The notes beneath the pieces were generated by a model that worked only from the letters and a program-made list of their open reading frames with translations, had not been told where the DNA came from and made no database searches. Below, one piece after another: positions 1 through 64,000 of a stretch of 64,000 bases of DNA; position 1 is the stretch's first letter, and each line of letters opens with the position of its first letter. The position numbers and the translations under genes are program-made. The stretch lies in contig NZ_FNAT01000004.1 of assembly GCF_900102015.1 (NCBI RefSeq), forward strand, positions 1 through 64,000. Reading direction: 5' to 3'. The DNA comes from Limimaricola pyoseonensis. Its GTDB lineage: Bacteria; Pseudomonadota; Alphaproteobacteria; Rhodobacterales; Rhodobacteraceae.

Positions 1-97
1 GGGCGTTGGGGAAGTAGAGGCTCTCGTCCACGCGCAGCGCCAGCACGTGCGGCTGGGTCTCGACCGCGTGGCGAAGCACGTTGCGGAAATGCTCGAC
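1..97 (-). pseudogene. SulP sulfate permease, internal fragment running off the left edge
   Basis: The minus strand reads VEHFRNVLRH, then ALRVDESLYF, the conserved segment between the membrane domain and STAS domain of SulP-family anion permeases. The reading frame is open to the window edge. Upstream of residue VEH the SulP similarity stops abruptly at about position 97, where plus-strand sequence of an unrelated glyoxalase-like gene begins. The N-terminal membrane part, several hundred residues in the family, is therefore absent, so this is a 3' remnant and cannot encode a working permease unless the break is an assembly error. Family recognition rests on about 32 residues only. Confidence 0.7.
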
Positions 98-99
98 CG

Positions 100-449
100 A
101 GGATCTCGATGCCGTGGTCGCGGCGAGCCCGATCGATCTGGGCGAGATCGTCCCGTTTAGCCGCGGCGGCCGCAGCTGGCGCCTGACGGTGCCGCGCGAT
201 GGCAGCCTGCCCATGGGCGGCCTGATCCCCGCCTTCATCGAGTGGTCGCCCGGCGCCCATCCGAGCGAAAACATGGCCGATCTCGGCCTGACGCTGAAGG
301 AGATCGGACTGCAGCATCCCGAGCCGGAGAAGCTGCAGGAGATCCTCGCCCGCCTGGGCGTCGATCACCTGGCACGGGTGACGGCCGGCCCCGAGGGCCT
401 TTCGTTCGCATTCGAGCGCGCGGACGGCTCGGTCGTCGAACTCGCGTAA
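100..449 (+). pseudogene. Glyoxalase-like (VOC) domain protein, 3' fragment
   Basis: The frame ending at 449 gives about 115 residues matching the C-terminal half of glyoxalase-like domain proteins: a stretch with SRGGRSWRLTVP, then GGLIPAFIEW, HPSENM, and a final ERADGSVVEL strand. The N-terminal half is missing. An ATG at 81 lies in frame but inside sequence that belongs to the opposite-strand SulP remnant, so any product would begin with a few foreign residues. Substrate is unknown. I read it as a broken gene created by the same junction that truncated the SulP gene. Confidence 0.6.
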
Positions 450-899
450 GCTCGAAGACTTGCTGAGCGCGGTTCTCGCCGCGCCCGCCTGATCGACCGA
501 CCGGATCTACCCGGTCGGCTTCTCGCGAAAGACATCGGCCGGGGCCCGATGGCCCCGGGCCCTTTCGGCGGCGGCCTTGCAGGACCGTTGCCCGCGAAGC
601 CGGTCGCTGGCGGCCCGATCGCGTCCGTCACGCCTGCGCAGGCGGCCGGCACCCCGTGGCCGAACCTCGACCTGCTCGACGTGCCGGTTCTGGGCTTCAC
701 CCCAAGCACCGAGCGCGATGCGGCGCCGGGTATTCGCGACATCCGGTGAACTGAGCGCCGCGACCAAGGCAGCGCAGCCACACCCATCTCGCCGCCCTCC
801 TCTGTTGCCGAAAAGGCAACGGAGGAGCCGATTTTCTCTACTTTATTGGATCGGGCGCTGGCCCGATAGTGGCTCGGACGGAAGGATCCGGGGGAGCCA
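450..899. other. Gene-free stretch between the remnants and the ferredoxin operon
   Basis: About 450 bases with no convincing protein in any frame; the open frames are compositional. It holds a hairpin at 497-518 and presumably the promoter of the ferredoxin operon, in or near the AT-richer stretch about 830-850. I could not assign -35 and -10 boxes with confidence. Confidence 0.5.
497..518. terminator. Inverted repeat downstream of the glyoxalase-like remnant
   Basis: Perfect 8-base arms (CCGACCGG and CCGGTCGG) around a 6-base loop. There is no T-run, so it is only a possible terminator, left over from the truncated gene ending at 449. Confidence 0.3.
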
Positions 900-1241
900 A
901 TGGCCTATGTGATCACCGAGCCCTGCATCGACGTGAAGGACGGGGCCTGCACGCTCGCCTGCCCGGCGGACTGCATCTACGAGGGCGGGCGGATGTTCTA
1001 CATCCACCCGGGCGAATGCATCAATTGCGGGCTCTGCCTGTCGATCTGCCCGGTCGACGCGATCCACTACGATCAGGAACTGCCCGAGGCGGCGCGCCGC
1101 TTCGAGACGATCAACCGCGACTTCTTCGGCCCCGAGGTCTCGGGGCTCGGCGACCCGGGCGGCTGGGACAGGTCCGTCTCCGTGCCGGTCGACCACCCGG
1201 AGGTCGCCGCCGTCGCGAAACCCGAACAGCAACCTGCCTGA
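900..1241 (+). CDS. Seven-iron ferredoxin ([3Fe-4S][4Fe-4S])
   Basis: A 113-residue soluble electron carrier. Cysteines 9, 17, 21, 25, 40, 43, 46 and 50 match the Azotobacter ferredoxin I pattern. By that template C9, C17 and C50 hold a 3Fe-4S cluster; C21, C40, C43 and C46 hold a 4Fe-4S cluster; C25 is the free cysteine. The spacing C9-x7-C17-x3-C21 and the IHPGECINC segment are diagnostic. The C-terminal tail of about 60 residues is also typical. It opens a three-gene operon, 6 bases before a DapA-family lyase and followed by an aldehyde dehydrogenase. Neither partner normally needs a ferredoxin, so its redox partner is probably elsewhere, perhaps the FAD oxidoreductase of the converging operon at 8022-9383 (inference). 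Confidence 0.9.
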   Translation: MAYVITEPCIDVKDGACTLACPADCIYEGGRMFYIHPGECINCGLCLSICPVDAIHYDQELPEAARRFETINRDFFGPEVSGLGDPGGWDRSVSVPVDHPEVAAVAKPEQQPA

Positions 1242-1247
1242 GGCCCC

Positions 1248-2135
1248 ATGTCCCCCACACCGATCCGCGGCGTGCTTGCCGCCATTGCCACGCCCTTCGA
1301 CGCCGGGGACCGACCCGACACCGCCCTGTTCTTGCGCCATGCGCGCTGGCTGCTCGAGAACGGCTGCGACGGGCTGAATGTGCTCGGCACCACCGGCGAG
1401 GCGAACTCGATCGGCGCCGACGCGCGCATGACGCTGATGACCGCGGCCGCCGCCGGGTTCGACCCGGCGCGGATGATGGTCGGCACCGGCTGCCCGGATC
1501 TCGAGACCACGGTGGCTCTGACCCGCCATGCCGCCGAATGCGGCTATGCCGGCGCGCTGGTGCTGCCGCCCTACTACTACAAGGGGGTGAGCGATGACGG
1601 GCTCTTCGCCTTCTTCGCCGCACTGGTCGCCCGCACGGCCGACCGGCCGGTGCCGATCTACCTCTACAACTTTCCGCAGATGACGGGGCTGCGCTTGGCG
1701 CCGGCTATTGCGGCGCGGCTGAAGGCCGCCTTCCCGGACCGCATCGCCGGCGCCAAGGACAGCTCGGGCGATCTCGACTACGCCGCCGCGCTGGCCGCGA
1801 TCCCCGGCTTCGACGTCTTCCCGAGCGACGAATCCGCGCTGGCGCAAGCGCCCGTGCGCGGCTTCGCGGGATGCATCTCGGCCACGGTGAACCTCACGGC
1901 GCCGCTGGCCGGCCGGCTCCGGGCCGATCCGGGCGACGCGGGCCTTGCCGAGGAGCTGGGCCGCCGCCGGGCGGCGATCTCGCGCACGCCGCTCATCCCC
2001 AGCGTCAAGGCGCTGGTGGCGCGGCTGCACGACGCGCCGGGCTACGCGACGGTTCTGCCGCCGCTGGCCCCGCTCACCCCCGAGCAGGAGGCGGCGCTGC
2101 CGCCCGCCGCGGTGCTCGCCGCCGAGCCCGCCTGA
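1248..2135 (+). CDS. Dihydrodipicolinate synthase / N-acetylneuraminate lyase family protein
   Basis: A 295-residue class I aldolase-type TIM barrel, the usual family length. Seen: the GTTGE loop at residues 47-51, the catalytic Tyr140 in YNFP, and the Schiff-base Lys170 in AKDSSG. The family covers lysine biosynthesis (DapA), sialate lyase, 5-dehydro-4-deoxyglucarate dehydratase and related 2-oxo acid lyases or dehydratases. Pairing with an aldehyde dehydrogenase of the 2-oxoglutarate-semialdehyde type suggests a catabolic dehydratase, deaminase or aldolase, not lysine biosynthesis. No sugar-acid or hydroxyproline genes are adjacent to decide the substrate. The gap to the next gene is 32 bases. 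Confidence 0.85.
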   Translation: MSPTPIRGVLAAIATPFDAGDRPDTALFLRHARWLLENGCDGLNVLGTTGEANSIGADARMTLMTAAAAGFDPARMMVGTGCPDLETTVALTRHAAECGYAGALVLPPYYYKGVSDDGLFAFFAALVARTADRPVPIYLYNFPQMTGLRLAPAIAARLKAAFPDRIAGAKDSSGDLDYAAALAAIPGFDVFPSDESALAQAPVRGFAGCISATVNLTAPLAGRLRADPGDAGLAEELGRRRAAISRTPLIPSVKALVARLHDAPGYATVLPPLAPLTPEQEAALPPAAVLAAEPA

Positions 2136-2167
2136 AACCACTCATACCGATACGAACAGGACTGATC

Positions 2168-3622
2168 ATGGACATGCGCAACATCACCGATCCGCACCGC
2201 AACCTCATCGACGGCGAATGGGTCGAGGGCGCCTCGGTGAACGAGAACCGCAACCCGGCCAACACCGACGAGGTGGTGGGCCGCTATGCCCGCGCCTCGC
2301 GCGACGACGCCCGCCGCGCCATCGCCGCCGCCCGCGCCGCCTTTCCCGAGTGGAGCCGCTCGGGCCCGCAGCAGCGCCACGACCTGCTGAAGGCCGTCTC
2401 CGACCGGATCGCCGCGCGCGCGGACGAGCTTGGCCGGCTGCTGGCGCGCGAGGAGGGCAAGACGCTGGCCGAGGCCAGGGGCGAGGTGATGCGCGCGAGC
2501 CAGGTCTTCGGCTTCTTCGCCGGCGAGACGCTGCGCCAGACCGGCGACCTGGTGGACAGCGTGCGCCCCGGCGTTGAGGTCACGGTGCAGCGCGAGGCGC
2601 TGGGGGTGATCGGGTTGATCACGCCGTGGAACTTCCCGATCGCCATTCCCGCCTGGAAGATCGCCCCGGCGCTGGCTTACGGCAACTGCGTGGTGCTCAA
2701 GCCCGCCGACCTGACGCCGGGCTGCGCTTGGGCGATCGCCGAGATCCTCGCCGAGGCGGGCGTGCCCAAGGGCGTGTTCAACCTCGTCATGGGTCGCGGC
2801 TCGGAGGTGGGCGCCGAGATCCTCGAGAACCCGGAGATCGACGCGGTGAGCTTCACCGGCTCGGTCGAGACCGGCCGCATGGTCGCGGAGACATGCGTGG
2901 CCCGGATGAAGAAGGTGCAGCTCGAGATGGGCGGCAAGAACCCCCTCGTGGTGCTCGACGACGCCGATCTCGACACGGCGGTCGACTGCGCGCTGAACGG
3001 CGCCTTCTTCTCGACCGGCCAGCGCTGCACGGCCTCGTCGCGGCTGATCGTGACCGAGGGCATCCATGACCGCTTCGTCACTGCGCTGACCGAAAAGCTC
3101 GAAGCGCTGAAGGTCGGCGATCCGCTCGACCCGGCGACCCAGATCGGCCCGGTGGTTGACGAGGGCCAGCTCGAGCAGAACCGGCGCTACGTGAAGATCG
3201 GCCGGGAGGAGGGCGCGACGCTGGTCTGCGGCGGCGAGTTGATCGAAGGCGCGACGCCCGGTCATTTCATGACGCCGGCGCTGTTCACGAACACCACCAA
3301 CGAGATGCGCATCAATCGCGAGGAGATCTTCGGGCCCGTCGCCACGGTGATCAAGGTCGCCGATTACGATGAGGCGCTGCGCGTGGCCAACGACACCGGC
3401 TTCGGTCTCTCGGCCGGGATCTGCACCACGAGCCTCGGGCGCGCCTCGCATTTCCGCCGCCATGCCGAGGCCGGCATGGTGATGGTCAACCTGCCGACGG
3501 CCGGCGTCGACTACCACACCCCCTTCGGCGGGCGGAAAGGTTCGAGCTACGGCCCGCGCGAGCAGGGGCAGTACGCGCGCGAGTTCTACACCACGGTCAA
3601 GACGGCCTACATCAAGGCCTGA
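2168..3622 (+). CDS. NAD(P)-dependent aldehyde dehydrogenase, 2-oxoglutarate-semialdehyde type
   Basis: A 484-residue aldehyde dehydrogenase oxidising an aldehyde to a carboxylate. Seen: TPWNFPIAIP near residue 160 (cofactor loop), the FTGS segment, ELGGK-like LEMGGKNP with the general-base Glu, and the catalytic Cys in GQRCTA. The C-terminal PFGGRKGSSYGPREQG with AREFYTTVKTAY resembles 2-oxoglutarate-semialdehyde dehydrogenases. I chose ATG 2168 because it follows the DapA-family gene directly and begins the conserved N-terminus (NLIDGEWVEG); a longer open frame overlaps the previous gene and is not used. It most likely oxidises the product of the lyase upstream. The terminator at 3663-3698 closes the operon. 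Confidence 0.87.
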   Translation: MDMRNITDPHRNLIDGEWVEGASVNENRNPANTDEVVGRYARASRDDARRAIAAARAAFPEWSRSGPQQRHDLLKAVSDRIAARADELGRLLAREEGKTLAEARGEVMRASQVFGFFAGETLRQTGDLVDSVRPGVEVTVQREALGVIGLITPWNFPIAIPAWKIAPALAYGNCVVLKPADLTPGCAWAIAEILAEAGVPKGVFNLVMGRGSEVGAEILENPEIDAVSFTGSVETGRMVAETCVARMKKVQLEMGGKNPLVVLDDADLDTAVDCALNGAFFSTGQRCTASSRLIVTEGIHDRFVTALTEKLEALKVGDPLDPATQIGPVVDEGQLEQNRRYVKIGREEGATLVCGGELIEGATPGHFMTPALFTNTTNEMRINREEIFGPVATVIKVADYDEALRVANDTGFGLSAGICTTSLGRASHFRRHAEAGMVMVNLPTAGVDYHTPFGGRKGSSYGPREQGQYAREFYTTVKTAYIKA

Positions 3623-3633
3623 GGCGTCCCCCC

Positions 3634-3698
3634 GGGCCGCCCTCCCACCGGCGGCCCCCTTCGGCGCGCGTCCGCTTCGATGCGGCGCGCGCCTTTTT
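3634..3698 (+). terminator. Rho-independent terminator of the ferredoxin-lyase-ALDH operon
   Basis: Two stem-loops in tandem. The first has 8-base arms (GGGCCGCC at 3634-3641, GGCGGCCC at 3650-3657). The second has arms GGCGCGCG at 3663-3670 and CGCGCGCC at 3686-3693, followed directly by TTTTT at 3694-3698. The T-run on the plus strand makes the second a standard intrinsic terminator. Confidence 0.85.
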
Positions 3699-3757
3699 GC
3701 CCGGCCCGGCGGCGCCTCACCCGCTGCCGGGCCGGGTTCGGGGCAGGGCGGCGGCGG

Positions 3758-5146
3758 CTACGTCGTGGTGCGGTAATGCGCCCGCGTCAGCGCGGCGAGG
3801 CGGCGCGCCACCGGGCGCAGCGCCTCGAGCCGCGGCAGGTCGGCGCGGGCCTGCGCCAGCAGCTCGGCCCGCGCGGCGTCGAAATCCAGCCCCGTCAGCA
3901 CGCCGTCGCGCAGCACCGCGCGCCCCTCGACCACGAGGTCGCGCACATGCGCCGCGCCGGCGCGGGCGAGGATGCGGCCGGCGGGGTCCTCATCGGGCCA
4001 GAGCGCATCGGCGGTGAGCGCGGCCCAGTCGAGCGTCACCACGTCGCGGCCGCGCGGCATTGCGCCGATATCGGCGTTGACGCCGCAGGCGGCCTCGAAG
4101 GTCTCGGCGGCGGTGAGCGCGGGGTCGAGGCCGCGCCCGGATTGCAGCAAATGGAACAGCCGCATCTCGGCCCAGATGTCCTGCGCGTCGTCGAAGCCGG
4201 TGCCGTCGAGCCCGATCCCGGTGGCCATGCGCGCCCGGACAGCGCCAGGCAGGATGCCCGAGCGCAGCCGCAGGTTGGCCGAGGGGTTGGAGGCGAGCCG
4301 CACGCCGCGCTCGGCCAGCAGATCCGCCTCGGCGGCGGTGAGCTGCACGCCATGCGCCACGGTCAGGCGCGGCGAGAGAAAGCCGATCGCGTCGAGATGC
4401 GCGACCACGCCCTGCGGGAAGCGGCGGTCGAGCCAGTCGGGCTGGCGGGGGCTCTCCAGGAGATGCATGTGGATGCGCCGCCCCGTGCGTTCGGAGGCTG
4501 CGGCCACGGCGGCGAGCATCGCGTCTGAGCACCATTGCGGGCCGATCGGGCCGAACTGCACGTCGACCCCCGGCCCCTGGTGGCGGCGCATGACTTCCTC
4601 GACCGCGGCGATCTGCTCGGGCACCGGGGCGTAGGACGGCAGCAGTCTGTCGAGCCAGTCCGCGTCCCCGGCCGGCAGGCTGGCGCGGTAGGCGGCGGCG
4701 CCGCCATAGACCAGCGGCGCGGCGTCGAGCAGCGGGCAGCTCAGCGCCAGCCGCAGGCCGACCTCGCGCGCCGCGCGCACCACGGCGCCGGCCTCATCGA
4801 CCAGCGCCGCGGCGTTGAGCGAGTTGTGGCAATGCACGGTCCCGGCGCAGCCGGCGCGGGCAAGGCGGGCGAAGGCGACCAGCGCCTCGAGATGGGGGTC
4901 GGTGCGCGGCCTGAGCCGCAGCCCGGCGATCCACGGCTCGAGCGCGTCGTCGGGCGCGCCGAAATCCAGCGTGCGCAACCCGTAGCCGTGGTCGTGGCCG
5001 TTGACCGGGGCGGACAGGGCGATCCTGCCGGTGCCGCCCTGGCCCGGACGGGCGCGCGGGCCGGGGTCGAAATCGATCCGGCAGGGGCCCTCGGGCGCGC
5101 CATGGCCGGGGTGCGGCCACCACAGGTCGGCCGCGAGCGCGGTCAC
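3758..5146 (-). CDS. Amidohydrolase-superfamily metal-dependent hydrolase/deaminase
   Basis: A 462-residue protein starting at a GTG (5146) that overlaps the LysR stop by 4 bases. Amidohydrolase motifs appear in order: HDH (H51, H53, metal site), TVHCHN, HMHLLES (third metal His), TVAHGVQL, and GLDGTGFDDAQD with the catalytic Asp. The layout resembles the cytosine deaminase, chlorohydrolase and SsnA subgroup, which hydrolyses C-N or C-Cl bonds on nitrogen rings. It is the last gene of the leftward operon with the NMT1-type importer, so it may deaminate or open the imported compound or an intermediate. Its 3' end converges on the aldehyde dehydrogenase operon. The substrate cannot be read from sequence. 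Confidence 0.85.
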   Translation of the reverse strand: MTALAADLWWPHPGHGAPEGPCRIDFDPGPRARPGQGGTGRIALSAPVNGHDHGYGLRTLDFGAPDDALEPWIAGLRLRPRTDPHLEALVAFARLARAGCAGTVHCHNSLNAAALVDEAGAVVRAAREVGLRLALSCPLLDAAPLVYGGAAAYRASLPAGDADWLDRLLPSYAPVPEQIAAVEEVMRRHQGPGVDVQFGPIGPQWCSDAMLAAVAAASERTGRRIHMHLLESPRQPDWLDRRFPQGVVAHLDAIGFLSPRLTVAHGVQLTAAEADLLAERGVRLASNPSANLRLRSGILPGAVRARMATGIGLDGTGFDDAQDIWAEMRLFHLLQSGRGLDPALTAAETFEAACGVNADIGAMPRGRDVVTLDWAALTADALWPDEDPAGRILARAGAAHVRDLVVEGRAVLRDGVLTGLDFDAARAELLAQARADLPRLEALRPVARRLAALTRAHYRTTT

Positions 5147-6081
5147 GCCTGCTCCAGCCCCGACAGCTTGCGCATCCAGGGCGCGCCGCGCAGCGTCTCG
5201 AAGCTGTCGGAAAGCTGTTCGAGCAGCGCCTCGGCGGCCTGCGTCAGCTTGCGCCGGCGCGGCACGAGGAAGCCCATCTCCAGCCCGCCGAGCCGGGTGC
5301 CCTCGAGCGGCACGGCGACGATCGAGCCTTCGTCGAGCTCGTGCACCATGCCGAGCGGCGTGTAGAAGGCGACGCCGTCGCCGGCGAGGATCATCGGCTT
5401 GAGCATCATCAGGTTGTTCGAGGCCGCGAGCACGCGGCCGGTGCGGTTCAGCACCGACAGCTCCATCTCGATCAGCGAGCGGATCGGCGCGGTGTCGAGC
5501 TGCAAAAGCAGGTTGTAGGCGGCGCAGTCCGCCAGCGTGACCGAGCTACGGTCGGCCAGCGGGTGGTGGCTGGCCACCATCGCCATCAGCGGCATCGGCA
5601 CCGGCGAGACGAAGGCGGTGTCCTCGGGCCGGGCGAGGCTGAAGGTGATGCCGAGATCGGCCTCGCCCTCGGCCACCATCGTGGCGATGCTGCCATGCGC
5701 GCCGCTGCGGACCCGGAAGTCGACCTTCGGGTGGGCCTTGTGGAAGCGGCTGATCTGCTCGGGCAGGAAGCTTACCAGAAGGCTGTCGAGCGAGGCGATC
5801 GAGACGGTGCCGGTCTTCTCGCCGCGCATCTCGCCCAGCTCGCCCTTCAGAAGCTCGAAATCGTTGAGCGTGCGCTCGGCATGCGACAGCACCGTCTTGC
5901 CGGCCTGCGTCAGCCGCAGCCCGCCCGGCAGCCGCTCGAAGAGCGGCGTGCCGAGCTCGTCCTCGACCTTCTGGATCTGGCGCGAGATGGCCGAGGAGGC
6001 GACATGCAGCTGCTCGGAGGCGGCGCGGATCGAGCCCGCGCGCGCGACCACCGTGAAATAGCGCAGGAAGGCTGCGTGCAT
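5143..6081 (-). CDS. LysR-family transcriptional regulator
   Basis: A 312-residue regulator. The N-terminal winged helix-turn-helix spans about residues 1-60 (SIRAASEQLHVASSAISRQIQKVEDELGT is its recognition region) and is followed by the periplasmic-binding-like effector domain. The start is set at ATG 6081, where the family alignment begins; an in-frame extension to 6156 would run into the hydratase gene. Unusually for LysR it is not divergent from its target but sits inside the leftward operon, 13 bases after the hydratase stop and overlapping the amidohydrolase start. It probably controls the whole operon from the promoter region beyond 12092. The ligand is unknown. Confidence 0.9.
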   Translation of the reverse strand: MHAAFLRYFTVVARAGSIRAASEQLHVASSAISRQIQKVEDELGTPLFERLPGGLRLTQAGKTVLSHAERTLNDFELLKGELGEMRGEKTGTVSIASLDSLLVSFLPEQISRFHKAHPKVDFRVRSGAHGSIATMVAEGEADLGITFSLARPEDTAFVSPVPMPLMAMVASHHPLADRSSVTLADCAAYNLLLQLDTAPIRSLIEMELSVLNRTGRVLAASNNLMMLKPMILAGDGVAFYTPLGMVHELDEGSIVAVPLEGTRLGGLEMGFLVPRRRKLTQAAEALLEQLSDSFETLRGAPWMRKLSGLEQA

Positions 6082-6094
6082 GTCGTCTCTCCGG

Positions 6095-6868
6095 TCAGGC
6101 GCCCTGCCAGACCGGCGCGCGCTTTTCGAGGAAGGCGCGAACGCCCTCGTCAGCATCGGCGCTTTTGAGCGCCTTCACAACCGCGGGCAGCTTCATCGCC
6201 TGCGCCTCGGACGGGCTCAGGTGGCCGGTGCGGTTGACGACCTGCTTGATCGCGCGCAGCGACAGCGGCGCCGAGGCGGCGATGTCCTTGATCCAGCGCC
6301 CGGTCACGACGTCGAGCTCGTCCGCCGCCGCCACCTCGTTGACGAGGCCGAAGCGCGCCATTGTGGCCGCGTCGATGCGCCGCCCGCCCAGCATCACCCC
6401 CATGGCGAGGTTGTGCGGGATCTTGCGCTGCAGCATCACCATGCCGCCATCGAGCGGCATCCGCCCGACGCGCGCCTCCGGCAGGCCGAACTTCGCGGTC
6501 TCGGAGGCGATCACGATGTCGGCGCCCAGCACCATCTCGAAGCCGCCGCCGAGCGCGTAGCCGTTGACCCGCGCGATCAGCGGCACGTCGAGCGAGCGGC
6601 GGAAGGAAATGCCGCCGAAGCCGTTGGGGCGCGGCGCCGCCCAATACTCCAACCCCGAGAGCGAGGAGTCCTTCATGTCGGCGCCGACCGAGAAGGCCTT
6701 GTCGCCGGCCCCGGTGAGGACCGCGACGGAAATGTCGTCGCGCTCCTCGATGTCGCACCAGACCCGCTCCAGCGCGGCCTCGGTCTTCTGGTCGACCGCG
6801 TTCATCACCTCGGGCCGGTCGATGGTGACCCGGGCGATGCGGTCGCGCACCTCGTAATGGACGGTCAT
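6095..6868 (-). CDS. Enoyl-CoA hydratase/isomerase family, CaiD-like
   Basis: A 257-residue crotonase-fold enzyme. Seen: the oxyanion-hole segments FSVGADMK and NGYALGGGFEMVLGADI, then LPEARVGRMPLDGG. Overall resemblance is closest to carnitinyl-CoA (crotonobetainyl-CoA) hydratase. It would add water to, or isomerise, an enoyl-CoA made after the CoA transferase encoded immediately upstream, whose stop codon overlaps its start (ATGA). A CaiB-like transferase next to a CaiD-like hydratase recalls carnitine or crotonobetaine metabolism, but no carnitine transporter or CaiA is present. The cluster more likely uses the same chemistry on another carboxylate. Confidence 0.87.
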   Translation of the reverse strand: MTVHYEVRDRIARVTIDRPEVMNAVDQKTEAALERVWCDIEERDDISVAVLTGAGDKAFSVGADMKDSSLSGLEYWAAPRPNGFGGISFRRSLDVPLIARVNGYALGGGFEMVLGADIVIASETAKFGLPEARVGRMPLDGGMVMLQRKIPHNLAMGVMLGGRRIDAATMARFGLVNEVAAADELDVVTGRWIKDIAASAPLSLRAIKQVVNRTGHLSPSEAQAMKLPAVVKALKSADADEGVRAFLEKRAPVWQGA

Positions 6869-8025
6869 GCCACCTGCGCCTTCTTCGGGGCGAGCGATGC
6901 CAAGATCTCGCCGTTGTGCTCGCCAAGCCGCGGCGGGCCCTGCCGGACGCTGAGCGGCGCCGCCGACATGTCGATCGGGCTGCCGACGAGTCGGATCGGG
7001 CCGGCCGGGGTCTCGCCCGCCTCGATCACCATGTTGTTGACGATGGTCTGCTCGTCCTCGAGCGCCTCGGCCAGCGTGCGCACCGGCGCGCAGAGGATGT
7101 CGACCTCCTCGAGCCGCGCGAGCCAATGCTCGCGGCTGTTCTTGGCGAATTCGCGCTTGAAGATCGCCTGCAGCTCGGCGCGATGCGCGGCCTGCGCGTC
7201 GAAGTCGCAGAAGCGCTCCTCCTTCGAGATATCCTCGATCCCCAGCGCATTGCAGATGTCGCGCAACGGGTTCTCCTTGAAGGCGCCGACCATGACGAAG
7301 GGCTCGGTCGTGGTCTCGAACACGCCGGTGAGCGGGAAGGCGCCCCAGTTCAGGTCGCGGCCGCGCATCATGTGGGCGGCGGCCTCCTGCATCTGCATCG
7401 CCAGCATCGAGGAGTAGAGGCTGACCGCCACCTGCTGCCCCTCGCCGGTCTTCTGGCGCTGCAGCAGCGCCAGCAGCACGCCTTGGACGAGGTGCATCCC
7501 GGCGGTGTAGTCGCACAGCGCGGTCGAGAAGATCGCGCGCGGCAGTTCGGGGTCCGAGCGGCGCTCCATCACGCCGCTCATCGCCTGGGCGAGGATGTCC
7601 TGCCCGCCCTTGTGCCTGTTGGGGCCTTCGAGCCCGAAGCCGGTGCCCACGGCGTAGATGATGCCGGGGTTGCGGGCCTTGAGGTCCGCGTAGCCCATGC
7701 CCATCCGTTCCATCACGCCGGGGCGGAAGTTGTTGACCACGACATCGGCGTCGTCGATCAGCTCGAGCACCTGGGCGCGGGCCTCCTCGGATTTGAGGTT
7801 CAGCGCGAGGCTCTTCTTGTTGCGGTTCAGCGAACAGAAGATCGGGTTGTTGAGCCCGTCCGGGTCGGCGCCCAGAGACCAGCGCGACAGATCGCCGATC
7901 TTCTCCTTTTCCACCTTGATCACCTCGGCGCCGTAATCGGCCAGCACCTGGGTGCAGGAGGGTCCGAGCATCACCTGGGTGAAATCGATCACCCGGATGC
8001 CGTCGAGGGGCAGGGGGTTGGTCAT
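6865..8025 (-). CDS. Class III CoA transferase (CaiB/BaiF family)
   Basis: A 386-residue family III CoA transferase moving CoA from a donor thioester to a carboxylic acid. Seen: the N-terminal LDGIRVIDFTQVMLGP, EVIKVEK, FRPGVMERMG, and the candidate catalytic Asp143 in GGQDILAQAMSG. Overlaps of 4 bases at both ends (ATGA with the FAD oxidoreductase upstream and the hydratase downstream) indicate translational coupling. It presumably activates the acid formed by the FAD enzyme or taken up by the importer. The carboxylate and CoA donor are unknown. Confidence 0.9.
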   Translation of the reverse strand: MTNPLPLDGIRVIDFTQVMLGPSCTQVLADYGAEVIKVEKEKIGDLSRWSLGADPDGLNNPIFCSLNRNKKSLALNLKSEEARAQVLELIDDADVVVNNFRPGVMERMGMGYADLKARNPGIIYAVGTGFGLEGPNRHKGGQDILAQAMSGVMERRSDPELPRAIFSTALCDYTAGMHLVQGVLLALLQRQKTGEGQQVAVSLYSSMLAMQMQEAAAHMMRGRDLNWGAFPLTGVFETTTEPFVMVGAFKENPLRDICNALGIEDISKEERFCDFDAQAAHRAELQAIFKREFAKNSREHWLARLEEVDILCAPVRTLAEALEDEQTIVNNMVIEAGETPAGPIRLVGSPIDMSAAPLSVRQGPPRLGEHNGEILASLAPKKAQVA

Positions 8026-9383
8026 TCGGCAGCCTCCAGCTTGAGGGCGTTGTCGGAGGGCACGTCGCCCGGGTCGGCGCCCTGCGCGCGCATCTGGCGC
8101 TGGATCGCGGCGACGTCGGCCTCGCGCACGGTGACGCCGGCATTGAGCGCGACGGTCGCGGCGACGCCCACCGCCTCGCCCTGGGCCATGCAGGGCGGGA
8201 TCTCGCGGCTCTTCTTCTGCGCCTGCGGGGTGCAGGAGTAGTGCCGGCCCGCGACCAGCAGGTTGTCGACGTCCTTCGGCAGCAGCGCGCCGTAGGGCGT
8301 GTAGTAGTCGCGGCCGCGGCAGACCGTGTCGGCGAAGTGCCGGCGCTTCATCACGTCGTCCTTGGTGACCACGTATTCGCCCTCGAGCAGGCGGGTGGTG
8401 CGCACCCCGGTCTGCGGCGCGAAATCGACCACATGCGCCTTTTCGAAGCCGGGCAGGTTCTCGCGGGCGAAGGTCATCAGCTCCTCCATCCGCCGGCGTC
8501 CCTCGAACTCGGCGCCGGTCAGGCCCTCGACCGAGAGGCCGCTGTATTGCGGCATGTGCGGGCAGTTGAGCCAGACCACGCCGGGCAGCGGCGTCTTCAG
8601 CCACCAGTAGTTCCAGCAGCCGCCGATGATCCGCTTGGCCTCGTGGTCGAGGCGCTGGAACTCCTCGGGGTTGGAGTACTGCCAGGCCTCGGCGCGGTCG
8701 GTGTCGACATTGCCCCAGCGCGACACGGTGGTCAGGATGAAGCTCGCCTCCTGGAAGCGCGCGCCGGCCGAGGCGGCGACGTCGAGATCGCCGGTGGCGT
8801 CGATCACCACGTCGCCCATGATCGCCTGACGGCCTTCCTTGGTCTCGCAGATCACGCCCTTGACCCGGCCGTCCTCGACGATGGTCGAGGAGAACCAGCT
8901 GTGCAGCCTGAGCTTGACCTTGGCGTCCTGCATCAGGTCGTAGGAGACCTTCTTGTAGCCGTCGGGATCGAAGGCGGCGGCGAAGCAGACCGGGTGCGGC
9001 ATCGACTGGGTGTGGAAGTCGAACATCCCCCAGCGCGAGTACTTCTTCCAGTTCTCCTGGGTTTCGCGGCGGCCGGGCATCCGGTCCTCCTCGGGGGGCG
9101 TGTGGCACAAGCCGATCGAACGCATCCGCTCGATCATCTCCATGCAGATGCCCTTCACCGTGATCTCGGTGTCGTTGTGCATGTCGTCGAGCAGCAGCAC
9201 CATGCCGCCGGCGGCCAGCCCGCCCAGGTAGGGGTAGCGCTCGAGCAGGGTCACGCTGGCGCCGTTGCGCGCCGCCGAGACCGCGGCCGAGATCCCGGCG
9301 GGGCCGCCGCCGACCACCACCACGTCGGAACGGTCGACGATCGGGGTGTCGCGCAGACTCTCCCTGATGGTTTTGTTCAACAT
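8022..9383 (-). CDS. FAD-dependent oxidoreductase (FAD_oxidored family)
   Basis: A 453-residue flavoprotein with an N-terminal Rossmann dinucleotide motif (VVVVGGGPAGISAA, about residues 21-34) and ERYPYLGG after the second strand. VVIDATGDLDVA forms the second nucleotide-binding strand and NLLVAGRHYSCT lies near the C-terminus. The family includes broad-range dehydrogenases that often lack assigned substrates. No signal peptide is visible, so it is cytoplasmic. It sits between the ABC importer genes and the CoA transferase, so it probably performs the first oxidation of the imported compound. The ferredoxin at 900-1241 could take its electrons, but nothing in the sequence proves this. Confidence 0.85.
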   Translation of the reverse strand: MLNKTIRESLRDTPIVDRSDVVVVGGGPAGISAAVSAARNGASVTLLERYPYLGGLAAGGMVLLLDDMHNDTEITVKGICMEMIERMRSIGLCHTPPEEDRMPGRRETQENWKKYSRWGMFDFHTQSMPHPVCFAAAFDPDGYKKVSYDLMQDAKVKLRLHSWFSSTIVEDGRVKGVICETKEGRQAIMGDVVIDATGDLDVAASAGARFQEASFILTTVSRWGNVDTDRAEAWQYSNPEEFQRLDHEAKRIIGGCWNYWWLKTPLPGVVWLNCPHMPQYSGLSVEGLTGAEFEGRRRMEELMTFARENLPGFEKAHVVDFAPQTGVRTTRLLEGEYVVTKDDVMKRRHFADTVCRGRDYYTPYGALLPKDVDNLLVAGRHYSCTPQAQKKSREIPPCMAQGEAVGVAATVALNAGVTVREADVAAIQRQMRAQGADPGDVPSDNALKLEAAE

Positions 9384-9419
9384 GTTGATTCTCCTAGTTT
9401 TCTTTTGCGCCGGTGGCGG

Positions 9420-10235
9420 TCAGTGCACGTCGCCGCTCTTCCAGCGGACAAGCTTGGATTCCGCGAAGCTGACGAGGGCGAACATCACCACGGCGAGCAG
9501 GGCGGCGGTGAAGACGGTCGCGTAGAGCAGCGGCGAGCGGAAGTTGAAGGTGGCCTCGATGATCAGCGCGCCGAGCCCGTAATTCGAGCCGATCCACTCG
9601 GCCACGATGGCGCCGATCACGCAGGTGGTGGAGGCGATCTTGAGCGCGGCGAAGAGGAAGGGCAGCGAGCTTTGCAGGCGCACCTTCCAGAAGATCTCGG
9701 ACTTCGAGGCCGAGAGCACCCGCATCAGGTCGAGCGTCGCGGGCGAGACCGCCTTGAGACCGCGCACCATGTTCACCAGCGTCGGGAAGAAGCAGATCAG
9801 GCCCGCGATGATGATCTTGGGGGCGAAGCCGTTGCCGAAGATCAGCACCAGGATCGGCGCCACGGCGATGATCGGGATGGTGTTGACGAAGACCGCGATC
9901 GGGAAGAAGGCGCGCTCGGCGGTGGAGCTGTGCACGAACCAGACCGCCAGCGCGATCGCCACGAGGTTGCCCGCGACGAAGCCGAGCGCGGCCTCGAGGA
10001 AGGTGGGCCAGAAGTTCAGCCACAGCACGCCGGCGTTGTCGCCGAAGGCGCGCAGCACGGCCAGCGGGCTCGGCGCCATGTATTCGGGCACCTCGAAGCC
10101 CCAGACCACGAGCTGCCACAGCCCCAGCAGCCCCGCCACCGCGGCCAGCGCCGGGCCGCGCGCGATCGCCATGTCGATCAGCCGGCTCATCCGCGGCGGG
10201 GCCACCGGCATCGGGATTTGCGTCGCCTCGGCCAT
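9420..10235 (-). CDS. ABC transporter permease, nitrate/sulfonate/taurine type
   Basis: A 271-residue inner-membrane permease with several hydrophobic segments and the EAA-type loop at DLMRVLSASKSEIFWKVRLQSS, which docks the ATPase. It is the family of SsuC, TauC and ThiX-like permeases. It lies one base from the ATPase gene and 36 bases before the FAD oxidoreductase. With the ATPase and the NMT1-type binding protein it forms a complete importer for a small organic substrate. Confidence 0.9.
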   Translation of the reverse strand: MAEATQIPMPVAPPRMSRLIDMAIARGPALAAVAGLLGLWQLVVWGFEVPEYMAPSPLAVLRAFGDNAGVLWLNFWPTFLEAALGFVAGNLVAIALAVWFVHSSTAERAFFPIAVFVNTIPIIAVAPILVLIFGNGFAPKIIIAGLICFFPTLVNMVRGLKAVSPATLDLMRVLSASKSEIFWKVRLQSSLPFLFAALKIASTTCVIGAIVAEWIGSNYGLGALIIEATFNFRSPLLYATVFTAALLAVVMFALVSFAESKLVRWKSGDVH

Positions 10236-10236
10236 G

Positions 10237-11058
10237 TCAGCATTCCTCCAGGAGCTTGCGCAGATGCGCGGTGATCTGGACGAACTCCAGCGTGTCGCGA
10301 TCCGCGAGCCGCCGTTCGGGCGGCAGGTCGATCTTCATGAATTCCTTCACCCGGCCCGGATGGGCGGCGAGCATGAGCACGTATTCTCCGAGGAACGCCG
10401 CCTCGGGAATCGAGTGGGTGACGAAGAGGATCGTGGTGCCGGTCTCGCGCCAGATCCGCAGCATCTCCTCGTTGAGCTTGTCGCGGGTGATCTCGTCGAG
10501 CGCGCCGAAGGGCTCGTCCATCAGCAGGATCTTCGGCTTGGTCACCAGCGCGCGGGCGATGGCGACGCGCTGGCGCATGCCGCCCGACAGCTCGCCCGGC
10601 AGCGCGTTCTCGCGGCCCTTGAGGCCCACCAGCTCCAGCAGCGCCCGCGGGTCGGCATGCACCTCGCCGCCGCCACCCACCTCGAGCGGCAGGGCGACGT
10701 TCTCGAGCGCGGTGCGCCAGGGCAGCAGCGTCGCGTCCTGGAACACGTAGGAGAAGCTGCGGTCGCGCCGCGCCTCGGCCGGCGGCTTGCCCTGCACGTC
10801 GATCGCGCCGCGCGCCGCCGGCACGAGGTCGGCGACCGCGCGCATCAGCGTGGACTTGCCGCAGCCCGAGGGGCCGAGAATGGTGACGAAGGCGCCCTGC
10901 GGGATCTCGACCGAGACGTCCTTGAGCGCGGTGACCAGCCCCGGCGCCTGGCCGAAGGTGACGTCGAGGTTCTCGACCCGGATCGCCCCGTCCTTGCCCC
11001 GTGCCGCCGCGGGCGGGACGGGGTTGCCGGTCGCGTCGTGGCGTTCGGCGAGGGCCAT
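10237..11058 (-). CDS. ABC transporter ATP-binding protein, nitrate/sulfonate/taurine type
   Basis: A 273-residue cytoplasmic ATPase. Seen: Walker A (GPSGCGKST), the Q-loop in YVFQDATLLPW, the signature LSGGMRQR, Walker B (ILLMDEPFGALD) and the switch His in FVTHSIPEA. The start at ATG 11058 shares one base with the binding-protein stop (TGATG). A longer open frame overlaps the binding-protein gene and is rejected. It energises the permease encoded next. Confidence 0.93.
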   Translation of the reverse strand: MALAERHDATGNPVPPAAARGKDGAIRVENLDVTFGQAPGLVTALKDVSVEIPQGAFVTILGPSGCGKSTLMRAVADLVPAARGAIDVQGKPPAEARRDRSFSYVFQDATLLPWRTALENVALPLEVGGGGEVHADPRALLELVGLKGRENALPGELSGGMRQRVAIARALVTKPKILLMDEPFGALDEITRDKLNEEMLRIWRETGTTILFVTHSIPEAAFLGEYVLMLAAHPGRVKEFMKIDLPPERRLADRDTLEFVQITAHLRKLLEEC

Positions 11059-12092
11059 CACGAGACCTCCCTGCGCGCGTCGGCGGTCATCTCGAGGATC
11101 TTCAGCGTCATGACGTCGTCGACCGTGGGGGTGTTGCCGTCGAACTGGCCGAGATCGGCGTAGCTGGCGATCTGCCGCTCCCACTTGGTGCGGTCCATCG
11201 TGCCCCAGCCGCTTTCGGCGGTGGCGTCGGTGAAGACGAAGTCGAGCACCTGCCGCACCGCCCGCAGCTCGGCCTCGCGGTCGAGGTTCGGATAGGCCGC
11301 GACCAGCATCTCGACCGCCGCCTCGGGGTCGGCGCGCACGTCGGCCCAGCCGCGCGCCGTGGCGCGGGTGAAGCCGGCCAGCGTCTCGGCCTCGGTCTCG
11401 ATGGTCTCGTCGGTGGCGTAGTAGACCGTGGCGTAGAGCTGGATGCCGGTGTCCCACAGCATCAGGTCGACCCGGTCCTCGCCCAGCACGTCGAGCGCGG
11501 CGGTGTTGGTCAGCCAGCCGGTGACGGCGGCGGCCTGGCCGGTCAGCAGCTGGTTCATGTCCGAGCCCATGTTGACGATCTCGACCTGGTCCTCGGGAAT
11601 GTCGTTGGCCACGAGCAACGCCTTGAGAAGGATGTGCGCGGTGGGCTGGGTGGCGATGGTCTTGCCGACCATGTCCTGCGGCGCGCGGATCGGGTCCCCG
11701 GCCAGCGAGAAGTAGGTGAAGGGATGCTTCTGGTAGCCGGCGGCGAAGGCCTTGACCGGGATGCCGGCGGAGCGGGCCAGCATGACCGAGGGGCTCGACG
11801 AGATCTGGCCCACCGCGGCGCGCCCGGCCGCGACCGAGCCCACGCCGTCGACGTTCGGGCCGCCGGGCGTGATCTTCAGCTCGACGCCCTCCGCCTCGTA
11901 ATAGCCCTTGTTCTGGGCGACCACCTCGCCCAGCAGGCCGTTCGAGGCCAGCCAGCCGAGCTGCATCTCGACCGTCTTGAGACCGCCCGCGGCGGCGGGC
12001 CCGACCCCGACGAATGCGGGCAAGCCCGCGAAGAGGGCGGCGGTGCCCGTCATCTGCAGCAGCTGGCGCCGGCCAAGATTGGTATTCGGCAT
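11058..12092 (-). CDS. ABC transporter substrate-binding protein, NMT1/THI5 family
   Basis: A 344-residue exported binding protein. The N-terminus LGRRQLLQMTG followed by a hydrophobic stretch ending in AAAG looks like a twin-arginine signal, so it may be folded before export. The mature domain carries QLGWLASNGLLGEVVAQNKGYY near its start and GPNVDGVGSVAAGRA. This type-2 fold is shared by proteins for thiamine pyrimidine precursors, sulfonates, nitrate and phthalate-like acids. It is the first gene of the eight-gene leftward operon. Unlike the other four binding-protein genes in the window, no hairpin follows it, because the ATPase start overlaps its stop. Confidence 0.88.
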   Translation of the reverse strand: MPNTNLGRRQLLQMTGTAALFAGLPAFVGVGPAAAGGLKTVEMQLGWLASNGLLGEVVAQNKGYYEAEGVELKITPGGPNVDGVGSVAAGRAAVGQISSSPSVMLARSAGIPVKAFAAGYQKHPFTYFSLAGDPIRAPQDMVGKTIATQPTAHILLKALLVANDIPEDQVEIVNMGSDMNQLLTGQAAAVTGWLTNTAALDVLGEDRVDLMLWDTGIQLYATVYYATDETIETEAETLAGFTRATARGWADVRADPEAAVEMLVAAYPNLDREAELRAVRQVLDFVFTDATAESGWGTMDRTKWERQIASYADLGQFDGNTPTVDDVMTLKILEMTADARREVS

Positions 12093-12876
12093 GTCATCTC
12101 TCCCTGTTCCGGACCTCCGGATCCCTCCCGACCCTGTCCGTCACGAGCGATGATGCGAACCGCAGGCGTTCCAATAAAGAAGAAAATTTGCGCTGTGCCG
12201 CTCTAATTTCGGCAACATGTCCTTTGGATAGTCAGATGACCGAGGATGCCGGGACACCCCGGTTCGGCGGCGGCGGGATTACGCTGCTACAGGCCCCGTT
12301 CGGGTCGTGTGAGCAGCCTCTGATGGGGCTGTCCCGTCCCCGGAGATCGATCTGTCGCCCGCAGGAGGACAAGGCGGTGAGCGGGCAGCGCGAACGCTAC
12401 GGCGTCAGCACGAACTCGATCCGCTAGGTACTACAATATCGTCCGTACGTATGGCGCCTTGGCTGACGCCCCGCGAGTATCGCCAACGGGCTGAAAACGA
12501 CCAAACCCTGAACAGAGCTAACCTTTGAACGAGGACTGTCAGGAAAGCAGGTCACTGATAGTGCGTGATTTTCGAAATGGAATTGCAGTTAGAAGTGGCG
12601 CATGCCGTTACATACTTTAGATACGTGTAATCTACGTTATGTCGTAGAAAGCGGCTTGCACCTGCAGCAAGATCGGTACGCCGAAGCCGACATCCCGGAA
12701 CAGCCTGAGGTCAGCGTTGTCGGCTTTGATTGGAGTTGCCCCGATCCTGTCGGCCGGCTGGGAGGCCGAGGGTGTCTCGGTCGCCGCGATCATGTGCGGA
12801 CGCAGTGACCGATCGTTGATCTATACGTCACAGCCGCCTCACGTGCTAAGCCGGAATGCACGCTGCCCAAGCCGGC
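12093..12876. other. Long intergenic region, lower GC in the middle
   Basis: About 780 bases between two leftward operons. The segment near 12420-12700 is visibly less GC-rich than its surroundings. Short open frames (12602-12808, 12717-12914) resemble nothing I know. The part next to 12092 should hold the promoter and LysR site of the importer operon. The rest may be decayed sequence, but no family could be recognised. Confidence 0.4.
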
Positions 12877-13533
12877 TCAGCGGCCAGGTCCGTAACCGGC
12901 AAACGCGGCGATGACCTCCTGCATCTGGGCCTCGCTCAGCAGTTTCGGCTGTCCGTCCTGCCGGCTGAGCAGGTAGATCCGGGCGATGTTCTCGAGCTCC
13001 TCCATCCGCCACAGCGCGCGTTCGATGCTTTCGCCCAGCACCGTCGCGCCATGGCTTTCCATCAGGCAGCCATGGCGGGTCTCGAGAGTGCGGCGCATGT
13101 GCTCGGCCAGCGCCTCGCTGCCGAACAGCGCATAGGGCGCGATCGGCAGGTCCGATCCGCCGAAGGCCGCGACCATGTAGTGGCAGGCGGGGATCGGCCG
13201 TCCCTGCATGGCGACGGCGGTGGCATGGGCGGGATGGGCATGGACCACCACGCGCATGTCCCGCCGCGACCGCAGCAGCGCCTGGTGGAAGCGCCACTCG
13301 CTCGAGGGCCGGACCGGGCCGCCGCTATCCGCCCCGCCGGACAGCGGCATCGTCACGAGCATCTCGGGCATCAGGGCGTCGTAGGGGATGCCCGAGGGCG
13401 TGATCAGCATCCCGTCCGTCAGGCGCACCGAGATGTTGCCGGAGGTGCCCTGGTTGATGCCGCGCGCGTTCATCCAGCGGCAGGCGTCGATGATCGACTG
13501 GCGCAGTTCCGGCCCGTCCTCGAACCCGGTCAT
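12877..13533 (-). CDS. Class II aldolase (fuculose-1-phosphate aldolase/AraD family)
   Basis: A 218-residue zinc aldolase. Seen: the phosphate-binding GTSGN (residues 29-33), catalytic Glu79 in SSEW, zinc ligands His98 and His100 in HAHP, and His161 in ESHGA. The spacing equals that of E. coli fuculose-1-phosphate aldolase (E73, H92, H94, H155) with a constant offset of six. Relatives cleave 5-methylthioribulose-1-phosphate (Ald2, DHAP-ethylene shunt) or 5-deoxyribulose-1-phosphate (DrdA) into DHAP plus a C2 aldehyde. Co-transcription with mtnK and mtnA makes one of those reactions likely. It is the last gene of its operon and overlaps the regulator stop by 4 bases. Confidence 0.88.
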   Translation of the reverse strand: MTGFEDGPELRQSIIDACRWMNARGINQGTSGNISVRLTDGMLITPSGIPYDALMPEMLVTMPLSGGADSGGPVRPSSEWRFHQALLRSRRDMRVVVHAHPAHATAVAMQGRPIPACHYMVAAFGGSDLPIAPYALFGSEALAEHMRRTLETRHGCLMESHGATVLGESIERALWRMEELENIARIYLLSRQDGQPKLLSEAQMQEVIAAFAGYGPGR

Positions 13534-14510
13534 CGGGCACCTCCAAGCAAGTGTTCTGCCATGTCCGAGCTCGTCGCCAGATGCGTGGCGTAGCCACCGA
13601 GAATGGCGGCCCGGCTCGCCTCGAGCCGGTCGGCATCGGCGGCGACCAGCAGCCGCAGCGGCTTGTCCCGCATCTGCTCGAGCGTCACGCCGATCATCCG
13701 GTCCTCGATCTCGGAGCGCATCGGCCGGCCCGCCGCGTCGATCAGCCGGCCGCAGATCACGCCGGCCGCGCCGGCGGCGCGGAACTCGGCCAGCCTGTCG
13801 CGGTCGAGCAGGCCGGTGCGCGCCATGTGGCTGTCGGGGCCGCAGGTGCCGGCCGCGAACACCACCTTGTTGCAGTCCGCCACGGCGCGCAGCTGCTCGG
13901 CCACCACCGGCTCGCGCTTGAGCCGGGTGCAGAGATCCTCGTCCGACAGAAGCAGCGGCACGTGCAGGTTGACGCAGCGCGCATCGAAGCGCGCGGCCAG
14001 CGTCGCCGAGCAGGTCTCGGCCGCGAAGCCGAGCGCCGCGGGGCGCGAGCCGAGAAGCTGCACCACCGTCAGCTCGCGGATCGGCTGGTGCGGCGCCGCC
14101 CCGGCCAGCCGGTAGATCGTCTCGCCCCAGGCCACGCCGAGCCGGTCGCCCGGCTCGAGCAGCTGCGGCAGCCAGTCCGAGGCCGCGCGGATCACCCGAT
14201 CGGAGCTGCGCGCGACCTCGGCCGCATCGGAGGGCACCACCAGCGCCCCGGCCAGGCCGAACCGCTCGCGGATCCGCTCGGCCAGCGCGCTGGCGCGGAA
14301 GATCTCGGTGTCGAGCGAGATCCGGACATAGTTGCGCCGGCGCGCCTCGGCGAGGTAGTTCACCACGCTGGCGCGGCTGACCCCCATCCGCGCGGCGATG
14401 TCGCTCTGGTTCAGCCCGTCATGGTAGTAGCACCAGGCCGCCTCGATGATCGCGTCGATCTGGCGGTCCTCGCCGTCGAGGCGGCGGCGCGGGGCCGAAG
14501 GCGTCGTCAT
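13530..14510 (-). CDS. SorC/DeoR-type sugar-binding transcriptional regulator
   Basis: A 326-residue regulator. The N-terminal helix-turn-helix is at about residues 33-60 (LNQSDIAARMGVSRASVVNYL), followed by a SorC sugar-phosphate-binding domain of isomerase-like fold (VAWGETIYRL, VFAAGTCG, GVICGRLID). SorC regulators usually respond to phosphorylated sugars, here plausibly a ribulose 1-phosphate from mtnA. It lies between mtnA and the aldolase gene. Its likely target is the palindrome at 16930-16946 between the two divergent operons. Confidence 0.9.
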   Translation of the reverse strand: MTTPSAPRRRLDGEDRQIDAIIEAAWCYYHDGLNQSDIAARMGVSRASVVNYLAEARRRNYVRISLDTEIFRASALAERIRERFGLAGALVVPSDAAEVARSSDRVIRAASDWLPQLLEPGDRLGVAWGETIYRLAGAAPHQPIRELTVVQLLGSRPAALGFAAETCSATLAARFDARCVNLHVPLLLSDEDLCTRLKREPVVAEQLRAVADCNKVVFAAGTCGPDSHMARTGLLDRDRLAEFRAAGAAGVICGRLIDAAGRPMRSEIEDRMIGVTLEQMRDKPLRLLVAADADRLEASRAAILGGYATHLATSSDMAEHLLGGAR

Positions 14511-14514
14511 CGGC

Positions 14515-15618
14515 TCACTCCGCCGCCGCGACCATGTCGGGAAACAGGCCGGCCAGCCCCTCCGGCGTGGCAGCGCAGACCCCGCGCTCGGTGATCAGGC
14601 CGGTCACCAGCCGGCTCGGCGTCACGTCGAAGGCCGGGTTGCCGACCGCGCTGCCCTCGGGCGCCACCCGCAGCGTGCCGATGCGCCCCGCCTCGTCCAC
14701 GCCCTGCACATGGCTGACCTCGAACCCGCCCCGCTCCTCGATCGGGATCTCGCTCACCCCGTCGGCCACGGTCCAGTCGATCGTCGGCGAGGGCAGCGCG
14801 ACGTAGAAGGGCACGCCGTTGTCCCGCGCCGCCAGCGCCTTGAGATAGGTGCCGATCTTGTTGCAGACATCGCCGTTGCGGGTGGTGCGGTCGGTGCCGA
14901 CGATGACGAGGTCGACCTGGCCGTGCTGCATCAGGTGGCCGCCGGCATTGTCGGTGACGTAGCTGTGCGGCACGCCGTGGCTGCCCAGCTCCCATGCGGT
15001 GAGCGCGCCCTGGTTGCGCGGCCGCGTCTCGTCGACCCAGACATGCAGCGCCAGGCCTGCGTCATGCGCCTGGTAGATCGGGCTGGTGGCGGTGCCGTAA
15101 TCGACGGTGGCGAGCCAGCCCGCGTTGCAATGCGTGAGCAGCCGCACCGGCTCGCCCTCGGGCTTGCGCGCGGCGATGTCGCGGATCAGCTGCAGCCCGT
15201 GGCGGCCGATCGCGCGGTTGATCTCGACATCCTCGTCGGCCACGGCATGCGCCAGTTCCAGCGCCGCCCCTGCCCGCGCCTCGGGCGCGAGACCGCGCAG
15301 CGCCCCGCGGCAGCGGTCGAGCGCCCAACGCAGGTTGATCGCCGTGGGCCGGGTTTCGTGCAGGTAGCTCCAGCAGCGGTCGAGGCTCGCATCCGAGGGG
15401 TCCTGCGCCATGGCCAGCGCCACGCCATAGGCGGCGGTGGCGCCGATCAGCGGCGCGCCCCTGACCCGCATCTCGACGATGGCGGTGGCGTAGTCCTCGA
15501 GGCTGTCGAGCTGCTGCACCCGGAAGTCGTGCGGCAGCCAGCGCTGGTCGATGATCTGCAGCGCCCCCTTCCCGGCATCCCACCACAGCGATCGGTAAGC
15601 TTGTCCATCGACCTTCAT
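14515..15618 (-). CDS. mtnA: S-methyl-5-thioribose-1-phosphate isomerase (MtnA) or 5-deoxyribose homologue
   Basis: A 367-residue cytoplasmic isomerase converting an aldose 1-phosphate (5-methylthioribose 1-phosphate) to the ribulose 1-phosphate. Seen: RGAPLIG (residues 53-59), the conserved Cys164 in THCNAGWLA, and Asp243 in the [17 protein letters not shown] block. Cys160 and Asp240 are the catalytic pair in the Bacillus enzyme, so the active site is intact. The start ATG overlaps the mtnK stop (ATGA). Homologues called DrdI act on 5-deoxyribose 1-phosphate, and sequence alone does not separate the two. It supplies substrate to the class II aldolase and possibly to the RuBisCO-like protein. 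Confidence 0.93.
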
Positions 15619-16874
15619 GTCACGCAGGCTCCATTGTAACGGCGCGCCATGGCGCAGAGCGCCACGGCGTCGGGAATGGTCTCGGCCCCGAGGATCAGCT
15701 CGCGCCCCATCATCAGGTTGCGCGCCTCGAGCGGCGCGCGCAACGCCGGGTCGGCGATGCTCTCGAAATCGGCGTTGTGCGCCAGCGACAGCACCCGGCG
15801 ATGCATCTCGATGCCGCAGACCGTGAGCGCGTCCTGCCAGACCTCGCGCAGCAGCGCCGCGCGGGCGGGGGCCGAGCCGTGGCCCTGCGCCTCGAACAGG
15901 CAGCGCGGGTAGAGCATGCCGGTCCGCTCGGTGTCCCACAGCCGGGCGAACTCCGTCTCGAAGGCGGCGAAGGTCCCTTCGATCACCTCCAGCAGCCACT
16001 CCTGGTAGCTGTCGAGATCGGCGCCGCGATGCCCCGGCTGGCTGAAATAGGACATCAGGTAGTTGGCGGTCAGCATGCCGATGTCGAAGCCCATCGGCCC
16101 GTATTGCGCGAATTCGGGGTCGATCACCCGCACCGCGTCGGCGGTGGCCATGATCGAGCCGGAATGCAGGTCGCCATGCAGCAGCGTCTCGGTGTTCGAG
16201 GCAAAGCGCATCAGCATCCGCTGCACGCGGGCCTTGAGCGCCACATGCTCCCGCAGCCGCGCCACCACCGCATCGAGGCCGGGCGTGTGGTGGTTCTTCT
16301 CGGCGGCGTAATAGGGGTCGGTGAAGACCAGATCCTCGGTGATCGCCGGGATCTCGACATTGCCGGCAAACAGCGCCACGTCGGCCTTCTTCTCGGCGCT
16401 GGCCATGCTCAGCTCGGAGCCGCGGAAGGCGGTGCGCGCGCAGAAGGCGCCGATCCGCGCCGCCAGCCCCTCGACCCGCTCTCCGGCGATCAGCTTGTGG
16501 CGCAGGATCCGGTGCGGCGACAGGTACTCCATCACGATCAGCGCCTGCGCCTCGTCGAAATGGAAGATCTCGGGCACCGCGCCGGGGTCGCGCCGGGCCT
16601 GCCGGTCGAGCGCGTGGAACTCGTAGAAGGCGCGGTAGAGCGGCAGCGGCCAGCTGTCGCCCACCAGCCGCACATAGGGCAGCGCCTGCTTCACCACCAC
16701 CTGCCCGGCCGGGCCCTCGATGATGAAGACGAGGTTGAGGTTGCCGTCCCCGACCTCGCGCACCTGCCACGTCTCGGGCGCGCCGCCCACCCGCTCGGCG
16801 AGCCCCGGCACGTCGCGCAGCCGCGCGCCCAGCGTCGCCGGTTCCAGCGCCTCGTAGCTGGCCTGTGATGCCAT
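15615..16874 (-). CDS. mtnK: 5-methylthioribose kinase (MtnK) or 5-deoxyribose kinase homologue
   Basis: A 419-residue kinase of the aminoglycoside-phosphotransferase/choline-kinase fold that makes the sugar 1-phosphate with ATP. Seen: [13 protein letters not shown] (residues 38-50), [13 protein letters not shown], the catalytic HGDLHSGS (233-240) and the metal-binding DPEFA (252-256). All are MtnK hallmarks. ATG 16874 is preferred over an in-frame upstream start at 16928 because a GGAGGA-like site precedes it and family similarity begins there. First gene of the leftward operon, divergent from the sugar importer across 139 bases. Using a kinase and not MTA phosphorylase means the operon handles the free sugar, which fits an importer next door. 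Confidence 0.93.
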
Positions 16875-16929
16875 GTCGCTCTCCTCGTCCTCCTCCGACG
16901 GCGTCCAGCTATTCACCCGCATCGCCAAT

Positions 16930-16946
16930 AGTCAATACGTTTGACT
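16930..16946. promoter_or_regulatory. Palindromic operator between mtnK and the sugar ABC operon
   Basis: AGTCAA, 5 bases, TTGACT: perfect 6-base arms, AT-rich in a GC-rich gap of 139 bases separating the divergent mtnK and ABC operons. The arms include a TTGAC core that could also serve as a -35 element. It is the obvious candidate site for the SorC regulator at 13530-14510. Confidence 0.6.
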
Positions 16947-17013
16947 TTTGAATCGGAAGCGTCGAACCTGAGCCGGCGGCGGGGGAGGCGAAGGCCGCGG
17001 CGACGGGGGGAGA

Positions 17014-18534
17014 ATGGGCGAGACTGTCTGCGAAATAAGGGACCTGCGAAAATCCTTCGGGCAGAATCACGTTCTGCTGGGGATCGATCTCGAGCTGCGC
17101 TCGGGCGAGGTCACGGTGCTGATGGGCGCCAACGGCGCCGGCAAGTCGACGCTGGTCAAGGTGCTGTGCGGCCACCACCGGATGGATGGCGGCCACATGA
17201 CGCTGGCCGGCGCGCCCTACGCGCCGCATGACGCGGCCGAGGCGATCGCGCGCGGCGTCGTGACCGTGCACCAGTCGATCGACGATGGCGTGATCCCCGA
17301 TCTCGACGTGGCCACCAACCTGATGCTCGACCGGCTGACCGAGCCCGGCGCCGGGCTGTTCGTGCGAGACGCGAAACTGCGCGCCCGCGCCGCCGAGGTC
17401 GCCCGCGGCATGGGTCTCACGGTCGACGTGCGCCGCCGCGTCGCCGATCTCGACATCGCCGACCGGCAGATGATCGCGATCGCGCGCGCCATGGCCCGCG
17501 CGCCCAAGGTGCTGGTGCTCGACGAGCCGACCTCGTCGCTCTCGGCCGCCGAGGCCGAGCGGCTGTTTTCGCTGATCGACCGGTTGCGGGCGCAGGGCGT
17601 GGCGATCCTCTACATCTCGCACCGCATGTCCGACATCCGGCGGCTGGCCGACAAGATCGTCTGCATGCGCGACGGCGCGATCTCGGGCGTCTTCGCGCAG
17701 GCGCCGCTCGACTACGAGGCGGCGGTGGCGGCGATGCTCGGCCACAAGATGACCGAGGTCGACATCACCCCGCGCCGCGGCAACGCGCCGGTGCTCGAAT
17801 GCGCGGGGCTGCAGCTGCAACCCGGCCGCCCGCCGATCGACCTGACCCTGCGCGAGTGCGAGGTCGTGGCCGTGACCGGGCTTCTGGGCAGCGGTAAGAC
17901 CCGCCTGGCCGAGATCATCTACGGGCTGCGCCGCCCCGCCGGCGGCACGATGCGGCTCGACGGCGCGCCCTACGCGCCGCGTGACGCGCGCGCCGCCGTC
18001 GCGGCGGGCGTGTTCCTGTCGCCCAAGGATCGCGGCGCCAACGCGGTGATCCCGGATTTCGACATCGCCGACAACATGACCCTGCCCTTCCTCGGCGCGT
18101 TCAGCCGGCTGTCGCTGCTCAGCCGCGCCCGGCAGCGCGACACGGTCGGCGAGATGGTCGACCGCATCGGCGTGGTCTGCCGCTCGCCGCGCGACGGCAT
18201 CCTGACGCTGTCGGGCGGCAACCAGCAGAAGGTGATGATCGGCCGCTGGCTGATCGAGCCCTGCCGGGTGCTGCTGCTCGACGAGCCGTTCCAGGGCGTC
18301 GACATCGGCGCCCGGCGCGACATCGGCCGCCACATCCGCGACACCGCCGCCGGCCGCGCCACCATCGTCCTCGTCGCCGAGATCGACGAGGCGATCGAGA
18401 TCGCCGACCGCATCATCGTGCTCAACGAGGGCGCGCTGGCCGGCGAGCATGTCAACGAGAACATCGATCTCGGCCGCCTGGTCGCCCAGGTATCCGGGCC
18501 GGCGCCGATGCTCGCGACGGAGACCACGGCATGA
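17014..18534 (+). CDS. Sugar ABC importer ATPase, RbsA/XylG type (two ABC domains)
   Basis: A 506-residue double ATPase of the ribose/xylose importer class. The first domain has Walker A (GANGAGKST), a degenerate signature (ADLDIADRQM instead of LSGGQ) and Walker B (VLVLDEPTSSLS). The second has a degenerate P-loop (GLLGSGKT), the signature LSGGNQQK and Walker B (VLLLDEPFQGVD). Such asymmetry is normal in this class. First gene of a seven-gene rightward operon; its stop overlaps the permease start (ATGA). Clustering with mtnK/mtnA points to a free pentose derivative such as 5-methylthioribose or 5-deoxyribose as cargo (inference). Confidence 0.93.
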   Translation: MGETVCEIRDLRKSFGQNHVLLGIDLELRSGEVTVLMGANGAGKSTLVKVLCGHHRMDGGHMTLAGAPYAPHDAAEAIARGVVTVHQSIDDGVIPDLDVATNLMLDRLTEPGAGLFVRDAKLRARAAEVARGMGLTVDVRRRVADLDIADRQMIAIARAMARAPKVLVLDEPTSSLSAAEAERLFSLIDRLRAQGVAILYISHRMSDIRRLADKIVCMRDGAISGVFAQAPLDYEAAVAAMLGHKMTEVDITPRRGNAPVLECAGLQLQPGRPPIDLTLRECEVVAVTGLLGSGKTRLAEIIYGLRRPAGGTMRLDGAPYAPRDARAAVAAGVFLSPKDRGANAVIPDFDIADNMTLPFLGAFSRLSLLSRARQRDTVGEMVDRIGVVCRSPRDGILTLSGGNQQKVMIGRWLIEPCRVLLLDEPFQGVDIGARRDIGRHIRDTAAGRATIVLVAEIDEAIEIADRIIVLNEGALAGEHVNENIDLGRLVAQVSGPAPMLATETTA

Positions 18535-19544
18535 GCAGCGACCGCATCCTCAACTTCGCCATCCGCTTCGGCTTCCTGATCCTGCTGGCCGGGCTGGTGC
18601 TGTATTTCAGCGTCTTCGCCAACGGCTTCGCCTCGCCGCGCTCGGCCGTCTTCATCCTGCAATCGGTGGCGATCACCGGCATCCTCGCGCTCGGCGTCAC
18701 CTGCACGCTGGTGGTGGACGGCTTCGATCTCTCGATCGGCTCGGTCGCCACCTCGGCGCTGATGCTTTCGGCCTACGCGATGGTGGTGCTGGAGCTGTCT
18801 GCCGGCATGGCGATCCTCATGTGCCTGCTGATGGGCGCCGGGGTCGGGCTGGTCAACGGGCTCCTGATAGTGAAGTTCAAGGTGCCGGACCTGCTGGCGA
18901 CGCTGGGCATGATGTTCCTGCTGATCGGCCTGCAGCGCATCCCGACCCAGGGCAACTCCATCGCCACCGGCATGGCGCTGCCCGACGGCAGCACCGCCGA
19001 AGGCAGCTTCTCGCCGGCCTTCCTGTGGTTCGGCCGCGAGCGGCTCGACCTGGTGCTCGAGAACCTGCTGCCGGTGCCGGTGGTGGTCTTCCTCGTGATC
19101 GCCGTGGCGATCTGGGTCTTCCTCGACTTCACCCGCCACGGCCGGCTGATGTACGCGATCGGCTCGAACCAGAAGGCCGCGGCCCTGGTCGGCGCGCCGG
19201 TCAGCCGCAACAAGATCGCCGCCTACATGATCTCGGGCGTGATGGCCTCGATCGGCGGCATCCTTCTGGCGGCGCGGCTCGGGCGCGGCGACATCGCATC
19301 GGGAACCAACCTGCTGCTCGACAGCGTCGCCGCGGCGCTGATCGGCTTCGCGGTGCTCGGCGCGGCGCGGCCCAACGCCTTCGGCACCGCCATCGGCGCG
19401 CTCTTCGTCGGCATCCTGCTGCAGGGCCTGACCATGATGAACGCGCCCTACTACACTCAGGATTTCGTCAAGGGCGCCGTGCTTGTGATCGCGCTCGTCT
19501 TCACCTTCTACCTGTCCTCGCGCCGCGGCGCGGGGGCGGGCTAA
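18531..19544 (+). CDS. Sugar ABC importer permease, RbsC type
   Basis: A 337-residue, mostly hydrophobic inner-membrane permease. Typical RbsC landmarks are GVTCTLVVDGFDLSIGS near residues 60-75, the KFKVPDLLATLGMM segment and a terminal YLSSRRG. The ATG overlaps the ATPase stop. It forms a homodimer in this family and works with the double ATPase and the periplasmic protein encoded next, 29 bases downstream. Confidence 0.93.
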   Translation: MSSDRILNFAIRFGFLILLAGLVLYFSVFANGFASPRSAVFILQSVAITGILALGVTCTLVVDGFDLSIGSVATSALMLSAYAMVVLELSAGMAILMCLLMGAGVGLVNGLLIVKFKVPDLLATLGMMFLLIGLQRIPTQGNSIATGMALPDGSTAEGSFSPAFLWFGRERLDLVLENLLPVPVVVFLVIAVAIWVFLDFTRHGRLMYAIGSNQKAAALVGAPVSRNKIAAYMISGVMASIGGILLAARLGRGDIASGTNLLLDSVAAALIGFAVLGAARPNAFGTAIGALFVGILLQGLTMMNAPYYTQDFVKGAVLVIALVFTFYLSSRRGAGAG

Positions 19545-19573
19545 CCGTTTCGCGTGAAAGGGAGGAACCACGC

Positions 19574-20611
19574 ATGATGAGACGAACCCTGTTGCGGTTG
19601 AGCGGCGCCGCGCTGGCGGTGCTGCCGGCGCTGCCCGCCGCCGCCGAGATGCCCGCGCCCTTCGACGCGCCGGGCGAGGTGAAGATCGCCCTGGTGCGCT
19701 ACCTGTCCACCGGCGACTTCTTCCAGTCCTACCTCGCCGGCGTCGAGGCGCAGTCCGAGGCGCTCGGCCTCGACCTGCGGGTGCTCGACAGCCGCCAGGA
19801 CGCGGCGCTGCAGGCCGACATGGTCGACCAGGCCATCGCGCTCGGCGTCGACGGCATCATCATCCAGCACGGCCTGACCGAGTCGATGAAGGAGGCCGCG
19901 CAGCGCGCGGTCGAGGCCGGCATCGAGGTCGTGGCCTTCGACGTCGATGTCGAGAACGACGCGATCCCGCAGATCGAGCAGTCGGACTACCTGCTGGGCA
20001 AGCTGGCGCTCGACCAGGCGATGGCCGATCACGGCGACGCCTTCACCGCCGGCTACGTCTACGTCCCCGGCATCGCGCCGCTCGACCGCCGCGACGTCGC
20101 CTGGAAGGAGGTGAAGGAGGCCAATCCCGGCATCACCGAGGCCGCGCAGTTCGGCACGCTCGACAACCCGATCGCCAACTCGGTCGCCAACCAGGCGCGC
20201 TCGGTGCTGCAGGCCAACCCGACCATCGAGGTGATGTTCGCCCCCTATGACGAGTTTGCCAAGGGCGTGAAGATCGCCGTGGACGAGGCCGGGCTGTCGC
20301 AGGACATCGACATCTACTCGGCCGACATCTCCACCGCCGACATCGCCGCGATGCGCGAGCCCGACAGCGCCTGGGTCGCCACCGTCGCCACCAACCCCGC
20401 CGTGGTCGGCGAGGTCTCGGTGCGAACGCTGGCGATGATGCTGGCCGGCGAGGAGGTCGAGGCTTCGGTGGTGGTGCCGCCGACGCTGATCACCCAGAGC
20501 CTGCTCAACGAGGAGGACATCAAGAACATCGAGGAGCTGGGCGCCAAGATGCCGCAGTTCCGGCATGCCGATGTCTCGATGACCGACTGGATGCCGCTGC
20601 CGCCGCGCTGA
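19574..20611 (+). CDS. Sugar-binding periplasmic protein, ribose-type (Peripla_BP_4)
   Basis: A 345-residue exported protein with a signal peptide (RR..., then a hydrophobic stretch to ALPAAAEM, cleavage near residue 24). The type-1 periplasmic fold is shown by KIALVRYLSTGDFFQSYLAG, LDSRQDAALQADMVDQAI and GVDGIIIQHG. Two methionine codons open the frame; ATG 19574 is taken, 19577 is equally possible. A strong hairpin lies directly after its stop, probably raising the level of this transcript relative to later genes. Its ligand would define the whole locus. Confidence 0.92.
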   Translation: MMRRTLLRLSGAALAVLPALPAAAEMPAPFDAPGEVKIALVRYLSTGDFFQSYLAGVEAQSEALGLDLRVLDSRQDAALQADMVDQAIALGVDGIIIQHGLTESMKEAAQRAVEAGIEVVAFDVDVENDAIPQIEQSDYLLGKLALDQAMADHGDAFTAGYVYVPGIAPLDRRDVAWKEVKEANPGITEAAQFGTLDNPIANSVANQARSVLQANPTIEVMFAPYDEFAKGVKIAVDEAGLSQDIDIYSADISTADIAAMREPDSAWVATVATNPAVVGEVSVRTLAMMLAGEEVEASVVVPPTLITQSLLNEEDIKNIEELGAKMPQFRHADVSMTDWMPLPPR

Positions 20612-20620
20612 ACTTCAACC

Positions 20621-20644
20621 GGACCGGCCCCCTGGGGCCGGTCC
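20621..20644. terminator. Hairpin after the sugar-binding protein gene
   Basis: Arms GGACCGGCCCC and GGGGCCGGTCC (11 bases each) with a 2-base loop, starting 9 bases after the stop. No T-run follows, so it more likely stabilises the upstream mRNA or attenuates readthrough than ends transcription fully. Confidence 0.7.
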
Positions 20645-20662
20645 CCGACGAGGATTGCCCCC

Positions 20663-21112
20663 ATGCTGACCGGCATCGACCCGCGCATGACGCCCGAGCT
20701 GCTGCACTGCCTCGCCCGGATGGGCCATGGCGACGAGATCGCGGTGGTCGACGCGAACTACCCGGCCGCGCGCAGCGCCGCGGGCTGCGTGCTCGACACG
20801 CCGCTACCGCTCGCGGGGCTCGACGCCGCCGCCGCGGTCGCGATGATCTGTGCGCTGATGCCGCTCGACGCTTATTTCGACCACGCCGCGCTGCGCATGC
20901 AGGTCGACGGCGCGCCCGACGACCTGCCACCGGTGCATCTGGACGCGGCCCGCGCGCTGGCGCCGCACCTGCCCGGCGGCCGCCCGATGGGAAGCATCGA
21001 GCGCCAGGCCTACTACGCCCGGGCCGAGCGCGGCTTCGCCGTGGTCACGACATCCGAGACCCGCCCCTTCGGCTGTTTCATCCTGAGAAAGGGCGTGGTC
21101 GCCGGCCCCTGA
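20663..21112 (+). CDS. RbsD/FucU family sugar mutarotase
   Basis: A 149-residue protein of the RbsD/FucU fold, close to the FucU subgroup: MLTGIDPRMTPELLHCLARMGHGDEI at the start, VVDANYPA, and the C-terminal SIERQAYYARAERGFAVVTTSE. These enzymes interconvert anomers or ring forms of free sugars after uptake. A 5-methylthio- or 5-deoxyribose cannot form a pyranose, so anomer exchange before 1-phosphorylation by MtnK is a sensible role here (inference). It lies after the binding-protein hairpin and 67 bases before the transketolase subunit. Confidence 0.9.
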   Translation: MLTGIDPRMTPELLHCLARMGHGDEIAVVDANYPAARSAAGCVLDTPLPLAGLDAAAAVAMICALMPLDAYFDHAALRMQVDGAPDDLPPVHLDAARALAPHLPGGRPMGSIERQAYYARAERGFAVVTTSETRPFGCFILRKGVVAGP

Positions 21113-21179
21113 CCGGCTTCGCGTCCCACCGCCACGCATTGCGCGCGGGCCGCCCGCGCGCACCCAATGGAGATGTGCA

Positions 21180-22106
21180 ATGCGCAACGAAAAGACGACC
21201 GAGCAGGTGGCTCTCGGCATCCGCCGCCGGGTGTTCGAACACGCGATCCGCAACAATGGCGGCTATCTCAGCCAGGCCTGCTCGGCCGCCGAGCAGCTGG
21301 CCTGGCTCTACAACGAGGAGCTGCGCCTCGGCGCGCCGACCCTGCCGCGCGTGCCCAAGCCCTTCGGCGGCGTGCCCTCCGCCGCCAATCCCGGCTACCA
21401 CACCGGCGCCGGCTACAACGGCCCGGCGGCGCCCGATCTCGACCGGCTGTTCATCGCCCCTGCCCATTACGCGCTGGTGGCCTATGCCACGCTGATCGAG
21501 GTCGACCGCATGGCGCCCGAGGGGCTCGAGATGTTCAACCAGGACGGCTCCTCGGTCGAGATGATCGGCGCCGAGCATTCGCCGGGCATGGAGGTGCACA
21601 ACGGCACGCTCGGCATCGGCCTGTCGACCGGTGCCGGCCTCGCCTGGGGGCGGCAGAGGCGCGGCGAGACCGGCCGCACCTGGGTCTTCATGTCCGACGG
21701 CGAGGTGCAGGAGGGCCAGACCTGGGAAGCGGTGCAGGCCGCCGCGCATCACGGCATCGACAGCCTGCACGCGATCATGGACGTCAACGACCAGCAATGC
21801 GACGGCGCGATGGACAGCGTGATGACCGTGGGCGACATCCGCGCCAAGTTCGAGACCTTCGGCGCGGCCTGCGTCGAGGTCGACGGCCACGACCTCGGGG
21901 CGATCCGGCAAGCCGCGCGCGAGCCGCATGAGGGCCGGCCGCTGATCATCCTCGCCCGGACCTCGCCCTTCAGGACGATGCCGATCCTCGAGGAGCGCTT
22001 CCCGCGGCTGCATTACGTGCGCTTCAAGTCCGAGGCCGAGCGCGCCCGCTTCAATACCTCCATCGCCGCCGATCTCGGCGTCGATCCCATCGATTACGCG
22101 CACTGA
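21180..22106 (+). CDS. Transketolase-type enzyme, N-terminal (TPP-binding) subunit
   Basis: A 308-residue protein equal to the first domain of transketolase. AEHSPGMEVHNGTLGIGLSTGAGLA (residues 131-155) matches the HxPE..TGPLGQG block, and SDGEVQEGQTWEA (172-184) with N203 in DVNDQQCDG is the diphosphate/Mg motif (GDG to SDG). The pyrimidine-binding half is encoded by the next gene, 12 bases on, so the active site forms at a heteromeric interface. Split transketolases are known among catabolic enzymes, for example AptAB acting on apulose 4-phosphate. Which ketose phosphate this pair cleaves is unknown. Confidence 0.9.
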   Translation: MRNEKTTEQVALGIRRRVFEHAIRNNGGYLSQACSAAEQLAWLYNEELRLGAPTLPRVPKPFGGVPSAANPGYHTGAGYNGPAAPDLDRLFIAPAHYALVAYATLIEVDRMAPEGLEMFNQDGSSVEMIGAEHSPGMEVHNGTLGIGLSTGAGLAWGRQRRGETGRTWVFMSDGEVQEGQTWEAVQAAAHHGIDSLHAIMDVNDQQCDGAMDSVMTVGDIRAKFETFGAACVEVDGHDLGAIRQAAREPHEGRPLIILARTSPFRTMPILEERFPRLHYVRFKSEAERARFNTSIAADLGVDPIDYAH

Positions 22107-22118
22107 GGAGCCCGCGAC

Positions 22119-23123
22119 ATGGTCGAAATGGTGTCCCGCCCCTACGCCACGGCGTTCGAGAACTTCGCCGCCGGCAACCCCGATATCCTGTGCCTCTCGG
22201 CCGACCTGACCTCGTCCTGCGAGATCGACGGCTTCCGCGACCGCCACCCGGACCAGTTCCTGTCGCTGGGCATGGCCGAGCAGAACATGATGAGCTTCGC
22301 CGGCGGCCTCGGCCTCGCGGGGTTCCGCCCGTTCATCCACACCTTCGGCGTCTTCATGTATCGCCGCCCCTACGACCAGCTGATGGCCTCGATCGCCTAT
22401 CCGCGCCGCAAGGTGCGGCTGATGGGCTTCCTGCCCGGCGTCACCACCCCGGGCGGCATGACCCACCAGTCGATCGAAGACATCTCGGTGATGCGCTCGA
22501 TCCCCAACATGTCGATCCTCGAGACCGGCGACGCCACCGAGGTGGAAAGCATCTGCGAGGCCGCCGACAGCATCGACGGCCCTGTCTGGTGCCGCGTGCT
22601 GCGCGGCTCGGTGCCGCGGCTGTTCGACACGCCGATCAAGGTGGGCGAGATGCGGGTCCTGTCGGAAGGCTCGGACGTGCTCGTCGTCACCTCAGGCATC
22701 ACCACCGAGGAGGCGATGCGCGCCCGCTCGGCGCTGCAGGGCGCGGGCCTGTCGATCCGCCACCTGCATCTGCACACCATCAAGCCCTTCGACCACAAGG
22801 CGCTGCTCGACCACATCGGCTCGGTGCGCCACGGCGTGGTGACGCTCGAGAACCACGTGACCGAGGGCGGCATCGGCTCGCTCGTGGCCGAGACCATGGC
22901 CGATGCCGGCGTCGGCAAGCGGCTGGTTCGGCTGGGGCTCAGGGACACCTACGCCCATGGCGGCTCGCGCGCCTATCTCATGCGCTATTACGGGCTCGAC
23001 GCGCTGGCGCTGGTGCGCGGCATCGAGGACCTGACCGGCGAGAGCTACGGCCTGACCGAGGACGATCTCGACGCCGCTCGGGTCGACGAGGTGCACTCGC
23101 TGGTCAAGGCCGAGGCGCTGTGA
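22119..23123 (+). CDS. Transketolase-type enzyme, C-terminal (pyrimidine-binding) subunit
   Basis: A 334-residue protein with the transketolase pyrimidine-binding and C-terminal domains. The catalytic Glu54 lies in GMAEQNM, GMTHQSIEDISVMRSIPNM follows in the second domain, and the C-terminal part contains VVTSGITTEEAM and ENHVTEGGIGSLVAE. It needs the partner subunit encoded upstream. Its stop shares one base with the start of the RuBisCO-like gene (TGATG), implying coupled synthesis of transketolase and RLP and hence a shared pathway. Confidence 0.9.
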   Translation: MVEMVSRPYATAFENFAAGNPDILCLSADLTSSCEIDGFRDRHPDQFLSLGMAEQNMMSFAGGLGLAGFRPFIHTFGVFMYRRPYDQLMASIAYPRRKVRLMGFLPGVTTPGGMTHQSIEDISVMRSIPNMSILETGDATEVESICEAADSIDGPVWCRVLRGSVPRLFDTPIKVGEMRVLSEGSDVLVVTSGITTEEAMRARSALQGAGLSIRHLHLHTIKPFDHKALLDHIGSVRHGVVTLENHVTEGGIGSLVAETMADAGVGKRLVRLGLRDTYAHGGSRAYLMRYYGLDALALVRGIEDLTGESYGLTEDDLDAARVDEVHSLVKAEAL

Positions 23124-24277
23124 TGGAGCGCTTCACGGTCGACTACCGCATCATCGCCCCGAGCGCCGACGAGGCCGGCGCCCGCGCCGCCGCGATCGCG
23201 CTCGAGGACACGGTCGAGATCCCGCGCGACGTCGTGCCGGCGGGCTATGTCGAGGATGTCATCCTCGGCCGGGTCGAGACGGTCGCGCCGGAGGCCGAGA
23301 CCGCAGGCTGCTGGCGGGCGCGGATCAGCTACCATGTCGACGCGGTCGGGCGCGAATTCGCGCAGCTCCTGAACGTCGTGCTCGGCAACGCCTCGATCCT
23401 CAGGGGCGTCCGGGCGATGGCGATCACCCCCGACCCGGCGCTGCGCGAGCGGTTCCCCGGCGCGGGCTTCGGCGCCGAAGGCCTGCGCCGCCTGACCGGC
23501 CGGGCGCAGGGCGGCCATGTCTGCCCGGTGATCAAGCCGCAGGGCTCGTCGGTCGAGACGCTGGCGCGGCTGTGCTACCTGACCGCGCGCGCCGGCGCCG
23601 ACATCGTCAAGGAGGATCACGGCCTCGCCAACCAGGACGCGGCCCCCTTCCGCGAGCGGGTCAGCCGCTGCGCCGAGGCGGTCGCCCGCGCCAATGCCGA
23701 GCGCGCCGCGGCGGGCGAGACCGGGCGGGCGCTCTACTTCGCCAACATCGCAGGTCACGGCGACCAGCTGCGGGATCTGGCGCTGCACGCCAAGGCCGCC
23801 GGCGCGCACGGGCTTCTGCTGATCCCCGGCCTCTACGGCTTCTCGGCGCTGCACGCGCTGTCGCGCGATCCCGAGATCGGCCTGCCGATCATGGCCCATC
23901 CGAGCCATCTGGGGCCCTATGTGCTCTCGCCCGACACCGGCTATGCCCACGGGCTGCTCTTCGGTACGCTGATGCGGCTGGCCGGGGCCGACATCACGGT
24001 CTTTCCCAACCATGGCGGGCGGTTCGGCTTCTCGGTGGCCGAATGCGAGGAGATCGTCGCCGCCTGCCGTGCTGCGGACGGCCCCGGCCGCGCGATCCTG
24101 CCCAGCCCCGGCGGCGGCATGAGCCTCGATCGGCTGGGCGAGATGCGCCGGCATTACGGCGACGACTGCGTCTACCTGCTCGGCGGCAGTCTGCTGCGCT
24201 ATGGCGAGCGGATCGGCGAGGCGATCCGCGAGATGCGCGACGCGCTCGATGCCCGGCCGGAGACGGTGTCGGGCTGA
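23123..24277 (+). CDS. RuBisCO-like protein (type IV large-chain homologue)
   Basis: A 384-residue RuBisCO large-chain homologue; true RuBisCO large chains are about 470. Seen: PVIKPQGSS with Lys138 (equivalent to spinach K175), DIVKEDHGLANQ with Lys163 (K201, the carbamylated Lys) and Asp165 (D203), then AHPSHLG, FPNHGGRFG, SPGGGM (329-332) and LLGGS. The position equivalent to metal-ligand Glu204 is His166. Canonical loop-6 lysine sequence is not apparent, and no small subunit or phosphoribulokinase is near, so CO2 fixation is unlikely. RLPs are known as 2,3-diketo-5-methylthiopentyl-1-phosphate enolase, 5-methylthioribulose-1-phosphate isomerase, or 3-oxo-isoapionate-4-phosphate hydrolase (OiaX). 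Context with mtnK and mtnA favours a methylthio- or deoxyribulose 1-phosphate substrate. Confidence 0.92.
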   Translation: MERFTVDYRIIAPSADEAGARAAAIALEDTVEIPRDVVPAGYVEDVILGRVETVAPEAETAGCWRARISYHVDAVGREFAQLLNVVLGNASILRGVRAMAITPDPALRERFPGAGFGAEGLRRLTGRAQGGHVCPVIKPQGSSVETLARLCYLTARAGADIVKEDHGLANQDAAPFRERVSRCAEAVARANAERAAAGETGRALYFANIAGHGDQLRDLALHAKAAGAHGLLLIPGLYGFSALHALSRDPEIGLPIMAHPSHLGPYVLSPDTGYAHGLLFGTLMRLAGADITVFPNHGGRFGFSVAECEEIVAACRAADGPGRAILPSPGGGMSLDRLGEMRRHYGDDCVYLLGGSLLRYGERIGEAIREMRDALDARPETVSG

Positions 24278-24290
24278 TCCGCGCGCCGAT

Positions 24291-24333
24291 GCGGTCGCCC
24301 CGGTTCCGCGCGGCGCGGGACGGGGGCGACCGC
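24291..24333. terminator. Bidirectional hairpin between convergent RLP and PPC-protein genes
   Basis: GCGGTCGCCCC at 24291-24301 pairs with GGGGCGACCGC at 24323-24333 across a GC-rich loop. It lies in the 85-base gap between the convergent genes ending at 24277 and 24363. No clear T-run on either side. Confidence 0.5.
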
Positions 24334-24362
24334 GGGAATCATCCGCCCATCACTCTTGCCGG

Positions 24363-25208
24363 TCACGCCCCGCCCGGCTCGGCCAGAAGCAGCATCTCGC
24401 AGGTCACGCAGACCCGGTTGACCCCGGCCTGCAACGCGCCCCGGACCGGCCCTCCGTCGAAGCCCACCGCCACGGCCTCCAGCCGCGCCGCGCCCGCCGA
24501 GACCGCGCCGCGCAGCACCAGCAGCTCGGCGGCGACGTCGCCGATCCCGGCCTCGGCCGCGAAGGCCGCGCCCACGAGGCTGCCCAGCCCCTCGATGCGC
24601 GCCGAACCGAGCCCGTGCCGCGCCGCAACCGCCGCCAGCGCCGAGAGCGGCTCGACATTGGGGCGCAGCGTGCAAAGCACCGCCGGCACGCCGCCCGGGC
24701 GCTTCGGGGCGGGCCGCGGGGCGAAGAGCGTGAAGCCGGTCTCGTCGTCGGGCGCCGCCTCCAGAGCCGCGCCCGACAGGCCCCAGCCCTCGGCCCAGAC
24801 ATCCTCGGCCAGGCGGCAATCCGGGCCGAGCAGGTGCCCGGCGCGCGGCACCCCGTCGGCGCCGCGCCAAAGCCCGTGCCCATGCAGAAACGGCGCGCCG
24901 TCGCGCGTGCCCAGATGCAGACCGGCCGCCTCGACACGAGCCGGGGCCAGCCGGGCGGTGGCGCTGTACCACGCGACCGGCCCGTGCCCCGGCGCGGGCG
25001 CCGGGCAGACGAAGTCGAGACGCGCCATCGCGACGTCGCAAAGCCGCAGGTAGCCCGCCGCGAACCCCTCCGCCGCGAAGGCTTCGGCGACCGCGGCGTC
25101 CAGCGGCATTCCCGCGCGCAACCGCAGCAGCAGCGGATGCGCGTGGCAGGCCAGTTCCGCGACCCTCCGGGGCGCCGTCGGGCCGGGATGGACGAGGTCG
25201 CGCGTCAC
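24363..25208 (-). CDS. Double PPC-domain (DUF296) protein
   Basis: A 281-residue protein starting at GTG 25208, overlapping the ligase stop by 4 bases. The first half (HPLLLRLRAGMPLDAAVAEAF, LHLGTRDGAPFLHGHGLW, GHLLGPDCRLAEDVWAEGW) has the PPC/DUF296 pattern with a histidine cluster (HGH and a later GH) like the metal site of prokaryotic PPC proteins. The second half repeats a weaker version (GLGSARIEGLGSLVGAAF). Function of bacterial PPC proteins is poorly known. Here it is the last gene after IclR and a CoA ligase, so it may bind or process an acyl or nucleotide ligand of that pathway. Confidence 0.75.
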   Translation of the reverse strand: MTRDLVHPGPTAPRRVAELACHAHPLLLRLRAGMPLDAAVAEAFAAEGFAAGYLRLCDVAMARLDFVCPAPAPGHGPVAWYSATARLAPARVEAAGLHLGTRDGAPFLHGHGLWRGADGVPRAGHLLGPDCRLAEDVWAEGWGLSGAALEAAPDDETGFTLFAPRPAPKRPGGVPAVLCTLRPNVEPLSALAAVAARHGLGSARIEGLGSLVGAAFAAEAGIGDVAAELLVLRGAVSAGAARLEAVAVGFDGGPVRGALQAGVNRVCVTCEMLLLAEPGGA

Positions 25209-26800
25209 GCCTCGATCTCGCCCCGGGCCACCAGCGCCTCGCGCACGAGCTTCTTGGTGATCTTGCCGTAGCCCGAACGCGGCAGCGCGTCCCAGATCAC
25301 GACACGGCGCGGGGTCTTGTAGCGGGCGATGCGCCCGTCGAGCCAACCCAGCAGCGCCTGCGCCTCGGGCCGGCAGCCGGGCGCCGGCACGACCACGGCG
25401 AGGCCGATCTCGCCCCAGACCGGATCGGGCACGCCCAACACCGCCACCTCCGAGATCTCGGGATGCTCGAGCATCTTCTCCTCGATCTCGCGCGGATGGA
25501 TGTTGGAGCCGCCCGAGATGTACATGTCGGAGGCGCGGCCGGTCAGGTAGAGAAAGCCCGCCTCGTCCATGTGGCCGAGATCGCCGGTCAGGAACCAGCC
25601 GTCGCGGAACGCCTTGGCGTTGGCCTCGGGGTTGTCGAAATAGCCGGCGAAGACCGCCGGGCCGATCACCGCGATCTCGCCGGTCTCGAAGGGCGCGCAT
25701 TCGCGCCCCTGCGCGTCCTGCACCTGCACCTGCATGCCGGTGCGCGCAAACCCGCAGGTGCCGATCCTCATGGCCGCGTCCTCGGCGTGGTGATGGGCGG
25801 GCGGCAGCACGGTGATGTTGCCCGTCACCTCGCCCAGCCCGAAATACTGCACCAGCACCGGCCCCAACGCCTCGATCGCGCGGATCTGGTCGGCGCGGTA
25901 CATCGGCGCGCCGGCATAGATCACGTAGCGCAGCGATGATAGGTCATGCGCATGCACCGCCTCGTGCTCGACCAGCATCTTGACGATGGTCGGCACGGTG
26001 AAGGCGTTGGTGACGCGCCAGCGTTCGACCAGCCGCCAGATCTCGGCCGGGTCGAACTTCGTGCCGGCGGGCAGGATCGTCTTCGCGCCGCGCGCCACCT
26101 GCGCCAGCTGGTGGATCCCCGCGCCATGCGACAGCGGCGCCACGACCAGCGAGGCATCGTCCTCGGTGGTGCCGGGCATCAGGTCGCACAGGTGGTTGGT
26201 GACCACGAAGGCCAGCTGGCCATGGGTCAGCACCGCCGCCTTGGGCCGGCCCGTGGTGCCGGATGTGAAGAAGAACCAGGCCGGGTCGTCGCGCTCCACC
26301 GCTACCGGCGCCGGGGCGGCGCCCATGTGGCGCGCGACCAGCGCCTCGTAATCCTCTGCAAACTCGGCCGCGCCGATCGCCACGGTGAAGCCGACCGTGC
26401 CGGCGCAGGCCGCCGCGTGATCGGCAAAGCCCGCGCCGCAGATCAGCCCGCTGGCGCCGGAGGCCTTCGCCAGCCAGGCGACCTCCTCGGGCGATTGCCG
26501 GAAGTTGGCCGGCACCCAGACCGCGCCAAGCCGCCAGCAGGCGAACATCGCCTCGAACATCTGGTTGCAGTTCTCCGACTGCACCAGCACCCGGTCGCCC
26601 CTGGACACGCCGAACTCGGCCGCCAGCGCCGCGGCGAAACCCGCCGCGCGCGCCTCCATCTCGGCCCAGCTCCAGCTTTGCTCCCCCCAGACGAAACCCG
26701 TGGCCCCGCCATGCCGCCGGGCGGTGCCGGTCAGCAGATGCGACAGGTTCATCACCCGCGTCGAGACCGGGGCGATGCCGCCCGGTGCCGCTGCGCTCAT
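25205..26800 (-). CDS. AMP-forming acyl/aryl-CoA ligase (class I adenylating enzyme)
   Basis: A 531-residue cytoplasmic ligase that activates a carboxylic acid with ATP and CoA. Motifs: FFTSGTTGRPKAAV (P-loop), YFGLGEVTGN, GWFLTGDLGHMD (with the ribose-binding Asp), GGSNIHPREIEE, and the C-terminal catalytic Lys in SGYGKITKK. Length and layout suit medium-chain or aromatic acid ligases. It overlaps the IclR stop and the PPC-protein start by 4 bases each. The acid is plausibly the cargo of the divergent TRAP transporter. Confidence 0.9.
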   Translation of the reverse strand: MSAAAPGGIAPVSTRVMNLSHLLTGTARRHGGATGFVWGEQSWSWAEMEARAAGFAAALAAEFGVSRGDRVLVQSENCNQMFEAMFACWRLGAVWVPANFRQSPEEVAWLAKASGASGLICGAGFADHAAACAGTVGFTVAIGAAEFAEDYEALVARHMGAAPAPVAVERDDPAWFFFTSGTTGRPKAAVLTHGQLAFVVTNHLCDLMPGTTEDDASLVVAPLSHGAGIHQLAQVARGAKTILPAGTKFDPAEIWRLVERWRVTNAFTVPTIVKMLVEHEAVHAHDLSSLRYVIYAGAPMYRADQIRAIEALGPVLVQYFGLGEVTGNITVLPPAHHHAEDAAMRIGTCGFARTGMQVQVQDAQGRECAPFETGEIAVIGPAVFAGYFDNPEANAKAFRDGWFLTGDLGHMDEAGFLYLTGRASDMYISGGSNIHPREIEEKMLEHPEISEVAVLGVPDPVWGEIGLAVVVPAPGCRPEAQALLGWLDGRIARYKTPRRVVIWDALPRSGYGKITKKLVREALVARGEIEA

Positions 26801-27624
26801 GTCGCGCCCTCCCTCTTGTGGTCGATCTTCTCCGGCGCGCGGGCCGCATAGGCCTGCGCCAGCCGTGCCTCGATGCGCGCGGCGGCCGCGACGAGCGCCG
26901 CCGCCAGCTCGGCGCTGCGCGGCGGCTGCATGCGCTGCGCCACCGCCGCGATCGAGATCGCCCCGGCGACGCCGCCATCGGGCCGGCGCAGCGCCACGCC
27001 GATGCCCCAGCTGTCGGGAACCACCAGCCCGGGGTTGAGCGCATGGCCCTGCTCGCGCGCCGCCTCGGCCAGCCGCGCCAGTCGCTCAGGCGGCAGCGCC
27101 GGGTAGTCGCGCGCGAGCCAGTCGCGGTTGTGCTCGAGCGTCGCGGCGCGCTCCGCCTCCGGCAGCGCCGCCAGCATCGCCAGCGACCCCGCGCCCACGC
27201 CCAGCGGATGCTGGCCGCCCGGCATCAGCGCATGGGTGCGGATCGGGTAGCTGCCCTCCTCGCGGTGCAGACAGACCGCGGTGTCGCCGCGCCGCAGCGA
27301 CAGGAAGGCGGTGTCGCCGCTGTCGCGCGCCAGCGCCGCCAGCTGGTCGCCCGCAAGCTCCAGCAGCCCGTGCCGCGGCGCCGCCAGCGTGCCCAGCAGA
27401 TAGGCCTCCTGCCCCAGGTGGTAGGCGCGGCTGCCGGGCTCCTGCTCCACTAGCCCGGCGCGGATCAGCGCCAGCAGCAGCCGCCGCACGGTCGGCTTGT
27501 TGAGCCCGCTCGCGGCGACCAGCCCGGCCAGCGTCGCCCCGGCCGCGTCCTGCCGGCCGATCAGGCCGAGCAGCAGCATCGCCCGGTCGACGCTCTGCGT
27601 GCCGCTGGCGGGAGCCTGGTTCAT
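26797..27624 (-). CDS. IclR-family transcriptional regulator
   Basis: A 275-residue regulator with an N-terminal winged helix (QSVDRAMLLLGLI, then GLVAASGLNKPTVRRLLLALI) and an IclR effector domain (HLGQEAYLLGTLA, REEGSYPIRTHALMPGGQHPLGVGAGSLAMLA). ATG 27624 is chosen; an in-frame GTG at 27636 lies in a palindrome that may be its own operator. It probably controls both its operon and the divergent TRAP-SDR operon. Confidence 0.9.
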   Translation of the reverse strand: MNQAPASGTQSVDRAMLLLGLIGRQDAAGATLAGLVAASGLNKPTVRRLLLALIRAGLVEQEPGSRAYHLGQEAYLLGTLAAPRHGLLELAGDQLAALARDSGDTAFLSLRRGDTAVCLHREEGSYPIRTHALMPGGQHPLGVGAGSLAMLAALPEAERAATLEHNRDWLARDYPALPPERLARLAEAAREQGHALNPGLVVPDSWGIGVALRRPDGGVAGAISIAAVAQRMQPPRSAELAAALVAAAARIEARLAQAYAARAPEKIDHKREGAT

Positions 27625-27626
27625 GA

Positions 27627-27637
27627 TGTGGACCACA
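27627..27637. promoter_or_regulatory. Short palindrome at the IclR start
   Basis: TGTGG, one base, CCACA: an 11-base perfect palindrome immediately upstream of ATG 27624. It could be an autoregulatory IclR site, but it is short and may be chance. A loosely similar GTGGAATGTGG stretch lies near 27743-27753. Confidence 0.3.
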
Positions 27638-27811
27638 GTGACGGCTTGTTTCGCATTTCGCTCCCCTTCTTTCCTGATATTCCCATTCGACGGGCCGAAA
27701 ACTCAAGTTCTTCTTGTAGGGGCCGGCGGAATTTGCTTCACAATGTGGAATGTGGTGCCGGGAGGGTGCCGGCTTTGGCGCGCCGCGCCGTTCAATCTGG
27801 GAGGTTAATTC

Positions 27812-28816
27812 ATGGGTTTCTCACAACCGGGAATCACGGGTCTTGCCGCGATCATGGCGGGCGCGCTCGCCGTTGGCGCGGCCTCGGCGGAAACCCTGCG
27901 CCTGTCGCACAACACCGGCGACAGCACGACTTGGCACAAGGGGGCCGAGCGCTTCGCCGAGCTGCTCTCCGAGAAGACCGGCGGCGAGATCGACGCGCGC
28001 GTCTTCCCCAACGCCCAGCTCTCGGGCGGCGACCAGATGCGCCAGGCCGAGATGGTCGGCCGCGGTGCGCTCGACCTCGTGGTGACCTCGGCGATCAACG
28101 TGACGCCGCTGGTGCCCGAGATGGCGGTGTTCTCGCTGCCCTATCTCTACGCCGACTACGCGCAGGTCGACGCGACCACCCAGGGCCCGGCCGCCGACAT
28201 GCTCGAGGAGATCCTGCGCGAGAAGGGCATCGAGGTGCTGGCCTGGGGCGAGAACGGCTTCCGCGAGGTGACCAACTCGGTCCGGCCGATCAAGTCGCCC
28301 GAGGACATGAAGGGCCTCAACATGCGGGTCGCAGGCCCGATGTATATCGACGTGATGAACGCGCTCGGCGCCAACCCGCAGCAGATGCAGTGGGGCGAGA
28401 CGCTGACCGCGCTGCAGCAGGGCGTGGTCGACGGGCAGGAGAACCCGATCGGCGCGGTGATCATCCCGCAGCAGGTCTACGAGGTGCAGGACCACCTGAC
28501 CGCCTGGCACTACTCCTACGACCCGATCTTCCTCGGCATCTCCAAGGCCAAGTGGGACGGCTACGAGGCCGAGACGCAGGAGCAGATCCGCGCCGCCGCC
28601 GAGGAGGCGATGGCCTATCAGCGCGAGATCACCCGCCAGAGCACCGAGGAGGGCATCGCCTTCCTGCGCGAGAAGGGCATGGAGGTCTACGAGCCGAGCG
28701 AGGCCGAGCTCGCCGCCTTCCGCGAGGCGACCCAGCCCGCCTTCGACCAGTGGGCCGAGAAGGTCGGCACCGACATCGTCGGCGCCTTCCAGGAGGCGAT
28801 CGCCCAGTCGAACTGA
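27812..28816 (+). CDS. TRAP transporter substrate-binding protein (DctP family)
   Basis: A 334-residue periplasmic protein with a signal peptide ending near VGAASAETL (residue 24-26). The DctP fold is visible in LRLSHNTGDSTTWHKGAERFAELL, VFPNAQLSGGDQMRQAEMV and ENGFREVTNSVRPI, with the ligand-gripping Arg in LNMRVAGPMY. DctP proteins bind C4-dicarboxylates, sugar acids, aromatic acids and other carboxylates. A GGGAGG site sits upstream of the ATG. The hairpin at 28835-28855 separates it from the membrane genes. Confidence 0.92.
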   Translation: MGFSQPGITGLAAIMAGALAVGAASAETLRLSHNTGDSTTWHKGAERFAELLSEKTGGEIDARVFPNAQLSGGDQMRQAEMVGRGALDLVVTSAINVTPLVPEMAVFSLPYLYADYAQVDATTQGPAADMLEEILREKGIEVLAWGENGFREVTNSVRPIKSPEDMKGLNMRVAGPMYIDVMNALGANPQQMQWGETLTALQQGVVDGQENPIGAVIIPQQVYEVQDHLTAWHYSYDPIFLGISKAKWDGYEAETQEQIRAAAEEAMAYQREITRQSTEEGIAFLREKGMEVYEPSEAELAAFREATQPAFDQWAEKVGTDIVGAFQEAIAQSN

Positions 28817-28834
28817 GCCGGTCCACCGACATGA

Positions 28835-28855
28835 CGGGGGGCGCAAGGCCCCCCG
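28835..28855. terminator. Hairpin after the TRAP binding-protein gene
   Basis: Arms CGGGGGGC and GCCCCCCG with a 5-base loop (GCAAG), between dctP-like and dctQ-like genes of one operon. No T-run. It probably sets a high ratio of binding protein to membrane subunits. Confidence 0.7.
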
Positions 28856-28877
28856 CCCCCATTTCCCGGAGAGCCGC

Positions 28878-29369
28878 ATGCTGGCCTTCATCCTGCGCGA
28901 CGCGGAGAAGATCGTCTGCGCCGTGATCTTCCTCGCGATGACCGGGCTCGGCTTCGCCAATGTCGTTGTCCGCTACGGCACCAACTACTCGCTCGCCGCG
29001 ACCGAGGAGCTGCTGACCAACGGCTTCCTGCTGCTCACCGTCTTCGGTGCCGCCATCGCGGCGCGGCGCGGCGAGCACCTGGCCGTGACGCTGGTGGCCG
29101 ATGCGCTGCCGCGCCCGCTGGCCCGCGCGGTCTTCGTGCTGGCGCTGGGGCTGTCGCTGGCGCTGCTCGCGCTCTCGGCCTGGTTCTCGTGGCAGGTGCT
29201 GGTGAACCAGATCGACAACGGCATGCGCTCCTACGGGCTCGGCCTGCCCGCCTGGTACTACCAGGCGGCGGTGCCCTTCGGCTTCGCGCTGGTGCTGCTG
29301 CGGATGCTGCAGCACGCGCTCGAGACCGGCCGCGGCGCCCCGGTGCCTCAGGCGGTGCCGGATGTCTGA
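28878..29369 (+). CDS. TRAP transporter small membrane subunit (DctQ family)
   Basis: A 163-residue protein with four predicted membrane helices. Typical DctQ features are NVVVRYGTNYSLAATEELLTNGFLLLTVFGAAIA and MRSYGLGLPAWYYQAAVPFGFALVLLRML. It overlaps the large subunit gene by 8 bases. DctQ forms a complex with DctM in sodium-driven uptake. Confidence 0.92.
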   Translation: MLAFILRDAEKIVCAVIFLAMTGLGFANVVVRYGTNYSLAATEELLTNGFLLLTVFGAAIAARRGEHLAVTLVADALPRPLARAVFVLALGLSLALLALSAWFSWQVLVNQIDNGMRSYGLGLPAWYYQAAVPFGFALVLLRMLQHALETGRGAPVPQAVPDV

Positions 29370-30693
29370 GATCCTCGGCCTCTCCGCCGGCAGCCAGATG
29401 GTGGTGCTGTTCTTCGCGCTGATGCTGCTGCGGGTGCCGGTGGCCTTCGCGCTCGGCCTCTCGGCGCTCTTTGCCATGTGGCGCATCGGCTTCGGCCTCG
29501 AACTGGCCGGCGACCTGATCGCCACCGGCATCACCAAGTACTCGCTGCTGGCCATCCCCTTCTTCATCCTCGCCGGCACGCTGATGGGATCGCTCGGCAT
29601 CGCCGAGCGGATGATCCGCTTCTTCCGCGTGCTGATCGGCCCGACGCCGGGCGGCATGGGGGTGGTCGGCACGGTGGTCTGCCTGTTCTGGGGCGCGGTC
29701 AGCGGCTCCGGCCCGGCCTCGGTCGCCGCGATCGGCCCGATGATCATCAAGGGCATGGAGGAGGACGGCTACCCGCGCGCTTATGCCGCGGGCCTCGTCA
29801 GCACCGGGGCGGCGCTGTCGATCGTCATCCCGCCATCGATCGGCCTCGTGATCTACGGCGTCATCGCCGAGACCTCGATCTCGCAGCTGTTCGTCGCCGC
29901 GATCGTGCCCGGCCTGCTGATGGGTCTCGCCATGCTGGTGGCCCTGCCCTTCGCCACCCGCGCGGGCGCGCCGCGCACGAGCCCGTCGCTCGCCGCGCTC
30001 GCCCCGGCGCCGCGGCCCGACCTGCCCTACGGGCGCCGCCTCTGGTCCGCCTTCCGCGACAGCTTCTGGGGGCTGATGACCCCGGTGGTGATCCTGGGCG
30101 GCATCTATTCGGGCATCTTCACCCCGACCGAGGCGGCGCTGGTCGCCACGGTCTACGCCCTCGCCGTCGGCGGGCTGGTCTATCGCAGCCTCACGCTGAA
30201 GGGGCTATACGATGCGCTCGGCGACGCCGCCGCCTCCTCGGCGGTGGTGATGCTGGTGGTGGCCTATGCCAGCCTGTTCGGCTGGGTCGTCACGGTCGAG
30301 GATCTGGTCGGCAGCTATTCCGGCGCGCTGCTGGGGCTGAGCGGCAACGAATGGGTGATCCTCGGGGTGATCATGCTGATCCTGCTGGTCGCGGGGATGT
30401 TCATGGACCCGGTGACGGTGATGTTCGTGTCGCTCCCGATCTTCCTGCCGGTGATGCGCGAGCTGGGCTGGGACCCGGTCTGGTTCGGCGTCGTGGTGAT
30501 GATCAACCTCGCGATCGGGCTGATCACGCCCCCCGTCGGCATCAACCTCTACGTCGCCGCCAACGTCACGCGCCTGCCGATCGAGCGCATCGCCCGCGGC
30601 GCCCTGCCCTTCCTCGGGGCCAGCCTGCTCGGCCTCGCGGTGATCTCGGCCCTGCCCGACCTGTCGCTGACCCTTGGCACCCTTCTGAAGTAA
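29362..30693 (+). CDS. TRAP transporter large membrane subunit (DctM family)
   Basis: A 443-residue polytopic protein. Typical DctM segments are GITKYSLLAIPFFILAGTLMGSLGIAERMIRFF, WGAVSGSGPASVAAIGPMIIKGM and TPPVGINLYVAANVTRLPIERI. It carries the transport path, driven by the sodium gradient in this family. The SDR gene follows after 14 bases, so import and an alcohol/ketone oxidation are coupled. Confidence 0.93.
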   Translation: MSEILGLSAGSQMVVLFFALMLLRVPVAFALGLSALFAMWRIGFGLELAGDLIATGITKYSLLAIPFFILAGTLMGSLGIAERMIRFFRVLIGPTPGGMGVVGTVVCLFWGAVSGSGPASVAAIGPMIIKGMEEDGYPRAYAAGLVSTGAALSIVIPPSIGLVIYGVIAETSISQLFVAAIVPGLLMGLAMLVALPFATRAGAPRTSPSLAALAPAPRPDLPYGRRLWSAFRDSFWGLMTPVVILGGIYSGIFTPTEAALVATVYALAVGGLVYRSLTLKGLYDALGDAAASSAVVMLVVAYASLFGWVVTVEDLVGSYSGALLGLSGNEWVILGVIMLILLVAGMFMDPVTVMFVSLPIFLPVMRELGWDPVWFGVVVMINLAIGLITPPVGINLYVAANVTRLPIERIARGALPFLGASLLGLAVISALPDLSLTLGTLLK

Positions 30694-30707
30694 GAGAGCG
30701 CTTTCCC

Positions 30708-31469
30708 ATGTCCGAAGCCCCGTCCACCGCCCTCGTCACCGGCGCCGCGCGCGGCATCGGCCTCGCCACCACGCGGCTGTTCCTCGCAGAGGGTCGCCGG
30801 GTCGCGATGATCGACCGCGACGCCGAAGCGCTCGAGGTCGCCGCCGCCGAACTGGGCGATGCGGTGCTGCCGGTCGTCTGCGACGTGTCGCGCCCTGACG
30901 AGGTCGCGGCGATGGGCGAGAAAGTGCGCGCCGGGCTGGGTCGTGTCGACGCGCTGGTCAACAACGCGGGCGTCGCGGATTTCGGGCCGATCGCGGAGCA
31001 CGACTTCGCCCGCTGGCGCCGGGTCATGGAGACCAACCTCGACGGCGTCTTCTTGGTCAGTCAGGAGATGCTGCCCGATCTGCGCGCCAGCCGCGGCGCC
31101 ATCGTCAACATCGCCTCGATCTCGGGGCTGCGCGCAAGCACGCTGCGCGTGGCCTATGGCACCTCGAAGGCGGCCGTCATCCACCTTACCAAGCAGCAGG
31201 CGGCGGAGCTGGGCGAGCATGGCATCCGCGCCAACTGCGTGGCCCCCGGCCCGGTCGACACAAAGCTGGCGCTGGCGGTCCATTCCCGCGAGATCCGCGC
31301 CGCCTATCACGACGCGCTACCGCTGAACCGCTATGGCAGTGAAAGGGAGATCGCCGAGGCGATCGTGTTCCTGTGCTCGGAGCGGGCCAGCTACGTGACC
31401 GGCCAGGTCCTTGCCGCCGATGGCGGGTTCGAGGCGACAGGTATCGGCCTGCCCGCGCTGCGCGGCTGA
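30708..31469 (+). CDS. Short-chain dehydrogenase/reductase
   Basis: A 253-residue classical SDR. Seen: TGAARGIG (cofactor loop), NNAG, the catalytic Ser in NIASISG and YGTSK. An acidic residue at the end of the second strand (DRDAEAL) suggests NAD preference. Last gene of the TRAP operon; it probably oxidises a hydroxyl group on the imported acid before or after CoA activation by the divergent ligase. Substrate unknown. Confidence 0.88.
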   Translation: MSEAPSTALVTGAARGIGLATTRLFLAEGRRVAMIDRDAEALEVAAAELGDAVLPVVCDVSRPDEVAAMGEKVRAGLGRVDALVNNAGVADFGPIAEHDFARWRRVMETNLDGVFLVSQEMLPDLRASRGAIVNIASISGLRASTLRVAYGTSKAAVIHLTKQQAAELGEHGIRANCVAPGPVDTKLALAVHSREIRAAYHDALPLNRYGSEREIAEAIVFLCSERASYVTGQVLAADGGFEATGIGLPALRG

Positions 31470-31932
31470 TCGAAGGGCTTTCACCGCCCCCCGTTCGACA
31501 AACGTAGCACAGGCCGGCCGACAGCCTCTTCCGCGACATTCGCAGCAAGTGCAGCGAGAACCCGGCTGCCAGCCACGAAGGCGAGGAAGCGGCCATTCGC
31601 GGTATTAAGGGTGAACGACCGCTAAGAGCGACCGTGTTGGAAGCTTATGACCTGCGGTAGCGATCCCCAAGGTTGTGCAGGACACTTGCCGCCTCTTGTG
31701 TTACCTTGCATCAACATCGCCCGATCTCAGGGTTGTCGCATCCTCAATGTAGGCCGAATTGTCACCGTCATCGGTGCGCTCGGTTCGGACTTTCCGACTG
31801 GACTCATCACAGTCTCCGCGGCTTTTGAGCCTGTGTCCATCCTTTCGCGGATTCACGCCGACCGCGGTGCTCGATGAATCCCTCTCGATCAGCACGGAGA
31901 ACAGACGAGTTCGATTTCCTGGAGGGTCTGAA
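31470..31932. other. Gene-free stretch before the TPR protein
   Basis: About 460 bases with no convincing gene. The part 31500-31640 (AAGCGGCCATTCGCGG, GAACGACCGC) resembles degenerate intergenic elements often seen in Rhodobacterales genomes; this is recognition from memory and uncertain. The promoter of the TPR-protein gene should lie in the AT-richer part near 31680-31900. Confidence 0.35.
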
Positions 31933-33402
31933 ATGCCACGCTTCTCAAGCTTGACCGGAACCGCCGTTGTCGCTCTTTCCAGCGCACTCACCATGCCCAC
32001 CTCGCCTGCCGCGCAGGGGGTCGATCTTCCGACCAGCTGTGCCACCGAGGCCGATGCTGCGGTCGACAGGGGCCTGACCTTGCTGCACAACATGATGTAT
32101 ATCGAGGCCGAGGCGGCCTTCGGGTCCGCTGCCAAGGCCGATCCCGACTGCGCGATGGCGCAGTGGGGGATCGCCATGGCCAACTTCCATCCTCTCTGGC
32201 CCGGGACACCGACCGAAGCCGAAACGGCACGCGGCAAGGATGCGGCCGGGCGGCTTGCCACCATGACGCCGGGCAGTGATCTCGAACAGGCGCTGGTCGA
32301 TGCGGCAGCTGCCTTCTACGCGCCCGACCACGATGGCTACCCCGCCCGCCTCGCGGCCTGGGCCGACGCGCAGCAGACCGCCCACGAGCGGAATCCCGAC
32401 AATATCGACGCCGCCGCCCTCGCCGCGCTCGCCCGCCTCGCAACGGCGCCCGGCGGGGTGGAGCGGTTCGAGGTGAACGCGCGCGTGGGCGACGCGCTTG
32501 ACGCCCTGCACGAAGATGCGCCCGAGCATCCCGGCGTGATCCATTATGCGATCCATGCCTACGACAACCCGCCGCTCAAGGAGCGGGGGCTTCCCTACGC
32601 CGAGATCTACGACAAGGCGGCCCCGGAGGCTGCTCACGCGCTGCACATGCCGGCCCATATCTACACGCGGACGGGGGACTGGGCGAAGTCGATCGACCTC
32701 AATCGCCGGTCAGCGGAAGCCGCGCTCGACACCTCCGGGGACGTGATCCAGTCGCATTACGCCCACGCGGTCGACTACATGGTCTATGGCCACCTGCAGA
32801 TGGGACAGGCCGAGGAGGCGGCGCGGCTGGTGGAAGAGATGCTCGCCATCGACAACCACCAGGCCAGCTTCGGCGGCGCCTATGCCCTGGCAGCATCGCC
32901 GGTCCGCCTGCTGCTGGAGCAGGAGAATTGGGCCGAGGCCGCGGCGCTCTCGCCCGACATGCACAGCGCGATCCCGTGGGAAAACTTCCCCCAGACCGTC
33001 GCGATGCGCTGGTTCGCCAAGGGTTTGGGAGCCGCGCGCACCGACGACGTGGAGACGGCGCGCCTCGCCGTCGAGAAACTGGGCAGTCTGCGGGACGCCA
33101 TGCGAGAGGGTGGGCAGGATTACTGGGCGCGCCTCACCGAGGGTCAGATCCTCACGGTCGAGGCCTGGGTCGAACTGGCCGAAGGCAATGACGAGGCGGC
33201 GCTGACCAAGCAGCGGGCGGCGGCAGATCTGGAGGACGAGGCCGGCAAGAGTCCCGTGACCCCCGGCCATGTCCTGCCGGCACGAGAACTTCTCGGCGAC
33301 ATGCTGAGCGCATTGGGGCGCCCCGACGAAGCGCTTGAAGCCTACCGCGCAACCCTCGCCCTCTCGCCCAACCGCGCCCGCAGCTTGGCAAAACTGGAAT
33401 GA
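31933..33402 (+). CDS. Exported TPR-repeat protein
   Basis: A 489-residue protein beginning with a signal peptide (hydrophobic stretch to TMPTSPAAQG, about 28 residues), hence periplasmic or secreted. Helical TPR-like repeats follow (AMAQWGIAMANFHPLWPGTP, HYAIHAYDNPPLKERGLPYAEIYDKAAPEAAHALHMPAHIYTRTGDW, and a C-terminal GRPDEALEAYRATLALSPN). The HMPAHIYTRTGDW block is characteristic of a family of uncharacterised bacterial TPR proteins. The start at 31933 is chosen over a longer open frame because it opens the signal peptide. It stands alone, with a hairpin after the stop. Confidence 0.82.
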   Translation: MPRFSSLTGTAVVALSSALTMPTSPAAQGVDLPTSCATEADAAVDRGLTLLHNMMYIEAEAAFGSAAKADPDCAMAQWGIAMANFHPLWPGTPTEAETARGKDAAGRLATMTPGSDLEQALVDAAAAFYAPDHDGYPARLAAWADAQQTAHERNPDNIDAAALAALARLATAPGGVERFEVNARVGDALDALHEDAPEHPGVIHYAIHAYDNPPLKERGLPYAEIYDKAAPEAAHALHMPAHIYTRTGDWAKSIDLNRRSAEAALDTSGDVIQSHYAHAVDYMVYGHLQMGQAEEAARLVEEMLAIDNHQASFGGAYALAASPVRLLLEQENWAEAAALSPDMHSAIPWENFPQTVAMRWFAKGLGAARTDDVETARLAVEKLGSLRDAMREGGQDYWARLTEGQILTVEAWVELAEGNDEAALTKQRAAADLEDEAGKSPVTPGHVLPARELLGDMLSALGRPDEALEAYRATLALSPNRARSLAKLE

Positions 33403-33410
33403 CCGAGATG

Positions 33411-33434
33411 ATTGCGCCTGGCGCCCGGCGCAAT
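33411..33434. terminator. Hairpin after the TPR-protein gene
   Basis: ATTGCGC and GCGCAAT arms (7 bases) around a 10-base loop, 9 bases after the stop. No strong T-run. A weak terminator candidate. The following 240 bases up to 33678 show no gene. Confidence 0.4.
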
Positions 33435-33678
33435 ACGAACGGAGCCTGATTGATCGCGCACGGATCGTATCTTCGATCCGATAGAATCGAGTTGGCACCT
33501 TGGGATCGTCAATTGCGGCAAACGACCGTTCTGTCCGCTGAGCGGACCTTAGCGCGGACTGCGGCGAAAGGCGGCTCACCGCCCAGAGTAACCGGGTCAG
33601 CACGGGGCTCTCAGCATACCCCAAAAATTCGCACGGCGAACGGCAGGTGCGAGCCAGCAGCAGATTTGCCAAGCGCCG

Positions 33679-34842
33679 TCACCCTGCCGCGTTCAACGCC
33701 CAGCCGATCGCGACGACCTGCGGCACGGTCAGAAGCGGCAGCAGAAGCGCCGCCTTCAGCCGTCCCGTGACTTCGCGCAGGACGAGGATCTCGGTGTAGT
33801 CCGTGGCCGCCCCCGCCATCAGGAAGGTGAAGGCGTTGCCCGGCGCCTGTGCCCGCGTCATCAGGTCGGCCGCCAGCGGCACCGAGCCTTCCGAGCAGAC
33901 CTCGATGATGGTCGCGGCGATGAGCGTCGTGAACAGGCCCAGCAGCGTGGCGCCGAACCAGGTCGCGAAGATCTCGGTCGGCACGGTCGCCTGGATCAGG
34001 GCAGCCAGAACGACCCCGAAGAAGAGCCAGCGCAGCACCATGCGGCTTGCCGTCAACGACCGGCGCGCGACATCGCGGGCGAAGGCCATGTCGTAGCGCG
34101 TGGCGCGCAGGCCGGCCTTCGCCTCGCGCCAGACGTGGAAATCGGCCGGCAGATCGACGCGGTTGGGGTTCGGCTTCACCCGGCCCGCGCGTTCCAGCGC
34201 CTCGACGACGAGGCCGGCAAGAAGCGCGATCGCGAGCGAAGCCACGAGGAAGACGGCCATCCAGCCCCAGCCCATCAGCACGCCGATGATGATCGTGAGC
34301 GACAACGAGTTCCAAGGCGAAGCTATGAGGAAGGCGAAGACCTGGCCGAGACTTGCGCCGCGCTCGTAGAGCTTCGCGCCGACCATCAGGACACCGTGGT
34401 TGCAAAGGTCGAGAAGGACGCCCGCCGCGACGGCCCGCACGAGGCTTTTCGCGCCCTGATCCCGGCCGATGATGCCGATGACGAACTCGCGCGGCACCCG
34501 GTCGATGAGGCCCACGGCCAACATGCCGACGAGAATGCCCCACCACATGAGATTCATCATCTCCTGCACGCCGTGGGTGAAGACGCCGAGGCCGAGGGGC
34601 GCGTCATGGGGCAGGACGAAGCCCGCCAGATAGGCCAGTGCGATGATCCCGCCCGAGCCCCAAAGGAGCCAGTCCACGCGACGCCAGGCCGGGGCATCGG
34701 CCGCGACCGGCGCGCAGCAGGACGGAGCATTCGTCTCGCCGCGGCCGCCGCAACAGGTCGAAGGCGTGGTCTCACCTGGCGCGGCCCCCGGCAGGACAAA
34801 CTCGCGCGCCGTGGCATCGAAGGGGTGGGTGTGATCCGTCAT
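33679..34842 (-). CDS. Cu/Zn-type efflux permease (SO_0444/DUF318 family)
   Basis: A 387-residue membrane protein of the permease family that includes ArsP and the SO_0444-type copper/zinc exporters. An N-terminal tail carries two Cys pairs (STCCGGRG and PSCCAPV), a likely metal-binding site, before the first helix. Conserved membrane segments include LDLCNHGVLMVGAKLYERGASLGQVFAFLIASPWNS and EVCSEGSVPLAADL. Start ATG 34842 is taken because the Cys-containing tail begins there; upstream frame is intergenic. It is divergent from a MerR regulator, with a MerR-type promoter between them, so it should be induced by a metal. Confidence 0.85.
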   Translation of the reverse strand: MTDHTHPFDATAREFVLPGAAPGETTPSTCCGGRGETNAPSCCAPVAADAPAWRRVDWLLWGSGGIIALAYLAGFVLPHDAPLGLGVFTHGVQEMMNLMWWGILVGMLAVGLIDRVPREFVIGIIGRDQGAKSLVRAVAAGVLLDLCNHGVLMVGAKLYERGASLGQVFAFLIASPWNSLSLTIIIGVLMGWGWMAVFLVASLAIALLAGLVVEALERAGRVKPNPNRVDLPADFHVWREAKAGLRATRYDMAFARDVARRSLTASRMVLRWLFFGVVLAALIQATVPTEIFATWFGATLLGLFTTLIAATIIEVCSEGSVPLAADLMTRAQAPGNAFTFLMAGAATDYTEILVLREVTGRLKAALLLPLLTVPQVVAIGWALNAAG

Positions 34843-34874
34843 GGTGTCGGTTTCCTTTCCGACCCGACGCATAG

Positions 34875-34899
34875 ACCCTCCAGTCGCTGTAGGTTCAAG
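34875..34899 (-). promoter_or_regulatory. MerR-type operator and promoter of the efflux permease
   Basis: On the minus strand TTGAAC (-35, 34899-34894) is followed 19 bases later by TATGCG (-10-like). The spacer holds an imperfect palindrome, ACCCTCCAG TCG CTGTAGGTT on the plus strand (34875-34895), 7 of 9 pairs matching. An overlong spacer with a dyad is the hallmark of MerR-regulated metal promoters, and ACC...GGT ends resemble ZntR/CadR sites. Confidence 0.7.
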
Positions 34900-35002
34900 A
34901 GCTTTCTGGGCGAGTTGCGAGGACTTATGGCTCTTGCAGCACGGCGTACCTTGCGCAGGCAGCGGCCGAAACCCACACTTGATGCAGCAAGGGAGGATGT
35001 TC

Positions 35003-35422
35003 ATGCTGACCATCGGCGCGCTCGCCAAGCGGACCGGCACCAAGGTGCAGACCATCCGCTACTACGAGCAGGTCGGACTGTTGCCGGACCCCGGACGCAC
35101 CGAAGGCGGCCAGCGTCGCTACGGGCATGCCGATCTCGACCGTTTGGCCTTCATCCGGCATGCCCGCGATCTCGGCTTCGGCCTCTCTGCGATCCGCGAG
35201 CTTCTGGACCTGTCCGACCGTCCCGACCGTCCATGCGCGGATGTCGACGCCATCGCCCGGCGACACCTGTCCGACATGGAGCACAGGATCGCGCGGCTCG
35301 AGGCGCTGCGGGTCGAGCTTGAACGGATGCTGGCGGAATGCGGCGCGGGCCGTGTCGCGGATTGCCGCGTGCTCGAGGTGCTGCGCGATCACGAGGAATG
35401 CCTGACCGATCATTCCAGCTGA
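35003..35422 (+). CDS. MerR-family metal-responsive regulator
   Basis: A 139-residue MerR protein: helix-turn-helix and wing at the N-terminus (LTIGALAKRTGTKVQTIRYYEQVGLLPDPGRTEGGQRRY), a dimerisation helix, and Cys residues at PCADVD, ECGAG, DCRVLEVL and ECLTD. These resemble the metal-binding loop of CadR/PbrR/ZntR-type members. ATG 35003 is preferred over 34997 because GGGAGG at 34991-34996 is correctly spaced. It should activate the divergent efflux permease by distorting the promoter at 34875-34899. Confidence 0.88.
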   Translation: MLTIGALAKRTGTKVQTIRYYEQVGLLPDPGRTEGGQRRYGHADLDRLAFIRHARDLGFGLSAIRELLDLSDRPDRPCADVDAIARRHLSDMEHRIARLEALRVELERMLAECGAGRVADCRVLEVLRDHEECLTDHSS

Positions 35423-35459
35423 TCCCCACGCGGTATCCTTGAAGTTGAGACGGTCACTT

Positions 35460-35987
35460 TCAGATTTCTTCGAGCTGGCGCAGGCCGTGCCCCAGCCGCT
35501 TCGCGCTCGTCACGGCGGCGTCGCGATGCAGCGTCCACGCCTGCGTGAGACCTTCCAAGATCACCAGAAGTTCGGTCTCGCGCTCGGCAAGGCCGGTGGC
35601 CTCGACGGCCCGGCGCGCCACCTCGGCCTTGTGCCGCGACAGCAGCTCGCGCAGCGGCACGCTGCCGGGCTCGGCCGCCACCGCGCCGTGGAACAGGCAG
35701 CCATGCGAGGTCTCGGTGGCCATCCATATCGCCACTCGGTCGAACAGCGCGTCGAGCGCGGATTCCGGTGCATCCGGCAGGTCATCGAAGAGGTGGGAGA
35801 GGTAACGCCCGTGGCGATGCTCCAGCGCCGCCAGCACCATGTCCGCGCGTGATGGCACGTATTTATAGAGCGTGCGCAGGCTGACGCCGGCCGCGTCGCG
35901 GAGATCCTCGACGCTGGGTTCGGCGAAGCCGCGGGCTGCGAAGGCCCGCTCCAGCCCGGCGGCGATCTTGTGCATCGTATCGGTCAT
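35460..35987 (-). CDS. TetR-family transcriptional repressor
   Basis: A 175-residue TetR protein. The N-terminal helix-turn-helix is at about residues 20-50 (EPSVEDLRDAAGVSLRTLYKYVPSRADMV), followed by a helical ligand domain (HGCLFHGAVAAEPGSVPLRELL). It is divergent from a medium-chain dehydrogenase, with two palindromes in the 71-base gap, so it probably represses both genes. Confidence 0.9.
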   Translation of the reverse strand: MTDTMHKIAAGLERAFAARGFAEPSVEDLRDAAGVSLRTLYKYVPSRADMVLAALEHRHGRYLSHLFDDLPDAPESALDALFDRVAIWMATETSHGCLFHGAVAAEPGSVPLRELLSRHKAEVARRAVEATGLAERETELLVILEGLTQAWTLHRDAAVTSAKRLGHGLRQLEEI

Positions 35988-35998
35988 GCTTGACGCAT

Positions 35999-36042
35999 GT
36001 AGAGCGATCCCTCTACCTGGGCAAGTAGAGCAATCATTCTAC
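35999..36042. promoter_or_regulatory. Two tandem palindromic operators for the TetR repressor
   Basis: Copy 1 (35999-36016): GTAGAG, 6 bases, CTCTAC, perfect arms. Copy 2 (36025-36042): GTAGAG, 6 bases, TTCTAC, one mismatch. The copies share 15 of 18 bases by eye and start 26 bases apart. They fill the gap between the divergent TetR gene and dehydrogenase, as expected for autorepression and control of the dehydrogenase. Confidence 0.8.
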
Positions 36043-36058
36043 AGAGCGGAGCGACCCC

Positions 36059-37129
36059 ATGACCCTCCCCGACACGATGAAGGCGATGGTACTGACCGGC
36101 CATGGCGGCCTCGACAGGTTGGAATGGCACGAGGGTGTGCCCGTGCCGCATCCCGCCGCGGGCGAAGTGCTGATCCGCGTCGGTGCCTCGGCGGTGAACA
36201 ACACCGACGTGAACACCCGCACCGGCTGGTATTCGGAGGCGGTGCGCGGCGACACCGGATCGGCCGCCGCCACGGGCTATGACGGCGTCTCCGACGCCGA
36301 TGGCGCGTGGTCCGGCGCGCTGAGCTTCCCGCGCATCCAGGGCGCCGATTGCTGCGGCGAGATCGTCGCGGTGGGCGACGGGGTGGATGCGGCCCGCATC
36401 GGCGAGCGGGTACTGGTGCGGCCGATGCACCGGCCCGCGGGCGGTGACGAGGCCGCGCTCGTCACCTTCGGCTCGGAGCGTGACGGCGGCTTCGCCGAGT
36501 TCACCACGATCGAGAGCGAACATGCGATCCGCATCGACAGCCCGCTCTCGGACGTGGAGCTCGCCTCCTTCCCCTGCGCCTTCTCGACCGCCGAGGGGAT
36601 AATCCAGCGGGCCGGGCTCGGCGCCGAGCGGGTGCTGATCACCGGGGCCTCGGGCGGCGTCGGCTCGGCGGCGGTGCAGCTCGCCAGGCGGCGCGGCGCG
36701 CATGTGACGGCGGTGACCAGCCCGGCCAAGGCGGACGAGCTGCGCGCGCTCGGCGCCGACGCCATCCTCGGCCGCGACGAGGCGCTGCCCGAGAGCGCCT
36801 TCGACGTCGTGCTCGACCTCGTCGGCGGACCGCGCTGGCCCGCGCTGCTCGAGGCGCTGTCGGTGCGCGGCCGCTACGTGACCTCGGGCGCCATAGCCGG
36901 ACCGATCGTCGAGCTGGACCTGCGCACGCTCTACCTCAAGGATCTGACGCTGATCGGCAGCCCTCGGCAGGACCCGAGCGTCTTCACCGATCTGGTGGGC
37001 CATATCGAGCGGGGCGAGATCCGGCCCGTGCTGGCCGAGACCTACAAGCTGCGCGACCTGCGCGCGGCGCAGGAGGCGTTTCTCGAGAAGTCGCACATGG
37101 GCAAGATCGGGATCCAGATCACGGGCTGA
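36059..37129 (+). CDS. Medium-chain dehydrogenase/reductase (alcohol dehydrogenase-like)
   Basis: A 356-residue MDR-superfamily protein. The N-terminal GroES-like domain starts after MKAMVLTGHGGLDRLEW, and the Rossmann domain has LITGASGGVGSAAVQLARRRGAHVTAVTS. The catalytic-zinc GHE motif is replaced by GADCCGEIV and zinc-loop cysteines are absent, so it is probably a zinc-free NAD(P)H-dependent reductase of the quinone oxidoreductase/enoyl reductase kind. Divergent from the TetR regulator; likely induced by the TetR ligand. Confidence 0.85.
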   Translation: MTLPDTMKAMVLTGHGGLDRLEWHEGVPVPHPAAGEVLIRVGASAVNNTDVNTRTGWYSEAVRGDTGSAAATGYDGVSDADGAWSGALSFPRIQGADCCGEIVAVGDGVDAARIGERVLVRPMHRPAGGDEAALVTFGSERDGGFAEFTTIESEHAIRIDSPLSDVELASFPCAFSTAEGIIQRAGLGAERVLITGASGGVGSAAVQLARRRGAHVTAVTSPAKADELRALGADAILGRDEALPESAFDVVLDLVGGPRWPALLEALSVRGRYVTSGAIAGPIVELDLRTLYLKDLTLIGSPRQDPSVFTDLVGHIERGEIRPVLAETYKLRDLRAAQEAFLEKSHMGKIGIQITG

Positions 37130-37159
37130 CGCCTCTTCGTGAGCCCAGCTTGCTCCTGC

Positions 37160-37188
37160 GGGGCGGGGTCACAGCATGACACCGCCCC
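37160..37188. terminator. Hairpin between convergent dehydrogenase and LysR genes
   Basis: GGGGCGGGGTCA pairs with TGACACCGCCCC (12-base arms, one mismatch) around a 5-base loop. It lies 30 bases after the dehydrogenase stop, upstream of the convergent LysR end at 37308. No T-run. Confidence 0.55.
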
Positions 37189-37307
37189 CAGATTGCTTCG
37201 GTCAGGGCCGGACATTGCCCGATGAACGCCCGAAGACGGAGCCCTTCCTTCGCAGGGCGGTGGCATTCATCCGTCGGGCCCTCCTTGCATCCGCGACAAA
37301 CGGCAGC

Positions 37308-38213
37308 TTACTCGCTCCAGCCCGCGCGACCGGCCAGCCGCTCGATCAGGAAATCCATGAAGATCCGCGTCTTCGGCGTCAGCACGTTGCTGCGCGGATA
37401 GACCAGCCAAAGCACCGAGCGGTCGTTCATCTTCCACCCGGGGAGAACCCGGACCAGCCGGCCCGCGGCCAGTTCATGTGCGACGTTCCAGAGCGAGTTC
37501 ATCGACAGCCCGGCCCCCGCGAGGGTCGCCTCGCGCTGCGCATCGCCGTCATCCACGATGGTGCGGCAAATCATGTGGCCCGGGTCCAGCAGGGCGGTTT
37601 CTCCGACGGCGCTCACCAGGTCCCGCGGTTCGAGAGTGCTCCAGGCGATGAGCCGGTGGCCCGCCAAGTCGGCTGGCGCGGCCGGAGTACCATGGGCTTC
37701 GAGATAGCCCGGCGAGGCGCAGAGAACCCGGGTGTCGTCGGCAAGCTTGCGCCCCTTGAGGCTGCTGTCGCTCAACGGACCGCTGCGCAGGGCGAGGTCG
37801 AAGCTGCCCTCGATCGCGTCGAAGCGCGTGTCGGACAGGCGCAGGTCGAGCGTGAGATCGGGGTAGAGTTCGTGGAACTCGGGCAGCAGCGGCATGATGT
37901 GCAGCTGCGCGAAGCTGCTCGGCGCGGCGAAGCGCAGCGTGCCCTTCGGGCCGGCGCCGCTTCCCCCGAGGGCCGCGCGGGCCGCATCCGTTTGGGCGAG
38001 GATCTCGCGGGCATAGGGCAGGAAATCCGAGCCCTCCAGCGACAGCGAGACCTTGCGGGTGGTGCGCCGCAGAAGTTCAACGCCCAGCTCCTGTTCCAGC
38101 TTGGCAAGGCGCGCGCTCGCGACGGCGGGCGCAAGGCCCAGCTCGCGCCCCGCGGCGGAAATGTTGAGCCGCTCGGCCGCCATCACGAAGAGGCGCAGAT
38201 TGTCGGTATCCAT
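37308..38213 (-). CDS. LysR-family transcriptional regulator
   Basis: A 301-residue regulator. The N-terminal helix-turn-helix spans residues 1-60 (NISAAGRELGLAPAVASARLAKLEQELG), then LLRRTTRKVSLSLEG, and an effector domain of the CrgA-like subgroup (LRFAAPSSFAQLHIMPLLPEF). Divergent from a monooxygenase remnant and the SDR-quinone oxidoreductase genes, which are its expected targets. A TTATAC/GAAAACTGAA sequence pair just outside its start recurs upstream of the oxidoreductase gene. Confidence 0.9.
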   Translation of the reverse strand: MDTDNLRLFVMAAERLNISAAGRELGLAPAVASARLAKLEQELGVELLRRTTRKVSLSLEGSDFLPYAREILAQTDAARAALGGSGAGPKGTLRFAAPSSFAQLHIMPLLPEFHELYPDLTLDLRLSDTRFDAIEGSFDLALRSGPLSDSSLKGRKLADDTRVLCASPGYLEAHGTPAAPADLAGHRLIAWSTLEPRDLVSAVGETALLDPGHMICRTIVDDGDAQREATLAGAGLSMNSLWNVAHELAAGRLVRVLPGWKMNDRSVLWLVYPRSNVLTPKTRIFMDFLIERLAGRAGWSE

Positions 38214-38214
38214 T

Positions 38215-38237
38215 TTATACGATTCCGGAAAACTGAA
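38215..38237. promoter_or_regulatory. Repeated motif upstream of the LysR gene
   Basis: TTATAC, 7 bases, GAAAACTGAA, starting 2 bases outside the LysR start codon. The same two words, 9 bases apart, recur at 39322-39346. It may be a LysR site or -10 region; the two-base spacing difference leaves this open. Confidence 0.4.
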
Positions 38238-38316
38238 TGCTTATTGCCGCCGGTTTCTGCCGGGTTTGCAAGGAATATGTCTGGGTCTCGCGACAGGAAC
38301 ACGGCCGGGCAATTCG

Positions 38317-38508
38317 ATGCCGACCGCCGGGTTCGACTTCAGGAGGTGCGGCTTCCGGTCGGACACGGAGCACCTGCGGCGCTACCTGACCGAGATCCGC
38401 GATCTCGGCATCAACCACGTTGCGCTGAACCTCCGGTTCAACGGAGCGGATATCGAAGACACCATGCAGCGGCTCGCCGACGAGATCCTGCCGGACTTCC
38501 ACAGCTGA
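38317..38508 (+). pseudogene. Luciferase-like flavin monooxygenase, 3' remnant
   Basis: The last 63 codons match the C-terminus of luciferase-like (LLM class) flavin oxidoreductases: LRRYLTEIRDLGINHVALNLRFN, then a helix ending EILPDF. Family proteins are about 300-350 residues, so the N-terminal four fifths, including the barrel and flavin site, are gone. The upstream frame is non-homologous and reaches back into the LysR gene. It precedes the SDR gene by 10 bases, suggesting the original operon was LLM enzyme, SDR, quinone oxidoreductase. Confidence 0.72.
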
Positions 38509-38518
38509 GGAGATCCCC

Positions 38519-39304
38519 ATGCCCAAGACCATCCTGATTACCGGCGCGACCGATGGCATCGGCCTGATGACCGCGAAGACGCTCGCCACCGAAGGCCATA
38601 CCGTGCTGCTGCACGGGCGCAGCGCCGAGAAGCTGGAGGCCGCGGCACGAGAGGTCGGCGGTGCGCCCGAAACCTTCCGTGCCGACCTGTCCCGGCTGGA
38701 GGAGGTCGAGGCCTTCGCCGAGGAGATACTCGCGCGCCACGACAGCCTCGACGTGCTGATCAACAACGCTGGCGTCTTCAAGACCGCGCAGACGCGCACG
38801 CCCGACGGGCTCGACACCCGCTTCGTGGTCAACACCATCGCGCCCTACCTGCTGACGAAGCGGCTGCTGCCGATCATCCCCGCGACGGGCCGCGTGGTGA
38901 ACCTGTCCTCGGCGGCGCAGGCCCCTGTGGACGTCGCGGCGCTGCGCGGTGAGCGCGGCCTCGACCACATGGCGGCCTACGCGCAGAGCAAGCTGGCGAT
39001 CACGATCTGGACACGGGAGATGGCAAAGGACAACCCGGAGGGGCCCGCATTCATCGCCGTCAATCCGGGGTCGCTGCTGGCCTCGAAGATGGTCAAGGAA
39101 GGCTTCGGTGTCGCGGGCAACGACCTGTCGATCGGGGCCGACATTCTGCGCCGCGCCGCGCTGTCAGAGGCGTTCGCGGATGCGTCGGGTCGCTATTTCG
39201 ACAATGACAGCGGAGACTTCGCCGAGCCCCATCCAAGCGCGCGAGACGCGGCTCGGGTGGCCGAGGTGATGACCGCGATCCGGGATCTCGCGGACAAGAA
39301 CTGA
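38519..39304 (+). CDS. Short-chain dehydrogenase/reductase
   Basis: A 261-residue SDR with TGATDGIG (cofactor loop), HGRSAEK after strand 2 (an Arg there suggests NADP), NNAGV, SSAAQ and the catalytic YAQSK. It belongs to the daughter group resembling retinol-dehydrogenase-like SDRs. Located after the monooxygenase remnant and 119 bases before a quinone oxidoreductase gene, divergent from LysR. Probably part of an electrophile or quinone response, substrate unknown. Confidence 0.88.
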   Translation: MPKTILITGATDGIGLMTAKTLATEGHTVLLHGRSAEKLEAAAREVGGAPETFRADLSRLEEVEAFAEEILARHDSLDVLINNAGVFKTAQTRTPDGLDTRFVVNTIAPYLLTKRLLPIIPATGRVVNLSSAAQAPVDVAALRGERGLDHMAAYAQSKLAITIWTREMAKDNPEGPAFIAVNPGSLLASKMVKEGFGVAGNDLSIGADILRRAALSEAFADASGRYFDNDSGDFAEPHPSARDAARVAEVMTAIRDLADKN

Positions 39305-39321
39305 CGCGCTCGACTTCCCCA

Positions 39322-39371
39322 TTATACTTTGCAGCCGAAAACTGAAATCAGGATCGCCCTGATTATACTTC
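39322..39371. promoter_or_regulatory. Palindrome and repeated motifs upstream of the quinone oxidoreductase gene
   Basis: Contains TTATAC at 39322, GAAAACTGAA at 39337-39346, a perfect palindrome AATCAGG, 5 bases, CCTGATT at 39346-39364, and a second ATTATACTT at 39362-39370. ATTATACTT thus occurs twice, 41 bases apart. AT-rich and placed 50-100 bases before ATG 39424, as expected for a promoter-operator region; LysR at 37308-38213 is one candidate binder. Confidence 0.55.
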
Positions 39372-39423
39372 AAACAACGAAAGCGTATTTCGGAGTCAAC
39401 GCAACCATCATCCGGAGCTTCCG

Positions 39424-40410
39424 ATGAAGACGATGATCCTGAACGACTACGGCCCCGACGCCGCCTTCACGCCTGCGGAGATCGAGCGCCCGGCGGTCAA
39501 GCCCGGCCATGTCCTCGTCCGCGTCAAGGCGACGAGCGTCAACACCGTCGACACGATGATCAGGGACATGGGCAGGGACCTGCCCCTGTCGCCCGATCTG
39601 CCCGCCATCCTCGGCATGGATTTCGCGGGCATCGTCGAGGAGCTGGGCGACGGCGTCGAGGGCTTCGCCGTCGGCGACGAGGTCTATGGCTGCGCGGGCG
39701 GCCTCGCGGATCTTCAGGGCGCGCTGGCCGAATACATGCCGGCCGATGCGCGTCTGATCGCACACAAGCCGAAATCGCTGAGCATGCGCGAGGCCGCGGC
39801 GCTGCCGCTCGTCGGCATCACCGCGTGGGAAGGTCTGCACCGCGCCGGGGTGGGCCGTGGCCAAAAGGTGCTCGTGCATGGCGGGGCCGGCGGCGTCGGC
39901 CATGTCGCCGTGCAGCTGGCGCGGCATCTCGGCGCCGACGTGTGGTCGACCGGCACCGGCGAAGCGAAGCTGACGGCGATCGAAAAGTTCGGGGCGACGC
40001 CCATCGACTACCAGGCCGAAACGGTCGAAGCCTATGTCGCCGCCCATACCGGGGGTGCCGGGTTCGACGTCGTCTTCGACACGGTCGGTAGCGAGAACAT
40101 GACCAATTCCTTCGCGGCGGCGGCGCTGAACGCGCAGGTCGTCACGACCGTCGCCCTGCTGGAGCTCGACCTCTCGCCCGCGCATTTCAAGGGCCTGTCG
40201 CTGCATATCGTCTTCATGCTGCTGCCGATGCTGCACGATGTCGGGCGCGAGGCGCATGGCGAGATCCTCGCCGATCTCGCGAAGCTCGTGGATGCGGGGG
40301 CCGTGAAGCCGCTGCTGGACGAACGGCGCTTCGGTCTGTCCGAGGTTGGCGACGCCTATGCCCGGCTGAAGAGTGGCCAGGCCATGGGCAAGGTGGTGGT
40401 GAAGATCTGA
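39424..40410 (+). CDS. NADP-dependent quinone oxidoreductase (zinc-free MDR)
   Basis: A 328-residue medium-chain reductase resembling zeta-crystallin-type quinone oxidoreductases. Seen: GMDFAGIVEELGDGVEGF, GITAWEGLHRAGVGRGQKVLVHGGAGGVGHVAVQLARHLGA (catalytic-domain helix and Rossmann loop), and a C-terminal GKVVVKI. No zinc ligands. It has its own upstream control region. Likely reduces quinones or enones with NAD(P)H. Confidence 0.88.
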   Translation: MKTMILNDYGPDAAFTPAEIERPAVKPGHVLVRVKATSVNTVDTMIRDMGRDLPLSPDLPAILGMDFAGIVEELGDGVEGFAVGDEVYGCAGGLADLQGALAEYMPADARLIAHKPKSLSMREAAALPLVGITAWEGLHRAGVGRGQKVLVHGGAGGVGHVAVQLARHLGADVWSTGTGEAKLTAIEKFGATPIDYQAETVEAYVAAHTGGAGFDVVFDTVGSENMTNSFAAAALNAQVVTTVALLELDLSPAHFKGLSLHIVFMLLPMLHDVGREAHGEILADLAKLVDAGAVKPLLDERRFGLSEVGDAYARLKSGQAMGKVVVKI

Positions 40411-40971
40411 TCACCCGATAGAGCCAAGGGCCGGTCGCCCGCGCAGGGCGCCCGGCCCTGCTGCACGCTTGGCCCCCGGTTGTATTCCGGACCGGCTCGG
40501 CTCACTGCGCGCTCGCCATCGATATGCCGTCGGCGATGAGGATGAGGTCGGCGAAGCCAGCGTTCCGTCGCCGTGCAGTCAAAGGGCCACATCAAACCTT
40601 CGGACCGCAATGAACCAGGAATGTTTGGACGCAGTCGGTGATGTCGGCATCCGGATCGGCCTCTACCTCCGCGCCGATCAGGAACAGCGGACAGAACAGG
40701 AAGTGGCTCACCATCGACAGCAGCTGACTTGCTGCGAAGCGGGGCTCGGCCTTGCGCAACATGCTGGTCTGTTCAGTGAGCCAGTTCGCCCAAAATCAAA
40801 CACAGCCACCCGAGGATCATCATCCATTCGAGCTTGCCGGGTTTTGGGCTCTGCCGAGCGATACTGACAACAGGTGGAACAAACTCCGCCTCCGCGCGCT
40901 AGGGCCCAGAGAAAGCAGGCCAGCGCGAGAGCGGGCCTCCTGCCCGGTTGCCTCAGCCCGAAAGTCAATCC
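40411..40971. other. Intergenic region with a TetR remnant
   Basis: About 560 bases. The only recognisable content is the minus-strand TetR C-terminal fragment at 40592-40816. Positions 40411-40590 and 40817-40971 show no gene; the latter must hold the promoter of the xdhC-pao operon. Confidence 0.45.
40592..40816 (-). pseudogene. TetR-family regulator, C-terminal remnant
   Basis: The minus strand from 40816 to a TGA at 40592-40594 encodes about 74 residues. They include FWANWLTEQTSML, RKAEPRFAASQLLSMVSHFLFCPLFLIG and a terminal TFLVHCGPKV, the pattern of a TetR C-terminal helix pair. A stop codon lies directly upstream (40817-40819) and no DNA-binding domain precedes it. It is a decayed gene, possibly the former regulator of the neighbouring genes. 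Confidence 0.6.
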
Positions 40972-41853
40972 ATGTCCGGCCAGTCCTTCATCGCCAAGCC
41001 GGTCACGCAGGTTCTCGCCCCGCTCTCCGCCGCCGAGGCGGCACCGGCCCTCGCCGCCCTCGCCCCGCGCGGCGGCGTGCTGGCGATGCTCACCGGGATT
41101 GATGGCAGCTTCTACCGCCCGCTCGGCGCGGTGATGTCCTTCCCCGACGGCGCGGCCCCGGTCGGCCAGCTGTCCTCGGGCTGCATCGAGGGTGATCTCG
41201 CGCTGCAGGCCGCCGCGGTCCGGCGTAGCGGCCGCCCCCGAACTCTGCGCTACGGCAAGGGGTCGGAATTCATCGACATCCGCCTGCCCTGCGGCAGCGG
41301 CATCGACGTGATGCTGCAGCCGGTCGATCCCGGCCCGGCGCTGGACGCACCGTTGGCCGATCTCGAGGCTCGGCGCCAAACCCGGCTGCGGCTGGACGGC
41401 CTGCCCGTGCTGCCGCTGCACCCCGATCCGCGCATGCTGGTGGCAGGCGAGGGCCCCGAGGCCGCGACCTTCGTCGACCTCGCCCGCACCGCCGGCTTTC
41501 CCGCCGAACGCGTCGACCGCATCGATCCCGCCGCGATCGACCGCTTCACCGCCGTGGTCCTGTTCTTCCACGACCACGACCGCGAACCCGACCTGCTGTC
41601 GGCGGCGCTCGAAAGCCCGGCCTTCTGGATCGGCGCGCAGGGCAGTCGCCGGGCGCAGGCGCGCCGCCGGGCCGCGCTGGCCGCGGCGGGCTTCGGCGCG
41701 GTGGCGCTCGACCGGCTGCGCGGCCCGATCGGGCTCATCCCCGGCACCCGCGATCCGCGCGCCCTCGCCGTCTCGGTGCTGGCCGAGATCGTCGAGGCCG
41801 CCGGATGCATCCCCGACGACCCCCGGCCTTTCCTTCGACCGGACGGGCCATAG
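40972..41853 (+). CDS. XdhC/CoxI-family molybdenum cofactor maturation protein (PaoD-like)
   Basis: A 293-residue protein with the N-terminal XdhC_CoxI motif SSGCIEGD (about residue 65) and a C-terminal XdhC Rossmann-like domain (FWIGAQGSRRAQARRRAALA, GLIPGTRDPRALAVSVLAEI). Such proteins bind the molybdenum cofactor, promote its sulfuration and insert it into the large subunit of xanthine-oxidase-type enzymes. ATG 40972 is taken; a TTG further upstream is less likely. It precedes its client operon; in E. coli the equivalent paoD lies at the end. Confidence 0.88.
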   Translation: MSGQSFIAKPVTQVLAPLSAAEAAPALAALAPRGGVLAMLTGIDGSFYRPLGAVMSFPDGAAPVGQLSSGCIEGDLALQAAAVRRSGRPRTLRYGKGSEFIDIRLPCGSGIDVMLQPVDPGPALDAPLADLEARRQTRLRLDGLPVLPLHPDPRMLVAGEGPEAATFVDLARTAGFPAERVDRIDPAAIDRFTAVVLFFHDHDREPDLLSAALESPAFWIGAQGSRRAQARRRAALAAAGFGAVALDRLRGPIGLIPGTRDPRALAVSVLAEIVEAAGCIPDDPRPFLRPDGP

Positions 41854-41916
41854 CTCGTCCAGCAACCGCAGCCGGCCGCCCTCTCCCGGGCGGCGCCACG
41901 TGCCCGAGGAGCCCCC

Positions 41917-42423
41917 ATGCAGACATCCCTGACCATCAATGGCGAGACGCGGCAACTCGACCTCGACCCGCGCACCAGCCTGCTCGACGCGCTGCGCCAC
42001 CATCTCGGCCTGACCGGCAGCAAGAAAGGCTGCGACCACGGCCAGTGCGGCGCCTGCACCGTGCTGATCAACGGCCGCCGGGTGAACGCCTGCCTGTCGC
42101 TGCTGTGCATGCATGAGGGCGACGAGGTCGTCCCCATCGAGGGGCTTGGCCAGCCGGGCGCGCTGAGCCCGATGCAGCAGGCCTTCGTCGAAAAGGACGG
42201 CTACCAGTGCGGCTACTGCACCCCGGGCCAGATCTGCTCGGCCACCGCGATGCTCGAGGAGATCGCCCAGGGCTGGCCCAGCCATGTCACCGCCGATCTG
42301 GAGGCGCGGCCCGAACTGACCACCGAGGAGATCTCCGAGCGGATGAGCGGCAATCTCTGCCGCTGCTCGGCCTATCCCAACATCGTGGACGCGATCCGCA
42401 AGGCGGCAGGAGAGACGGCATGA
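41917..42423 (+). CDS. paoA: Aldehyde oxidoreductase [2Fe-2S] subunit (PaoA-like)
   Basis: A 168-residue subunit with two [2Fe-2S] centres. The plant-type ferredoxin domain has [11 protein letters not shown] and a later C, and the second domain has [11 protein letters not shown] plus [12 protein letters not shown]. It passes electrons from the molybdenum site to FAD. E. coli PaoA begins with a twin-arginine signal for export; this protein starts at [13 protein letters not shown] with no signal, so the complex should be cytoplasmic. Its stop overlaps the FAD-subunit start (ATGA). Confidence 0.9.
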
Positions 42424-43406
42424 GGCCCTTCGACTACCACCGCGCCACCGCCCCCGACGACGCCGCCCGCGCCGCAGCTTCGGGGGGCACCTTCATCGCC
42501 GGCGGCACCAACCTCGTCGACCTGATGAAGCTCGAGGTGATGGCGCCCGAGCGGCTGGTCGACATCACCCGGCTCGACATGCGCGGCATCGAGGAGACCG
42601 GCGATGGTGGGCTGCGCATCGGCGCGCTGGTCTCCAACACCGACCTCGCCAACGACGCGCGCGTGCGGCGCGACTGGCCGGTGCTGAGCCGGGCGCTGCT
42701 TTCGGGCGCGACCCAGCAGCTGCGCAACAAGGCCACCACAGGCGGCAACCTGCTGCAGCGCACCCGCTGCCTGTATTTCTACGACCGCGCCATGCCCTGC
42801 AACAAGCGCGAGCCGGGCTCGGGCTGCGGCGCGATGGAGGGCTTCAACCGCATCCTCGCCGTGCTCGGCACCTCGGATCACTGCATCGCCACCCATCCCA
42901 GCGACATGGCGGTGGCGATGATGGCGCTCGGCGCCGAGGTCGAGATCGCGCGGGCCGGCGGCAACACCGAGCGGCTGCCGCTCGACGATCTCTACCTGCT
43001 GCCCGGCGACACACCCGAGCGCGAGACGGTGCTCGCGCCGGGCGACCTGATCACCGCCGTGATCCTGCCCGCCCCGGTCGCGGGCCGGCAGAGCTACCGC
43101 AAGGTGCGCGACCGCGCTTCCTACGCCTTCGCGCTGGTCTCGGTCGCCGCCGTCGTGGCGGTCGAGGACGGCAAGGTCGCGCGTGCCGACCTCGCCTTCG
43201 GCGGCCTCGCGCCCAAGCCATGGCGCGACAAGGATGTCGAGGCCGCGCTGCTGGGCCAGCCGCCCTCCGAGGCGCTGTTCGACAAGGCCGCCGACATCCT
43301 GCTCGCCAAGGCGCAGGGCCACGGCGCCAACGACTTCAAGATCCCGCTGGCGCGCCGCGTGCTGAGCGCCGTGCTGACCGAACTCACCGAAGGAGCCGCG
43401 GCATGA
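42420..43406 (+). CDS. paoB: Aldehyde oxidoreductase FAD and [4Fe-4S] subunit (PaoB-like)
   Basis: A 328-residue flavoprotein subunit of the xanthine dehydrogenase family. [13 protein letters not shown] is the FAD loop and [13 protein letters not shown] the second. The insertion RCLYFYD, then [13 protein letters not shown], supplies the cysteines that bind an extra [4Fe-4S] cluster in PaoB, absent from ordinary xanthine dehydrogenases. It shares 4 bases with each neighbour. Electron acceptor is not evident; ferredoxin is a possibility. Confidence 0.92.
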
Positions 43407-45592
43407 CCGAGCAGTTCAAGATGGACGCCCCCGCCACCGACCGGCGGCTCGACGGCATGGCGCAGGGGCTGGTTGGCGCGCCGCTCGACCGGCCCGAGGG
43501 GCCGCTCAAGGTGTCGGGCACCGCCACCTATGCCGACGAGTACAGGCTCGAGAACCTTGCCCACGGCATGCTGGTCCGCGCGCCCGGCAACAGCGGCCGG
43601 GTGCGGCTTGCCAACCGCGACGCGGTGGCGGCGATGCCCGGCGTGCTGGCGGTGATCCACGATCCGCGCCTGCTGCGCAACCCGGCGCAGGGCACTGCCA
43701 ACAAGGCCCCGGTGCAGGATGCGAACGAGGCGCATTACCTCGGCCAGCCGGTGGCATTGGTGGTGGCCGAAAGCTTCGAGCATGCCCGCCACGCCGCGCA
43801 TGCGCTGAAGATCGAACTGGAGGGCGGCACGCCTCGCCCGGTCGACCCCGAAACCGCCGCCATCGAGCCGCAATCCTCCAAGGGTCTCGACCAGGGCGAT
43901 CTCGATCGCGCCATGACCGAGGCCGTGCACGCTGTCGATGTCACCTACCGCACGCCCTCGCATTCCAGCGCGCCGATGGAGCCGCACGCCTCGATCGCGC
44001 AGTGGGACGGCGAGAACCTGACCCTGCGCGGCAGCTACCAGATGCTGAAATACAACCGTAACGAGCTGGCGGACGCGCTCGGCATCCATCCCGACCGGGT
44101 GCGCATCCTCGCGCCCTATGTCGGCGGCGGCTTCGGCTCCAAACTCGGCCTCGCCCCAGAGGCGGTGGCCGCCGCCATCGCCGCGAAGGAAACCGGCCGC
44201 CCGGTCTCGGTGGCGCTGACCCGGCCGCAGGTCTTCGAGACCACCATGCGCCGCTCCGAGACCCGCCAGCGCATCCGTCTCGCCGCCGATGCCGAGGGGC
44301 GCCTGGCCGGGATCGGCCAGGCGGCGCTGGTCTCCAACCTGCCCGGCGAGGTGTTCGCCGAGCCGGTGCTGCAGGCCACGCATTTCCTCTATGCCGGCGA
44401 GAACCGCCGCCTGTCGCTCGACCTCGCCCGCGTCCACCGGCTCTGCGCCGGATCGGTGCGCGCGCCGGGCGAGGCGGTCGGCATCACCGTGCTGGAATGC
44501 GCGATGGACGAACTGGCCGAGGCCGCCGGGATCGACCCGGTCGAGCTGCGCCGCCGCAACATTCCCGAAAAGGACCCGGAATCCGGCAAGGAGTTCTCCT
44601 CGCGCCGCTTCCGCGAGGCGCTCGACAGCGGCGCCGAGGCCTTCGGCTGGTCCGACCGCCCCGCCACCCGCAGCCGCCGCGAGGGCGAATGGTGGATCGG
44701 CTACGGCATGGCCTCGGCCGCGCGTGTCAACGTGCTGATGGAATCGCGCGCCCGCGTCACGCTCGCGCCGGACGGCAGCGCCAAGGTCGAGACCGACATG
44801 ACCGACATCGGCACCGGCACCTACGCCATCCTCGGCCAGATCGCGGGCGAGATGCTGGGCCTGCCGCGCGACCGCGTCGAGGTGGTGCTGGGTGACACCG
44901 ACCTGCCGCCCGCCTCCGGCTCGGGCGGCTCCTGGGGCGCGGCCTCGAGCGGCACCTCGGTCTACGTCGCCTGCCAGGCGATCCGCGCCCAGCTCGCCGA
45001 GCGACTCGGCGTCGCCGAGACCGAGCTGACGCTGAAGGACGGCCAGGCGGTGTTCGACAACCGCACCGAGACGCTGGCCGAGATCCTCAAGGGCGACGAG
45101 ATCGCCAAGGAGGGTCACGTGCTGCCCGGCGACACCTCCAAGGCGGTGCGGCAGGCCACCTTCGGCGCCTATTTCGTCGAGGTGGCGGTGAACGGCGTGA
45201 CCGGCGAGACGAGGGTGCGGCGCATGCATGGCAGCTTCGCCGCGGGCCGCATCCTCAACGCCAAGACCGCCCGCTCGCAATGCCTCGGCGGCATGATCTT
45301 CGGCATCGGCATGGCGCTGACCGAGGAGCTGGCCTTCGACGACCGCGACGGCCATGTCGCCAACCACAACCTCGCCGAGTACCACATCCCGGTGAACGCG
45401 GACGTGCCGCAGATCACCGTCGAGCTGCTGGAGGAACGAGACGACTGGGCCAGCCCGCTGCAGGCCAAGGGCATCGGCGAGCTGGGCATCTGCGGCGCGG
45501 CGGGGGCGATCGTCAACGCGATCCACAACGCCACAGGCGTGCGTGTGCGCGATTTCCCAGCGACGCTCGACAAGGTGATTGCCGGGCTCTGA
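43403..45592 (+). CDS. paoC: Aldehyde oxidoreductase molybdenum subunit (PaoC-like)
   Basis: A 729-residue large subunit, usual PaoC length. Seen: [21 protein letters not shown] at the start, [12 protein letters not shown] (cofactor contact), [27 protein letters not shown], and the catalytic Glu in [15 protein letters not shown] near the C-terminus. It oxidises aldehydes, often aromatic, to acids with water as oxygen donor. The enzyme probably detoxifies aldehydes. The operon is xdhC-paoABC, and no transporter accompanies it. Confidence 0.93.
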
Positions 45593-45948
45593 GCCGGGCT
45601 CGAAGGTTCTCGGCGGTGCGCGAGGCCTCCGGCTTATCGATATCGAGCAGCCGTGGGCGGCGGGTCATGGCCTTGCCGCTCATGGCGCGCTTCCACGCGG
45701 CATCGCCCGTACCCCGTCATGCGCCGCGCCTGAAAGGGAATCCGCCGAAAATCTTTCGACGCCGCCCGCGATTCTGCAGGGGTTGTCGAAAGGGGCCTTC
45801 GGAACGGTCCGACCGGCTACTGATGGCGAGGATATCGGGAGCATGGTGCAGAATGTCGCTCCCGGCAGTGCCGCGGGGCGCAGGATCGGCACTCGATGCA
45901 AGGCACCTCCTGCGCCCGGCGGATCCGTCGTGACAGCGCGCCGGGGCC
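45593..45948. other. Gene-free stretch between convergent paoC and M14 peptidase genes
   Basis: About 356 bases with no recognisable coding sequence on either strand. It should contain terminators for both operons, but no clear hairpin with a T-run was found. Confidence 0.4.
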
Positions 45949-47649
45949 TCAGGCGGTCCCGGCGCGGCGCAGCATCCCGGCCACCGCGCGCACCACGCGG
46001 TACTGGCCTTCCTGGGCGATGCGGAAATCCTCGCCGCCCACCGTCTCGTCGGCGGCCTCGGTGATCAGCGTCACCGGGTAGAGCGCCTCGGAGGTCGCGC
46101 TCACCGTGAAGGGGATGCAGCCGGCATGCACCTCGAAGCTCTCGGCACCGACATAGCGGCGGTAGAGATCGAGCATGCGGCGGTTCTGCGCGGCGAGTTC
46201 GGGAAAGCCCTCCAGCGCCTCGAGCCCGGCGCGCAGAACCGTGCGGGCGAGGTCCTCATGCGCCGGGTCATGGCGCAGGATCAGGAAGAAGCCCTTGGGG
46301 ATGGTCCACTGCCCGAAGCCGCGCGGGATGTAGCCGGTCAGCGGCCGGGTCCATTCATGCGAGGGGTAGCCGTGCAGGTTCACATGCACCTCGGCCGGCA
46401 GCCGCGCATGGGCGAGGTCGCGGATCGCGCTCTCGTGGCGGCCCGCGCCGTGGCTGAGATCGGCGCCGCTCGCGGTGTAGCGGGCGGCGTGGTGCATGTG
46501 GCGCGGGTTGTCGGCGCAGAGCTCGCGGAAGAGCGCGTATCCGTCGGGGTTCTCGAGCGGGTTGAGCGTGAAGCTCACCTCGCCCTGGGCGGCGAGGTCG
46601 CGCCCGGCGCGCAGCGCGCCGACCATGGGCGAGCTTTCATTGGCGTGCTGACCGGCCGAGATGGCCAGCCGCGCCGGGCCGGAGCCCGCGACATGCCGCC
46701 CCTCGACCGGCCGGCCCTGCCGCGAGGTGGCGGCGTAGGCGTCGCCGCCGAGCGCCGCGAGATGCGCCGCGATCTGCGCCGGGTAGAGCCACTGCGTCGC
46801 GGCGTCGAGCGCCGGGCGGCCGGGCTGGTCGCGGTCGAGCTCGGGCCGCGCGGCGGTGCTGCGGATCTCCAGCCGCGGCCGCGCACCGCGCCGCACCAGC
46901 GGCACCACCTGCCCCGCCTTGACCGAGCGCTGGCCCGCCGCGAGGCCCAGCCGCTGCTGGAAGATCTCCAGCGCGGTGAAATAGATCTCCTCGTGCATCG
47001 CCTCTGCCAGCGACACGACCTCGGCGCCGACCGGCAGCACCTGGTCCTCATAGGGCAGCTCGACCGCCACCTCGAGCCGGTCGAAGAACGGCCCCTCCGG
47101 CTCATCGGCCGAGAGCGGATCGAGCGGCATGGCGCGCAGATGCGCGCAGACCGCTTCGAAGATCGCCTCGTATTCGGTCGGCAGCGCCCGGCCGCCCTGC
47201 CCGTCCTCGATCCAGCCGCAGGCGCCGAGCGCGCGGGCGCCGTCGTCGAGATCGCGCCAGCGGACCGGCACTTCCACCTCGGTGCGCCTCGCTTCGGTCT
47301 CGACCAGGTAGCGCGGCAGGCCATCGCCCGCATGGGCGCGCGGCCGGAACTCGATCTCGCAATGCGAGACCAGCGCGTGCAGCGGGTAGCATTCCAGCCG
47401 GAACCGGTCCTCGGGGCAGCCCTCGACCACCGGGTAATGGATCACCGCCCGCGCCGCGTGCGCGAGCAGCCCATCCTCCAGCACGTCGTGCAGGAGCGTC
47501 TTGTAGGCCGAGCGGACGCGCAGCTCGCGGCCCTCGGCCCGGGCGCGGGCCTCGGCGGCGCGCCGCGCGGCCGGCCCCTCGAACAGCCAGGCGGTGCGGG
47601 TGTCGTCGGGCAGCGCGTCGAGCGTGCGATCGAAGTCGCGCGCCGTCAT
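45949..47649 (-). CDS. M14-family zinc carboxypeptidase-like protein
   Basis: A 566-residue protein without a signal peptide, so cytoplasmic. A roughly 320-residue N-terminal part (SAYKTLLHDVLEDG, EGCPEDRFRLECYPL) is of unknown function. Then comes the M14 domain: ISAGQHANESSPM carries the HxxE zinc ligands, LNPLENPDGYALF follows, and NLHGYPSHEW holds the third His. EVHAGCIPFTVSATSEALYPVTLITEAADET near the end matches the catalytic-Glu region. Last gene of the dipeptide-importer operon (4-base overlap with the permease), so it probably hydrolyses the imported peptide or amide. Confidence 0.82.
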   Translation of the reverse strand: MTARDFDRTLDALPDDTRTAWLFEGPAARRAAEARARAEGRELRVRSAYKTLLHDVLEDGLLAHAARAVIHYPVVEGCPEDRFRLECYPLHALVSHCEIEFRPRAHAGDGLPRYLVETEARRTEVEVPVRWRDLDDGARALGACGWIEDGQGGRALPTEYEAIFEAVCAHLRAMPLDPLSADEPEGPFFDRLEVAVELPYEDQVLPVGAEVVSLAEAMHEEIYFTALEIFQQRLGLAAGQRSVKAGQVVPLVRRGARPRLEIRSTAARPELDRDQPGRPALDAATQWLYPAQIAAHLAALGGDAYAATSRQGRPVEGRHVAGSGPARLAISAGQHANESSPMVGALRAGRDLAAQGEVSFTLNPLENPDGYALFRELCADNPRHMHHAARYTASGADLSHGAGRHESAIRDLAHARLPAEVHVNLHGYPSHEWTRPLTGYIPRGFGQWTIPKGFFLILRHDPAHEDLARTVLRAGLEALEGFPELAAQNRRMLDLYRRYVGAESFEVHAGCIPFTVSATSEALYPVTLITEAADETVGGEDFRIAQEGQYRVVRAVAGMLRRAGTA

Positions 47650-48470
47650 TTCGTGGCTCCCAGCGGGTCGAGCCGGTCGCGCAGCCAGTCGCCCAGCAGG
47701 TTCAGGCCCAGCACGGTCAGCATGATCGCGAGGCCGGGGAAGACCGTGACCCAGGGCGCGGTCTGGATGTAGTTGCGCCCGTCGGCCAGCATGCCGCCCC
47801 AGCTCGGCACCAGCGGGTCGATCCCGAGGCCGAGGAAGGTGAGGCTGCTTTCCAGCAGGATGTTGTTGGCGACGTTCAGCGTCGCGAGGATCACCAGAGG
47901 CCCCATGGCGTTGGGCAGGATGTGGCCGAACAGGATCTTGCGGTTGGGCAGCCCGTAGCTCTGCGCCGCCTGCACGAACTCGGCCTGGCGCAGCGACAGC
48001 ACCGAGCCGCGGATCAGCCGCGCGTACTGCACCCATTGCGCGACGATCATCAGCAGGATGATCCGGTCGAGGCCGGGGCCGATGATCGCGATCACCGTCA
48101 TCGCCAGAAGGATGAAGGGCAGCGCCAGCTGGATGTCGGCGAAGCGCATCAGGAACATGTCCCACGGGCCCCGGTAGTAGCCCGCGAAGAGGCCCACCAC
48201 CGTGCCGATCACCACCGCGCCGAGCGCCGAGACGATGCCCACGAAGAACGACACCTTGCCGCCCACCACCACGCGGGCGAGGATGTCGCGCCCGAGCGGG
48301 TCGGTGCCCAGCGGATGCTCCCAGCCCTGGAACGGCGCGGCGAGCCGCGCGGTCAGGTCCATCGCCCGGCCGCCCTCGGGAAACAGCACGGGCGACAGCA
48401 GCACCGCGCCGCCGATCAGCGCCACCAGCACGAGACCGGCGACGAACTCGAAACTCTTGAAGCCGGTCAT
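47646..48470 (-). CDS. Dipeptide/oligopeptide ABC permease, DppC type
   Basis: A 274-residue inner-membrane permease with HPLGTDPLGRDILARVVVGGKVSFFVGIVSA and the EAA loop AQSYGLPNRKILFGHILPNA, both typical of DppC/OppC. It ends with a 4-base overlap into the M14 peptidase gene. It pairs with the DppB-type permease encoded directly upstream. Confidence 0.93.
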   Translation of the reverse strand: MTGFKSFEFVAGLVLVALIGGAVLLSPVLFPEGGRAMDLTARLAAPFQGWEHPLGTDPLGRDILARVVVGGKVSFFVGIVSALGAVVIGTVVGLFAGYYRGPWDMFLMRFADIQLALPFILLAMTVIAIIGPGLDRIILLMIVAQWVQYARLIRGSVLSLRQAEFVQAAQSYGLPNRKILFGHILPNAMGPLVILATLNVANNILLESSLTFLGLGIDPLVPSWGGMLADGRNYIQTAPWVTVFPGLAIMLTVLGLNLLGDWLRDRLDPLGATK

Positions 48471-48474
48471 GGCG

Positions 48475-49401
48475 TCACTCCAGTCGGATACGGGGGTCGA
48501 GCAGCATGTAGGTGAGGTCGACCAGGAGGTTCACGGCGACGATCATCACCGCGAGGATCGAGATCACCGTCTGCAGGATCGGGTAGTCGCGCTGCGCGAT
48601 CGCCTCGATCGCCAGCGTGCCCATGCCGGGCCAGTTGAACACCAGCTCGACCACGACGAGGCCGCCCATCAGCGAGCCGAACTGCAGGCCGAGATAGGTG
48701 ACCAGCGCGATCGAGCTGTTGCGCAGCGCGTGCTTGTAGATCACCGCGGTCTGCGACAGCCCCTTGGCGCGCGCCACCATGATGAACTGCGAGGACAGCA
48801 CGTCGAGCATTGTGGTGCGCACGATGCGCAGGTTGGTCGAGGTCAGGATCACGCCGATCGTCACCGCCGGCATGATCAGCGACGCAGGCCCCATGAAGCC
48901 CGAAGGCGGCAGCCAGCGCAGCGTCACCGAGAAGATCAGCACCAGCATGATGCCGAGCCAGAAGTTCGGGAAGGACAGCCCGGCGAGCGACAGCACCCGC
49001 ACCAGCTGGTCCCCGAAGGAGCCGCGATGCGTGGCGGCGTAGATGCCGAGCGGGATCGAGATGACGAGCGACACCGCGAGCGAGGTCAGCGCCAGAAGCA
49101 GCGTGGCGCCGAGCGCGTCAGAGACCAGCGGCCCGATCGCGCCGCGGAAGAAGCTCGCGCCGAGATCGCCGGTCAGGAGTCCGGTGATGAAGTCCCAGTA
49201 CTGCACCAGGAAGGGCCGGTTCAGGCCCAGCCCCTCGCGGATCCGGGCGAGATCCTCCGGGGTCACGTTCGCGGATTCGCGCAGCATCATCACCGCCGGG
49301 TCGCCGGTGAGACGGATCGCGAAGGAGACGAACAGCGTCACCGCGACCAGCACGAAGCCGGCCTGGATCACGCGCTTGAGGACGAAGGAGAGGATGGGCA
49401 A
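48475..49401 (-). CDS. Dipeptide/oligopeptide ABC permease, DppB type
   Basis: A 308-residue permease: an N-terminal helix (MPILSFVLKRVIQAGFVLVAVTLFVSF), GLNRPFLVQYWDFITGLLTGDLGASF and the EAA loop ARAKGLSQTAVIYKHALRNS. The start is a TTG (49401) preceded on the minus strand by GGAGG at good spacing; no ATG exists near the conserved N-terminus. It follows the hairpin behind the binding-protein gene. Confidence 0.92.
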   Translation of the reverse strand: MPILSFVLKRVIQAGFVLVAVTLFVSFAIRLTGDPAVMMLRESANVTPEDLARIREGLGLNRPFLVQYWDFITGLLTGDLGASFFRGAIGPLVSDALGATLLLALTSLAVSLVISIPLGIYAATHRGSFGDQLVRVLSLAGLSFPNFWLGIMLVLIFSVTLRWLPPSGFMGPASLIMPAVTIGVILTSTNLRIVRTTMLDVLSSQFIMVARAKGLSQTAVIYKHALRNSSIALVTYLGLQFGSLMGGLVVVELVFNWPGMGTLAIEAIAQRDYPILQTVISILAVMIVAVNLLVDLTYMLLDPRIRLE

Positions 49402-49422
49402 GGCGGCCTCCGGGCGTATGCG

Positions 49423-49450
49423 CCGGCGCGGGGGGATGCCCCCGCGCCGG
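49423..49450. terminator. Hairpin after the dipeptide-binding protein gene
   Basis: Arms CCGGCGCGGGGG and CCCCCGCGCCGG, 12 bases each, with a 4-base loop, 10 bases after the binding-protein stop on the minus strand and before the permease genes. No T-run. A likely mRNA-stabilising or attenuating element. Confidence 0.75.
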
Positions 49451-49460
49451 CCGGGTGGTC

Positions 49461-50984
49461 TTACTCGGCGACGCCGACCTCGGTCAGGCGCAGCCGCTTG
49501 TCGGGCGCCGGCACGAAGCCCTCGACCCGGTCGGCCACCGCGTAGACGGTCTGCTCGTTGTAGAGCGGGATGTGGTAGGCCTCCTCATGGGCGAGGTTGG
49601 CCACCTCCTGCAGGATCTCCTCGCGCAGCGCCTGATCGGGCGAGCTGCGCTGCTCGTCGAGCAGTTCGTTCATCTCTTCCGAGGTGCCGTAGGGGTTCCA
49701 CTTCTCGCCCTCGTGGTAGGAGAGATAGGCGGTGTTGTCGAAGTCGAAGGTCCAGCCGCCCCAGCTGAACTGGAACATCTCGTTGGTCCGGCCCTGCGGC
49801 ACGATCTCGTTGAGGAAGACGCCGTCCTCGATCGGGTTCAGGCCGACATTCAGGCCGACCGCGGCGAAGAAGCCGGTCAGCGCCTGCGCCACCTCGTTGA
49901 AGGTCGAGTTGCCGGCCCGGTAGTCGATGGTCATCTCGGTGCCCGGCGCGACGCCGGCTTCCTTCAGGAGCGCCATCGCCTGCTCGGGGTCGAAGGGATA
50001 GCCCTCGAGCTCCGGGTCATGGCCGAAGGACAGCTCGCCCTGCAGGCTGGCGATCGGCGTGCCGCGGCCCGCGAGGAAGGCGTCGATCAGCGCCTGCTTG
50101 TCGACCGCCATGTTGAGCGCGCGGCGCACCCGCACGTCCTCGGTCACCGCGTCCTTGGTCTTGAGCGCGAGCGAGTAGATGGTCGGGCCCGAGACCGCGA
50201 CGATCTCGGCGTTGTCCGAGGCCTCGATGGTCGGCACCGCCGAGAAGGCCACGTCCGAGACGATGTCGACGCCGCCCGACTGCAGCTCGGCCAGGCGCGT
50301 CGCGTCCTCGCGGATGAAGCGGAACACCAGCTTGTCGAGTTCCGGCGCGCCCTCGAAGTAGTCGGGGTTGGCCTCCAGCTCGATCCGCGCGCCCTGCTCG
50401 TAGCGCACGAACTTGAACGGGCCGGTGCCGACCGGGTTCATGTCGAAATGCTCCTGGCCCATCTCCTCGATGTAATCCGGCGGCACGATCATCGCGCCGT
50501 AGCCCGACAGCTTGGTCAGGATCACCGGGTCGGGCTGGGCCATCTTGAACTCGACGGTGTGCTCGTCGACGATCTCGACGCTCTCGACCGTGGTGTAGTT
50601 CGACTGCTGCGGGCCGGCGGCGCCGACCTCGCCCAGCAGGCGGTCGAAGGTGTATTTCACCGCCTCGGCGTCGAAGGGCTCGCCGTTGTGGAAGCTCACG
50701 CCCTGGCGCAGGTTGAAGCGGATGGTCATGCCGTCCTCGGAGACCTCCCAGCTCTCGGCGAGGCCGGGCTGCAGCTCGAGGTTCTCGTCGCGGCGCACCA
50801 GGCCGTCATAGATGTTCGAGGCGACCGAGCCCCAGGCCACCAGGAAGGTGTCGGTCGGGTCCCAGTTGGCCGGGTCCTGGCGCTGCGCCACGGTGAGCGT
50901 ACCCTCGGCCAGAGCGGGGGCCGCGACAAGCGCGGTCGAGGCGGCGAGCGCCGCGGTCAGCAGGCGCGTGTGGAGTGTCGTCAT
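49461..50984 (-). CDS. Dipeptide/oligopeptide-binding protein (SBP family 5)
   Basis: A 507-residue periplasmic protein with a signal peptide ending at APALAEGTL (about residue 27). Family 5 features: QDPANWDPTDTFLVAWGSVASNIYDGLVRRDE, ESWEVSEDGMTIRFNLRQGVSFHNGEPFDAEAVKYTFDRL and VGTGPFKFVRYEQG. It overlaps the fused ATPase stop by 4 bases. Ligand class is peptides or similar amides; neighbourhood with pxpBCA suggests glutamyl or pyroglutamyl compounds (inference). Confidence 0.92.
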   Translation of the reverse strand: MTTLHTRLLTAALAASTALVAAPALAEGTLTVAQRQDPANWDPTDTFLVAWGSVASNIYDGLVRRDENLELQPGLAESWEVSEDGMTIRFNLRQGVSFHNGEPFDAEAVKYTFDRLLGEVGAAGPQQSNYTTVESVEIVDEHTVEFKMAQPDPVILTKLSGYGAMIVPPDYIEEMGQEHFDMNPVGTGPFKFVRYEQGARIELEANPDYFEGAPELDKLVFRFIREDATRLAELQSGGVDIVSDVAFSAVPTIEASDNAEIVAVSGPTIYSLALKTKDAVTEDVRVRRALNMAVDKQALIDAFLAGRGTPIASLQGELSFGHDPELEGYPFDPEQAMALLKEAGVAPGTEMTIDYRAGNSTFNEVAQALTGFFAAVGLNVGLNPIEDGVFLNEIVPQGRTNEMFQFSWGGWTFDFDNTAYLSYHEGEKWNPYGTSEEMNELLDEQRSSPDQALREEILQEVANLAHEEAYHIPLYNEQTVYAVADRVEGFVPAPDKRLRLTEVGVAE

Positions 50985-52816
50985 GATGCGATGCCTTCCC
51001 TGTATTGTTCGAAGTTTTCGTGGTTGTCGGCCAGCAGGTGGCCCGGCGCGACCTCGACGAAGCCGTGGCTGCGCCGCGGATCGCCGACGGCCCGGACCGG
51101 GCTCGGGATGTCGCCCGTCAGCGTGACGCGCTCCGGCGGACGCGTCGGGTCCATCACCGGAACCGCCCGCAGCAGGCGCTTCGTATAGGGGTGTTGCGGG
51201 TTCTCGAAGATCTGGCGGCGGGTGCCCATCTCGACGATCTCGCCCAGATACATCACCGCGACACGGTGGCTGACCCGCTCGACCACCGCCATGTCGTGGC
51301 TGATGAACAGGTAGGCCAGCCCGCGCCGGGCCTGGATGTCCATCATCAGGTTGATCACCTGCGCCTGCACGCTGACATCGAGCGCCGAGACCGCCTCGTC
51401 GGCGATGATCAGCCCCGGATCGACCGCCAGCGCCCGGGCGATGGCGATGCGCTGACGCTGCCCGCCCGAGAACTCGTGCGGGTAGCGGCCGGCATGTTCG
51501 GGCCTGAGCCCGACCGAGGTCAGAAGCTCGGCCACCTGAGCGTCGGCGTCCTTCAGCAGGCCATGCGTCGCCATCGGCTCGGTCAGGCTCTGCTTCACCG
51601 TCTTGCGCGGATTGAGCGAGCCGTAGGGGTCCTGGAAGATGTACTGGATCTCGCGCTTGAAGCGCTGGCGCTGCGTCGGGTCGAGCGACAGGATGTCGGT
51701 GCCGCGATAGAGGATGCGGCCGGAGACGGGCGCGACCAGCTGCTGCAGCGTCTTGCCGACCGTCGACTTGCCCGACCCGCTCTCGCCCACCAGCGCCAGC
51801 GTCTCGCCGGGATGGATCTCGAAGCTGACATCCTCTGCGGCGTGGACGCGGTGGCTGACCCGGCCGAAGAAGCCCGAGGTGATGTCGTAGCGCGTCGTCA
51901 CCTTCTCGAGCCGCACCAGCGGCTCGCCACGCTCGGGCGCGGGGTGGTCGCCGGCCTCGGCCGCCGCCTGCCCCGGCAGGTCGAACTTGCGCGGCGCCTC
52001 GGCGCCCTGCATCGCGCCGATCTTCGGCACGGCGGCCATCAGCGCGCGGGTGTAGTCGGCCTTGGGCCGCAGGATGACCTCCTCGGCGGGGCCGGCCTCG
52101 ACCATCTCGCCATGCCGCATCACCACGATCTCGTCGGCCATCTCCGAGACCACGCCCATGTCGTGGCTGATGAAGATCACCGAGGTGCCGAATTCCTCCT
52201 GCATGTCGCGGATGATCTGCAGGATCTGCGCCTGGATCGTGACGTCGAGCGCGGTGGTCGGCTCGTCGGCGATCAGGAGGTCCGGTCGGCACGACACCGC
52301 CATGGCGATCATCACCCGCTGGCGCATGCCGCCCGAAAGCTGGTGCGGGTAGCGGTCGAGCTGGGCGCGGGCGTTGGGCAGCCGCACCAGCTCCAGAAGC
52401 CGCGCCGCCTCGTCGCGCGCAGCCTTGCCGCGCAGCCCGCGATGCAGCTTCAGCGCCTCGCCGATCTGGCTGCCGATGGTGAAGACCGGGTCGAGCGAGG
52501 TCATCGGCTCCTGGAAGATCATCGAGACCCGGTTGCCGCGGATCCGGCGCAGATCGGCCTCCGAGGCGCCGGTGATCTCGGTCTCGCCCGAGGGGCCGTT
52601 GAGCCGGATCGAACCGGAGGTGACGCGGCCGCCGGTGAACTTCAGAAGGCCCATCGCGGCCATGGAGGTGACGGATTTGCCCGAGCCGCTTTCGCCGACG
52701 ATGGCGAGCGTGCCGCCGCGCGGCACCTCGAAGCTCAGCCCGCGCACCGCCTCGGTCGCGCCGAAGGCGATCGACAGGTTCTCGACGGTCAGAATCGGAG
52801 CGGTGGTCTCAGACAA
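50981..52816 (-). CDS. Fused dipeptide ABC ATPase (DppD-DppF type)
   Basis: A 611-residue protein joining the two ATPases of a peptide importer. The N-terminal half has Walker A GESGSGKS (about 37-44), LSGGMRQR and ADEPTTALD. The C-terminal half, after a linker with [14 protein letters not shown], has a second [26 protein letters not shown] and the oligopeptide C-terminal [11 protein letters not shown]. First gene of the leftward operon, downstream of the candidate MarR site at 52901-52924. Confidence 0.94.
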
Positions 52817-52900
52817 GTCGGCTTCCTCCCGGCACGCCAGCGGCGGCCCTCCCAGATCGTTCGCCGGACGCTAGCCAAGCCGCGAGAGGTTTGCAAACAT

Positions 52901-52924
52901 GTTACTGACAAATTGTCGATATTA
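52901..52924. promoter_or_regulatory. Candidate MarR operator in front of the dipeptide operon
   Basis: A 24-base AT-rich sequence containing the palindrome GACAA-A-TTGTC (52907-52917). It matches 18 of 24 bases with 53570-53593 in the pxp promoter region. It lies 85 bases upstream of the ATPase start and just after the MarR stop. Confidence 0.7.
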
Positions 52925-52929
52925 TCTTC

Positions 52930-53478
52930 TCATACCGAGGCGACGGACCGCGCCGCCTGGTCGTAAAGTCCTGACATTCCGCGTAGAACCGTCGCCAAGC
53001 GGCGCAACTCCTCGTTGTCGGATTCCATCGAGTGCAGCGTGTCGAGCAGGCAGATCTCGCGCAACTCGCGGTATTTCTGGCAGACCTCGGCCCCCTTCTC
53101 GGTGGTCGCGTAGTAGCGCTCCTTGCCGCGCCGCTCGCCGGCCACCAGCCCCTCGGCCACCAGCTTCTTCAGCGCGTAGGTGACGGTGTGCTGGTCCTCG
53201 ATGTTGAGCACGAAGCAGATGTCGGACAGCCGCTTGGCGCGGCCGCGGTGGTTGACGTTGTGCAGCACCAGCACGTCGAGCGCGCCGAAGTTGGAATGCC
53301 CGACCACGGCGGCGAGGCAGCGGGTCATCCAGCGCCCGAAGGCGTTCTGCGCGACGATCAGGCCGTATTCGTACTCCGACAGCTCCCAGCCCTCGTGCTG
53401 CGCCAGATGCTCCGAGGAGACGATCTTCTGTGCCCGCGGGCCCTGTCCTTTTTGGTCGCGGCCCGTCCGTCCAGCCAT
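52930..53478 (-). CDS. MarR-type winged-helix regulator
   Basis: A 182-residue regulator with a MarR-like winged helix. NFGALDVLVLHNVNHRGRAKRLSDICFVLNIEDQHTVTYALKKLVAEGLVAGERRGKERYYATTEKG covers the recognition helix and wing. Start ATG 53478 is chosen because similarity begins there; the longer frame crosses the opposite pxp gene. It is encoded between the dipeptide operon (same strand, downstream) and pxpBCA (divergent), with the same operator sequence on both sides, so it likely controls both and itself. Confidence 0.87.
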   Translation of the reverse strand: MAGRTGRDQKGQGPRAQKIVSSEHLAQHEGWELSEYEYGLIVAQNAFGRWMTRCLAAVVGHSNFGALDVLVLHNVNHRGRAKRLSDICFVLNIEDQHTVTYALKKLVAEGLVAGERRGKERYYATTEKGAEVCQKYRELREICLLDTLHSMESDNEELRRLATVLRGMSGLYDQAARSVASV

Positions 53479-53562
53479 GTCGACGCTCCCTTCCTGTTGC
53501 TTCATGCAAGCTGCAACGTCTTGTCCCGACATGCAATCTAGCGGATTCGATGCGGATCGATG

Positions 53563-53593
53563 TTGGCATTTTACCGATAAATTGTTGCTATTG
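53563..53593 (+). promoter_or_regulatory. pxpBCA promoter with MarR-type operator
   Basis: TTGGCA (53563-53568), 17 bases, then TGCTAT (53586-53591) make a plausible promoter. The 24-base operator copy (53570-53593) covers the spacer and -10, consistent with repression. The core GATAAATTGTT is a less perfect dyad than the copy at 52907. Confidence 0.6.
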
Positions 53594-53644
53594 CGACCGC
53601 GCCGGTCTAGCCTCGCCGCGACGCCGCCAATCCGGAGACCCGCC

Positions 53645-54379
53645 TTGGAGCTTCTCGCCGCACGCCCGCTGGCCGACCGGGCCGTCACCTTCGAGCTGGC
53701 CACAGAGGTCGGGGCCGAGGCCGCCGCCCGCGTCGGCGCCGCGCAGGCCCGGCTCTCGGCGCTGCTCGAGGCGGGCGAGCTGCCCGGCGCGCTGGAGCTG
53801 TCGCGCGCCTTCTGCGCGATCACCCTGCATTACGACCCGCTGGAAGGCCGCCAGGCCGGCCTCGTCGCGCGGGTCCGCGCCGCGCTCGAGGACACCGAGC
53901 CCGCTGCCGCCACAGGCGGGCGGCTCTGGCGCCTGCCCTGCCTCTACGAGGGCGAGGATCTCGACGATCTCTCCACCCGGCTCGGCATGGCCCGCGACGA
54001 GATCACCGCCCGCCACGCCGCGACCGAGCATCTCGTCCACGCCATCGGCTTCCTGCCCGGCTTGCCCTTCATGGGCGGGCTGCCCGACGGCTTTTCTGTG
54101 CCGCGCCGCGAGACGCCGCGCACCCGCGTGCCGCAGGGCTCGGTCGCCATCGCCAACGGCCTGACCGTGATCTACCCGTTCGAGAGCCCCGGCGGCTGGC
54201 ACATCCTCGGCCGCTGCCCGGTGCCGCTCTTCGACGCGGCCCGCGACGCGCCGGCGCTGCTGTCGGCCGGCGACCGGGTGCGCTTCGCGCCGGTGGACCG
54301 GCCCGAGTTCGACCGCCTCGCCGCCGCCCACGCGGCCGGTACCGCCGATCCGGAAACCTACGCGGAGGCGGCAACATGA
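53645..54379 (+). CDS. pxpB: 5-oxoprolinase subunit PxpB (KipI family)
   Basis: A 244-residue protein of the KipI/allophanate hydrolase subunit 1 family, part of the ATP-dependent PxpABC complex that opens 5-oxoproline (pyroglutamate) to glutamate. Seen: LPCLYEGEDLDDLS, HAIGFLPGLPFMGGLPDGFSVPRRETPRTRVPQGSVAIA and YPFESPGGWHILGRCP. The start is a TTG at 53645 preceded by GGAGA; no ATG fits the conserved N-terminus. The stop overlaps pxpC (ATGA). Confidence 0.92.
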   Translation: MELLAARPLADRAVTFELATEVGAEAAARVGAAQARLSALLEAGELPGALELSRAFCAITLHYDPLEGRQAGLVARVRAALEDTEPAAATGGRLWRLPCLYEGEDLDDLSTRLGMARDEITARHAATEHLVHAIGFLPGLPFMGGLPDGFSVPRRETPRTRVPQGSVAIANGLTVIYPFESPGGWHILGRCPVPLFDAARDAPALLSAGDRVRFAPVDRPEFDRLAAAHAAGTADPETYAEAAT

Positions 54380-55440
54380 GCGCGCGTCTCGTCCTCACCC
54401 GCGCCGGCGCCCGCAGCCTCCTGCAGGACACCGGCTTTCGCGGCGGCCGCGGCACCGGCGTGCCGGCCGCGGGCGCGCTCGACCGCGACGCGCTCTACCT
54501 CCTGAACCGGCTACTCGGCAACGCGCCGGACGCCGCCGCGATCGAGGCGGCGCTGATGCCGCCGGCGCTGCGGGCCGAGGGGGGCGCGGTGCGGCTGGCG
54601 CTCGGCCCCGGCCTCGCCGGGCAGGTCTCGGGCGACAACCCGCGCCCGGTCGGCGCCTGGACCGCCTTCACCCTGCATCCGGGCGAGACGCTGGCGCTGA
54701 AGCTCGATCCGGGCTGCCCGGTGGCGCTGATCGGCATCGGCGGCGCGATCGCCCTGCCCCGCGCGCTCGGCAGCCACGCCACGCTGGCCCGCGCCGGGCT
54801 CGGCCCCTTCGGCCGGGCGCTTGGCGACGGCGACGCCATCCCGCTCGAGGCCGCAGCCACAGACCCGGGCGACACCACCTTCGCCGCCCCGCCCAGCCCC
54901 GCGACCGGCCCGATCCGCGCCGTGCCGGGCCCGCAGGCCGAGTGGTTCACCGAGGACGCCATGGCGACCTTCTTCGGCACGGACTACACCGTCGGCGCCG
55001 AGACCGACCGCATGGGGATGCGGCTCGAGGGGCCGAAGCTTGCCCATTCCGAGCGCGGTGCCGACATCGTCTCGGACGGCATCGCGCCGGGCGCGGTGCA
55101 GGTGCCGGGCAGCGGCCAGCCGATCGTGCTTCTGGCCGATGCGCAGACCACCGGCGGCTACCCCAAGATCGCCACGGTGATCGGCGCCGACCTGCCGCGC
55201 CTCGCCCGACTCGCCCCCGGCGACAGCCTGCGCTTCGAAGCCGTCACCGTCGAGCAGGCCGAGGACGCGGCACGCGCGCGGCGCGCCGAGCTCGACCGGA
55301 TCGCGCAGGCCATCGTGCCCGCCAATGCCGGCCGGATCGACCCGCGCGCGCTGTGGCGCGCCAACCTCGCGGGCCAGGCCGTGGACGCGCTCTGCCCCGA
55401 CCATTTCGCCGCCCACCCGGAACCGGAGGACCGCCCGTGA
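54376..55440 (+). CDS. pxpC: 5-oxoprolinase subunit PxpC (biotin-dependent carboxyltransferase-like)
   Basis: A 354-residue partner subunit (allophanate hydrolase subunit 2/KipA family): SLLQDTGFRGGRGTGVPAAGALDRDALYLLNRLLGN, GMRLEGPKLAHSE, SDGIAPGAVQVPGSGQPIVLLADAQTTGGYPKIATV. It joins PxpB in the kinase/cyclase half of 5-oxoprolinase. The stop overlaps the GTG start of pxpA. Confidence 0.93.
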   Translation: MSARLVLTRAGARSLLQDTGFRGGRGTGVPAAGALDRDALYLLNRLLGNAPDAAAIEAALMPPALRAEGGAVRLALGPGLAGQVSGDNPRPVGAWTAFTLHPGETLALKLDPGCPVALIGIGGAIALPRALGSHATLARAGLGPFGRALGDGDAIPLEAAATDPGDTTFAAPPSPATGPIRAVPGPQAEWFTEDAMATFFGTDYTVGAETDRMGMRLEGPKLAHSERGADIVSDGIAPGAVQVPGSGQPIVLLADAQTTGGYPKIATVIGADLPRLARLAPGDSLRFEAVTVEQAEDAARARRAELDRIAQAIVPANAGRIDPRALWRANLAGQAVDALCPDHFAAHPEPEDRP

Positions 55441-56207
55441 AGATCAACCTCAACGCCGACCTCGGCGAAAGCTTCGGGCCCTACGTCATCGGCAATGACG
55501 AGGCGCTGCTCGGCGTGGTGGGCGCGGCCAACATCGCCTGCGGCTTCCATGGCGGCGACCCGGTGGTGATCGCCCGCGCCATCGCCCGCGCCCGCGAGAC
55601 CGGCGCCAGCATCGGCGCGCATCCCGGCCATGCCGACCTGCAGGGCTTCGGCCGCCGCGCCATGACGCTTTCGGAGGGCGAGTTGCGCCATTCGGTGCTC
55701 TACCAGGTCTCGGCGGTCGCCGGCATGGCGCGCGCGCTCGGCCACCCCCTCACCCACGTCAAGCCGCATGGCGCGATGAACAACCAGGCCTGCGCCGACC
55801 GCGCCATGGCCGACACCATCGCCCGCGCCGTGGCCGAGGCCGACCCGGACCTGATCCTGCTCGCCCCGGCGCTGTCGGAACTGGCGGCGGCGGGCGAGGC
55901 CGCGGGCCTGCGCGTCGCGCTCGAGGTCTTCGCCGACCGCACCTACGAGGCCGATGGCAGCCTCACCCCGCGCGCCCGGCCCGGATCGGTGCTGCATGGC
56001 CGCGACGAGGCGCTGGGGCATGTGAAGCGGATGATCGAGGCCAGCGGCATCGTCACCCGCGAGGGCGAGACGCTGAAGACGCCCTTCCACTCGATCTGCG
56101 TGCATGGCGACGGCGCCGAGGCGCTCGACACCGCCCGCGCGCTGCGCGAGGCGCTGGCTAGCTGGGGCCACGCGCCCGTCACCCTGCCCGAGTCGCTCGC
56201 CGGCTGA
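55437..56207 (+). CDS. pxpA: 5-oxoprolinase subunit PxpA (LamB/YcsF family)
   Basis: A 256-residue protein starting at GTG 55437 (GTGA overlap). Hallmarks: NLNADLGESFGPY, ANIACGFHGGDP, GASIGAHPGHADLQGFGRR, THVKPHGAMNNQ, EVFADRTYEADGSLTPR and a final SICVHGDG. With PxpB and PxpC it converts 5-oxoproline to L-glutamate with ATP. The operon removes a toxic cyclisation product and fits growth on glutamyl peptides. A hairpin follows. Confidence 0.95.
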   Translation: MKINLNADLGESFGPYVIGNDEALLGVVGAANIACGFHGGDPVVIARAIARARETGASIGAHPGHADLQGFGRRAMTLSEGELRHSVLYQVSAVAGMARALGHPLTHVKPHGAMNNQACADRAMADTIARAVAEADPDLILLAPALSELAAAGEAAGLRVALEVFADRTYEADGSLTPRARPGSVLHGRDEALGHVKRMIEASGIVTREGETLKTPFHSICVHGDGAEALDTARALREALASWGHAPVTLPESLAG

Positions 56208-56217
56208 CGTGCGGGGG

Positions 56218-56242
56218 CCGGCGGCGCCCGCGGCGCCGCCGG
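56218..56242. terminator. Bidirectional hairpin between pxpA and the M24 peptidase gene
   Basis: Arms CCGGCGGCGCC and GGCGCCGCCGG (11 bases) with a 3-base loop, centred in the 41-base gap between convergent genes. No T-run. Confidence 0.65.
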
Positions 56243-56248
56243 TATCGC

Positions 56249-57349
56249 TCAGCCCAGCCTGAGGTCGCGCGACAGGCCCGACAGGATCTCCGCCCCGCCC
56301 TCGCGCAGCACCACGATGTCCTCGAGCCGGATGCCGAAGCGGCCCTCGAGATAGATCCCCGGCTCGATCGAGAAGACGCAGCCTTCCTCGAGCACCGCGT
56401 CGCTGCTGGCGGAGATGTAGGGCGGCTCGTGCACGTCGAGGCCGAGCCCATGGCCGGTACGGTGCAGGAACCTCTCGCCATGGCCCGCCGCCTCGATCAC
56501 GCCGCGCGCCGCGCGGTCGATCTCGGAGGCGCGCACGCCCGGCCGGGCGACCTCGAGCGCGGCCTGCACCGCGCGCTCGACCACCGTCGCCACCTCGAGG
56601 AACTCGGGATCGGGCGCGCCGCCGAACCAGCCGCAGCGGGTCATGTCTGACGGGTAGCCCATGTGGCGGCAGCCGCTGTCGATCAGCACCGCCATGCCCG
56701 GCGCGAGCCGGGTGTCGCCGGTGTGGTGATGCGGGTAGGCGCCGTTCGCGCCGAAGCCGATGATGGTGAATTCGGGCCGCGCGCCATGCGCCTCGTAATG
56801 GGCGTGGATCACCTCCTGCAGCTCGCGCTCGGTCATGCCCTCGCGCAGCGCGTCGAAGGCGGCGGTGACGGCGGCGTCATTGAGCCGGGCGCTGGCGGTG
56901 AGCGCCTCGATCTCGGCCGCGTCCTTGGCGGCGCGCAGGCGGCCCAGCGTGTCGGCGCTGAAGCGGCGGCGCGGGGCGGCGAGCGCGTCGAGCAGGCGCA
57001 GCGCGAAATCGGCGCGCATGGTCTCGTCGAGCACCACCGAAAGGCCCGGCCGGTCGGCGTCGCAGGCCACCAGCAGCGCGGCGAGCGCCGCGTCGGGCCC
57101 CTGGTCGTCGGACCAGCAATGCAGCGGCAGGTCGGTCACCTGCCGGGCGGCGCCGGCGTTGAGCGCCGGCATCAGGAAGCCGGCCCGGTCGGGGCCGACC
57201 AGAAGCATCACCGGGCGTTCGTCGCCATGCGGGTCGAGGCCGGTGAGCCACATCATGTGGCTCGACGGGCCGATCGCCACGAGGTCGGTTCCGGTCTGGC
57301 GCATCAGCGCCTGCAGCCGCGCCAGGCGGTCGGCATGGGGAGAGGTCAT
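56249..57349 (-). CDS. M24-family metallopeptidase (Xaa-Pro peptidase-like)
   Basis: A 366-residue pita-bread peptidase with an N-terminal creatinase-like domain (RLARLQALMRQTGTDLVAIGPSSHMMWLTG). The dimetal site looks complete: Asp in VLIDSGC, Asp in SDMTRCGWF, His in HRTGHGLGLDVHEPP, Glu in SIEPGIY and Glu in RLEDIV. Members cleave N-terminal Xaa-Pro bonds; some act on creatine-like compounds. It is cotranscribed behind the binding protein and its hairpin, so it probably processes the second importer's cargo. Confidence 0.9.
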   Translation of the reverse strand: MTSPHADRLARLQALMRQTGTDLVAIGPSSHMMWLTGLDPHGDERPVMLLVGPDRAGFLMPALNAGAARQVTDLPLHCWSDDQGPDAALAALLVACDADRPGLSVVLDETMRADFALRLLDALAAPRRRFSADTLGRLRAAKDAAEIEALTASARLNDAAVTAAFDALREGMTERELQEVIHAHYEAHGARPEFTIIGFGANGAYPHHHTGDTRLAPGMAVLIDSGCRHMGYPSDMTRCGWFGGAPDPEFLEVATVVERAVQAALEVARPGVRASEIDRAARGVIEAAGHGERFLHRTGHGLGLDVHEPPYISASSDAVLEEGCVFSIEPGIYLEGRFGIRLEDIVVLREGGAEILSGLSRDLRLG

Positions 57350-57371
57350 GCGGGGCGTCCTTTCGTGAAAA

Positions 57372-57398
57372 GGACCGCCGGCAGGGCGCCGGCGGTCC
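57372..57398. terminator. Hairpin after the second peptide-binding protein gene
   Basis: Arms GGACCGCCGGC and GCCGGCGGTCC, 11 bases, 5-base loop, in the 68-base gap between the binding-protein stop and the M24 start on the minus strand. No T-run. Fourth such element behind a binding-protein gene in this window. Confidence 0.75.
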
Positions 57399-57417
57399 GA
57401 TGCGGTCGCGGTCCGGC

Positions 57418-59004
57418 TCAGTCCTTCTCGACCAGCCGGTAGAACACGAAGTCCGAGGTGGCGCCGTTGACGTAGCCGCTCACGTCCTCGTCCATCGCCA
57501 CCTGGTAGGAGGCCTGGAACATCACCACGATCGGGCTGTCCTCCTGCGTCTTCTTCTGCAGCTCGCGATACATCTCGAGCCGCTTCTCCGGGTCGCTTTC
57601 CGTCAGCGCCGCGCGGGTCATCTCGTTCATCTCCTCGGGCACCGCCCAGGCGTTGCGCCAGGTGGTGGTCGCCGCGTAGGCGTCGTCGGAGTTGTCCGAG
57701 TTGTAGGCGAAGGCCTTGGCGTTGGAATGCGGGTCCATGAAGTCCGGGCCCCAGTAGAGCAGCATCGCCTCGTGGCTGCGCTCGCGGTACTTGGTGATCA
57801 CCTGGCTGCCGGTGCCGGGCAGGATCTCGAAGTTGATGCCCGCATCCGCGAAGCTGGCCTGCAGCGACTGCGCCATGTCGGTGAAGGGGGCGGCGTTGAT
57901 CACGTCGAGCGAGACGGTGATCGGGGTGTCGATCCCGGCCTCGTCGAGGATCTGCTTCGCCTTCTCCGGGTCGTAGCTGTAGGGCGTCTCGTCATAGGAG
58001 CCGGGGAAGCCCTTGGGCCAGAAGGCCTGGTGGATCTCCATCTGGCCGTCGACGATGCTGTCGGTCATGCCGGTGTAGTCGACGAGGTAGCGCGCCGCTT
58101 CCCAGACCGCCGGGGGCGTCAGGCTCTCGGTCTTCTGGTTGAACGACAGGAAGTGCACCGCCGCCTGCGGGAAGGTCTCGACCTTGATGCCCTCGGCCGA
58201 GAGCGAGGCGATCTGGTCCGGCGTCAGGTTGCGCGCCATGTCGACGTCGCCCTGCTCGAGCAGCAGCTGCTGCGTCGCGGCCTCGGCCACGTGCTGCAGG
58301 ATCAGCCCCTCGATCTTCGGCGCGCCCTTGAAGTAGTCGGGGTTGGCCTGCAGCCGCACCAGCTCGGCCGGGCGGTACATCTGCAGCGAGAACGGGCCGG
58401 AGCCGGCGGCGTTCTCGTTCAGCCAGGCGTTGCCCATGTCGCCGTCGACCTCGTTCTCCATCACCGTCGCCATGTCGACGATCGAGGCGGGGCGCGCGGC
58501 CAGGACGTTCAGCACGAAGGCGGGCGAGAACTCGCCCTCGTAGCGGATCGTGACGGTGTTGCCCTCGGCGGTCACCATCTCGTCGACGTTCTCGGGCGTC
58601 CAGCCGAGCTGGGCGAGAATGAAGGCCGGGGTCTTGTCGAGCTTGATGACGCGGGCGAGCGAGCCGGTCACGTCCTCGGCCCGCACCGGGTTGCCCGAAT
58701 GGAACACCGCGTCGTCGCGCAGGGTGAAGGTGATGGTCTTGGCCTCGGCATCGGCCTGCCATTCCGTCGCAAGGCCCGGCGCCAGCACGGTCGGGTCTTC
58801 CGCGTCGTACTGCACCAGCCGGTCGTAGAGGTTGGTGACCAGCTCGCCCGAGGTGAACTCGTAGGCCTGCGCCGGGTCGATCGCGACGATGTCGTCGATG
58901 TTCTGCGCCACGACCAGCAGGCCCGGGGGCGTCTCGGCCAGGGCCGGGCCGGCCAGCGGCAGCGCCAGCGCGGTCGCCAGCAGCGCGGATTTCAGGGTCT
59001 TCAT
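57418..59004 (-). CDS. Peptide-type ABC substrate-binding protein (SBP family 5)
   Basis: A 528-residue periplasmic protein with signal peptide (MKTLKSALLATALALPLAGPALAETP). Family 5 features include IDDIVAIDPAQAYEFTSGELVTNLYDRLVQYD, FTLRDDAVFHSGNPVRAEDV and AAGSGPFSLQMYRPAE. The remaining importer genes are not beside it but divergent at 59842-63387, across the XRE-cupin gene. Ligand unknown; the family also binds amino acid derivatives, nickel and sugars. Confidence 0.9.
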   Translation of the reverse strand: MKTLKSALLATALALPLAGPALAETPPGLLVVAQNIDDIVAIDPAQAYEFTSGELVTNLYDRLVQYDAEDPTVLAPGLATEWQADAEAKTITFTLRDDAVFHSGNPVRAEDVTGSLARVIKLDKTPAFILAQLGWTPENVDEMVTAEGNTVTIRYEGEFSPAFVLNVLAARPASIVDMATVMENEVDGDMGNAWLNENAAGSGPFSLQMYRPAELVRLQANPDYFKGAPKIEGLILQHVAEAATQQLLLEQGDVDMARNLTPDQIASLSAEGIKVETFPQAAVHFLSFNQKTESLTPPAVWEAARYLVDYTGMTDSIVDGQMEIHQAFWPKGFPGSYDETPYSYDPEKAKQILDEAGIDTPITVSLDVINAAPFTDMAQSLQASFADAGINFEILPGTGSQVITKYRERSHEAMLLYWGPDFMDPHSNAKAFAYNSDNSDDAYAATTTWRNAWAVPEEMNEMTRAALTESDPEKRLEMYRELQKKTQEDSPIVVMFQASYQVAMDEDVSGYVNGATSDFVFYRLVEKD

Positions 59005-59047
59005 GTCACTCTCCCGTTGGTGATCATCGTTGTTGGTTCGGGTGCCG

Positions 59048-59665
59048 TCACTTCAGCAGACGGGGCGGCGCATCGGCGCGGCGCGCGCCGGCGCGGTGCA
59101 GCACGCCCAGCGTGCCGGTCCACAGGATGCGGGCGGGCCGGTCGCCCGGGTTGCGCCAGGCATGCGGCGTCGCGCCCGAGTAATGCAGGCTGTCGCCCGC
59201 GCGCATGTGGAAGGTCTCCTCGCCCAGCACCTGCTCGATCTCGCCCTCGAGGATGAGGATGATCTCCTCGCCCTCGTGATGCACCAGCTCCGAGACGTGG
59301 CCCGGCGGGATGTGCAGCATGTAGGAGGACAGCTCCGAGCCCGGAAACTCGTGGCTGATCTGCTCGTAGACGAGGTCGGAGCCGGCCAGCGAGAAACGCA
59401 TCCGCTCGCCGTCGCGGGTCAGCGCGTCGGCGGGGCGCGGCGTGGCGACGAAGTAGTCGAGCCCGACATCCACCGCCTCGGCGATCTGGGCCAGCGTGCC
59501 GAGCGAGGGCGCGGCGTTGTCGCGCTCGACCTGGCTGAGATAGCCGACCGAGAGCCCGGCCCGTTCGCCGAGCTGCTTCAGCGTCAGGCCGAGCTGCTTG
59601 CGGCGCTTGCGGATCAACGGGCCGAGCGGCGTGTCCGGGCTGGTCTGGATGGCGGTTCTGGGCAT
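59048..59665 (-). CDS. XRE-family regulator with C-terminal cupin domain
   Basis: A 205-residue regulator: N-terminal XRE helix-turn-helix (LIRKRRKQLGLTLKQLGERAGLSVGYLSQVERDNAAPSL) and a C-terminal cupin (HHEGEEIILILEGEIEQVLGEETFHMRAGDSLHYSGATPHAWRNPG) that binds a small effector, in the manner of PuuR-like proteins. ATG 59665 is preferred to a TTG at 59749 that lies in the control region. It sits between the two divergent halves of the second peptide importer and probably represses both. Confidence 0.9.
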   Translation of the reverse strand: MPRTAIQTSPDTPLGPLIRKRRKQLGLTLKQLGERAGLSVGYLSQVERDNAAPSLGTLAQIAEAVDVGLDYFVATPRPADALTRDGERMRFSLAGSDLVYEQISHEFPGSELSSYMLHIPPGHVSELVHHEGEEIILILEGEIEQVLGEETFHMRAGDSLHYSGATPHAWRNPGDRPARILWTGTLGVLHRAGARRADAPPRLLK

Positions 59666-59706
59666 CGGCGGCGCGGCTTCTCCGGGGCGGGACGCGTCGG
59701 GCGTCA

Positions 59707-59757
59707 CAAAAATTATTTTGATGTAAGCAAAACTTTTCGCTTGAACCAAGAAGTTTT
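59707..59757. promoter_or_regulatory. AT-rich control region with two inverted repeats
   Basis: CAAAA, 4 bases, TTTTG at 59707-59720; and AAAACTT at 59729-59735 with AAGTTTT at 59751-59757, 15 bases between. Strikingly AT-rich in GC-rich DNA, between the divergent XRE-cupin gene and permease genes. Likely promoters and operator of the XRE-cupin regulator. Confidence 0.6.
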
Positions 59758-59841
59758 TTTGGGCCGTCTAGGAAAAACGCCACCGGCCCCGCGGGGGGGC
59801 AGGCGGGCGCCGTGGCGCGCCGCCGCAGACGAGGAGACGCC

Positions 59842-60906
59842 GTGCCAGCCGTGCCCCGATCATCGACCCTGCCCGCGCTGGCGCTGCGCCGCGTCCGCCG
59901 GTTCGCGGCGCCGGTGCTGGGCTTCGTCGCCCTGACCGCGCTGACCTTCCTCGGGCTTCTCGCGATCACCTTCTTCATCGGCCGCGTCGTGCCGATCGAC
60001 CCGGTGCTGGCCGTGGTCGGCGACCGCGCCACGCAGGAGCAGTACGAGGCGGCGCGCCAGGCGATGGGGCTCGACCGGGCGCTGGTGGTGCAGTTCGCCG
60101 ACTATGTCTGGCAGGTGCTGCAGGGCGATCTCGGGCGCTCGGTCTCGACCAACCGCCCCGTGGTCGAGGACCTCGCCCGCGTCTTCCCCGCGACGCTTGA
60201 GATGGCGACGATCGGCATCGCGATCGGCGTCGCGCTCGGCGTGCCGATGGGGGTCTGGGCCGCGGCGCGGCAGGGCTCCTGGACCGACCAGGTGATCCGG
60301 GTGCTGGCGCTCTTGGGCTACTCGGTCCCGGCCTTCTGGCTCGGCCTCGTCGGGCTCGCGGTGTTCTATGCCGGGCTCGGCTGGGTCGCGGGGCCTGGGC
60401 GGATCGACATCTTCTACGACGGCATCGTGCCGCCGGTGACGGGGCTTCTGCTGGTCGACAGCCTGATCGCCGGCGACACCGGCATCTTCATGAACGCGCT
60501 GAGCCACATCGCCCTGCCGGCGGCGATCCTCGGCTTCTTCAGCCTCGCCTACATCGCGCGGATGACCCGCTCCTTCATGCTCGACCAGCTGAGCCAGGAA
60601 TACGTGACCACGGCGCGGGTGAAGGGCCTGTCCGAGTGGCGGGTGGTCTGGATCCACGCCTTCGGTCCGATCCGGGTGCCGCTGATCACCGTGATCGGGC
60701 TGAGCTACGCCGGCCTGCTCGAGGGCTCGGTGATGATCGAGACGGTGTTCTCCTGGCCCGGCATCGGCAACTACCTGACCGTGGCGCTGCTCAATGCCGA
60801 CATGAACGCGGTGCTCGGCGCGACGCTGGTGATCGGCGCGGTGTTCATCTTCATCAACCGCATTTCGGACGTGCTCTACCGCGTCCTCGACCCGAGGAGC
60901 CGCTGA
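59842..60906 (+). CDS. Peptide-type ABC permease, DppB type
   Basis: A 354-residue permease. Start at GTG 59842, preceded by GAGGAG; an earlier in-frame GTG (59812) lacks a ribosome site. Features: LGLLAITFFIGRVVPIDPVLAVVGDRATQEQYEAARQAMGLDRALVVQFADYVWQVLQGDLGRSV and the EAA loop ARVKGLSEWRVVWIHAFGPI. It is somewhat longer than usual because of an insert around GPGRIDIFYDGIVPPVTG, a periplasmic loop. One-base overlap (TGATG) with the next gene. Confidence 0.92.
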   Translation: MPAVPRSSTLPALALRRVRRFAAPVLGFVALTALTFLGLLAITFFIGRVVPIDPVLAVVGDRATQEQYEAARQAMGLDRALVVQFADYVWQVLQGDLGRSVSTNRPVVEDLARVFPATLEMATIGIAIGVALGVPMGVWAAARQGSWTDQVIRVLALLGYSVPAFWLGLVGLAVFYAGLGWVAGPGRIDIFYDGIVPPVTGLLLVDSLIAGDTGIFMNALSHIALPAAILGFFSLAYIARMTRSFMLDQLSQEYVTTARVKGLSEWRVVWIHAFGPIRVPLITVIGLSYAGLLEGSVMIETVFSWPGIGNYLTVALLNADMNAVLGATLVIGAVFIFINRISDVLYRVLDPRSR

Positions 60907-61814
60907 TGCGGATGCTGAGCCGCGACTGGTATCTCGACGACGCGCCCGCCTCGCGCCTGCAGGCCAATGCCGGGCGCTTCTACCGCGCGGGCGGGCTTCT
61001 GCTGCGCAACCCGCTCGCCGTGGTCGGCGGCGCGATCATCCTGCTGCTGGTGCTGACGGCCGCCTTCGCGCCGTGGATCGCGCCCTACAGCGCCGTGGGG
61101 CAGGACCTCTCGGCCCGGCTGCTGCCGCCCTCGGCCCAGCACTGGATGGGTACAGACGAACTTGGGCGCGACATCCTCAGCCGGGTCATCCACGGCGCGC
61201 GCATCACGCTGATGATCGTGGCGCTGGTGGCGGTGATCTCGGCGCCGCTGGGGCTGATCATCGGCGCGGTCTCGGGCTATTTCGGCGGGCTGGTCGACAA
61301 GGTGCTGATGGGGATCACCGACGTGTTCCTGTCGATGCCCAAGCTGATCCTCGCGCTGGCCTTCGTGGCCGCGCTCGGCCCCGGCATCGAGAACGCGATC
61401 ATCGCCATCGCCATCACCGCATGGCCCGCCTATGCCCGCATCGCCCGGGCCGAGACGCTGACCTTCTGCCAGTCCGACTTCATCGGCGCGACGCGTCTCT
61501 TGGGCGCATCGCATGGCCGGATCATCCTGCGCCACGTGCTGCCCTTGTGCACCTCGTCGATGATCATCCGGGTGACGCTCGACATGGCGGGGATCATCCT
61601 CACCGCCGCCGGCCTCGGCTTTCTCGGCCTCGGCGCGCAGCCGCCGCTGCCCGAATGGGGCGCGATGATCAGCCGGGGCCGGGTCTTCATCCTCGACCAG
61701 TGGTGGGTCGCCACCATGCCGGGCTTCGCGATCATCCTCGTCAGCCTCGGCTTCTGCTTCCTGGGCGACGGGCTGCGCGACGTGCTCGACCCCAAGCAGG
61801 GAGGCAAGTCATGA
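60906..61814 (+). CDS. Peptide-type ABC permease, DppC type
   Basis: A 302-residue permease with MGTDELGRDILSRVIHGARITLMI and the EAA loop ATRLLGASHGRIILRHVLPL. It partners the DppB-type permease. Its stop overlaps the first ATPase start by 4 bases. Confidence 0.93.
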   Translation: MRMLSRDWYLDDAPASRLQANAGRFYRAGGLLLRNPLAVVGGAIILLLVLTAAFAPWIAPYSAVGQDLSARLLPPSAQHWMGTDELGRDILSRVIHGARITLMIVALVAVISAPLGLIIGAVSGYFGGLVDKVLMGITDVFLSMPKLILALAFVAALGPGIENAIIAIAITAWPAYARIARAETLTFCQSDFIGATRLLGASHGRIILRHVLPLCTSSMIIRVTLDMAGIILTAAGLGFLGLGAQPPLPEWGAMISRGRVFILDQWWVATMPGFAIILVSLGFCFLGDGLRDVLDPKQGGKS

Positions 61815-62647
61815 GCGCACCGCTTCTGAGCGTCGAGGACCTGCGCGTCAGCTTCCCCACCCCCACGGGCCGGGTCGAGGTGGTCAAGGGGCTGAGCTTC
61901 GACCTCGGCCGCGAGCGGCTCGGCATCGTCGGCGAGAGCGGCTCGGGCAAGTCGATGACCGGCCGCGCCATCCTGCGGCTGGTGCGCGCGCCGGGCCGGG
62001 TCGCGGCGAAACGCATGGAGTTCGAGGGCACCGAGATCCAGTCCCTGCCCGAGCGCAGGATGCGCGACCTGCGCGGCGCGCGGATCTCGATGATCATGCA
62101 GGACCCGAAATTCTCGCTGAACCCGGTGATGACCGTGGGCCGCCAGATCGCCGAGGCGCTACAGGCGCATGAGCGGCTCGGCCGCCGCGCCACCCGCGAG
62201 CGGGTGCTCGAGATGCTCGAGGCGGTGCGCATCAACGACCCCGAGCGGGTGGCGTCGATGTACCCGCACGAGATCTCGGGCGGCATGGGCCAGCGGGTGA
62301 TGATCGCGATGATGCTGATCCCGCGCCCGAGCCTGCTGATCGCCGACGAGCCGACCTCGGCGCTCGATGTCAGCGTGCAGGCGCAGGTGCTCGACCTGAT
62401 CGACGAGCTGGTGCGCGATCACGGCATGGGGCTGATCCTGATCAGCCACGACCTCAACCTCGTCTCGCGCTACTGCGACCGGATCATGGTGATGAACGCG
62501 GGCCGCGTGGTCGAAAGCTGCGCCGCGTCAGAGCTGCACCGCGCGCAGCACCCCTACACGCAGGGGCTGCTCGCCGCCGTGCCGCGCATGCACGAGACGC
62601 GGCCCACCCTCCCGGTCCTCGACCGCAGCCAGTGGAGCGGCACATGA
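61811..62647 (+). CDS. Peptide-type ABC ATPase, DppD type
   Basis: A 278-residue ATPase: Walker [10 protein letters not shown]-loop MIMQDPKFSLNP, signature ISGGMGQR, Walker [13 protein letters not shown], switch His in LISHDL, and the C-terminal HPYTQGLL. A 4-base overlap joins it to the second ATPase. In contrast to the first importer (52816-50981) the two ATPases are separate here. Confidence 0.93.
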   Translation: MSAPLLSVEDLRVSFPTPTGRVEVVKGLSFDLGRERLGIVGESGSGKSMTGRAILRLVRAPGRVAAKRMEFEGTEIQSLPERRMRDLRGARISMIMQDPKFSLNPVMTVGRQIAEALQAHERLGRRATRERVLEMLEAVRINDPERVASMYPHEISGGMGQRVMIAMMLIPRPSLLIADEPTSALDVSVQAQVLDLIDELVRDHGMGLILISHDLNLVSRYCDRIMVMNAGRVVESCAASELHRAQHPYTQGLLAAVPRMHETRPTLPVLDRSQWSGT

Positions 62648-63387
62648 GCGCGATCTCCCTGCAGGATCTCGACATCTCCTACGGCACCGCGAAGGTGGTC
62701 GAGGGGGTGAGCTTCGACGTGGCCGAGGGCGAGAGCTTCGCGCTGGTGGGCGAAAGCGGCTCGGGCAAGTCGACCGTGCTGAAGGCGATCGCCGGCCTCG
62801 CACCGGACTGGACCGGCGGCATCTCGGTGCTGGGCCAGCCGCGCGGCCACCGGCCCGACCGCGGCTTCGCCCGGCGCTGCCAGATGGTGTTCCAGGACCC
62901 CTACGGCTCGCTGCACCCGCGCAAGACGGTCGACACCGTGCTGAGCGAGCCCCTGCAGGTGCACGGGCTCGGCAACCGCGACGCGCGGGTCGAGGAGATG
63001 CTCGGCGCCGTCGGTCTCGACCGGCGGTTCCGCTTCCGCTACCCGCACCAGCTCTCGGGCGGGCAGCGCCAGCGCGTCGCCATCGCGCGGGCGCTGATGC
63101 TCGAGCCCAAGGTGATGCTGCTCGACGAGCCGACCTCGGCGCTCGATGTCAGCGTGCAGGCCGAGATCCTGAACCTTCTGAAGCGGCTGCGCGCCGAGCA
63201 GGGGCTGACCTACCTGATGGTGACGCACAACCTGCCGGTGGTGGGCTTCATGTGCGACCGCATGGCCGTGATGAACCGCGGCCGCGTGGTCGAGATCGCC
63301 CCGGCCGCGGCGCTGCATGACGGCAGCTTTTCTGACCCCTATTCCCGCGCGCTCTACGCCGCCTCCGGCGGCACCGCGCATGACTGA
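62644..63387 (+). CDS. Peptide-type ABC ATPase, DppF type
   Basis: A 247-residue ATPase: Walker [11 protein letters not shown]-loop [16 protein letters not shown], signature LSGGQRQR, Walker B VMLLDEPTSALD and switch His in MVTHNL. Slightly shorter than usual at the C-terminus. Completes the second importer whose binding protein is at 57418-59004. Confidence 0.93.
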   Translation: MSAISLQDLDISYGTAKVVEGVSFDVAEGESFALVGESGSGKSTVLKAIAGLAPDWTGGISVLGQPRGHRPDRGFARRCQMVFQDPYGSLHPRKTVDTVLSEPLQVHGLGNRDARVEEMLGAVGLDRRFRFRYPHQLSGGQRQRVAIARALMLEPKVMLLDEPTSALDVSVQAEILNLLKRLRAEQGLTYLMVTHNLPVVGFMCDRMAVMNRGRVVEIAPAAALHDGSFSDPYSRALYAASGGTAHD

Positions 63388-63397
63388 AGGACCAGAC

Positions 63398-63913
63398 ATG
63401 ACGACGATTTCCGCGGCGCAGGCCGATTTCCGCGCCGCGCTCGCCGCCGCCCGCGCGCCGGGCGAAGGCTACGCCGCGCTGCAGGCGCTGGCGCAGGCGC
63501 TGCTCGAGGTGCGGCTCTTCACCGTGATGACGGTCGACATGGAGGCGATGCTGGCGCGGCGCGCCTATACCAGCCACCCGGTCGACTACCCCGCCTCCGG
63601 CACCAAGCCGATCGAGATGAACGCCTGGTTCGAGATCGTGCATGGCCGCCACGAGAGCTTCGTCGCCAACCGCCTCGAAGAGATCGACCAGGTGTTTCCC
63701 GACGCCGAGCTGATCGGTCGGCTGGGCTGCGGCTCGGTCATGAACCTGCCGGTGCTGCTGGGCGGCGCGCTGGCCGCGACGGTCAACATGCTCGATGCCG
63801 AGGCACATTTCACGCCAGAGCGCGTGGCGCTGGCCGAGGCCGAGCTGACCCTGCCCGCGATGGCGGCCCTGACGGTGGAAGACCGGCTGGCGGCATCCGC
63901 GCCGCGCGGCTGA
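63398..63913 (+). CDS. GAF-domain protein
   Basis: A 171-residue protein that is essentially one GAF domain (LFTVMTVDMEAMLARRAYTSHPVDYP, NRLEEIDQVFPDAELIGRLGCGSVMNLPVLLGGALAATVNMLDAE). ATG 63398 has a GAAGGA site; an in-frame ATG at 63380 overlaps the ATPase stop. Only one Cys is present, so it does not look like a free-methionine sulfoxide reductase. Last gene of the importer operon; it may sense or bind the imported compound. Confidence 0.8.
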   Translation: MTTISAAQADFRAALAAARAPGEGYAALQALAQALLEVRLFTVMTVDMEAMLARRAYTSHPVDYPASGTKPIEMNAWFEIVHGRHESFVANRLEEIDQVFPDAELIGRLGCGSVMNLPVLLGGALAATVNMLDAEAHFTPERVALAEAELTLPAMAALTVEDRLAASAPRG

Positions 63914-63929
63914 CGGCCCGATAAGATGA

Positions 63930-63979
63930 CGCCCGCCCGGCTTGGCCCGGGCGGGCGACGGCCCCCGCGCGGGGGGCCG
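63930..63979. terminator. Two strong hairpins after the GAF gene
   Basis: First: CGCCCGCCCGG (63930-63940) with CCGGGCGGGCG (63947-63957), 6-base loop. Second: CGGCCCCC (63959-63966) with GGGGGCCG (63972-63979). No T-run, but the stems are perfect and lie right after the last gene of the operon. Confidence 0.65.
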
Positions 63980-64000
63980 CTTCGGCGGAACGCGCCGGCC

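Follow-up and report, generated by a model that had tools for sequence, protein, structure and literature searches.

The window, that is, the whole stretch of 64,000 nucleotides that was analysed, contains a pair of divergent operons. The plus-strand operon begins with a sugar ABC transporter, composed of an ATPase (17014-18534; best match among the NCBIfam sugar ABC ATPase families AraG with 388 bits, below the cut-off), a permease (18531-19544; PF02653) and a substrate-binding protein (19574-20611; PF13407, 114 bits), followed by a sugar mutarotase of the RbsD/FucU family (20663-21112; Pfam PF05025, 105 bits). The last three genes encode the N-terminal, diphosphate-binding subunit of a non-canonical split transketolase (TKN, 21180-22106, 308 aa; Pfam PF00456 Transketolase_N, 63 bits), its pyrimidine-binding and C-terminal subunit (TKC, 22119-23123, 334 aa; Pfam PF02779/PF02780, Transket_pyr and Transketolase_C), and an RLP (23123-24277, 384 aa; RuBisCO_large). 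RLPs are relatives of RubisCO that do not fix CO2, and a pathway has been assigned for few of them. The gaps leading from the ABC transporter (17014-20611) and mutarotase to TKN are small, so that a single operon is likely.

On the minus strand, four genes that overlap or nearly touch (16874 down to 12877) encode MtnK, a putative 5-methylthioribose (or 5-deoxyribose) kinase (15615-16874; TIGR01767, 461 bits, cut-off 275), MtnA, the putative 5-methylthioribose-1-phosphate isomerase (14515-15618; TIGR00512, 426 bits, cut-off 279), a sugar-phosphate-sensing regulator of the SorC/DeoR type (13530-14510; PF04198, 186 bits), and a class II aldolase resembling FucA, DrdA and Ald2 (12877-13533; PF00596, 184 bits; FucA model 194 bits, below the equivalog cut-off), which probably forms a DHAP-shunt branch. 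Kinase, isomerase and aldolase thus make up a cluster of the DHAP shunt/drd type (12877-16874, minus strand), and a profile search with a single match identified this mtnA as the only one in the genome. An SsuABC-like ABC transporter (nitrate/sulfonate/taurine class; 9420-12092, minus strand) directly adjoins the aldolase; it was rejected as a part of the module, given that the same search found no homolog of its binding protein in the clusters of the closest relatives. The SorC-type regulator and the type of ABC transporter also led us to consider an AI-2 (Lsr) system, and this was likewise discarded: the cluster has no LsrK-, LsrF- or LsrG-like genes, and the LsrA and LsrR models scored below their cut-offs and below other models.

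The original prediction had delimited the feature at 21180-23123, a span that correctly covers TKN and TKC and omits the RLP, which is part of the same feature. Its description of the two transketolase halves as separate genes was borne out here and in all 15 of the 15 aligned sets, hence there is no frameshift, and it was also right that the C-half stop shares a base with the RLP start: the TKC stop codon (TGA, 23121-23123) and the RLP start codon (ATG, 23123-23125) have exactly one base in common, forming a TGATG overlap (23121-23125, plus strand) that would couple the two genes. This junction is conserved well beyond the present genome. Scanning a single genome per species gave 55 RLP loci, and 80 were compared in total after plasmid records and sampled genomes had been added. 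Among 60 distinct TKC-RLP pairs, the overlap was 1 nt in 43 and 4 nt in 14, leaving only three of the 60 (L007, L036 and L068 in our locus numbering) with neither arrangement.

Across the 80 RLP loci, TKC lay beside the RLP on the same strand in 66, a cupin gene was the neighbour in 10, and no locus had both. The four loci with neither partner comprise a short contig (L076), two distant RLPs (L010 and L114), and L027, where a TKC remnant of only 55 residues persists at the usual TKC place. The transporter ATPase is conserved beside the TK-RLP pair, and within the 47 TK-RLP loci with full flanks, mtnA was present in 45, the mutarotase in 8, and the entry enzyme was mtnK in 38 and a nucleoside phosphorylase in 7. 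In these seven, the phosphorylase is of the purine-nucleoside type and is accompanied by an enzyme resembling 5'-deoxyadenosine/MTA deaminases. In one locus (L106, 7152-9119, minus strand), MtnA and TKN form a single chain of 656 aa, the TKC and RLP genes come next, and a nucleoside phosphorylase lies nearby; this fusion strengthens the link of the transketolase to the pathway. A natural single-chain TKN-TKC of 669 aa also occurs upstream of an RLP (L067, 5771-7777, plus strand), and this gene set adjoins nusA/infB and has no sugar cluster. A metagenome assembly contains TKC and RLP as one frame of 706 aa (L061, 8993-11110, plus strand), either a true fusion or possibly the product of a single indel. 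A record titled Enemella evansiae, an actinobacterium (L028), holds a 95-99% copy of a Ponticoccus plasmid cluster, the result of contamination or very recent transfer. The association of the transketolase and RLP genes is thus well shown, and the module is real, conserved and mechanistically suggestive; within the family, the RLP was found in 25 of 396 sampled genomes (about 6%).

Our profile searches extended the exclusion of the cupin to whole genomes: the cupin methylsulfurylase was absent from 29 of 29 genomes of the transketolase type, including the genome studied here, and the same profile found it in five of five cupin-type control genomes. Transketolase and cupin would most simply be read as alternatives acting after the RLP. 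The adjacency of TKC and RLP in 66 of the 80 loci, never together with the cupin that elsewhere uses the RLP product, makes it likely that the transketolase acts on a ketose phosphate which the RLP produces; from the coupling of the genes, the original prediction had proposed one that the RLP makes or uses.

Among solved structures, the RLP matches 3qfw best (E 9e-57), presumably the RLP1 of R. palustris. Residues K138, K163, D165, H166, H259 and R300 are common, at 90% or more, to the RLPs linked to transketolase and those linked to the cupin, and the present RLP shares only 33-42% identity with the cupin-linked group. In a quick, unrooted tree the two groups were split by one branch (support 100), compared with a mean of 9.6 changes after shuffling. 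The protein groups with the DeepYkr 5-methylthioribulose-1-phosphate 1,3-isomerases, and 1,3-isomerase activity on 5-methylthioribulose 1-phosphate (or 5-deoxyribulose 1-phosphate) is its probable function. Other assignments were rejected: MtnW, the DK-MTP-1-P enolase (TIGR03332, 115 bits, cut-off 513.6), OiaX, the 3-oxo-isoapionate-4-phosphate RLP (NF042437, 53 bits, cut-off 700), and RubisCO itself, for which the score fell below the curated cut-off. RLP1 of R. palustris is a 5-methylthioribulose-1-phosphate 1,3-isomerase whose product is consumed by the cupin, and the RLPs of both this species and R. rubrum yield 1-methylthioxylulose 5-phosphate, from which the cupin frees methanethiol (PMC5893883).

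The split transketolase itself has an altered active site. The solved structures closest to TKN and TKC are 6yak (the N chain of a split transketolase) and 6yaj, respectively. Four substrate contacts differ from the canonical enzyme, with His26 replaced by Tyr29 and His100 by Ile129 in TKN, and His461 by Leu105 and Asp469 by Gly112 in TKC, as mapped by sequence alignment to the human and C. hydrogenoformans transketolases only; the canonical residues are numbered as in the E. coli enzyme. The GED loop is one residue shorter, and two of the four phosphate contacts are altered, His461 by the change to Leu and the N-terminal Arg by a shift of one alignment position. The catalytic Glu54 (in AEQN), His66 (His96), His473 (His116) and Arg520 (Arg162) are kept, as probably is His261 (His278), and the SDGE...N ThDP-binding motif is invariant. 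An identical residue set was found in 67 N halves and 68 C halves, the remaining rows being distant kin or fragments. An AlphaFold model of the natural TKN-TKC fusion had a pLDDT of 54, too low to support the mapping. The pair was also considered as a DXP synthase and rejected, with TKC reaching 156 bits against a cut-off of 465.95 (TIGR00204) and TKN giving no match.

The two subunits are clearly homologous to transketolases and have retained the catalytic Glu as well as the ThDP motif, which would be consistent with a second, ordinary transketolase for pentose-phosphate interconversion during growth on sugars, the RLP being linked by co-regulation only. However, this genome has a separate full-length transketolase elsewhere, and together with the four changed contacts, which are fixed in the clade, this makes an ordinary pentose-phosphate role improbable; in addition, the two halves score 132 and 187 bits against the 488-bit cut-off of the NCBIfam transketolase model, far below it, and neither the MtnA-TKN fusion nor the exclusion of the cupin would be explained.

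The changes at His100 and Asp469 can be compared with those introduced by enzyme engineers. Wild-type transketolase typically needs a C1 hydroxyl on its donor, and the E. coli variant H100L/D469T accepts pyruvate, which lacks this group (PMC10787763). The natural enzyme is changed in an equivalent manner at both engineered sites, as would be expected for a donor bearing SCH3 or H at C1. Other features of the site appear to count against such a donor, in that the changes at the phosphate contacts and at Asp469, the reader of the ketose hydroxyl, would not be required by a plain 1-substituted xylulose 5-phosphate. Related split transketolases with other gene neighbours are also without the first His and the Asp, so that Ile129 alone comes close to being clade-specific. 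Exchange of Asp469 also lets E. coli transketolase use non-polar aldehydes as acceptors (PMC5073344 for D469T; PMC10787763), and this would be consistent with an enzyme that takes an ordinary ketol unit off a ketose of the pentose-phosphate pathway and passes it to 5-deoxyribose, methylthioribose or (methylthio)acetaldehyde, generating a longer deoxy sugar independently of the RLP. The aldolase of the locus would produce such an aldehyde, and the promiscuous transketolase of Synechococcus elongatus forms 7-deoxysedoheptulose from 5-deoxyribose (PMC8102628). However, a hydrophobic residue in place of His100 disfavours ordinary donors with a C1 hydroxyl (PMC10787763), seven loci have transketolase and RLP without any aldolase, and the exclusion between transketolase and cupin beside the RLP would be left unexplained; we consider this use of salvage sugars as acceptors unlikely.

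Our preferred reading, which we consider reasonably probable, is that the locus is a catabolic module for methylthioribose or 5-deoxyribose in which the transketolase acts on the RLP product. The sugar would be taken up via the ABC transporter and mutarotase, phosphorylated at C1 by MtnK, and converted by MtnA to the 5-substituted ribulose 1-phosphate. By 1,3-isomerisation, the RLP would then move the carbonyl group and so form a D-xylulose 5-phosphate modified at C1, namely the 1-methylthio or, from 5-deoxyribose, the 1-deoxy compound, and at this point the split transketolase would take over the role played by the cupin in R. rubrum and R. palustris. The cleavage would yield glyceraldehyde 3-phosphate and a two-carbon unit from either compound: ThDP would attack C2, the C2-C3 bond would be broken, D-glyceraldehyde 3-phosphate would leave, and the two-carbon unit, with SCH3 or H rather than OH at C1, would stay on ThDP. 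What the analysis itself shows is the set of genes, their coupling, the exclusivity of the partners, the fusions and the changed residues; each reaction, the substrate used and what becomes of the two-carbon unit are inferred.

For this unit, our first preference is elimination of methanethiol, which would leave acetyl-ThDP as the precursor of acetate or acetyl phosphate, the second is transfer to an aldehyde, and the third is release as an aldehyde. In phosphoketolase and sulfoacetaldehyde acetyltransferase (Xsc), a leaving group (OH and sulfite, respectively) is lost from the ThDP enamine to yield acetyl-ThDP. In the methylthio enamine, a thiolate could depart from the position beta to the carbanion, and loss of methanethiol would therefore be chemically natural. 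The split transketolase may then tentatively be seen as a thiol-releasing, phosphoketolase-like enzyme that converts 1-methylthio-D-xylulose 5-phosphate to glyceraldehyde 3-phosphate, methanethiol and acetate or acetyl phosphate, so that RLP and transketolase would turn all of methylthioribose into central metabolites and free methanethiol without cupin or aldolase; this is a possibility to which we give limited credence. A methanethiol oxidase (SBP56) was looked for and none was found in the genome. The aldolase of the divergent operon could process 5-methylthioribulose 1-phosphate directly, so that in this genome the RLP-transketolase branch seems superfluous; the aldolase is absent from all seven TK-RLP loci of the nucleoside phosphorylase type, where this branch is the only visible route.

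The same transketolase is also present, unaccompanied by an RLP, in Marinovum, P. seriniphilus and two further genomes (G317 and G397), and these RLP-less enzymes nest within the RLP-linked clade. In G317 (L127) and G397 (L124 and L128) the genes are close relatives of the present pair, and in G317 mtnA is absent from the whole genome, implying that the transketolase substrate can arise in another way. A bisC-family molybdenum S/N-oxide reductase is the neighbour of the transketolase on three plasmids, from Ponticoccus, Marinovum and P. seriniphilus (together L002, L003 and L004), which hints at sulfur-bearing substrates. Two of these loci (L002 and L003) have no RLP and instead include genes for a XylB-like kinase, a Zn dehydrogenase and an AraD-like class II protein; the kinase and the AraD-like protein could give a xylulose 5-phosphate derivative directly, and the gene set suggests another sulfur-sugar route. 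Such relatives, together with Vibrio nigripulchritudo, where TK-RLP is accompanied by an FGGY kinase and no mtnA adjoins, would be consistent with a different 5-modified pentose as the substrate, for instance from a sulfur-containing or deoxy polyol, the mtnK, mtnA and RLP paralogs having shifted their specificity along with the transketolase. However, the mtnK and mtnA models score well above their curated cut-offs at the present locus, and its mtnA has no second copy in the genome, making such a shift rather unlikely here. A wider group of split transketolases (L011-L013, L016 and L117-L119), also without the first active-site His and the Asp, has as neighbours an amidase/penicillin acylase, an SDR with TRAP transporters, or a sulfatase with a Tct transporter.

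If the cleavage of the RLP product by the split transketolase is correct, it would represent a second natural continuation after a 1,3-isomerase RLP, found in some 6% of the genomes sampled from the family, and would explain how MTA and 5-deoxyadenosine are recycled in bacteria without the cupin or the aldolase. The enzyme would also be a natural transketolase with the donor-site change made by engineers (loss of His100), potentially useful for 1-deoxy and 1-thio ketoses. More broadly, the locus points to an undescribed cleavage of SAM-derived, sulfur-containing sugars into ordinary metabolites, and the clear exclusivity of the genes makes the hypothesis directly testable with few purified proteins.

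The module appears to be a variant of known RLP-based MTA salvage in which a dedicated, non-canonical split transketolase replaces the cupin; no earlier description of an RLP with a transketolase in MTA salvage was found in the open-licence literature. The MTA-isoprenoid shunt of R. rubrum and R. palustris (MtnP, MtnA, DeepYkr RLP and the cupin MTXu-5P methylsulfurylase) likewise has MtnA and an RLP of the same group at the level of 5-methylthioribulose 1-phosphate, but it has the cupin where the split transketolase is found here, and its entry enzyme is MtnP rather than a kinase with a transporter. The DHAP shunt and 5-deoxyribose salvage clusters (drdK-drdI-drdA, mtnK-mtnA-ald2) share with this locus a kinase, an isomerase, a class II aldolase and a sugar transporter, and a fucose mutarotase homolog is known from a cluster of the DHAP-shunt type (PMC6079011). 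The present locus differs in its additional divergent operon with RLP and split transketolase, and some clusters of its relatives are without the aldolase.

The original prediction had also pointed to AptAB, the D-apulose-4-phosphate transketolase. Like the present pair, AptAB is encoded by two genes in an operon for sugar catabolism, together with a regulator of the SorC type and an ABC transporter of the ribose type, which would be consistent with an apulose 4-phosphate or other branched, apiose-type route and an OiaC/OiaX-type RLP. However, identity to E. coli SE15 AptA and AptB (locus tags from PMC13001218) was only 29% over 206 aa and 33% over 278 aa, AptAB keeps the two active-site histidines (in GGH and GHP) that are Tyr and Ile here, and it has no adjoining RLP or mtn genes. 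The OiaX model, as given above, scored far below its cut-off, the cluster has no apiose genes, and the mtnK and mtnA neighbours, the latter in nearly all full-flank loci, point to methylthioribose or 5-deoxyribose rather than apiose; the kinship was thus not upheld and an apulose route is highly improbable. The split transketolase of Carboxydothermus hydrogenoformans (6yaj/6yak), which provides the closest solved structures to both subunits, retains the usual His and Asp contacts to the substrate that are changed here. Phosphoketolase and Xsc would be analogous in chemistry if the two-carbon unit loses methanethiol, although their kinship to the split transketolase is not close. The promiscuous transketolase of S. 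elongatus (PMC8102628) ties this enzyme class to 5-deoxyadenosine salvage, as proposed here, but it is an ordinary transketolase that uses 5-deoxyribose as acceptor and involves no RLP.

Follow-up and report, generated by a model that had tools for sequence, protein, structure and literature searches.

Two 24-base sites on either side of a MarR-family gene of Limimaricola pyoseonensis, GTTACTGACAAATTGTCGATATTA at 52901-52924 and TTTACCGATAAATTGTTGCTATTG at 53570-53593, are very probably, judging from sequence comparison, operators of the regulator encoded between them. The window that we analysed is the whole stretch of 64,000 nt, in which the row of genes concerned runs M14-permC-permB-SBP-ABC-marR on the minus strand and then pxpBCA on the plus strand (Table 1). 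We consider it highly probable that these sites are MarR operators and that the clade to which this MarR belongs controls both the uptake and the cleavage of 5-oxoproline by means of a 23-bp palindrome with an 11-bp repeat. What the sequence itself shows is the operator and how it is conserved, where it lies over or beside promoter-like pairs, and the linkage of the genes; the core of the two predicted operators is GACAAATTGTC.

Table 1. Predicted operators, putative promoters and genes of the block, in coordinates of the 64,000-nt window.
Feature	Position	Strand	Remarks
Operator 1 (predicted)	52901..52923, centre 52912		15/23 to consensus; 7/11 palindromic pairs; before the minus-strand ABC/M14 operon
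Operator 2 (predicted)	53570..53592, centre 53581		11/23 to consensus; 6/11 palindromic pairs; between marR and pxpB
Putative ABC operon promoter	52868..52896	-	TTGCAA, 17 bp, TAGCGT (or TTTGCA, 18 bp); adjoins operator 1, downstream
Putative pxpB promoter	53585..53613	+	TTGCTA 53585-53590, 17 bp, TAGCCT 53608-53613; -35 within operator 2
marR	52930..53478	-	Winged-helix regulator, Pfam HTH_27, 182 aa; PF13463 E 5.6e-19
Fused dipeptide-type ABC ATPase	50981..52816	-	GsiA/DppDF-like; first gene of the importer operon
ABC solute-binding protein, family 5	49461..50990	-	
ABC permease, B-type	48475..49401	-	Dpp/Opp/Nik-like
ABC permease, C-type	47646..48470	-	Dpp/Opp/Nik-like
M14-like enzyme, divergent zinc-carboxypeptidase clan	45949..47664	-	Start codon uncertain
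pxpB, 5-oxoprolinase subunit (CT_C_D)	53645..54379	+	TIGR00370 131.6 bits, cutoff 145.55; start codon assumed
pxpC, 5-oxoprolinase subunit (CT_A_B)	54376..55440	+	NF045499 194.3 bits, cutoff 500
pxpA, 5-oxoprolinase subunit (LamB/YcsF)	55437..56207	+	NF003814 314.1 bits, above the cutoff of 226

The regulator scored 68.6 bits against PF13463, above the cutoff of 22.2, and is thus placed in the MarR family; against MarR_2 it scored 24.1 bits, under the cutoff of 27. The three pxp genes resemble those of PxpABC, the 5-oxoprolinase reportedly described by Niehaus in 2017, in that pxpB, pxpC and pxpA are adjacent and have the expected Pfam domains. They differ from the PxpABC equivalogs in that PxpB and PxpC fell below the NCBIfam equivalog cutoffs, a result that counts against the main reading, so that these two would be assigned by gene order and domains only. 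For PxpA, NF003814 is a subfamily model, and the PxpA equivalog models remained below their cutoffs.

The two 24-mers lie in intergenic regions of 113 nt and 166 nt, one on each side of marR, and a recount confirmed the original prediction that they agree at 18 of 24 positions around AAATTGT. When the two intergenics were shuffled by dinucleotides 2000 times, 14 shuffles reached the same level of agreement, as did 44 of 974 random 166-nt pieces of the window compared with the first intergenic. Taken alone, the pairwise match is weak evidence, and these figures, together with the position of both sites at promoter-like pairs, speak for a match due to chance or to a common promoter element without a regulator. 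Since the match by itself is insufficient against chance, we relied on motifs trained elsewhere.

A genome-wide motif search, which had been proposed as a check, was performed with the 15-base degenerate core TTACYGAYAAATTGT: in the 3.91-Mb genome it returned two matches with at most 2 mismatches, which are the two sites, while its reversed control returned 0. This core was derived from the two copies themselves, hence its genome count shows rarity and not function. With TTGACAAATTGTCAA, allowing 3 mismatches, we obtained 5 matches in the same genome, two of which are operator 1 read on both strands, against 3 for the reversed control; the search is therefore at about the control level once the known sites are set aside, and at 3 mismatches the pattern misses operator 2. 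For both reasons we claim no further members of the regulon. A family-wide pattern scan with at most 1 mismatch gave matches in 70 of 394 genomes, mostly isolated and scattered, and was excluded from the evidence; a strict 11-mer regular expression for the motif was dropped as too narrow.

For training, GTDB genomes were scanned with a MarR alignment (A1) and the best 80 among the matches listed were taken as the set of relatives, whose marR upstream regions gave, de novo, an 11-bp tandem pattern. Motif A was then built from 76 marR upstreams, three Limimaricola loci being left out, and motif B, trained separately from A, from 37 intergenics of neighbouring oxoprolinase/TRAP operons, again with Limimaricola left out. 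Using 20 random starts for the real sets and 8 for the shuffled ones, log-likelihoods were 406.6 for motif A and 419.0 for motif B, compared with at most 107.7 and 90.1, respectively, in five shuffled sets each. In the 64-kb window the two sites ranked at the top with both motifs, at 22.1 and 16.9 bits with motif A (next unrelated match 5.9) and at 22.9 and 19.3 bits with motif B (next unrelated match 1.4), and they were the sole strong matches with either.

Of 38 divergent oxoprolinase/TRAP intergenics, 34 scored at least 15 bits with the marR-upstream motif, compared with 2 of 380 shuffles; the training set for this count included Limimaricola upstreams. When it was retrained without Limimaricola and the marR upstream was masked, the best match of the whole locus fell in the divergent intergenic in 36 of 38 cases, these intergenics averaging 1.4% of locus length. 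In the remaining 42 loci, the best motif B match was at least 15 bits and lay before a marR, DctP, OplAH, pxp or ABC gene in 34; in the other 8 it was either below 15 bits (7) or elsewhere (1), which counts against the main reading.

Within the genus, the motif was found in 5/5 ABC-side and 4/4 pxp-side intergenics of five genomes, window included, so it is not missing from relatives with the same gene order, an absence that would have told against the original prediction. All 9 intergenics beat each of their 200 mononucleotide shuffles with motif A and with motif B, the weakest being the ABC side of genome G151 (motif B 14.6 bits). That one operator is common to the dipeptide operon and pxpBCA, as had been predicted, is thus supported by the motifs from outside and by these 9/9 intergenics. 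A chance match or a common promoter element appears very improbable to us, because motifs from other genera single out exactly the two sites, the nine intergenics all have the motif, the degenerate core has only two matches in the genome and the retrained motif is so often the best of its locus.

The whole block M14-permC-permB-SBP-ABC-marR-pxpBCA is present in genomes G154 and G152, is cut at both contig ends in G151, and in G149 the contig starts inside marR. Among 8 genomes of the genus, G107 and G153 gave no MarR under the thresholds applied, and in G150 there is only a relative at 58%. For four neighbouring genes on the right of the block, the other Limimaricola stretches gave no match exceeding 40% identity, and a nucleotide comparison of 40000-45900 and 56250-61000 with these stretches gave only four matches of 47-112 bases, in the right part. 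Some other regulator might read the sites, for instance the XRE-cupin protein encoded at 59048-59749, which is nearby and accompanied by a second peptide-type binding protein. We regard this as extremely unlikely, in that the Limimaricola stretches with conserved sites gave no match above 40% identity to the XRE-cupin gene, no top motif match lies near it, and across many genera the motif goes together with marR relatives.

From the aligned sites of 37 other operons, the operator consensus is AACGTTGACAA-A-TTGTCAACGTT, an odd-centred palindrome of 23 bp. It has an internal repeat of 11 bp, as the column profiles agree most closely at this lag (0.394), followed by a lag of 8 (0.333). The low agreement of operator 2 with this consensus counts against the main reading. 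As for the promoters, the ABC-side pair TTTRCA (TTTACA or TTTGCA), 18 bp, TAGCGT was found in 5/5 Limimaricola genomes, with operator 1 immediately upstream of the -35-like hexamer at 52891-52896 of the window; the pxpB-side pair TTGCTA/TTGATA/TTGATG, 17 bp, TAGNNT was found in 4/4. Since this promoter-like pair is conserved at a fixed spacing, operator 2 overlaps the -35-like hexamer of pxpB. The overlap of the second copy with a -10, which had been predicted earlier, was not borne out, and by eye there is no good -35 for any -10 within that copy. The -10 hexamers of both putative promoters are weak (3/6 to consensus).

This arrangement is relevant to the sign of regulation, given that MarR, instead of simply repressing both operons, could activate them, or could activate the ABC operon while repressing pxpB. 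A place upstream of the ABC -35-like hexamer is a possible one for an activator, operator 2 by comparison overlapping its hexamer, and weak -10 hexamers would suit activation. On the other hand, the 11-bp array reaches by eye towards the ABC -35, and the catabolic MarR proteins characterised so far are mostly repressors, so we consider an activating role unlikely.

Turning to the clade, which spans Alpha-, Beta- and Gammaproteobacteria, 61 of the 80 best-scoring MarR relatives have a 5-oxoprolinase-type gene on the locus DNA examined: 35 have pxpA, B or C (all three in 29) and 26 more have an OplAH-type gene, a label based on length and fused architecture. The OplAH-type query passed no NCBIfam cutoff and matched no 5-oxoprolinase model, which counts against the main reading; it matched, below cutoff, only caprolactamase and acetophenone carboxylase models. 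Likewise counting against it are the 19 relatives without an oxoprolinase gene on the locus DNA examined, 10 of which are on loci longer than 14 kb. A DctP-type gene occurs in 56 of the 80 relatives; of the 61 that have an oxoprolinase gene, 48 have one, for a TRAP binding protein of the pyroglutamate kind. We also considered 12 further loci of the family, chosen from 32 genomes with a match, in which MarR is 45-58% identical and which may overlap the 80. A 5-oxoprolinase-type gene and a best motif B match of at least 17.8 bits were found in 11 of them, with the sites beside marR or between divergent operons; the twelfth (L200) has no 5-oxoprolinase-type gene and a best motif B match of 15.5. 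The putative helix-turn-helix region of MarR, placed by eye, is highly conserved in 20 aligned relatives, which fits an operator common to the clade. For the MarR of the window, pxpBCA adjoins the gene, as the proposed gene context of the clade has it, and the clade motif precedes the target operons. From gene context and motif, the clade looks like a regulator of 5-oxoproline metabolism.

The MarR-linked TRAP binding protein of locus L124, compared with the PDB, matched 2pfz (2.2e-123), 6wgm (2e-88) and 2pfy (2.1e-87), of which 2pfz and 2pfy are, we take it, the Bordetella pyroglutamate receptors DctP7 and DctP6. In Bordetella pertussis, DctP6 and DctP7 are pyroglutamate TRAP receptors (Rucktooa 2007, as quoted in excerpts of PMC13274462, PMC5812351 and PMC12344293). 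The L124 protein resembles these receptors, as they appear in the quoted excerpts, in ranking 2pfz and 2pfy best but one and best but three. The block of the window differs from the DctP6/DctP7 loci in having a dipeptide-type ABC importer instead of a TRAP gene.

The M14-like family is rare, with 9 of 398 genomes in a sample of the phylum and 4 of 295 in a sample of the family, the own genome being counted in each. In the M14 pattern, H-x-x-E and H are zinc ligands and E is catalytic. The earlier assignment as an M14 peptidase stood in part. In fact, H340-x-x-E343, H431 and E536 (numbering of the 571-aa reading) are invariant in 13/13 M14-like sequences, whereas the match of the protein to PF00246 is distant (E 0.059, 13.4 bits) and below the cutoff of 21.6. 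PF00246 matches 11 of the 13 relatives (best 1.6e-4), AstE/AspA is about as good in 9/13, and the family profile finds carboxypeptidase B with an E of 0.0011. The protein itself has no NCBIfam match and, by eye, no obvious signal peptide, and its AlphaFold prediction has a pLDDT of 44.5.

The original prediction had also tied the importer and the M14 enzyme to the 5-oxoprolinase, and this linkage recurs outside the genus in Halomonas sp. S3-1-1, G774 and G768. In Halomonas sp. S3-1-1 (L086), ABC-SBP-permB-permC-M14-pxpA-pxpB face marR, with TRAP genes on the opposite side, and on the short contig of Halomonas sp. 707D7 (L082) ABC and SBP genes face marR. Among the 11 M14-like loci outside the genus that were examined, a close MarR of the clade is present in the genomes of 4 (G774, G768, G634 and G327), and the operator precedes importer, M14 or OplAH genes in the first three of these. 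In G774 marR is followed by ABC-SBP-permB-permC-M14-pxpA-pxpB-pxpC, and in G768 the M14 gene lies between OplAH and marR. In the alphaproteobacterium G634 the ABC-M14 operon is unlinked to marR/TRAP/OplAH, being on another contig, and the operator is found at both; in G327 the M14 match is partial and there is no operator site there. In G013, marR adjoins a dipeptide ABC set that is more distant (29-42%), with a second site of 18.9 bits between them.

The other 7 of the 11 loci come from genomes that have no close MarR of the clade (in G240 there is a relative at 32%), hence the importer and the M14-like enzyme are not always dependent on this MarR, which counts against the main reading. G693 (L166), without a clade MarR, has a strong site of 29.4 bits at 8010, before a permease remnant and an M14-like gene, and this operator is perhaps a relic; in G449 a weak site of 13.7 bits precedes the ABC gene, and G240 has a moderate one, of 16.0 bits, that is not before M14. 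In the four other M14 genomes that lack a close MarR of the clade, neither motif gave a site above 10.2 bits. Overall, the gene order and the sites suggest that the ABC importer and the M14-like enzyme joined the regulon in Limimaricola, Halomonas sp. S3-1-1 and G774 and, as an unlinked operon, in G634.

It is quite possible, although we do not think it probable, that the sites are MarR operators and that the substrate of the ABC/M14 system is no source of 5-oxoproline, the importer supplying instead other peptides or an N-acyl amino acid and being co-regulated for another reason, e.g. glutamate or nitrogen supply. Some genomes that lack the MarR clade have the ABC-M14 set, AstE/AspA deacylases score about as well for the M14-like family, and in NCBIfam the importer proteins match broad GsiA/Dpp/Opp/Nik models with no clear equivalog. 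What argues instead for a link to 5-oxoproline is that ABC or M14 genes are repeatedly joined with marR and with two kinds of 5-oxoprolinase genes, and that an unlinked ABC-M14 operon carries the operator.

5-Oxoproline arises spontaneously from glutamate and glutamine. In the mechanism that we propose, without inducer a MarR dimer, or perhaps several along the repeat, would occupy both sites and repress pxpBCA and the ABC/M14 operon, and perhaps marR too; 5-oxoproline or a close relative would bind MarR and cause its release. The ABC importer would then take up a source of 5-oxoproline, in the simplest case a pyroglutamyl peptide; the M14-like enzyme would free 5-oxoproline in the cytoplasm, and PxpABC would open it to glutamate. 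The pyroglutamyl or glutamyl amide suggested as nutrient in the original prediction is a candidate only. As a more general reading, the clade may be a 5-oxoproline sensor-repressor of Proteobacteria that acts through a single operator on two unrelated 5-oxoprolinases (PxpABC and OplAH-type) and on several kinds of importer, extended in Limimaricola and some gammaproteobacteria to the scavenging of pyroglutamyl peptides through the ABC importer and the M14-like hydrolase; we put this forward tentatively, as a near toss-up that leans slightly to the doubtful side.

By analogy, 5-oxoproline is the likeliest inducer, because a GntR repressor of Corynebacterium glutamicum, a protein of another family, binds it. 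This repressor, PxpR, has a KD for 5-oxoproline of 726 nM, and its authors, working on an actinobacterium (2026), knew of no earlier study on the regulation of bacterial 5-oxoproline metabolism (excerpts of PMC13274462). As far as these excerpts describe it, the PxpR system resembles ours in the regulator by the pxp genes, the divergent layout, the palindromic operator and 5-oxoproline catabolism; it differs in that PxpR is a GntR protein with the site agattgttcaacaatct and controls the transporter gene pxpT along with pxpABC, in an operon without an ABC importer or an M14-like enzyme (PMC13274462). The window regulator was ruled out as a PxpR type, given its HTH_27 match, its weaker non-GntR Pfam matches and an operator different from agattgttcaacaatct.

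With MarR-family catabolic repressors such as CouR, it has in common the winged-helix fold and operators beside catabolic genes. The clade differs from them in its gene context, which is that of 5-oxoproline, and in its operator, an odd-centred palindrome of 23 bp with a repeat of 11 bp. The A1 profile, compared with solved structures, gave three partial matches only (E 0.006-0.008). Under COG5631, presumably the label of this MarR family, no paper was found in the open-access literature. A search of that literature, mostly by title and start of abstract and with subscription papers and regulon databases outside its scope, gave no description of the clade, the operator or the link to 5-oxoproline, and the passages of a related paper with the PxpABC reference contain no MarR. 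A MarR/operator pair as a catabolic regulator is already known; what is specifically new here is the extension to the ABC importer and the M14-like enzyme. With its operator defined, the MarR clade offers a regulon that can be tested in many marine and soil Proteobacteria, the operator would predict 5-oxoproline importers of the TRAP, ABC and other types, and the regulon link gives a route to the substrate of an uncharacterised family of M14-like enzymes.

Some further observations concern the surroundings of the block and single loci. Beside pxpA, the region 56249-59749 has genes for an M24 peptidase, a second family-5 binding protein and a PuuR-like XRE-cupin regulator, from which a permease gene diverges at 59812 onward; both regions are outside the conserved block and have no top motif match. 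A TRAP-like pair is found at 27836-30660, 15 kb to the left of the block; it shares 24-28% identity with DctP and DctM (pyroglutamate type) of L124 and has no top motif match inside. Tail to tail with the M14-like gene, a large open frame at 43220-45592 is, by eye, molybdenum hydroxylase-like (xanthine dehydrogenase/CoxL type). The four Stutzerimonas relatives (L129, L134, L139 and L150) all have pxpA beside MarR, and three of these loci add pxpB, pxpC and, by eye, an NRAMP-like transporter gene, whose product is a candidate 5-oxoproline importer. In Limimaricola hongkongensis (L097, genome G150), the 58% MarR relative is found by TRAP and OplAH-type genes and not by pxp/ABC genes, with the operator between DctP and OplAH, so that two alternative gene sets occur within one genus.
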